A stretch of DNA of 23,083 bases from positions 1-23,083 of IMG/VR virus record IMGVR_UViG_3300021368_000491; one strand, 5' to 3'. The notes under the pieces are model-generated. The model was not told where the DNA came from. It saw nothing but the letters and a program-made list of their open reading frames with translations, and did not search any database. The translations under genes and the position numbers were made by a program. Of the stretch, positions 1 to 23,083 are shown in pieces. Position 1 is the first letter of the stretch. Every line of letters starts with the position of its first letter. This DNA comes from a virus.

Positions 1-146
1 ACCTCATCGGTAGCGGAAAGATTCCACTGATCACATACCCAATCAACACACATTTCTGCAGGTAGCATTGTCTCAAACATGAAATTTTCGAGACCGAAGA
101 GAATGTGTTGCTTGAGGGTTGGATCCAAAGGTGTTTCGTTTGTCAT
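1..146 (-). CDS. Hypothetical protein, 3' end cut by window edge
   Basis: A reading frame begins at the ATG at 146-144 and stays open for 48 codons to the left edge, so the protein is incomplete. The visible residues begin MTNETPLDPTLKQ and contain an acidic, Trp- and Cys-containing stretch (CVDWVCDQW). This composition looks like a real small soluble phage protein, but I do not recognise a family. The nearest in-frame stop lies 18 bases upstream of the ATG, and a GTG between the two is a possible alternative start. No clear Shine-Dalgarno sequence precedes the ATG. The 15 bases just upstream form a small palindrome. The neighbouring gene at 234-485 ends 87 bases upstream. Confidence 0.6.
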   Translation of the reverse strand, partial: MTNETPLDPTLKQHILFGLENFMFETMLPAEMCVDWVCDQWNLSATDE

Positions 147-161
147 GTGTATACAATACAC
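147..161. repeat. Small palindrome touching a start codon
   Basis: GTGTAT-ACA-ATACAC forms a 6-bp stem directly before the ATG of the left-edge gene. Almost the same element, GTGTAT-CATG-TATACAT on the minus strand, forms the inner part of the terminator hairpin in front of the gene at 234-485. Both small genes are therefore preceded by a similar stem. Its function is unknown; it could be a transcript-end structure or a protein-binding site. Confidence 0.4.
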
Positions 162-201
162 GAGATGGGGGGCATTTCAACAGATGGTGTGCCACCTCTC
201 C

Positions 202-226
202 AACTGGTTGAGGCGGCTGACCAGTT
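202..226 (-). other. Hairpin in intergenic gap (AACTGGT / ACCAGTT)
   Basis: Seven perfect base pairs with an 11-base loop lie just after the stop codon of the 234-485 gene. No T-tract follows on the minus strand, so a simple intrinsic terminator is not supported. The downstream flank reads GGAGAGGTGGCACACC, which resembles the AACTGGCACACC element near 1151-1162. Confidence 0.35.
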
Positions 227-233
227 CTTTATA

Positions 234-485
234 CTATGCTCTAAAATGTGCCTCGGTAGCTATTACTGGGACAGGACCATAAATTTCGTTCATGAAGTCA
301 CGTACACGTTCACGGTCTAAACTATCACCATCTCCCCATGACATTTCTATACATGGGTCATTGCAATCATCCAAGTACATTAACACTGCGTAAGCAATTT
401 GTTCCTTAGTTCTGTTCTGATCATACAGACCATCTTTCCCATAGAAAGAATAAACGTAGTCAATGAATTGTTGGAAGTTGTGCAT
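234..485 (-). CDS. Small acidic protein, 83 aa, unknown function
   Basis: Encodes 83 residues beginning MHNFQQFIDYVYSFYGKDG. The segment FYGKDGLYD followed by an acidic, amphipathic stretch looks like a small soluble protein that I recall as recurrent in T4-like cyanophages, without a known role. The ATG at 485-483 directly abuts the T-tract of a strong terminator, and the only ribosome-binding-like bases (CAGG) are inside the terminator stem. The gene is therefore expressed either by read-through or from RNA not visible here. The start is uncertain; the reading frame itself is convincing. Confidence 0.65.
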   Translation of the reverse strand: MHNFQQFIDYVYSFYGKDGLYDQNRTKEQIAYAVLMYLDDCNDPCIEMSWGDGDSLDRERVRDFMNEIYGPVPVIATEAHFRA

Positions 486-526
486 TAAAAAAACCTGAAC
501 ATGTATACATGATACACGCTCAGGTT
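486..526 (-). terminator. Strong Rho-independent terminator
   Basis: On the minus strand a 15-bp stem (bases 492-506 pair with 512-526, two G-U pairs in RNA) encloses a 5-base loop and is followed at once by at least seven T. It lies 27 bases after the stop of the 553-711 gene and closes the short unit that starts at the promoter near 1092-1120. The ATG of the next gene begins right at the end of the T-tract. Confidence 0.85.
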
Positions 527-552
527 CGGAATGGTAGTGTTAGTATGCCAGT

Positions 553-711
553 TTAGAAAGTGTCATCATAGTCATTGACTTCACGTTTAAACTTTGCTAC
601 TTTCTTTTTTGTCTGTCTCCTAATATTCTTTACTTCATAACCAAAATCTTCAAAATCGTCATCGAATTGTTTATACTTGTTGTTGTCGCCCGAAGAGTGA
701 CGCTTACCCAT
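553..711 (-). CDS. Small charged protein, 52 aa, unknown function
   Basis: An ATG at 711-709 opens a 52-codon frame beginning MGKRHSSGDNNKYKQFDDD. The protein has a basic N-terminus, a central acidic DDDFEDFGYE patch, a strongly basic RRQTKKKVAKFKR helix-like stretch and an acidic C-terminus. The alternating charge suggests a nucleic-acid- or protein-binding miniprotein, but this is inference only. I recall similar short proteins in T4-like cyanophages. It is the second gene of a unit shared with the KTSC-like gene, 35 bases downstream of it, and is followed by a strong terminator. The bases around its stop codon match a dispersed GACACTTT...AACTGGCAYAC element. Confidence 0.75.
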   Translation of the reverse strand: MGKRHSSGDNNKYKQFDDDFEDFGYEVKNIRRQTKKKVAKFKREVNDYDDTF

Positions 712-746
712 TAGTATTTACGGTTGTTATACCTCAAAAACGTACT

Positions 747-983
747 TTATTTAGTGGTAGGAACGAGTTTGCCTTCTTTAATACTTACATTCAATAGTTT
801 ACCAATAGATTCTTTGTTTTTGAGAGTATTTGACACTTTTTCATTGAATTCTTGTGTATTCTCACACACAAACTCATACTCTTTGTCAATATTACTCTGA
901 TATGTAACAAATACACTAGATTTGTCAACTTTTAGAGTATTGATAGCTGAACTATCGAGGTTTTCGTAAGTTTTCACGAACAT
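747..983 (-). CDS. KTSC-domain-like small protein, 78 aa
   Basis: The protein starts MFVKTYENLDSSAINTLKVD. The pattern SSAI (residues 11-14), a VFVTYQS strand (about 24-30), EYEF (35-38) and a final ESIGKLLNVSIKEGK segment (58-72) matches the KTSC family layout (Ser-Ser-x-Ile, beta strands, then S-x-G-K-x-x-N-x-x-I). KTSC proteins are small and of poorly known function, often tied to nucleic-acid processing. The reading frame stays open upstream to an ATG at 1103. That start is ruled out because it lies upstream of the -10 box of the promoter at 1092-1120, and the intervening DNA is repetitive leader. First gene of a two-gene unit. Confidence 0.7.
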   Translation of the reverse strand: MFVKTYENLDSSAINTLKVDKSSVFVTYQSNIDKEYEFVCENTQEFNEKVSNTLKNKESIGKLLNVSIKEGKLVPTTK

Positions 984-1001
984 CTTAAAGTTTAAAAAAT
1001 G

Positions 1002-1041
1002 AAAAAACTCAAAAATCTTAAAATTTAAGTTTTTAAGATTT
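1002..1041 (-). terminator. Terminator-like hairpin in the 5' leader of the KTSC-like gene
   Basis: A perfect 11-bp inverted repeat (AAATCTTAAAA at 1013-1023, TTTTAAGATTT at 1031-1041) has a 7-base loop. On the minus strand it is followed by TTTTTGAGTTTTTT. It lies between the promoter and the start codon, surrounded by repeats of TTTTTGAG. This layout suits an attenuator or early-termination site, but the stem is entirely A/T apart from two G-C pairs, so strength is uncertain. Confidence 0.5.
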
Positions 1042-1091
1042 CTGAAAAACTCAAAAAACTCAAAAAGTGGGTTTTCTGTGTTCTTGATAAT

Positions 1092-1120
1092 ATTATAAAG
1101 CACATCCGAGGGATTTGCAA
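1092..1120 (-). promoter_or_regulatory. Sigma-70-like promoter, TTGCAA-17-TATAAT
   Basis: On the minus strand a -35 box TTGCAA (1120-1115, 4 of 6 consensus) and a perfect -10 box TATAAT (1097-1092) are separated by 17 bases. Transcription would start near 1085, giving a leader of about 100 bases before the KTSC-like gene. The site fits an early phage promoter read by the host polymerase. Confidence 0.7.
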
Positions 1121-1275
1121 GTGTTTTTGCGGGTTTGGGGACACTTTGAGAACTGGCACACCTCGACTTGACTTTCGATGGGTTGCGTGCTAAGCCAACG
1201 TCTCCAGAGTACCTTTACAGATCCTTCACAGTAACTACACAGCAGCTAGACCCCATTTATTTAACCTTTTTTTAT

Positions 1276-1309
1276 TATTGATTCTCAACTAGCAACTCTT
1301 ATTGAGAAC
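1276..1309. repeat. Inverted and direct repeats of TTCTCAATAAG
   Basis: TATTGATTCTCAA at 1276-1288 is the exact 13-base inverted partner of TTGAGAATCAATA at 1350-1362. A further copy (TTATTGAGAAC, 1299-1309) lies between and pairs locally with the first over about seven bases. On the minus strand the copies at 1309 and 1358 are direct repeats of TTCTCAATAAG. Possible readings are nested hairpins or binding sites for a dimeric repressor; the TGAGAAT core loosely resembles cyanobacterial Fur boxes, which is speculative. Confidence 0.5.
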
Positions 1310-1338
1310 CCTTGGTATGACTGACGCGCAAGCACTTC

Positions 1339-1362
1339 AAAAAACCTTATTGAGAATCAATA
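1339..1362 (-). terminator. Probable terminator after the 2OG oxygenase gene
   Basis: Thirteen bases after the stop codon, the minus strand reads TATTGA-TTC-TCAATA, then AAGG and TTTTTT. The stem has 6 bp and is A/T-rich, so it is weak, but the T-tract and position at the end of a long run of overlapping genes support a terminator. The left arm can also pair over 13 bp with 1276-1288. Confidence 0.5.
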
Positions 1363-1374
1363 GCAGAGGGTGTC

Positions 1375-1992
1375 TCACCAATACAGTTCAAACGGTCCAA
1401 CCTTGTCATCTTGTGGGTTAATTGTCATGCTTATGTTCCATGCTATGCTAATTCTATCCTCTGTTCCATTGTTTTGTTCTACCCAATGTGGTAAGTATGC
1501 AGGGAACAGTAATAGATCACCTCTCTTAGGTTGTATTCTAAATTGTGGTGCTGCTCTTGTATCTTGTACTAGCTTATTGTTAGTGAATGTAGTCGTATTA
1601 AATGCACCTGTATGAATCATTGGATTAACAAACACAATACCTGTATCTGCTTCATTCTTTAGGTAGTATACTACAGAGTAATCAGCATTAGGGTGTGTAT
1701 GGTAAACGTTAGTTGATTGTGGAGGATTGATGTTAATCCAATCAGGTTGATGATAGGTAGGGCGTCTGCATACTTCTTGTAGTATCTTATCTACTTCTTG
1801 TTTAACTGGTTGTAGTAGTTCTGTTTCTAAGTATAGAGATTGCCAACTACCTTGTCCTGATCTTTGGGGGTATTTTGTTGCATTATCTTGTGCCTTCTGT
1901 TCGTAACAGTATGCTATCAACTCATCAATGTTTATGTTGTAGTTGTTGTGATAGAGTAATGTTGGGAACAGGGGGATGATATTATACATCAC
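1375..1992 (-). CDS. 2OG-Fe(II) oxygenase, phage type, 205 aa
   Basis: A putative 2-oxoglutarate- and Fe(II)-dependent dioxygenase of the type annotated in T4-like cyanophages (TIGR02466-like). The iron site is visible as H-T-H-P-N-A-D at residues 98-104 (candidate ligands His98 or His100 and Asp104), with the distal His169 in LPHW. The 2-oxoglutarate-binding Arg is probably Arg180 in EDRISIAWNI. GDLLLFP (158-164) is the usual strand before the distal His. The length is normal for the family. The substrate is unknown; relatives hydroxylate proteins, nucleic acids or small molecules. It overlaps the upstream gene by 4 bases (ATGA) and is the last gene of the operon. A second, related oxygenase lies at 4029-4610. 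Confidence 0.85.
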   Translation of the reverse strand: MMYNIIPLFPTLLYHNNYNINIDELIAYCYEQKAQDNATKYPQRSGQGSWQSLYLETELLQPVKQEVDKILQEVCRRPTYHQPDWININPPQSTNVYHTHPNADYSVVYYLKNEADTGIVFVNPMIHTGAFNTTTFTNNKLVQDTRAAPQFRIQPKRGDLLLFPAYLPHWVEQNNGTEDRISIAWNISMTINPQDDKVGPFELYW

Positions 1993-2180
1993 TTAAATCC
2001 CTTTGCTTGTTGTTGGTAGTCCATGACTGTAACCTTAGCACCAGTAGTATTAGCTTGTTGAAACCACCATGCTCTCATCATAGTATAGTCTTCAAATGTA
2101 TGTGCTCTACCATCAGGATAGGACACAACATAGAAATGCCTATCATATGGTTTATCACATGTTTGGGTGAAGTTTTTCAC
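1989..2180 (-). CDS. Small protein, 63 aa, unknown function
   Basis: Encodes MKNFTQTCDKPYDRHFYVV followed by SYPDGRAHTFEDYTMMRAWWFQQ, an alpha/beta-looking layout with a short strand, a DGR turn and a Trp-rich helix. I recall comparable short proteins in T4-like cyanophages, but no function is known. It overlaps the downstream oxygenase by ATGA and the upstream 70-aa gene by 26 bases, so translational coupling to both neighbours is likely. The composition, with balanced charge and aromatic residues, supports a real protein. Confidence 0.7.
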   Translation of the reverse strand: MKNFTQTCDKPYDRHFYVVSYPDGRAHTFEDYTMMRAWWFQQANTTGAKVTVMDYQQQAKGFK

Positions 2181-2367
2181 GTTTAACTGTTTGATAGTAT
2201 AGTTTGTAGTACCGTTGTTTCATTTGTGTGATAATAGCATTATCATCATCAAATGCCATGTACTTCGTCAGTTGATAGCAACCTTCTAGTTCTGAGATGA
2301 GTCGTAGTATGTTAATGGACGATTGTTCTAGTCCACCATGTGTCCATTTATCGTGTTCTTTTGACAC
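2155..2367 (-). CDS. Small helical protein, 70 aa, GTG start
   Basis: Reads MSKEHDKWTHGGLEQSSINI and continues as a mostly helical, basic protein with a Tyr-rich stretch (QRYYKLYYQ). I do not recognise a family. The start is a GTG at 2367-2365 with GGAGA about nine bases upstream. An out-of-frame ATG nearby (2372) would not give this protein. The gene overlaps the 27-aa membrane miniprotein gene by 20 bases and the downstream gene by 26 bases. The overlaps and the ribosome-binding site support it, but its size keeps certainty moderate. Confidence 0.65.
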   Translation of the reverse strand: MSKEHDKWTHGGLEQSSINILRLISELEGCYQLTKYMAFDDDNAIITQMKQRYYKLYYQTVKREKLHPNM

Positions 2368-2431
2368 CCCATGTCATCTCCATAGTGATAGTAATTAATA
2401 TCATGAATAGTAGGATGAATAGTGTGCTCAT
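2348..2431 (-). CDS. 27-aa membrane miniprotein
   Basis: An ATG at 2431-2429 opens a 27-codon frame whose first 16 residues (MSTLFILLFMILITIT) are almost wholly hydrophobic, followed by MEMTWGVKRTR with a basic end. This is a single membrane helix with a positively charged tail, probably facing the cytoplasm. The ATG overlaps the stop of the upstream 52-aa gene by ATGA, the same coupling used by its neighbours, and this is the main argument that it is translated. The function is unknown. Small phage membrane peptides can act on host membrane proteins or on lysis, but nothing here shows that. Confidence 0.55.
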   Translation of the reverse strand: MSTLFILLFMILITITMEMTWGVKRTR

Positions 2432-2586
2432 GTCAAGCGCAGACGATAATCCTTTAGTTTCTGTACTAATTGTTCATGATGTGTGGTGCCTGGTTCAATC
2501 ATCTCTCGTGCTCGTGCTACATCATAGGATGACATAGTGTGCAATGCTTTGAGTATGTGATCTACTTCGTCTAGTGAGAGGTTCAT
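2428..2586 (-). CDS. Small helical protein, 52 aa, unknown function
   Basis: The protein begins MNLSLDEVDHILKALHTMSS and continues SYDVARAREMIEPGTTHHEQ before a C-terminal helix with a basic end. It looks like three amphipathic helices and a compact soluble miniprotein. No family is recognised. The ATG overlaps the stop of the upstream 54-aa gene by ATGA, and its own stop overlaps the next ATG by ATGA. It therefore belongs to a tightly coupled chain behind the consensus promoter at 2753-2781. Confidence 0.7.
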   Translation of the reverse strand: MNLSLDEVDHILKALHTMSSYDVARAREMIEPGTTHHEQLVQKLKDYRLRLT

Positions 2587-2747
2587 GACTGTGTGGTGTA
2601 ATCGATTTCTACTGGGACTGATGCACCATCATCATAGTATGTTGTGTCTATGCTGATGCCAAACTCTGCCAGTTCTAAGAGTGTTTGCTCTTCAATCTCC
2701 TTAATCCATTCGTCTTTGGTCATGGCAGTATTGACAGCAGAGTTCAT
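2583..2747 (-). CDS. Small acidic protein, 46-54 aa, unknown function
   Basis: The frame opens at an ATG at 2747-2745 (54 aa) with a second in-frame ATG at 2723-2721 (46 aa, MTKDEWIKEIEEQTLLELAE). The perfect promoter just upstream predicts transcription starting at about 2746. The first ATG would then be leaderless, so the second start is the better candidate for that transcript. Read-through mRNA from the upstream operon could still use the first. The protein has an acidic N-terminal helix followed by a FGISIDTTYYDDGASVP strand segment. No family is recognised. It is first in a chain of genes overlapping by ATGA. Confidence 0.65.
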   Translation of the reverse strand: MNSAVNTAMTKDEWIKEIEEQTLLELAEFGISIDTTYYDDGASVPVEIDYTTQS

Positions 2748-2752
2748 ATCTA

Positions 2753-2781
2753 ATTATACTGTTTTAATTGAACTGTGTCAA
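2753..2781 (-). promoter_or_regulatory. Perfect consensus promoter, TTGACA-17-TATAAT
   Basis: On the minus strand TTGACA (2781-2776) and TATAAT (2758-2753) are both exact matches to the bacterial sigma-70 consensus with the optimal 17-base spacer. The -35 and spacer lie inside the 3' end of the 48-aa membrane gene. Predicted transcription start is near 2746, at the first ATG of the next gene. It probably adds extra expression to the six genes down to 1375. Confidence 0.85.
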
Positions 2782-2910
2782 GTTATGATACACTGTTTCA
2801 ATATGCATGTTCCCTTTGATATAACCACCAATGATGATAGCTATGGCAAATAGGAAAGCGCCGACAATTGAGAGTGATAGGGGGAGTTTATCAGGATTAG
2901 GATCTGACAT
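2764..2910 (-). CDS. Single-span membrane protein, 48 aa
   Basis: Starting at the ATG at 2910, the protein has a short polar N-terminus (MSDPNPDKLP), one hydrophobic segment of about 22 residues (LSLSIVGAFLFAIAIIIGGY, about 11-31) and a polar tail KGNMHIETVYHNLTQFN. The frame is open 16 codons further, but that longer version would overlap deeply with the upstream gene. The chosen start overlaps it by only 14 bases. It is a small inner-membrane protein of unknown role. Its last codons double as the -35 and spacer of a consensus promoter. Confidence 0.65.
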   Translation of the reverse strand: MSDPNPDKLPLSLSIVGAFLFAIAIIIGGYIKGNMHIETVYHNLTQFN

Positions 2911-3088
2911 AACGTTGTGTTCTAACTGGACCAGTGAGTGGATCAGATAAGGGCACACTCGTATAACACATTAGTTTATAGTCGCGTGGTTTAAGGTTAG
3001 AGCGTTCGATCTGATCTACGGCGTGGTCAAAACACATGTACCATGATAGATTAAACTTACCAGTGCGTGGTTCAAGACGCCATGGCAT
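2897..3088 (-). CDS. Small protein, 63 aa or longer, unknown function
   Basis: From the ATG at 3088 the protein reads MPWRLEPRTGKFNLSWYMCF and continues through a helix (DHAVDQIERSNL) and a strand-like segment KLMCYTSVPLSD. This looks like a folded small protein. The frame stays open upstream to a TTG at 3367 (156 codons), but that extension is a Lys/Ser/Thr-rich sequence lying out of frame over the AbrB-like gene and is probably not translated. The few residues just upstream (HTRCANIDLFPVN) look protein-like, so the true start may be slightly earlier, for example the GTG at 3097. No clear ribosome-binding site decides this. Confidence 0.55.
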   Translation of the reverse strand: MPWRLEPRTGKFNLSWYMCFDHAVDQIERSNLKPRDYKLMCYTSVPLSDPLTGPVRTQRYVRS

Positions 3089-3131
3089 ACTATTCACTGG
3101 GAATAGATCAATGTTAGCGCATCTGGTGTGT

Positions 3132-3383
3132 TTAACCCCACGATCCTTGAGCTTCGGGCGAGTAGAAGACTTGACCGAAGGTTTCTTGGATGTATTCTTG
3201 GATGATGTCTTTTTTGTACTGAGAGACGCTACGTTCTTTTCTAACGCTGATTGAGTTGTCGCTCTGGATTTCCCAGACGAGCGTGTCACCTTCTTGCCAG
3301 TTGAGTTCTTGGCGGATGTCGTGCGGGATTTCGATGTAGTAGTCTTTCGTGTCGGCATGTTGCTCAATTCTTAATGTAACCAT
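3132..3383 (-). CDS. AbrB/MazE-like small DNA-binding protein, 83 aa
   Basis: Residues 14-48 follow the swapped-hairpin AbrB pattern: a strand YYIEIP, a short helix HDIRQELNW, then GDTLVWEI and the SISVRK strand. AbrB/SpoVT-type proteins dimerise through this fold and bind DNA as transition-state regulators or antitoxins. No toxin gene is evident beside it. The C-terminal 34 residues (SVSQYKKDIIQEYIQETFG region) form a helix not typical of minimal AbrB domains. The start at 3383 has AGAGG only three bases upstream, so spacing is short. It overlaps the metallopeptidase gene by 20 bases. The DNA-binding role is inferred from fold similarity only. Confidence 0.6.
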   Translation of the reverse strand: MVTLRIEQHADTKDYYIEIPHDIRQELNWQEGDTLVWEIQSDNSISVRKERSVSQYKKDIIQEYIQETFGQVFYSPEAQGSWG

Positions 3384-4053
3384 TTTCCTCTAACCATTGA
3401 CGTGTGAGTGGGGTCGGTTCATAATCTGTCCACATTGTACCACGAGCGCACGATTCTAGTGCTTCCATGGTCATGTTCTCCGTCTTGCCTGCCCATGTAG
3501 CTTCCGCTTCCCATGGTTGTGCTGCGGGAGGATACGTGCGCTTGACCATCTCTGCCCAGATTGGTGGTACTGCATCCTCTGGTTTGATGATGGCAATCAT
3601 ACTATTCTTGATAGTACCTGCCATACAATCTTGTGCAGCGTGCCATCCTTCATGACGTACAACACTCATCAATACATGTGGTTGATACATGTATGCTTTG
3701 TTGAGATAGAAGTGATTACTCACAGTATGGTACACACCACGATGACTATGAGGGAAATACTTCTCATCAGCAAGATGTACATGCACACCAATCTTCTTGA
3801 ATGCAATCATGATCTGATCAAATTCATCCTTAACATAGTCCCAATTAGCATCAGGATATGCATTCATCAGATCAATCGATGAGTTGATGCGCTCCACACC
3901 ATTGGTACACTCTTTGAGGAGCATACAACCCATAGCATCCATACTATAGAATCCCTTGGTGATCTTATCCTCATTAGCTAATGCACCATGAGCAAGACCC
4001 AACGCGAAACCAGCAGCAATGACCTGCTTCAGTAGTTTATGTGAATGTTCCAT
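3364..4053 (-). CDS. Secreted zinc metallopeptidase (HExxH), 229 aa
   Basis: The N-terminus has a basic start and a hydrophobic core (VIAAGFALGLAHGALA), then a likely signal-peptidase site after Ala26, predicting export to the periplasm. The zinc motif H-E-G-W-H is at residues 134-138, with His134 and His138 as ligands and Glu135 as the catalytic base. A candidate third ligand lies in PWEAEATWAG (Glu182 or Glu184), as in gluzincin-type enzymes. Cys43, Cys49, Cys143 and Cys202 could form two disulphides after export. The substrate is unknown; envelope or cell-surface proteins are plausible. It overlaps the oxygenase gene upstream by 25 bases and the AbrB-like gene downstream by 20 bases. AGGA lies about ten bases before the ATG. 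Confidence 0.75.
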   Translation of the reverse strand: MEHSHKLLKQVIAAGFALGLAHGALANEDKITKGFYSMDAMGCMLLKECTNGVERINSSIDLMNAYPDANWDYVKDEFDQIMIAFKKIGVHVHLADEKYFPHSHRGVYHTVSNHFYLNKAYMYQPHVLMSVVRHEGWHAAQDCMAGTIKNSMIAIIKPEDAVPPIWAEMVKRTYPPAAQPWEAEATWAGKTENMTMEALESCARGTMWTDYEPTPLTRQWLEENGYIKN

Positions 4054-4610
4054 GAAATACTAATCCTATCTTCTTGTGTGTTGTTTTCTGATACACGATG
4101 AATAAGATTAGATGGAAAGATGAGACCATTACCTTCTACTGGTGGAAACCACATAGAAGTGAATGTAATCATGTCCTCTTTCAACTTTGGATTCATCGCA
4201 TCTAGTAGTCTGAACTGATTGAAGTAACTTGGGTTCTCAATCTCGATCTTACCACAATCACCTTCTGGAACCTTTACATAGAATACTGCCGCAAGATCAC
4301 ATCCTGGGTGTGTATGCTTATGATTAAATGATCCTGGTGTGTTGACATTGTACCATACACTTCCAATACTATACTGTAGTTCTTCTGTCAACAGTTGTGA
4401 CATAATACTATCTACAGATTTGAAGAGTAGTTTGGGTGATGGTTCTTGTTTAGGAGACTGCCAACCACCTGCATTAGATAGTTTGACAGACTCCGTGACT
4501 TCTTTTACCTCATAGATGTGGTCAATGGTCTCATCCCGAATAAGACTATACTCAGGCACACTGAATGAGATAATAGGTGAGGGGAACGCTGATATACAAT
4601 TAACGGTCAT
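4029..4610 (-). CDS. 2OG-Fe(II) oxygenase, phage type, 193 aa
   Basis: A second putative 2-oxoglutarate/Fe(II) dioxygenase. The iron-binding segment is NHKHTHPGCD (residues 96-105; candidate His99 or His101 with Asp105), the distal His171 is in LIHR, and the 2-oxoglutarate-binding Arg182 is in EDRISISWNI. The N-terminal half carries the GGWQSP segment (48-53) typical of these phage proteins. It shares the overall plan and the EDRISI-x-WNI ending with the protein at 1375-1992, so the two are probably paralogues, but outside the active site they differ strongly, suggesting different substrates. It overlaps the upstream 37-aa gene by 11 bases and the peptidase gene by 25 bases. Confidence 0.85.
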   Translation of the reverse strand: MTVNCISAFPSPIISFSVPEYSLIRDETIDHIYEVKEVTESVKLSNAGGWQSPKQEPSPKLLFKSVDSIMSQLLTEELQYSIGSVWYNVNTPGSFNHKHTHPGCDLAAVFYVKVPEGDCGKIEIENPSYFNQFRLLDAMNPKLKEDMITFTSMWFPPVEGNGLIFPSNLIHRVSENNTQEDRISISWNIHINY

Positions 4611-4713
4611 CAGTTAGTTTCCTCATCGTATTAATCTCATGTAGAATCAGTTCTGCCTGAGCATGATCACCTCTATTGGAGGCGTCGATATAGTTCATAA
4701 TCAACGCCTTCAT
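4600..4713 (-). CDS. Small protein, 37 aa, unknown function
   Basis: The ATG at 4713 opens MKALIMNYIDASNRGDHAQA followed by ELILHEINTMRKLTDDR. This reads as two amphipathic helices with a turn at NRGDH, similar to a single helical-repeat hairpin. AGAAGG lies about eleven bases upstream, inside the end of the preceding gene. The frame is open further upstream, but that part would lie over the 73-aa gene and has a Ser/Lys-rich shadow-like composition. The stop overlaps the start of the oxygenase gene by 11 bases. No family is recognised. Confidence 0.6.
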   Translation of the reverse strand: MKALIMNYIDASNRGDHAQAELILHEINTMRKLTDDR

Positions 4714-4720
4714 GGTATCA

Positions 4721-4942
4721 TCAACCTTCTGTGAGTTCAATGAAGTGTTGGAAGAGTGCTTCTTCATCGTAGAACAATGTTTCTTCGGTATGTAGTTGTT
4801 CGGGATCCAACCACTCAAAGAACTCATCAGCAAGAGCTAGTGCATCATCAAGACGATCCTCTGCCATCAGTTGCTTGAATCGACCAGTTGCCCACTCATA
4901 GATGTCGTCGCGACGTGAAGAGATCAGTTCGTCAATGCTCAT
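4721..4942 (-). CDS. Acidic helical protein, 73 aa, unknown function
   Basis: Begins MSIDELISSRRDDIYEWATG and is rich in Asp, Glu and Leu, with predicted helices throughout (RFKQLMAEDRLDDALALADE, then FFEWLDPEQ). The charge is strongly acidic. No domain is recognised; acidic helical miniproteins in phages can act as inhibitors or DNA mimics, but nothing specific supports that here. Its ATG overlaps the stop of the 85-aa gene by ATGA. It ends seven bases before the start of the 37-aa gene. Confidence 0.7.
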   Translation of the reverse strand: MSIDELISSRRDDIYEWATGRFKQLMAEDRLDDALALADEFFEWLDPEQLHTEETLFYDEEALFQHFIELTEG

Positions 4943-5196
4943 TTCTTAAAAAGGGTAAGTTTGTTCTGGAGGTGGTCGTAAGACTTGAATTCTACATCAC
5001 GAGGCAGCATACGGTTGAGTGCTGCTGCAAAATCGTTAGGAAACTTAGAGAATGCTCGCCAGTAACGTTGAACACCATCATCATCGAGATCAGCACGAGG
5101 AGTTACCGCAATGGTATACTCACCCATAGTGTAACGACTAGGGAATGGTTCTACTAGCGTGGTGATGTAATCTGCTAGTGGATTGGGTTTACTCAT
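4939..5196 (-). CDS. Small protein, 85 aa, unknown function
   Basis: Begins MSKPNPLADYITTLVEPFPS. A beta-like middle (YTMGEYTIAVTPRADLDDDG) is followed by a helical segment (VQRYWRAFSKFPNDFAAALN) and a basic C-terminus ending LTLFKK. The mixed alpha/beta pattern suggests a small folded domain. No family is recognised. It overlaps both neighbours by ATGA (with 5193-5423 upstream and 4721-4942 downstream), so the three genes are translationally coupled. Confidence 0.7.
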   Translation of the reverse strand: MSKPNPLADYITTLVEPFPSRYTMGEYTIAVTPRADLDDDGVQRYWRAFSKFPNDFAAALNRMLPRDVEFKSYDHLQNKLTLFKK

Positions 5197-5423
5197 TTGA
5201 CAAAGACCTCTTGATTGTGTTCATTGGTAAGTGCTTGTGCTTGCACGAGGAGTTGACACATGTGGGCAACGTATTCAATATCTTCGTCGCATGGATCGAA
5301 ATCGTAAGCACAATCCCAATCTACAGTGCCATCCAGTCTGACTGGAGCACCGAATGCAACATTGTCATCATCTAGAGCGTAGGCATTGCCGTCAGCAACG
5401 ATGTAGAAGTTTGGAGCAGACAT
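5193..5423 (-). CDS. Small acidic protein, 76 aa, first gene of the left-middle operon
   Basis: Begins MSAPNFYIVADGNAYALDDD, followed by a short beta pattern (VAFGAPVRLDGTVDWDCAYDF), an acidic DPCDEDIEY turn and a C-terminal helix. It could bind metal through the acidic and Cys residues, but this is not established. No family is recognised. It lies about 30 bases behind the TTGACA-17-TACAAT promoter, so it is the first gene of the run that continues through overlapping genes to 2764 and further. Its stop overlaps the next ATG by ATGA. No strong ribosome-binding site is visible. Confidence 0.7.
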   Translation of the reverse strand: MSAPNFYIVADGNAYALDDDNVAFGAPVRLDGTVDWDCAYDFDPCDEDIEYVAHMCQLLVQAQALTNEHNQEVFVK

Positions 5424-5450
5424 GAGAAGAAGAAGTAAGGTGACCTATGT

Positions 5451-5479
5451 ATTGTATATTATAATGAGCGGCGTGTCAA
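5451..5479 (-). promoter_or_regulatory. Sigma-70 promoter, TTGACA-17-TACAAT
   Basis: On the minus strand a perfect -35 box TTGACA (5479-5474) is followed after 17 bases by TACAAT (5456-5451), five of six consensus. An alternative TATAAT is too close to the -35 to be used with it. Predicted start is near 5444, some 20 bases before the ATG of the 76-aa gene. The -35 box overlaps the stop codon of the 131-aa gene upstream. Confidence 0.8.
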
Positions 5480-5871
5480 CTCTTGTAGAGGTAACCGCCT
5501 GCCCAGTCGCAATGCTCGTATACGTGCTCACGACTTGCGGAATCAGATAGGTCAAAACGAACATCCTTAGCAGGACCACGCCATGATGCTGCCTTGTATA
5601 GTTCACCAGTCTTCTTGTCAACAAATGCATGTACACTACGCTGGTTGCTGACCATAACGACCTTGTGATACTTACGACCACTCTCAATCACGAAATCGTA
5701 GTCACACTTGCCATCCTTGAACTCTTGGATACGCTCCTCATGATACTGAGGATTGTCAGAGCTAGGGATGAGGAACTTGTGACGACGAATGTTCTCCTCG
5801 ATGAAGTTTTGCTTGAGTGCTTCGCAAAGCATCTCAGTGTAGTTAAGGATTTCCTGTTGAGTGGTGGGCAT
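5476..5871 (-). CDS. Conserved-looking protein, 131 aa, unknown function
   Basis: From the ATG at 5871 the protein begins MPTTQQEILNYTEMLCEALK, then ENIRRHKFLIPSSDNPQYHE. A well-formed C-terminal part contains YHKVVMVSNQRSVHAFVDKK followed by GELYKAASWRGPAK and WAGGYLY. I recall this VHAFVDKKTG...KAASW...WAGGYLY arrangement as a recurrent T4-like cyanophage protein, without known function. The frame is open 45 codons further upstream, but that part would cross the gene at 5918-6133 and has an unconvincing Cys/Arg-rich composition. A possible extended -10 promoter sits at 5896-5904. Confidence 0.75.
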   Translation of the reverse strand: MPTTQQEILNYTEMLCEALKQNFIEENIRRHKFLIPSSDNPQYHEERIQEFKDGKCDYDFVIESGRKYHKVVMVSNQRSVHAFVDKKTGELYKAASWRGPAKDVRFDLSDSASREHVYEHCDWAGGYLYKS

Positions 5872-5895
5872 TGGGTCTCTTTGTTTGATGAACTT

Positions 5896-5904
5896 AGTAT
5901 AGCA
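5896..5904 (-). promoter_or_regulatory. Possible extended -10 promoter, TGCTATACT
   Basis: The minus strand reads TG-C-TATACT, 24 bases before the ATG of the 131-aa gene. The TGn extension can replace a -35 box; none of good quality is visible 16-18 bases upstream. It could equally be a middle-type promoter. Modest support only. Confidence 0.35.
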
Positions 5905-5917
5905 AGGCAGGAAGCGA

Positions 5918-6133
5918 TTACACGCTACCTTGTGCAACTTCTGCAAGTGGCACACGCTTGACGGTGAGACGACGCCATCCACGCACTTCACGAATACCAT
6001 TGACAACTTGGTTCACAACGTTGTTATGCTGACGGTTAAGTCCACGCATGGACTTGGTAGCAGGACGTGTGATGTAGAAGATGCTGGTGGTCAGATCTTC
6101 GTTGTCGATGCTGACTTCGTAAGCGTTAGGCAT
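5918..6133 (-). CDS. Small basic protein, 71 aa, unknown function
   Basis: Begins MPNAYEVSIDNEDLTTSIFY and continues ITRPATKSMRGLNRQHNNVV, then a helix (NQVVNGIREVRG) and a basic strand (WRRLTVKRVPLAEV). The net charge is positive and the pattern is beta-beta-alpha-beta, compatible with a small nucleic-acid-binding fold, which is inference only. The leader (6134-6164) is nearly the same as that of the gene at 6549-6785, with AGGGA about eight bases before the ATG. Confidence 0.7.
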   Translation of the reverse strand: MPNAYEVSIDNEDLTTSIFYITRPATKSMRGLNRQHNNVVNQVVNGIREVRGWRRLTVKRVPLAEVAQGSV

Positions 6134-6164
6134 GGGTGGTGTCCCTGTCGATGTCCTTATTATA
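6134..6164 (-). promoter_or_regulatory. Shared 5' leader, copy A, with TATAAT box
   Basis: On the minus strand TATAAT (6164-6159) is followed by AAGGACATCGACAGGGACAC and CACCC up to the ATG. The 3' part (CAGGGACACCACCC) almost repeats the leader at 6786-6814. No good -35 box lies 16-18 bases upstream, so an activator-dependent or -10-only promoter is possible. Confidence 0.45.
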
Positions 6165-6171
6165 GAGTCAA

Positions 6172-6342
6172 TCAGTGACCATGCAGGCGTTGATGGGGCA
6201 GTTTCTTGAGTGGCACATTCTTCTGCTTTTGGAGACGGAGTTCATCTACAGTGATCTCCAGCGATGCTGCTTCCTCTTCTTCAGTGAGTTCTTTCCATGA
6301 CCCACCAACACCTCCATCCATGTTTACTACGATTTCACTCAT
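6172..6342 (-). CDS. Small acidic protein, 56 aa, unknown function
   Basis: From the ATG at 6342 it reads MSEIVVNMDGGVGGSWKELT, then a run of Glu (EEEEAASLEITVDELRLQ) and a basic end (KQKNVPLKKLPHQRLHGH). The sharp change from acidic middle to basic tail is notable. No family is recognised. The frame is open 16 codons further upstream, but the chosen start overlaps the 55-aa gene by only 8 bases (ATGAGTGA), typical for this genome. The gene ends 38 bases before the next start. Confidence 0.65.
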   Translation of the reverse strand: MSEIVVNMDGGVGGSWKELTEEEEAASLEITVDELRLQKQKNVPLKKLPHQRLHGH

Positions 6343-6502
6343 GATAGTTAAGTAATGATTGTTGTAACTGGTCGTGCAATTGAATGTCACTCATGCCATT
6401 TCTAGCTGCAAGACGCTCACAAATGTTGGGATCTACATCCCACATCATGTCAATAATAAAATTGACCTGATTAGCAGTCAAATCGATAGATTGGGTTTCC
6501 AT
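6335..6502 (-). CDS. Small protein, 55 aa, unknown function
   Basis: The ATG at 6502 opens METQSIDLTANQVNFIIDMM followed by WDVDPNICERLAARNGMSDI and a Gln-rich helix (QLHDQLQQSLLNYHE). The predicted structure is helical, and the protein looks real by composition. No family is recognised. It starts behind the paired hairpins at 6521-6563 and overlaps the downstream 56-aa gene by 8 bases, suggesting coupling. Confidence 0.65.
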   Translation of the reverse strand: METQSIDLTANQVNFIIDMMWDVDPNICERLAARNGMSDIQLHDQLQQSLLNYHE

Positions 6503-6520
6503 AACAATAATAGGTTAGAA

Positions 6521-6563
6521 GGGCGTTCTAGACGCCCCTAGACGCCTCTCAGCAAGCGAGAGG
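6521..6563 (-). terminator. Two tandem hairpins at and after a stop codon
   Basis: On the minus strand CCTCTC-GCTTGCT-GAGAGG (6563-6545) contains the TGA stop of the 78-aa gene in its loop and right arm. The second stem GGGCGT-CTAGA-ACGCCC (6537-6521) follows at once. GGCGTCTAG is directly repeated between and within them. The T-tract after the second stem is weak (TTCTAACCTATT). They could be a partial terminator or an mRNA-stabilising structure. Confidence 0.5.
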
Positions 6564-6785
6564 GGAATAATCGGAACCAGTGTACTCTTCAGTGTTGATG
6601 GCAGTCACTACAGCACCGTTGGCGACGTAGTTACGAACTTCGTACTGCATCTCAGTCTTGAGTTTAGTAGCGAAGTAGACCATCTCACTCTCAGAACCAG
6701 GATGCCAAACGACTTTCTTAACAAATCGCTTGCCAGTGCCAACAGGATAGTAATCGATCTTGGTGGCAGAAGTAAAGAGTTGCAT
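6549..6785 (-). CDS. Small protein, 78 aa, unknown function
   Basis: Begins MQLFTSATKIDYYPVGTGKR and continues through beta-like segments (FVKKVVWHPGSESEMVYFAT, MQYEVRNYVANGAVVTAINT) to SPLAC. The alternation of hydrophobic and polar residues suggests a small beta-rich domain. No family is recognised. Its leader nearly duplicates that of the 71-aa gene, with AGGGA about seven bases before the ATG, and its stop codon lies in a hairpin. It may be the first gene of its own transcript. Confidence 0.7.
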   Translation of the reverse strand: MQLFTSATKIDYYPVGTGKRFVKKVVWHPGSESEMVYFATKLKTEMQYEVRNYVANGAVVTAINTEEYTGSDYSPLAC

Positions 6786-6814
6786 GGGTGGTTCCCTTGA
6801 CGACCTCTATAATA
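6786..6814 (-). promoter_or_regulatory. Shared 5' leader, copy B, with TATTAT box
   Basis: The minus strand reads TATTATAGAGGTCGTCAAGG and then GAACCACCC up to the ATG. Compared with copy A at 6134-6164 most positions agree, especially in the last 14 bases. As there, no convincing -35 box is visible. Confidence 0.45.
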
Positions 6815-6835
6815 TACATGGTGCGGAGGTCACGC

Positions 6836-6867
6836 GGACAGTCTAGTGGACACTAGCTTAACTGTCC
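6836..6867. other. Long bulged hairpin, GGACAGT...ACTGTCC
   Basis: GGACAGT pairs with ACTGTCC (7 bp) and inside it CTAGTG pairs with CACTAG (6 bp) around a 2-base loop, with a 4-base bulge on one side. On the minus strand the bulge holds the TAA stop of the 52-aa gene at 6858-7016. No T-tract follows on either strand. It could be a transcript-stabilising structure or a binding site. Confidence 0.5.
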
Positions 6868-7016
6868 CCATAGATGGGGATGATGTCAGTGCGACAATGC
6901 TGCGTCTTGTTGATGTGCTGTTCCCACAGAGCGGCATCGTCCAAATTGTAAAAGATCGCTTGTTGGCGGGCGGTGCCCTTCTTCTTGTTCTTCATCCAAA
7001 CGACTGCGTACTTCAT
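6858..7016 (-). CDS. Small protein, 52 aa, embedded start inside upstream gene
   Basis: The ATG at 7016 opens MKYAVVWMKNKKKGTARQQA followed by IFYNLDDAALWEQHINKTQH and IIPIYGDS. The pattern of strand, basic loop, strand, helix and strand, and the ending IIPIYGDS, look strongly protein-like; I recall similar short proteins in T4-like cyanophages. Most of the gene (131 bases) is overlapped by the 3' part of the 103-aa reading frame at 6886-7197 in another frame. No ribosome-binding site is visible, so translation may depend on ribosomes translating the upstream gene. Confidence 0.7.
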   Translation of the reverse strand: MKYAVVWMKNKKKGTARQQAIFYNLDDAALWEQHINKTQHCRTDIIPIYGDS

Positions 7017-7197
7017 GCCAAAATTGAGGGTAGACTAGAATGTTAACATAGTGACGACCCCACCGTGAATTTGCACTCTTGGGCAGTGGGATGTCCTTAA
7101 AGCAAATAGTGATGTACTCTTCGCTTATGAAAGAAATATAACCTGTTACATGCCCATATGCAACAGGTTGTAGCAATTCAAAATCATTCTTGTTCAT
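6886..7197 (-). CDS. Protein of 103 aa with a probably altered C-terminus
   Basis: From the ATG at 7197 it reads MNKNDFELLQPVAYGHVTGY, then ISFISEEYITICFKDIPLPK and a RHYVNILVYPQFW segment, a beta-rich small domain that I recall from T4-like cyanophages. After residue 62 the sequence turns into a polar stretch without structure-like pattern (SRLDEEQEEGHRPPTS and on). It is read out of frame over the clearly protein-like 52-aa gene at 6858-7016. The first 60 residues are probably the ancestral protein and the last 40 a read-through tail. A longer start at 7257 is less likely because it would cross the coiled-coil gene. Confidence 0.65.
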   Translation of the reverse strand: MNKNDFELLQPVAYGHVTGYISFISEEYITICFKDIPLPKSANSRWGRHYVNILVYPQFWHEVRSRLDEEQEEGHRPPTSDLLQFGRCRSVGTAHQQDAALSH

Positions 7198-7381
7198 CGA
7201 ACAACTTACGATCCTTGTTTTGTGGTTTAGGCAACCTGAACATCTGTTTAAGATCATTCAGTTCGCTCAGTTGCTTTTGCAGGTTATCAATCTGTGCCTG
7301 CAAAATCTGAAAATTGGCGTCGTTGTTGTTCTGCATCATCAAAATGTTGTTGATTGCAGTTTTGAATTCCTCTTCGTTCAT
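7184..7381 (-). CDS. Coiled-coil protein, 65 aa
   Basis: Begins MNEEEFKTAINNILMMQNNN and continues into heptad-like repeats (FQILQAQIDNLQKQLSELND), then a basic end PKPQNKDRKLFDEQE. The leucine/isoleucine spacing predicts a parallel coiled coil, so a small oligomerising protein. The function is unknown. Its start lies 95 bases inside the upstream 81-aa reading frame, and it overlaps the downstream gene by 14 bases. Confidence 0.65.
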   Translation of the reverse strand: MNEEEFKTAINNILMMQNNNDANFQILQAQIDNLQKQLSELNDLKQMFRLPKPQNKDRKLFDEQE

Positions 7382-7532
7382 TGTGAATCACATTAGTAAG
7401 TTGACGTTCTAGTTCAACCTGAACCATGATAAGTTTACCACACATGTAGTCACGGTAATCATTCTCTTTGATCAGGTTAGCAACATTATGTAGCTGTTGA
7501 ATTGCAGTCAACAGTCTGGTTTTCTCATCCAT
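7287..7532 (-). CDS. Helical protein, 81 aa, overlaps downstream gene by 95 bases
   Basis: From the ATG at 7532 it begins MDEKTRLLTAIQQLHNVANL and continues IKENDYRDYMCGKLIMVQVE with a long helix through LERQLTNVIHN. The remaining 30 residues (after Asn 51) run out of frame over the start of the coiled-coil gene and are Gln/Arg-rich. That part may be a by-product of the overlap. The ATG shares one base with the upstream TGA (TGATG). No family is recognised. Confidence 0.6.
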   Translation of the reverse strand: MDEKTRLLTAIQQLHNVANLIKENDYRDYMCGKLIMVQVELERQLTNVIHNERRGIQNCNQQHFDDAEQQRRQFSDFAGTD

Positions 7533-7774
7533 CAATATCTATCAGGAATAAGATCAACAAAACGATGACCAGTCATTAGATCACGAAGTTCACGAGCACG
7601 AACATATTGTTTCTCGTGATACTTGATTACATCATCGACGCAAGATAGCATCTCTTCATATGCCTGTCGTGGCGATACTTTGTCATCTTGGAGGTAATCG
7701 TCGATAGCATCTTGCATACGACAAAGGCGTTGCTTTTCATAAGTGTTGTCAGGTTGAATGATGGGTGATGTCAT
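7532..7774 (-). CDS. Helical protein, 80 aa, unknown function
   Basis: Begins MTSPIIQPDNTYEKQRLCRM, followed by QDAIDDYLQDDKVSPRQAYE and a second helical pair (MLSCVDDVIKYHEKQYVRAR). It ends in a short TGHRFVDLIPDRY segment. The layout of several amphipathic helices suggests a small four-helix or oligomeric protein. No family is recognised. It overlaps the downstream gene by one base and shares TAATG with the upstream 61-aa gene. Confidence 0.65.
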   Translation of the reverse strand: MTSPIIQPDNTYEKQRLCRMQDAIDDYLQDDKVSPRQAYEEMLSCVDDVIKYHEKQYVRARELRDLMTGHRFVDLIPDRY

Positions 7775-7959
7775 TAAAATTCCTCGTTACGACGACGGTC
7801 AAGATAAGCAATGATCTCACCACGCCACTCAAGTAATTCATGGTAGCATTTCTGATCATGTGCATCTTGACGTAGCTCATGGTCTGGTTTGAGAACACTC
7901 TCATAAAAGATGAAGAAAGCGTCTTTACGTTTCTCTTGTTTGTTGGTGTCCCAATCCAT
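7774..7959 (-). CDS. Charged helical protein, 61 aa, unknown function
   Basis: Begins MDWDTNKQEKRKDAFFIFYE and continues SVLKPDHELRQDAHDQKCYH to a basic end (AYLDRRRNEEF). It is highly charged and probably all-helical. No family is recognised. It is the first gene behind the intergenic segment at 7960-8031, which holds a promoter candidate and a pseudoknot-like structure. Its stop overlaps the next start by one base (TAATG). Confidence 0.65.
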   Translation of the reverse strand: MDWDTNKQEKRKDAFFIFYESVLKPDHELRQDAHDQKCYHELLEWRGEIIAYLDRRRNEEF

Positions 7960-7982
7960 TTGATCTTAGCGTAGGTGATAGT

Positions 7983-8010
7983 ATTTTAGATTGTTTTAAT
8001 AGGAAATCAA
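7983..8010 (-). promoter_or_regulatory. Promoter candidate, TTGATT-16-TAAAAT
   Basis: On the minus strand TTGATT (8010-8005, four of six consensus) and TAAAAT (7988-7983, five of six) are 16 bases apart. Predicted start is about 17 bases before the ATG of the 61-aa gene. Both boxes lie within the overlapping stems at 7986-8027, so structure in read-through RNA and promoter use on DNA share the same bases. Confidence 0.5.
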
Positions 8011-8027
8011 GACAATCTAATGATTTC
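7986..8027 (-). other. Overlapping stems: pseudoknot or switch-like RNA
   Basis: On the minus strand GAAATCA (8027-8021) pairs with TGATTTC (8009-8003), seven perfect pairs with an 11-base loop. The first nine loop bases, TTAGATTGT (8020-8012), pair perfectly with ACAATCTAA (7994-7986) eight bases downstream of the first stem. The two stems are therefore either alternatives or form an H-type pseudoknot. The element lies between the stop of the 92-aa gene and the 61-aa gene. Function unknown. Confidence 0.5.
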
Positions 8028-8031
8028 TTTA

Positions 8032-8310
8032 TTATTGAGGAGGACCAGCAGGTCCCCACCCATCGTTCTCAGGGACACAATCATCATCGTCCACACGGTC
8101 AACTGATGCAATGTCACATACTGGCACCTCATGTTCACCACCTACGAGATACCATGGCATGACGATACCATGATATTCTGGATGTGCTTGGAAGTCAACA
8201 GGGTATTCTTTATCACCCAGATACTTTAGTTCGCTTTCTGGAATAGCGTTGTCTCGTAACATTGCTTGTAGCTGCAAGTGCGTCAACTCGTACTGCGTGG
8301 GTACTCTCAT
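8032..8310 (-). CDS. Acidic protein, 92 aa, unknown function
   Basis: The ATG at 8310 is chosen because GGAGA lies four bases upstream. The protein begins MRVPTQYELTHLQLQAMLRD and continues NAIPESELKYLGDKEYPVDF. The C-terminal half (PWYLVGGEHEVPVCDIASVD and on) is rich in Asp and ends in a flexible GWGPAGPPQ. Tandem TAA stops follow. The longer frame open to 8493 would lie over the DUF4385 gene and is not convincing. With the chosen start the gene still overlaps that gene's 3' end by 98 bases. No family is recognised. Confidence 0.65.
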   Translation of the reverse strand: MRVPTQYELTHLQLQAMLRDNAIPESELKYLGDKEYPVDFQAHPEYHGIVMPWYLVGGEHEVPVCDIASVDRVDDDDCVPENDGWGPAGPPQ

Positions 8311-8764
8311 TAGATCTCCAAAGTTTGCGTTGTTTTTTGTATTCTTCATTGTTTGCAACGATGTCACGTACTCTCTTGAATATCTGAGCACTGCGATTAT
8401 AGTCGCAGGTCCAGTGGTCAGATTCCTGAGGGCGGACCTCACCATTGTCATCATACTTTGTACCTGAGTGATGGTTAGCGTATCGACGAGCACGAGTAAA
8501 TCCCATCTCTAGAAACTTACGACACATATCCATACCTACAAAGTCTTTAGCGTCTCTGTAGTCAAGATACATTGCATAGATTTTGTTTGCAGACTTAACT
8601 GCTAGCTCGGGAGTTCTGAATTTCCAATGAGCACAAATGTCGTTTGTATAAGGGCGAACCAGTAGAACTCCTTGTTCTCCCCTACCGATACGATAAAGTT
8701 CGTGAGTTTCTGGATCTGTAAAGTCAAGTTCCTCGTAAGGTAGTTCATAGCAAAATTCAAGCAT
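8213..8764 (-). CDS. DUF4385 family protein, 183 aa
   Basis: The protein matches the DUF4385 pattern: LYRIGRGEQGVLLVRPY (23-39), HWKFRTPELA (46-55), a helix with KIYAMYLDY (61-69) and KDFVGMDMCRKFLEMGFTRA (73-92), then RRYANHHSGTKYD. The family is found in phages and bacteria; its biochemical function is not known. The last 30 residues lie out of frame over the start of the 92-aa gene and look basic and unstructured, unlike the family core. It is the first gene behind a TTGACA-17-TAGGAT promoter. The start codon is 22 bases after the predicted -10 box. Confidence 0.8.
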   Translation of the reverse strand: MLEFCYELPYEELDFTDPETHELYRIGRGEQGVLLVRPYTNDICAHWKFRTPELAVKSANKIYAMYLDYRDAKDFVGMDMCRKFLEMGFTRARRYANHHSGTKYDDNGEVRPQESDHWTCDYNRSAQIFKRVRDIVANNEEYKKQRKLWRSNESTHAVRVDALAATSNVTRQRYSRKRTKVSG

Positions 8765-8786
8765 GGATCTCGTGCTCGCTGTCGCT

Positions 8787-8815
8787 ATCCTACCACACTG
8801 TCAAGGGGGTGTCAA
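8787..8815 (-). promoter_or_regulatory. Sigma-70 promoter, TTGACA-17-TAGGAT
   Basis: On the minus strand a perfect TTGACA (8815-8810) is followed after 17 bases by TAGGAT (8792-8787, four of six consensus). A second TTGACA sits inside the spacer (8803-8798) but has no good -10 partner. The -35 box overlaps the last codon and stop of the 129-aa late gene, marking the boundary between the late block and the small-gene block. Confidence 0.7.
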
Positions 8816-9201
8816 CCAGGGTCAGTCGGATCCTCGTTAATGTATGGGATTGTACCGTTAGGTTTTACAACATATGCAGGTATCCTAAACGCTGCATTTG
8901 GTAAGTTCTGTGGTTGTGGGAACCAGTCACAACAGTTGTCTACAGCAATCTGTTCTGTCTTAAAAATATAGAATGTATGCTTTTGTGCAAAGACTTCATC
9001 AATTTCTGATTCTGGAATGATCCATCTTGCTTCACCATCCTCATCTACACTCTTATAATATGCATACATCAATGCTTTATCATCTGTAGATAATGAATGA
9101 TATGCAGTATTATCAATTACAACAACACATTTATTCTCTAGCTCTGCTAGACGTGCTGCCATTTCACCAATAGTCTTAGGATTTAATGAGATAAGTGCCA
9201 T
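8812..9201 (-). CDS. Conserved cyanophage protein next to fibre genes, 129 aa
   Basis: Begins MALISLNPKTIGEMAARLAE, then CVVVIDNTAYHSLSTDDKAL, RWIIPESEIDEVFAQKHTFY and ends GTIPYINEDPTDPG. I recall a very similar conserved protein in T4-like cyanophages next to tail genes; the function is unassigned. The position directly after the assembly-chaperone gene, overlapping it by one base (TGATG), suggests a role in tail-fibre or baseplate assembly, by inference. Two adjacent Cys occur near residue 89. It is the last gene of the late block. Confidence 0.75.
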   Translation of the reverse strand: MALISLNPKTIGEMAARLAELENKCVVVIDNTAYHSLSTDDKALMYAYYKSVDEDGEARWIIPESEIDEVFAQKHTFYIFKTEQIAVDNCCDWFPQPQNLPNAAFRIPAYVVKPNGTIPYINEDPTDPG

Positions 9202-10022
9202 CAGAGTCCTCCATCATCGATAGAACGTAGAATAGCGTCAAGAGTATTAGTCTCATTATATACTCTATTTTGTGGCATTCCATCTACCTGTTCAGTAGTA
9301 ATTGCCATTGCCATGTAAGACATTGCTCTACCAGCAAACTTACGATATACTGACTGTGCAATATGGAAGAACTGATCATCAGATCCTAAGTATTCTCCTA
9401 ATTCAGAGTTGTTAGCTAACATCTCTGCATACTTCTTAGGACTGATTGGAAACTTAACGTTGATAGGAGGAATTGATTGTTGTTCTTGTGGAATATTTCT
9501 TAATTTTGTTCTGTATGCAACCCACAATGCTTTCTCATCATCAGTAAGAGGAGCATCAGCAAGTTGTGACCAGTCACTATCCATAAGTAGGAAGTTTCTG
9601 ACCATTGTAATCTTAGTCCAGTTTACATATTCATCAGCAGCAAACTGTGCAGCAAGTTTACCCTCTAGACTAATATCATCTAGACCTCTAAACTCAGTAT
9701 ACTTTGCTTCTAGTTTATTATAAAGATCATCAATCTCAGACTGCTCAAATGCAGAGAGATTCATTTCATAAGAAACCCACTTGTATTCACCAGTTCTTTG
9801 GTTTCTTTGAAATTTATTTTTGTTCATTAGGGTGAGACCTGTCTCATACCTAATAAAACTCTCTAATTTATCCTTATCCGAATCCCACAGAGGATATAGA
9901 ATAGGAACAATCTCATCTTTCCAAAAGTCATCAGTAATGACTTTGGTCACACCTTTTCTTGCCATCGTTCTATTGATGGCATTCAGATATAGTGCTACAT
10001 CTTGTGAAGAATACTCGCTCAT
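9201..10022 (-). CDS. Protein with tail-fibre assembly chaperone-like segment, 273 aa
   Basis: Residues about 140-178 carry the signature of phage tail assembly chaperone proteins (Phage_tail_APC type): MVRNFLLMDSDW, then SQLADAPLTDDEKALWVAYR and KLRNIP, close to the classic R-x-x-L-L-x-x-S-D-W ... D-x-P-L ... W-x-x-Y-R-x-x-L-R-x-I-P pattern. Such proteins help fold or attach tail fibres. The flanking N-terminal 135 residues and C-terminal 90 residues are unrelated to that motif and make the protein much longer than simple chaperones. It lies right after the collar and fibre genes, which fits. A TAAATA late-promoter-like site is 34 bases upstream of the start. Confidence 0.75.
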   Translation of the reverse strand: MSEYSSQDVALYLNAINRTMARKGVTKVITDDFWKDEIVPILYPLWDSDKDKLESFIRYETGLTLMNKNKFQRNQRTGEYKWVSYEMNLSAFEQSEIDDLYNKLEAKYTEFRGLDDISLEGKLAAQFAADEYVNWTKITMVRNFLLMDSDWSQLADAPLTDDEKALWVAYRTKLRNIPQEQQSIPPINVKFPISPKKYAEMLANNSELGEYLGSDDQFFHIAQSVYRKFAGRAMSYMAMAITTEQVDGMPQNRVYNETNTLDAILRSIDDGGL

Positions 10023-10055
10023 TGTACTAGATTAGGATATCTCATACCGTCATAG

Positions 10056-10061
10056 TATTTA
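10056..10061 (-). promoter_or_regulatory. Late-promoter-like TAAATA box
   Basis: The minus strand reads CTAAATAC across the stop codon of the 1521-aa gene, 34 bases before the ATG of the chaperone-like gene. T4-like cyanophage late promoters carry a TAAATA core, so this could start late transcription of the two small assembly genes. Such a short A/T motif can occur by chance. Confidence 0.35.
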
Positions 10062-13000
10062 GACGGCTTTGATAAGGTACTTGACTCTATGGTATTTTGT
10101 AATGAGAGGAATATTGACTTCTGGAATAGCTTCTGCTGTCACCACAATAGGTGTAGAAGAACTCATTGTAAATAGTCCCTCATCAGAAGACATGCCAGAC
10201 TCAATAACATTAACAGTTCTGTCAACAAAATCAATGTCACAAATCTCTGTACCATCTGTTGGTGTGAATACTCTAGTTGTAACTTCACCATAGAACAGAG
10301 TCATAGCAGAGATACCATAGTTGTCTAGAGTGTTATTAGAATTATCATCTTGAGTAATAACTCTTGTTTGTCTTAACAACAACTCAACACCTGCTTGCTT
10401 TGCTGAACTATTATCTGGAATATTTACGTCAACTTCACTCCAAGTAGAATCACCACCAGTAGAAGACTTAACAACACCTAGTAGATTTACAGTTGATCCA
10501 GTTGATGTTTTCCAATATAAGAGAAGATCTTCTTCAGGTTGATCACCACCATTTGTGCCAGTACCACGAATAACAGACCACTGAATCTTGGTAACGTTAG
10601 TTAAATCAAGAGGACCAATTACATATTCTCTAGTACCCTCACCTGCAAATGGTAAGTATCTAGTAGCTCTAGTACCATATCTTGGTGGATCTCCATTGCC
10701 ACTGCTAGAAATCTGGAATTTACCATCGACTCCTGCTCCATTACCAGGAGTTACTGGTTTTAAAAGAACTTCTTTAGTATCACCATTAGCACTAGATTGT
10801 TTCCAAATACCAGAATCGATTCTAGCACCACCAGGGACACCTGATGCATCACACAAATAATATCCACCAGCAGGAGTTGATAGATTTCCTTCTACCTCTT
10901 CCCCAGGCAATGTTCCTCTATATTCTGCGGTAACACCACCAGCAAGACCATTTCCAGAACCATCACCACCATTATTACCAGCAGATTGTAGTCCACATGT
11001 AATTGATGTGTTAGTGTTAGCAATAGCAATAGTTAAAGTGCTACCTTGACCACCGCCACCACCTAGTCTTCCATCGTTCTCAGTTTCATCCTGAACTCTG
11101 ATCTGAACATATCCAGCACCACCGCCGTTGCCTGGCGAACCACCATTACCAGCAGTTGACCACGATGCTGTGCAGAAGTCAGATCTGTAAGCAGATCTAC
11201 CACGAGCACCACCAGTACCACCACCGTTACCATTGTGTCCGACACCTGCCTGTCCACCAACACCACCGTTAGCTTGTCCACCAATACCAGCGCCACCGCC
11301 GCCACCTCCACCGCCACCAGCGGTGCATCCACCAGAAGTACCATTAGCACCAAAGGTAAAGTCAAGTGCAGAGGTTTGTCCAGCAAGGTTAGTTGATGCA
11401 CCTTGGTTGTTACCACCAGCATAGCATCCATCAGTAGTTCCACCACCGTTGAAACCACCACCTGATCCACCGCCGCCGCCTCCGCCGCCAGCACCTAGGA
11501 AAGGAACGCCACCATCCCAGAAGAGACCAGTGGATCCACCACCACCGCCAGCAGTAGCACCATTACCCCAAGCACCTTGACCAGATCTACCACCTGGCGA
11601 TGCACCTGAACCACCCAAAGCTTCTCCTGCTTCACTACCTGTTCCATTTACAAATCCATCGACATTGTTAAATCCTGGTTGACCACCTTGTCCTAAAGTC
11701 CATGTAATACTACTAGGACCAAATCCAAGGTTTGCAGTGACCAAAGCACCTGCACCACCAGTACCACCGTTTGCACTATTGTCACATCCAGAGTTACCAT
11801 TACCATTACCACCACCGCCGCCACCGCCAGCAGCTCTAACAGTAACAGTTCTAGATGAAACACCAGTGCTGGAAGGTGCTGACCACGATGATCCACCTTG
11901 TGTTACAAATCCAGTGTCAGTGGATGTAATAAATGTGCCAGATGCACCTACACCACCACCTCCACCAAGTCCATTTCCTTGACCACCAGAAATAGTTCCA
12001 CTACCAAATTGTCCACCGTTACTTCCTGCTGCACCATTAGTGGATCCAGCAATACTAACACTATCCAAATCCAACATAGCTTGAGGAACTAAGTATGTTC
12101 CACCAGCGCCACCTTGTCCACCATTGTCACCTGCTTTACCACCGCCACCGCCATATGCGTAGCAAGTGTAAGTGTTTCCACCAATATCTAATGTGACATA
12201 TGCATATCCACCATTAGAACCATCTCCACTAGTACCACCACCACCTCCACCAGGCGCTTTCAAACTGATATCAATTCTAGTTACATCACCAGATGTTGCA
12301 GGAACTGCTGGTAATGTGAAGGATCCCTGTGATGTTAACTCATCATTTTGGAATACTGTACCTGTTCCTGGGGGTGTAAATACATCTGCTTTGCCACCAA
12401 TCACAGTTTGTCCATCAATGGCATATAATCTTGGGAAAGGAGTTGATACTTCATCTTCAAATGTACCAGCAGCAATCCTAACCGTTATCTGTGGATTCGG
12501 TTGAGCAGTGGTGAGTGAAGGAACAGTTTCTGGTACATATGCAAATCCATTAGAGCTAAACTGCTGATCTAGAACTTGCGCCGTTCCATTATATGCTTCT
12601 GGTAATGCACCCGAAATAGTAACATAATCACCTTTACTAAATCCATGAGCTTCAGCAGTAGTAGCTAAAGCATAACCATTTCCAGCAGAGTATGTAATTG
12701 CTGTAATATCAACATTAGGACCACCAGTAATAGGATAACAACCATCAGGTTCTGGAGGATCTTCAATAATACCACCACGTAGTCCAATACCTTGAACACC
12801 CAACATGTCATTAGCATTCAAGTTTCCAGCAGGAACATTAGATTGTTCAGATCCACCGCTGAGATTTTGTTTTAATGTAATAACTTGATTTGGTTGATCT
12901 TGTAATGCTGCAGGAATATCAATGATAAACTCTCTCCAGTTAGAGTGAATAGCATCGTATAGGTCAAATGCTTCTTGGTTATCCAATCCGTTTTCATCTC

Positions 13001-14624
13001 TGTAATCTTGTACAGATGGGAAAAGACGGAGAGATTCACCATTACTAAATTCACAATACAGTCCTTCACCTATATTGTTAGGACGTTCTCCACCATTATT
13101 GTCATTACCAGCAATAGCAAAAACATATAACTGAGTATATCCAGTAAAATCTAATTCAAGTTCAACTCTTCTAGATGTTTTTAGCTGATCTGGATTACTA
13201 AAACCAGTTGCACTAGCACCATATCCAAATGCAAGATATCTATTTCCTTGTGCAATTCCTGGTTTAATAAATCCTTCCCATTCTCCTGATCCAGGACCAT
13301 GTGGTTCTAATGAAATATCATCATATCCAATTCTACCATCACCAAGAGGATGTAGGAATGTATTCCATTCTGGACCATTAACATCGTAGAATATGTTTGC
13401 TGGTTGATTGGGGTCAACACCACCAGGACCAGTTGTATTACCAAAAGTTGCAAGTGTTGGATCGTTTAGCTTTTCACGAGTTAAACCATGTGAGTGACCT
13501 AGTGCTAATCCACCTGTACCAACTGGTTCAAATGGTAAGACATTTGATCTTCCAGTGACATAATTTACAGCAAATTCATCAATAGGTACACCATCTCTTT
13601 CATTATCAACAGCATCATCTGCCTGTGATGATAAGATGTAATGACTATGTTCTACTGGTCTATTAAAGATATGATCATCAATTGGTCCAATTCTAAAATC
13701 AACATCACCTGTTAAGTATGTGAATACATCAGCAGTGATATTTTGATATCCAGTTGTTCTTACATCTCCAATATCAAAGAATACACCACCATCTAGAATA
13801 TTATCCTTAGAAATATACCACTGACCACCAGTTTGACCTACTTGGTTTACAAGAGCATTCTCTACAGTTGGCGTTCCTTCTCCATCTACATCACCAATAC
13901 CTACGATAATTCTATCTCTATAATCAGGTAGATTAAATGTTCCTACTTGATGTGGGGAGTCAGCAAAACTGAATGATTTGTTTAGAGTGATGGTAGGATG
14001 AGTTCCAGATGTAATATCTACGTTAGTCTTTGTTAGTGTAGATACATCAACATCTTCGGGGAATTCAATTTCATATGCAAATTCTCCAGATGGAACTTGT
14101 GAGGTACTAAGATTTTCTGTTGGTACTTTAGTCAAGTAAAATTTATCATATGCCCAGTCACCTGTAGGCATAGATCCAAGTCCTGGTCCTGCTGGTGTAT
14201 CAGATGTGTCATCTGTTATTCTAAATGCAGTACCATATGGATATGGTAGCTTATTGCCACCAGCAATTCCAGGATCTCTATAAAAATTGACGAAACACTT
14301 ATTACCAATCCAGAAAATTCTTCTCATTCCACCAGCATTTGCTGGTTGTGTTGGTTTAGCAGTGGTACTTCCACCGTAAGTATTTCTAATAGATGCAAAT
14401 AATTGCGGATAGTCTCTAATATTTACTTCTCTTCCATCACAATACAAATATCCTTTGTAAGAGTATTCCATACTCTCACCACCAGAACCCGCACCACCGT
14501 TTGAATGTGCTGGATCAGTAGAGAATGAATCTACTGGCACAGGGAAAATCGATCCAATCGAAGCATAGTTAGCTTCATGGTCCTGCTTATATGCAGTAAA
14601 TTTATTTCTATACGAAACCGTCAT
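10059..14624 (-). CDS. Giant tail-collar fibre protein with polyglycine domain, 1521 aa
   Basis: A virion tail-fibre or adhesin-type protein. The N-terminus carries a tail-collar domain: KGYLYCDGREVNIRDYPQLF (57-76) and GTFNLPDYRDRIIVGIGD (228-245), split by an insert of about 140 residues. H-S-H motifs at 326-328 and 377-379 resemble the metal-binding His pairs of T4 gp12-type short fibres. A very Gly-rich region spans roughly residues 788-1191, with runs of 5-9 Gly and periodic Gly-Gly-x blocks. It matches the glycine-rich domain found in many phage adhesins, where stacked polyglycine helices can expose receptor-binding loops. The C-terminal 330 residues are beta-like. It shares TGATG with the upstream collar gene. 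Receptor binding is inferred. Confidence 0.85.
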   Translation of the reverse strand: MTVSYRNKFTAYKQDHEANYASIGSIFPVPVDSFSTDPAHSNGGAGSGGESMEYSYKGYLYCDGREVNIRDYPQLFASIRNTYGGSTTAKPTQPANAGGMRRIFWIGNKCFVNFYRDPGIAGGNKLPYPYGTAFRITDDTSDTPAGPGLGSMPTGDWAYDKFYLTKVPTENLSTSQVPSGEFAYEIEFPEDVDVSTLTKTNVDITSGTHPTITLNKSFSFADSPHQVGTFNLPDYRDRIIVGIGDVDGEGTPTVENALVNQVGQTGGQWYISKDNILDGGVFFDIGDVRTTGYQNITADVFTYLTGDVDFRIGPIDDHIFNRPVEHSHYILSSQADDAVDNERDGVPIDEFAVNYVTGRSNVLPFEPVGTGGLALGHSHGLTREKLNDPTLATFGNTTGPGGVDPNQPANIFYDVNGPEWNTFLHPLGDGRIGYDDISLEPHGPGSGEWEGFIKPGIAQGNRYLAFGYGASATGFSNPDQLKTSRRVELELDFTGYTQLYVFAIAGNDNNGGERPNNIGEGLYCEFSNGESLRLFPSVQDYRDENGLDNQEAFDLYDAIHSNWREFIIDIPAALQDQPNQVITLKQNLSGGSEQSNVPAGNLNANDMLGVQGIGLRGGIIEDPPEPDGCYPITGGPNVDITAITYSAGNGYALATTAEAHGFSKGDYVTISGALPEAYNGTAQVLDQQFSSNGFAYVPETVPSLTTAQPNPQITVRIAAGTFEDEVSTPFPRLYAIDGQTVIGGKADVFTPPGTGTVFQNDELTSQGSFTLPAVPATSGDVTRIDISLKAPGGGGGGTSGDGSNGGYAYVTLDIGGNTYTCYAYGGGGGKAGDNGGQGGAGGTYLVPQAMLDLDSVSIAGSTNGAAGSNGGQFGSGTISGGQGNGLGGGGGVGASGTFITSTDTGFVTQGGSSWSAPSSTGVSSRTVTVRAAGGGGGGGNGNGNSGCDNSANGGTGGAGALVTANLGFGPSSITWTLGQGGQPGFNNVDGFVNGTGSEAGEALGGSGASPGGRSGQGAWGNGATAGGGGGSTGLFWDGGVPFLGAGGGGGGGGSGGGFNGGGTTDGCYAGGNNQGASTNLAGQTSALDFTFGANGTSGGCTAGGGGGGGGGAGIGGQANGGVGGQAGVGHNGNGGGTGGARGRSAYRSDFCTASWSTAGNGGSPGNGGGAGYVQIRVQDETENDGRLGGGGGQGSTLTIAIANTNTSITCGLQSAGNNGGDGSGNGLAGGVTAEYRGTLPGEEVEGNLSTPAGGYYLCDASGVPGGARIDSGIWKQSSANGDTKEVLLKPVTPGNGAGVDGKFQISSSGNGDPPRYGTRATRYLPFAGEGTREYVIGPLDLTNVTKIQWSVIRGTGTNGGDQPEEDLLLYWKTSTGSTVNLLGVVKSSTGGDSTWSEVDVNIPDNSSAKQAGVELLLRQTRVITQDDNSNNTLDNYGISAMTLFYGEVTTRVFTPTDGTEICDIDFVDRTVNVIESGMSSDEGLFTMSSSTPIVVTAEAIPEVNIPLITKYHRVKYLIKAV
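11050..12260 (-). repeat. Glycine-codon low-complexity region
   Basis: Within the 1521-aa gene this stretch is dominated by Gly codons, seen on the plus strand as runs of ACC and GCC (for example 11289-11318, 11469-11492 and 11812-11829). It is a likely site of length change by slippage or recombination. Open frames on the opposite strand here are Pro-rich shadows and are not annotated. Confidence 0.7.
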
Positions 14625-16051
14625 CAGTATTTGATTAGAAACTCTTGGACAAGATATGGTTGAACAAATTGATCTGCTTTATTTTGTTCATTGACTTGAA
14701 TCTTCAGTGTAGAAGATAGGTTTGAAGCAGGAATAAAGGTTGGGACAGTATTCAATTGATATGTATGTGGTTGAGCAGTAAAGTTCACGAAGTGACGGTG
14801 ACTGCCGTCATTACCAAATGCTTGCACTTCATTGGTTGCGTTTGAGATAGCAGAAACACCAGGGGTATTACCATCTTTATTTGCATCAAACGGAACATTG
14901 GTAAACTTATAGTTTCCAGGAATAGATTCATCTCCCGATTTACTACCCTGTGGCATACCAGCACAAAGAAGACCACCAATAAGACCTGATGGTTCGCACT
15001 TACTGAAAATTGTTCCCTGATAATCTACTGTACCACATGTAGTTGAGTCTTGAGGAGCAGATCCTTCATTACTATCACAACCAATAGTATTTCCAGACCA
15101 CTGTGGATATAAACATCTACCATCAGACTCTGTATCACCAGTACCAACCCAACCAGTAACATAGTTAGACATGGTATCACCATTAAACACAGATGTATCA
15201 GAAAAATCTGGTGTTAAGCAATAGTTCTGAGGTGGGATGTAAAAATCACAACCCTGTAAACAACCACCGTAGATATATCTGGTACAACTACCAAAGATAC
15301 CACCGATAGAACCACCAGTATATCCATCTGGATTACTAGTACCAGTTAGCTTAAATCTTGTAGATGCGACAGCACAAAGATCTTGTCTGGTATTGTAATA
15401 CCATGGAATAACACACAAAGTAGACTTTCTTGAATAGAAGTTTCTACCAAATGCACTGAATTCATTATTAAGTGATGATCTTACCCTTGTTCTATTACCA
15501 TCATGGAAGTGACCATGAGGTAAGAAAGCATTAGGTAGAACCTCAATTGTTTCTGTATAGTTACCAGTATTTCTAGTAAATCCTGGTTCACCAGTAATAG
15601 GAACTACTTGTGATGGTAAAAAGAAGTTACCTTGATAAAGAATTTCATATACTTCACCAATATTACTTTGAACCTCTAGTCCTACACCTGACTTTACAAT
15701 ATCTTGGTTGTTGTCATCCTGCAGTCTCAAATCAACTTCTAATCCTAAGTTAGCACCAGATGATGCTCTCAATTTCTTAGAACCATAATCAGGTAACTGA
15801 AATTGATTATCTAATAAATTTACATTTGGTTTTTTATACCTAGACTGAGATCCAACACCTAAAATTGCTGCTAGTTCTGGAAAAATCTCTGCAGAATAGA
15901 TAGTCCCATCACATCTTAGATAACCCGCTGGTAGTAATTCTTTTGTAGAAGCATTATCTGGATCATTAGAAGTTAGCTCATATGACCAGTGAATGATTGT
16001 ACCACTAGTGGTTCCAACCTTTGCTTTTTCTCTATTATAGAATACTGCCAT
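14624..16051 (-). CDS. Tail-collar fibre protein, Cys-rich, 475 aa
   Basis: A second collar-domain virion protein. GTIIHW (17-22), PAGYLRCDGTIYSAEIFPEL (41-60) and FQLPDYGSKKLRA (84-96) form the N-terminal collar domain. H-G-H-F-H at 179-183 and H-R-H at 418-420 are candidate metal-binding motifs. Between residues 213 and 363 there are eleven Cys, in GSCTRYIYGGCLQGCDFYI, YCLTPD, GRCLYP, GCDSNE, TTCG, KCEP and LLCAG. That is unusual for a virion protein assembled in the cytoplasm and suggests a metal site or disulphides formed after release. The ATG directly follows the TAA of the upstream gene, with GAGGG eight bases before it. The C-terminus overlaps the next start by one base. Confidence 0.8.
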   Translation of the reverse strand: MAVFYNREKAKVGTTSGTIIHWSYELTSNDPDNASTKELLPAGYLRCDGTIYSAEIFPELAAILGVGSQSRYKKPNVNLLDNQFQLPDYGSKKLRASSGANLGLEVDLRLQDDNNQDIVKSGVGLEVQSNIGEVYEILYQGNFFLPSQVVPITGEPGFTRNTGNYTETIEVLPNAFLPHGHFHDGNRTRVRSSLNNEFSAFGRNFYSRKSTLCVIPWYYNTRQDLCAVASTRFKLTGTSNPDGYTGGSIGGIFGSCTRYIYGGCLQGCDFYIPPQNYCLTPDFSDTSVFNGDTMSNYVTGWVGTGDTESDGRCLYPQWSGNTIGCDSNEGSAPQDSTTCGTVDYQGTIFSKCEPSGLIGGLLCAGMPQGSKSGDESIPGNYKFTNVPFDANKDGNTPGVSAISNATNEVQAFGNDGSHRHFVNFTAQPHTYQLNTVPTFIPASNLSSTLKIQVNEQNKADQFVQPYLVQEFLIKY

Positions 16052-17305
16052 TTAAAATGCCCTCATTATAACAAGAGTAGTAAGTGAAGGTGTATTAGGG
16101 TTAATTTGCACGCTCAAAGCTTTGTCAACACTAACAGGTGCAATAGTTCCCGTCGTCATATTATTTATGAGCGTAGTGCTAGGGATTCTCATTTGTCCCC
16201 TAGTCATTGACAAATCAATTGTAAAATGATTATGTGATGCAAGTCCAGGTTCTGTCCAGTTGGTTGCGTTATGATTCAACGTAACAGGATATGGTCCCTC
16301 ATTTCTAGCTTGTGTAACATTACTACTTGCATATGCATTTTTAAATCCATTGTATCTGCCCTCTGGAGGGAATGGAGCAGAGACAGCAGGAACATCTACT
16401 TGAGGAATACATGAGTAATCATCATCATAATCCTCTACAATTGAATAGTATTGTTGAATAGTTCTTGGACTAGATGCTGATCTAGCTTGTGGAATAGTTT
16501 GTGAAGCAGCAGTAAAGTCACGGAATGTACTACAATCTACTAAACTATCTGCAAGTGGATCGTACCATGTAAGTTGAACTTCTCCAGGAACAAAGTTATC
16601 TACTGTATCTTCACCAGGGAGTGGTTCTGGTGTAACAGTTGTCCATTCATTTCCTTGTGTATCATATGTACCAGGCATGAATGTTGCAACATATGTACCC
16701 TGTACGTTTGCTGATGGATAGCTACCTGTAGTACCATCAGAATTAGACGGTCTAGGGTGAGTGTGTGCAGGAGTATGATCAACACCTAGTTTTCTAGGAA
16801 TAGTTCTATAAGTGTCAAAGAATGCTGGTTCCTCTAACGTAATACCAGTAATTTTACCAGCTAATGTAGTGGATCCATCAACAGCGAAGTTTACATCAAT
16901 ATACGAGGTAATAAGATTCAAAGGTGCTGCGTCATTTCCATTCTCTGTGATATATTGACCAACAACAGCATTATCTGCAGGATCCAATCTAGAAGATTCC
17001 AAGTCAACCATGCTACAGTTGTTTAGATTAGGAAGCATGAATACATCTTCTTCATCATAGTTTGGATATGTATTTTGAATACCAACTGCAGGACCTCCTG
17101 GTTCCTGAAAAGGACCATATGTATTACCTAACAATTGTGCCAGAAGAGGATAATCAAGTGCTCTTAATGATTGTCCTCTACAAACAATATACCCAAAAGG
17201 GATTGCGTCCTCTGCAACAGCAGATGAACTGGATGAACCCGTCCAAGGCATGATTGTTCCAATTGGAACTGCCTTGGCGGATTTAATTCTGTTGTAATTT
17301 GCCAT
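16052..17305 (-). CDS. Tail-collar fibre protein, 417 aa
   Basis: A third collar-domain protein. PIGTIMPW (14-21), FGYIVCRGQSLRALDYPLLA (37-56) and VFMLPNLNN (88-96) form the collar domain, close to the classic G-T-I-x-x-W ... G-x-x-x-C-D-G pattern, with Arg replacing Asp in CRG. The His motifs are H-T-P-A-H-T-H-P (177-184) and H-N-H (358-360). The C-terminal 60 residues contain SMTRGQMRIPSTTLINN and finish with a beta-like end. The start is secure: GGAGGT lies eight bases upstream, overlapping the TGA-TAA end of the previous gene. It is probably part of the short-fibre or baseplate periphery. Confidence 0.8.
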   Translation of the reverse strand: MANYNRIKSAKAVPIGTIMPWTGSSSSSAVAEDAIPFGYIVCRGQSLRALDYPLLAQLLGNTYGPFQEPGGPAVGIQNTYPNYDEEDVFMLPNLNNCSMVDLESSRLDPADNAVVGQYITENGNDAAPLNLITSYIDVNFAVDGSTTLAGKITGITLEEPAFFDTYRTIPRKLGVDHTPAHTHPRPSNSDGTTGSYPSANVQGTYVATFMPGTYDTQGNEWTTVTPEPLPGEDTVDNFVPGEVQLTWYDPLADSLVDCSTFRDFTAASQTIPQARSASSPRTIQQYYSIVEDYDDDYSCIPQVDVPAVSAPFPPEGRYNGFKNAYASSNVTQARNEGPYPVTLNHNATNWTEPGLASHNHFTIDLSMTRGQMRIPSTTLINNMTTGTIAPVSVDKALSVQINPNTPSLTTLVIMRAF

Positions 17306-17308
17306 TTA

Positions 17309-20300
17309 TCAGACCTCCGTTAACCACCATCCTTGAACTGAAGTTGGAATTCCAACTTGTCCATTACTATCAACAGAACCGAGATATACAAGAGCAAATG
17401 CTGCGTTTGGAGTTTGAACTACCATTTCTCCAGAAGGATATGGAGTAATTCTTCCACCCAACAGTGTTCCTGTACTGTCTCCTTGAATCTTAATTCCAGA
17501 AGACTCTGGTGTTCTAAGTACCAGTGATGTATTGTAGCTTAAGTTGCCACCAACGTCTGTGATTCTTACAACATCTCCTGTTTGAGGAGCGGATGGTAGT
17601 GTAAGAACTAACGTGGTAGAAGCAGTAGTGTTTACCATGTAAACAATGTTTGGTAGCAGTGTTAGATCTTCCTCTGGAGATGCAGAAGAGATGTATCTAG
17701 TATGCTTAGCACCACTTGAAGTGAGGAAGTTAGAAATACCGAATGCATCGACAGAACTATCTTGCTTAATTGCAAATTCCTCTGTTCCATTTGGACCAAG
17801 ATTTTCTAGAGAGAACTGCTTGAATGATGTAGAAGGTGTAGCAACTGCTTCACCGTTAACAGTGAATGATTTAGAAGCGGTTACGTTACCTAGGTTATCA
17901 ACAGAGAACGAAGGTGTATTTGCGTCTGGGTTGAGAACAACGTTTTCTGGATCCTGTGCGCTGAAGAGATAGAAGTCACCTCTTGCGCTAACACCAGCAT
18001 CCCAAGTTAATAGACCTTGGTGATCAGCGTGACCATCATCGTTGACTAGACCAAATAGTCTTGTCTGGTTAACAGAGTCGAAGATCTGGAAACTTCCACC
18101 AACCATTCTCAAGTCGCCATTGATAGTAGTGTTACCACTTCTATATCCAATTGCGCCATCTTGAATCTGTTCGTTCATCGTTGTCTGATGAACATCACCC
18201 TTCAGTCTTCCAGCAACCTTGACCCAGATCTGAGCATCACCTTCTTCATCAGCAAGAGCTAAGAACTGAGCATAGTCAAGTTTTTGCTGAGAGATATATC
18301 CCTTATCAATGATCATCGAGATATATGTGGTAGAGGCACCAGAGTTAACTCTAGTTCTCTGCTCAACATCGATGATGTTAGCAATTTCCTTATGCTTGAT
18401 TAATCTTCTAACTGTATTACCAGCATCAAATGCACTGTCAGATGTAGTAAATGTTTTGTTAGTGTTTAAACCAGTGCCAGCATCTGCAACAACAATAGTT
18501 GGGTTAGCAGGGTTGGTAATAATTTGAGTAATCTTACCAATAATGTAATCACCAATCTGAGTAGACGTTGCAGTTGGTGATCCAACAAATACTAGATCAC
18601 CAACAGCAAATGCACCAGAACCAACACCAAGAGACTGAACAGGCATCTGGATTTGACCTGCGCTACCAGCAACAGCACTACTAATTGTAGTATCAGGACC
18701 ACCATCAGCTACATGCTGTGGATCGAACATGAAACCATATGCTCTCTTGATAGTTCCACCATCAAATAGTGCAGGAATACCAGCAGTATTAGAAGTAGTT
18801 CCAGCAGCACTGGAGTATTCGATATCGAATCTGCCATATTGATTACCAATATGTGTGGTGCCGCTGCAAGAATCTACCTTGAATGTTGGTACTTGATTAC
18901 CATCTGTGATTAAGAACTGCTCATTTCTTCTAGCTGCTAGTCCTACAGTCTGAGAGGAAGAACCAACAGTGTCTCTGCTTAGAACAAACTCACCATTAAC
19001 TGAATCAATTGCTGTAATGACTACATCTGGTAGGAAGTCAATTGGAGACTCATTAGTGATATTAACAATAGTATCACCAACCTTGATATCAGCAATTGTC
19101 TTACCAGGACTTGTAACAGTAACACCAGTAATGATATTAGATCCAGCAGTACATGTTCCATTGAACTGAACATCAGATAATGTTCCACAACCACCCTTAA
19201 TCTTGAGACTATTGTTAATAGTAGTATCACCAAGGATAGTAGTGTCACCCGTTACAGAGTTGACAACAAATACGTCGTTAGCTTCGCCACCAGTACAATC
19301 AGAATTAATTCTAAACTTCTGCTCTACTGCCTCTAGAGGAGTAACGACCTTGATAACTTCACCCTGATTAAAGATGCCATCATTATTTGTGTCTTCACGG
19401 TCAATGATTACATAATCATTACTTGTTAGAACACCACCAAACTCAGAGAGATATACATTGTCCTGAGGACCAGTAGAATCTAATGCCTGTTCAGTCCATG
19501 TAGCATCAAACTGTACGTTAACCTTAAAGATAGGTGTTGTATCAGGATGATTGTTTAGAATTGCGGTGTAAGTACCAAGTGGTTGACGCTTGACCTTGAT
19601 GTAGTAAGGAGCAACAGATGTTCTGGTTAGTTCTAGAACCTGAACAATTTCAGGATGTCCACTGCCAGAAACTGCACTGTTGATGATAATATAATCATTC
19701 TCAACATAGTATGGATCACCATTTTGCTTGAGAGGTGCATTCTTAAGTGGTAACCAGTATTCATCACCAGTTAGAGCACCTAACGTCTGAGGTTCAACAG
19801 CTGGTGTACCACCAATGTTAGTTACTGTTTGTTGATATGCACTGCCACCCCATAGACCAGCACCAGCAGTATCAACTTGGTTATAACCTTCATCAGTTGT
19901 CTGTAGAACTAGAACATTAAGAATGTCAATGTTCTTATTAAAGAGAGTATCGCTTAGAATACCATCAGCATGAGAGAAGATTGGAGATCCAAGTTGTCCT
20001 CTATCACCCAAGAAGGAGAATGCTGCAACACCACCACACATTAGGATGTTTCCATCAAACTGTGCAGAAGCAACAACTCTCAACTGGTTGTTAATTGTGG
20101 TTAGACCACCCTGACCAGCGATATTAATTTCAGATGCATTAAGTGCGAAGTCAACAATAGATGCAGAACCAGAGTCAGAGAAGAAGCTAACCTTACCAGC
20201 ACCAGTAGATAGTCTTACAGTGTCAGTAATTGTTCTTCTTGCACCCAACTGGAAGTCACCATCGACCTTGAAGGACTTGGTTTTGACTCTAGTAAAGGAT

Positions 20301-23083
20301 AGAGACTCGTTGTTATTATATGCACCACCAATTTCAACTTTAGAAATATTAGAGGAAGGTGTATCAGGAGTAGTTCCGATAAAGATGTTGCTGTGTAGCG
20401 ATGCAGAACCAATTCTGATAAACTGATCAGCAGTGGTATCATTAACTAGGTTGAATGTACCAACCAAGCTACCAATGTTAAGTGTTCCAGTAAATGTGGT
20501 ATCATCAACTAAGTTAAATGTACCAGTTGTCTGGGAGGTTCTGATCTCAGCAGTTGTGCCGTCATCACCATTGACTTCGATATCATGCTCGAAGCGAGCA
20601 TCATCAGTAAATCTAGATAGACCGTCAACAACCAGTGCTCTATCAAGTTGAGAGTTATCAACATTGATACCAACACGACCATTGTTTGTAGTAGCAACTC
20701 TTAGAACTGCCTCATCGTTAGGAGCAGAACTATCACCACCAACTAAGAATGCATTATCAATAGCAGTCTTATCACGATCAGCGAAGTTAGTATGATCTAG
20801 GAAGTCACCTGTAACTCTACCACTAATCCATGCATTACCAACAACATCGAGGTTTGCACGAGGATCAGTCGAAGCAGGATCTACCCATGCGCTAGTGTAT
20901 GCACTATGTGGAGCACGAGCAACAGTGTTGATGCCTAGCTTGTATGCACCAATTGTCTCGGTCTCAGTTCTGAGTGCTTCACCACCAATGACTCCAACTT
21001 CCTTGAAGTTAGCATTGGAGAATTCAATAGTAGGAGCATCAGCACCAACTGCAGTTCCAGCAATGATATTCTCCCATGCTTCAGTTGCCTGAGGAATCTG
21101 ATCAATTACTTGGAAGTGACAGTAGTTATTGGTTGGTGTGAATGGATCGCCTGGTTTAGCAGCATATACCTGCCATGTTAGGTTCAGTCTAGGATCATAA
21201 TAGAAGTTCTTGACTCTAATCTGAGAAGCAGAAGTAATTCCGATATCAGTGTTAGAAAGAGCAACACCACTATTGAAGTCTCTGAAGGAGAGTTTAACAA
21301 CGTTAGTGCCATCGAACTCAATGTTATCAATGCTATTGTTAGCAATTAAACTGAAGTAGTTAGCTAGAATCCATGCAATGGATCCATTCTTACCGACTTC
21401 AGAACCCTTGAATAAGGTATCTCCAGGAGCAGGAAGCACACCACCATAAGTGATATACTGTGCAGATGCAATTCTAGAACCACCGTTAGCAATCAGTGGA
21501 GACTGATTAGGAGTGATGTTAGAAGCAACACCAGCAACAGTGTGCGTCTGGAACATGTAACCCTGACCATTTCCTCTAGCATTGAACTGGAAGATAGCAG
21601 AACGGATTCTGTTCTTACTAATTCTAATATCACCCTCAGTTGGAGGAGCGAATGCAGTTCTGTCTAGACCTTCGTCTTGCTCTAGTTGAGTTACAGGATC
21701 AATAGAAGATACATTAGAACGGATGATCAGTGCATCTCTTGCCTGTGTTAGATCTTCATCCTGAATTGCAATAGTAATTGGCGACTCAAATGTGTTGACT
21801 AGCTCTCCATCACCACCAACAACTGTAATATTCTGGTTGAATGTTACAGGTGTATCGAAGGTAGTAACGAGACCGTCTAGTACATCATCCTCGTCTCCAT
21901 CATCATCTAGTGTAGCAGAATCGATAAACGTTTCTTCACCTGTGATAGCGTTGATTCTTCTGTTACCGATATACAGGTCACCCTGAGAGTTGATACCAGT
22001 GTAGAAGACGATACCAGCGTCTTGTTTCTTACTTTGTGCGTAGAAGTCCTCTTCAGGTGTTAGGACAACTTCCTGACGTGCTGGGAGACCAGTAGAGTAG
22101 TTACCAGGACCGAAACCAAGGTATTCAAACGTGTGGTTACCAGCACGAGCGATAGATGGTCTTCTAAGTTCAACGTAGTAACGCTGATCAGAAAGAACTG
22201 TGCTATCACCAGCAATTGGAATCAAACGATCTTCAGAACCAGAAGTTGCATTACCTTTCTGTGCCTGAATTGCATTTACACCAGTGTAAGTGTTACTAAT
22301 GAATGCAGGTTGTTCAGTTAGGTCTGCAACCATTTCTCTGGTTGTTGATCCCTTGAAGTCGTTAACTGTGACAAGACCATGAATATAGTTGTCAGCAGCA
22401 GAGAATACCTGTGGAGGATCAATCAATGCAGCATAGTAATCTTTCTCTTCTTGAGATGTACCAGAGTTCTTGAACCAGAGAGGATCATTTCTATAGTTCA
22501 GAGGATATAGCTTGCTGACTGGTTGAGAGAACTTAAACTTCTTAAAGTTGTTAGTTACACCAGCACCAGTTGGGAATGGCGAAACGTTACCACGGAGAGC
22601 AGTTAGATAGTAGATACCATCTTGCTGACCAGAAATTCTCTTCTGTAGAGTTTCATATCCGAAGATGTAGAATGTATCTTCGATGACTCCTGCATCCTCA
22701 ACACTGTCAACATAGTATTCAACACCAGCGTCGTCTTGAATACGATCACCAGGGGTGATAGTATAAACGTTAGCGCCGTTTTGCTTGTAGAAAAACTCAG
22801 GATTATTTTTTGCAATTTGGGTCTTCAGAGGTAGGGATTTGCCCATATCCTGATCCTCAAGCATGTCAGCAAAGACAGTGCCTTGAGTGAATCTTGTGTT
22901 AGCATACTCACTATACTCAAGAGTACCACCACGGATATTCTTGATGATTAGATAGTGCTCACCATTTACGGTGTAGTATGCATGAACATTAGCTAGACCA
23001 GAAGAATTACCAGCGAAACTAATAGCATTAGGATCTGCTGCCTGATTATCAACCTTACTAGTTACAAAATTACCACCCTGAGG
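17309..23083 (-). CDS. Giant fibre/baseplate structural protein, 5' end beyond window
   Basis: The frame is open to the right edge: the 73 codons from 23083 to 22865 (containing NGEHYLIIKNIRGGTLEYSE) continue without stop into the ATG at 22864. That ATG is therefore internal and at least 1924 residues are present. The N-proximal part (VFSAADNYIHGLVTVNDFKG and YVELRRPSIARAGNHTFEYL) matches what I recall of cyanophage structural proteins. The middle holds fibre-like segments such as NNGRVGINVDNS and a 21-residue in-frame repeat (TFNLVDDTT / TFNLVNDTT). Near the end are VDNLGNVTASKSFTVNG and a closing beta domain ending GWWLTEV. It probably forms a trimeric beta-structured fibre or baseplate arm. 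Two adjacent stops (TGA TAA) end it. Confidence 0.85.
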   Translation of the reverse strand, partial: PQGGNFVTSKVDNQAADPNAISFAGNSSGLANVHAYYTVNGEHYLIIKNIRGGTLEYSEYANTRFTQGTVFADMLEDQDMGKSLPLKTQIAKNNPEFFYKQNGANVYTITPGDRIQDDAGVEYYVDSVEDAGVIEDTFYIFGYETLQKRISGQQDGIYYLTALRGNVSPFPTGAGVTNNFKKFKFSQPVSKLYPLNYRNDPLWFKNSGTSQEEKDYYAALIDPPQVFSAADNYIHGLVTVNDFKGSTTREMVADLTEQPAFISNTYTGVNAIQAQKGNATSGSEDRLIPIAGDSTVLSDQRYYVELRRPSIARAGNHTFEYLGFGPGNYSTGLPARQEVVLTPEEDFYAQSKKQDAGIVFYTGINSQGDLYIGNRRINAITGEETFIDSATLDDDGDEDDVLDGLVTTFDTPVTFNQNITVVGGDGELVNTFESPITIAIQDEDLTQARDALIIRSNVSSIDPVTQLEQDEGLDRTAFAPPTEGDIRISKNRIRSAIFQFNARGNGQGYMFQTHTVAGVASNITPNQSPLIANGGSRIASAQYITYGGVLPAPGDTLFKGSEVGKNGSIAWILANYFSLIANNSIDNIEFDGTNVVKLSFRDFNSGVALSNTDIGITSASQIRVKNFYYDPRLNLTWQVYAAKPGDPFTPTNNYCHFQVIDQIPQATEAWENIIAGTAVGADAPTIEFSNANFKEVGVIGGEALRTETETIGAYKLGINTVARAPHSAYTSAWVDPASTDPRANLDVVGNAWISGRVTGDFLDHTNFADRDKTAIDNAFLVGGDSSAPNDEAVLRVATTNNGRVGINVDNSQLDRALVVDGLSRFTDDARFEHDIEVNGDDGTTAEIRTSQTTGTFNLVDDTTFTGTLNIGSLVGTFNLVNDTTADQFIRIGSASLHSNIFIGTTPDTPSSNISKVEIGGAYNNNESLSFTRVKTKSFKVDGDFQLGARRTITDTVRLSTGAGKVSFFSDSGSASIVDFALNASEINIAGQGGLTTINNQLRVVASAQFDGNILMCGGVAAFSFLGDRGQLGSPIFSHADGILSDTLFNKNIDILNVLVLQTTDEGYNQVDTAGAGLWGGSAYQQTVTNIGGTPAVEPQTLGALTGDEYWLPLKNAPLKQNGDPYYVENDYIIINSAVSGSGHPEIVQVLELTRTSVAPYYIKVKRQPLGTYTAILNNHPDTTPIFKVNVQFDATWTEQALDSTGPQDNVYLSEFGGVLTSNDYVIIDREDTNNDGIFNQGEVIKVVTPLEAVEQKFRINSDCTGGEANDVFVVNSVTGDTTILGDTTINNSLKIKGGCGTLSDVQFNGTCTAGSNIITGVTVTSPGKTIADIKVGDTIVNITNESPIDFLPDVVITAIDSVNGEFVLSRDTVGSSSQTVGLAARRNEQFLITDGNQVPTFKVDSCSGTTHIGNQYGRFDIEYSSAAGTTSNTAGIPALFDGGTIKRAYGFMFDPQHVADGGPDTTISSAVAGSAGQIQMPVQSLGVGSGAFAVGDLVFVGSPTATSTQIGDYIIGKITQIITNPANPTIVVADAGTGLNTNKTFTTSDSAFDAGNTVRRLIKHKEIANIIDVEQRTRVNSGASTTYISMIIDKGYISQQKLDYAQFLALADEEGDAQIWVKVAGRLKGDVHQTTMNEQIQDGAIGYRSGNTTINGDLRMVGGSFQIFDSVNQTRLFGLVNDDGHADHQGLLTWDAGVSARGDFYLFSAQDPENVVLNPDANTPSFSVDNLGNVTASKSFTVNGEAVATPSTSFKQFSLENLGPNGTEEFAIKQDSSVDAFGISNFLTSSGAKHTRYISSASPEEDLTLLPNIVYMVNTTASTTLVLTLPSAPQTGDVVRITDVGGNLSYNTSLVLRTPESSGIKIQGDSTGTLLGGRITPYPSGEMVVQTPNAAFALVYLGSVDSNGQVGIPTSVQGWWLTEV
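20433..20525 (-). repeat. In-frame 63-base repeat in the giant fibre gene
   Basis: A stretch beginning GTGGTATCATTAACTAGG at 20433 recurs 63 bases later as GTGGTATCATCAACTAAG at 20496, with about 30 bases alike in each. The offset is 21 codons, giving repeated TGTFNLVDDTT / VGTFNLVNDTT units. Such repeats are typical of fibre shafts. Confidence 0.65.

Follow-up and report, generated by a model that had tools for sequence, protein, structure and literature searches.

Which part of its host would a cyanophage attack with an exported metallopeptidase? The question is raised by a viral DNA of 23,083 bases (the window), which looks like T4-like cyanophage DNA and which carries on its minus strand an ORF with an ATG start for a protein of 229 amino acids. 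A first-pass annotation had placed this ORF exactly, giving no strand, and had read its product as a periplasmic HExxH zinc protease, made with early small genes rather than virion genes, that might act on host envelope proteins, exclude other phages or help lysis. Judging from its motifs, its conservation and its N-terminus, we consider it very probable that the protein is an exported HExxH metallopeptidase. We further propose, giving this a little less than an even chance, that it is a Sec-exported gluzincin-type zinc peptidase which, together with a lysozyme of the family PHROG 512, attacks the envelope of Synechococcus, most likely during lysis. The features on which the argument draws are collected in Table 1.

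Table 1. Features of the zincin locus, in positions of the window
Feature	Positions	Strand	Basis or remark
Zincin ORF, 229 aa, PHROG 591, predicted exported	3364..4053	-	ORF call, profile match, conservation
Predicted Sec-type signal peptide, residues 1-26 (MEHSHKLLKQVIAAGFALGLAHGALA), cleavage near ALA|NE	3976..4053	-	composition; N-termini of relatives variable yet always signal-like
C43...C49, probable local disulphide	3907..3927	-	invariant
HEGWH (H134, E135, H138), followed by invariant A139 A140 Q141 D142 C143	3640..3654	-	57/57; HExxHxxQD common to the sister family
C143, probable disulphide with C202	3625..3627	-	invariant in PHROG 591; both Cys missing together in the ACG-2014f sister member
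WEAEA (W181-A185), candidate third zinc ligand E182 (or E184), helix 176-189	3499..3513	-	E182/E184/A185 invariant in both families; helix from model
C202, probable disulphide with C143	3448..3450	-	invariant in PHROG 591; both Cys missing together in the ACG-2014f sister member
Upstream gene, 2OG-Fe(II) oxygenase (PF13759)	4029..4610	-	overlaps zincin start by 25 bases
Downstream gene, MazE/AbrB-like antitoxin-type protein (PF04014, E 3e-7)	3132..3383	-	overlaps zincin stop by 20 bases
Sigma-70-like site TTGACA-17-TACAAT, 11/12	5451..5479	-	ahead of the small-gene run ending with the zincin

A widespread family in marine cyanomyoviruses

In the PHROGs collection the protein matches PHROG 591 over its full length (residues 9-228, E 4e-114) and, weakly, PHROG 16003 (E 3e-11); the former is annotated there as "unknown function" and the latter has no assigned function either. 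By tblastn the PHROG 591 gene is present in 366 phage records, all of them marine cyanomyoviruses, with at least 80% of the query covered in 365, and metagenomic virus contigs hold hundreds more relatives. Databases label the members as hypothetical or, in S-SCSM1 and RB11-B, as 'proteolytic enzyme', a name for which we found no basis. Pfam and NCBIfam offered no usable family, and a sequence search against solved structures gave zero matches. In the open-access literature we found no description of a function, structure or partner for the family, and earlier work may exist. The family itself has already been seen and at times named ('proteolytic enzyme', 'metallopeptidase'); the present analysis adds its description as a zincin-like family of exported phage proteins with probable disulphides, an HExxHxxQD / ExEA signature of its own and a lysozyme as partner.

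A plasmid search for a host origin returned zero matches, and a scan of genome contigs returned three, all in non-cyanobacterial assemblies and at least one on a phage-sized contig of 188 kb, which we read as stray phage contigs. Cyanophage-like contigs within non-cyanobacterial assemblies (L082, L084 and L083, the last being Nonlabens xiamenensis contig NZ_RMVE01000006.1) are likely contamination. Weak control matches of PHROG 591 were seen in Synechococcus elongatus and in Methanocaldococcus jannaschii, the latter possibly selecase. A weak match in P-TIM68 was rejected as a member, being a SprT-like protein that lacks a signal peptide.

Putative active site, cysteines and export signal

Conservation was assessed over 57 aligned sequences (relatives 60-82% identical), in all of which H134, E135, H138, Q141, D142, W181, E182, E184, A185 and the four cysteines are invariant. 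The HEGWH motif of the first-pass annotation is therefore borne out (residues 134-138; E135 would be the general base), and its possible third glutamate ligand now has two candidates, E182 and E184, which sit in the invariant-residue motif WExEAxWAG; conservation points to E182 (or E184) as the residue that would complete the zinc site. An HExxH motif alone can arise by chance, but this one is invariant over hundreds of phages and is thus not a chance match. The two histidines and a downstream glutamate, on whose conservation the first-pass reading had staked itself, are kept in all relatives, as is the glutamate between the histidines.

The window protein has cysteines at positions 43, 49, 143 and 202 only, and the mature part of all 57 relatives has exactly four and none besides, so the two potential disulphides suggested earlier hold at the level of sequence. 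Pairing of C143 with C202 is supported because the ACG-2014f member of the sister family is without both the cysteine that follows QD and the C-terminal one. Disulphides C143-C202 and C43-C49 are probable.

The N-terminus behaves differently from the rest of the protein, mean identity to the relatives being 30% over residues 1-26 as against 70% over residues 36-229. By a simple n/h/c-region rule, a signal is nevertheless scored in 55 of the 57 relatives, compared with 61 of 455 similarly sized neighbouring ORFs (13%), and both failures are rows in which the start had been set too late. The N-terminus appears to be under selection to be a signal and not for an exact sequence, which argues for a true export signal, as first proposed. 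In three zincin relatives (L030, L038 and L054) the N-terminus appears instead to be a long membrane anchor with a linker, not a cleavable signal. Of the exported zinc protease originally described, the export signal, HExxH motif, conserved glutamate and cysteines are thus present, whereas we infer that it binds zinc and is active, where it works (the periplasm, not the thylakoid lumen), when, and on what substrate.

Predicted fold and related peptidases

An AlphaFold2 model made with the family alignment (pLDDT 89, pTM 0.81) places HExxH in a helix spanning residues 125-145 and ExEA in helix 176-189. Foldseek against viral models retrieved further members from cyanophages along with more distant proteins from ACG-2014f, S-N03 and S-CBP42, and against solved structures its matches were moderate, with E above 0.1. 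A second structural aligner put IrrE/PprI first, its top score being Z 6.4 over about 90 residues; most other rows of the solved-structure list were HExxH proteins, with selecase, abylysin, BlaR1 and BepA lower. The model therefore likely has a zincin-like core, closest to IrrE/PprI at moderate scores (Z 6.4 at most).

What the protein would share with the M78-type IrrE/PprI is the core of an HExxH helix and a following glutamate helix, and the same core underlies its likeness to the minigluzincins selecase and abylysin (Z about 4). All three of these proteins are cytoplasmic and without disulphides, unlike the exported zincin, and Pfam M78 gave no match for the zincin family. BepA, of family M48, is a periplasmic HExxH enzyme whose ExEA-type motif is ExEAD. 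It resembles the zincin in having both motifs, with a weak structural match (Z 3.4), but the M48 Pfam family matched none of the 57 PHROG 591 members and the window protein lacks the aspartate four residues past the third ligand, its residue 186 being threonine. Spanins and the Mu releasin offer a likeness of another kind, as phage proteins that act during lysis, at the inner membrane or beyond it; the zincin differs in having neither a lipobox nor a membrane-spanning pair and would be enzymatic, not mechanical. We rejected a spanin identity for it, given its AxA-type signal, the missing lipobox and the globular fold of the model.

A sister family, PHROG 16003, has its best match in a second, shorter exported protein of RB11-B and has further relatives in S-CAM7, S-H34, ACG-2014f, S-CREM2 (annotated as a metallopeptidase), the cyanosiphovirus PSS2 and S-CRES phages. 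The two families are joined by hhalign (probability 97.3, E 2.5e-11), and their joint alignment has 11 invariant positions, including H134, E135, H138, Q141, D142, E182, E184 and A185. Sister proteins resemble the zincin in their signal-like N-terminus, HExxHxxQD, ExEA and mostly paired cysteines, but are about 45 amino acids shorter, only 17-20% identical and without the C43/C49 segment. The S-CREM2 protein (65607-66182) is missing from the virion proteome of that phage (PMC10665884 Table 3). The earlier statement that the zincin is not a virion gene gains from this, with the qualification that the evidence comes from the sister family and not from PHROG 591 itself.

Gene neighbourhood and promoters

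The zincin overlaps both of its neighbours in the window. In S-CAM4 the oxygenase and the zincin stand in the same order with a small gene between them, and in Sf-CH3 the MazE/AbrB-like gene and the zincin are arranged as here. Two related 2OG-Fe(II) oxygenases (PF13759; minus strand, 1375-1992 and 4029-4610) lie on either side of the zincin, within a distance of 3 kb. The MazE/AbrB-like ORF at 3132-3383 (PF04014) is itself overlapped by about 235 bases, in a different frame of the minus strand, by an ORF at 2897-3367, which encodes a Ser/Thr/Lys-rich protein of 156 amino acids (PHROG 23641/1609, 9 loci); both have relatives and are possibly a true overlapping gene pair. Elsewhere in the window, four large consecutive tail-fibre-like ORFs lie on the minus strand (10059-14624, 14624-16051, 16052-17305 and 17309-22864; the product of 1521 amino acids is Gly-rich), with the gene for a tail assembly chaperone next (9201-10022, PF16778).

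Sigma-70-like sites of the quality of that at 5479-5451 (minus) number three in the 8.3 kb from 1000 to 9300, against 0.32 expected, whereas the T4-type late promoter ATAAATA, with one match against five expected, is uninformative. The upstream site agrees weakly with early rather than late transcription, so the association with 'early small genes' stands as an overlap with a small-gene run below a strong promoter-like sequence, which is weak support. A perfect consensus, TTGACA-17-TATAAT, lies at 2753-2781 (minus), just downstream of the zincin cluster and before another small-gene run.

Across 92 loci in other phages, the neighbours of the zincin include a DUF6450 protein (33), an exported lysozyme (22), PHROG 605 (19), CpeT (17), a plastocyanin-like protein (13), a gp5-like spike (13) and psbA/psbD-like genes (8). 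The DUF6450 protein (PHROG 721; L086:5981-6319 and relatives) is small, with two hydrophobic segments and a holin-like outline. It was not taken as evidence of linkage, occurring in nearly all T4-like genomes (not S-PM2) regardless of the zincin.

Co-occurrence with a lysozyme

The lysozyme, PHROG 512, matches PF18013 (E 8e-14) with an invariant E78, and its predicted structure resembles that of phi29 gp13, a lysozyme (probability 1.00, TM 0.66 on target). Its N-terminus has a signal, lipobox-like cysteine or hydrophobic anchor, then a variable Pro/Glu-rich linker. By sequence and model, PHROG 512 is an exported, N-terminally anchored lysozyme of the phi29 gp13 type.

Among 27 T4-like cyanophage genomes, and counting either zincin family, 12 have zincin and lysozyme, two the zincin alone (S-SSM5 and S-H34), none the lysozyme alone and 13 neither. 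Fisher's exact test gives 6e-6, a value inflated by the relatedness of the genomes. A tree of portal proteins yields seven independent pairs that differ in the zincin; the lysozyme changes the same way in five or six of them and the opposite way in none, which is borderline (p 0.03-0.06). Two control genes showed no link with the zincin (CpeT, p 1.0; PHROG 605, p 0.33). Physical linkage is not the cause of the co-occurrence, as tens of kilobases often separate the two genes (27 kb in Syn2, and a greater distance in RB11-B). Counts over the whole collection point the same way: 366 records have PHROG 591 and 408 have PHROG 512, the latter including ACG-2014f, which has the sister zincin instead.

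Both genes also partly track the host of isolation. The zincin occurs in most Synechococcus myoviruses and is mostly missing from phages isolated on Prochlorococcus; among the Prochlorococcus-isolated myoviruses tested only P-TIM40 (NATL2A) has it, and the tblastn records add P-RSM1 on MIT9303. When tree pairs are compared for zincin and isolation host, four to five of five go one way (p about 0.06). Host alone does not explain the pairing, because S-PM2, from a Synechococcus host, is without both genes and P-TIM40 has both; the effects of host and lysozyme are entangled but not identical.

A possible role in envelope breakdown

Since the co-occurring partner is a wall-cutting enzyme, envelope breakdown is the simplest joint role, and of the options first listed for the protein it is help in lysis that the lysozyme favours. 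The zincin would be made in the cytoplasm during infection and exported through the host Sec system, its signal would be cut at the AxA site, and the two disulphides would form outside the inner membrane. H134, H138 and E182 would hold zinc and E135 would activate water, allowing a host envelope protein to be cut, and together with the anchored lysozyme the enzyme would dismantle the envelope of Synechococcus, most likely when the cell lyses. The likeliest substrates would be, first, the SLH-domain porins tying the outer membrane to peptidoglycan and, second, the anchor or linker of the lysozyme. Peptidoglycan binding by SLH/OprB porins is proposed to tie down and stabilise the outer membrane of cyanobacteria, for example in Synechocystis (PMC8707739); an exported protease would naturally have them as targets. 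A survey of spanins lists Syn1, Syn9, Syn19, Syn33, S-RSM4, S-ShM2, S-SM1, S-SM2, S-SSM5 and S-SSM7 among the spanin-less phages and raises the question of another route through the outer membrane (PMC6139136), and ten phages on the published spanin-less list carry the zincin. That spanin-less Synechococcus phages breach the outer membrane by means of the zincin, which would cut SLH-porin tethers or free the lysozyme and so replace the mechanical spanin step, is an unlikely extension.

Several observations tell against a joint role in lysis. P-HM1, P-SSM2 and S-PM2, also listed as spanin-less, are without both genes and lyse their hosts; lysis in general thus does not depend on the pair. In addition, two zincin carriers, S-SSM5 and S-H34, have no PHROG 512, large distances often separate the two genes, and the sigma-70-like promoter upstream of the gene in the window points to transcription early in infection, not late. 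We therefore hold a part for the zincin in envelope breakdown with the lysozyme to be possible, though on balance somewhat doubtful.

The same co-occurrence could mean that the zincin cuts the linker of the membrane-held lysozyme and so sets the timing of wall degradation. The dependence is indeed one-sided (lysozyme without zincin in 0 of 13 genomes, zincin without lysozyme in 2 of 14), the anchor and linker of PHROG 512 provide something to cut, and Mu gp25 is a precedent for a second phage protein freeing an anchored endolysin (PMC9239132). We nevertheless think this unlikely, as a cleavage site is not evident in the poorly conserved linker, the lipobox is missing in Syn9 and others, the Mu releasin is not a protease, and S-SSM5 and S-H34 retain a zincin with no PHROG 512 to release.

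Cyanobacterial Sec signals lead to the thylakoid lumen too, where the protease could trim or remove lumenal photosystem proteins, alongside phage PsbA/PsbD, plastocyanin and CpeT. The zincin of Syn9 lies directly downstream of psbA and psbD, but photosynthesis genes adjoin it in a minority of loci (counts above) and the presence of CpeT is unrelated to that of the zincin. Many Prochlorococcus phages carry photosynthesis genes, yet phages of this host mostly lack the zincin, and we consider a lumenal role quite improbable. To about the same degree we doubt that the protease cuts surface or periplasmic proteins needed by other phages, in superinfection exclusion or receptor removal; an exported, accessory protein with a variable genome position and a possible early promoter would suit this, but the link with the lysozyme would be left unexplained.

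Action at entry, as an enzyme or virion component working with a virion lysozyme, would fit the annotation of PHROG 512 as 'virion structural protein' in S-TIM5 and S-TIM66 better than lysis does, and a gp5-like spike gene lies nearby in 13 loci; we regard it as very unlikely, given the cleavable Sec signal of the zincin and the virion proteome of S-CREM2, from which the sister protein is missing. Least probable of all is an inactive zincin fold serving as a binding protein or inhibitor, for although some zincin-like structural matches are non-peptidases, the catalytic positions show no variation in either family, over phages of several morphotypes.

Implications

The co-occurrence of zincin and lysozyme suggests that the pair takes the host envelope apart, and it provides a concrete gene pair for how T4-like cyanophages, among the ocean's most abundant viruses, open their hosts. 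A widespread family of 'unknown function' thereby gains an activity that can be tested. Should the zincin act in the lumen or by exclusion instead, it would still be an exported phage protease that is kept by most Synechococcus myoviruses.
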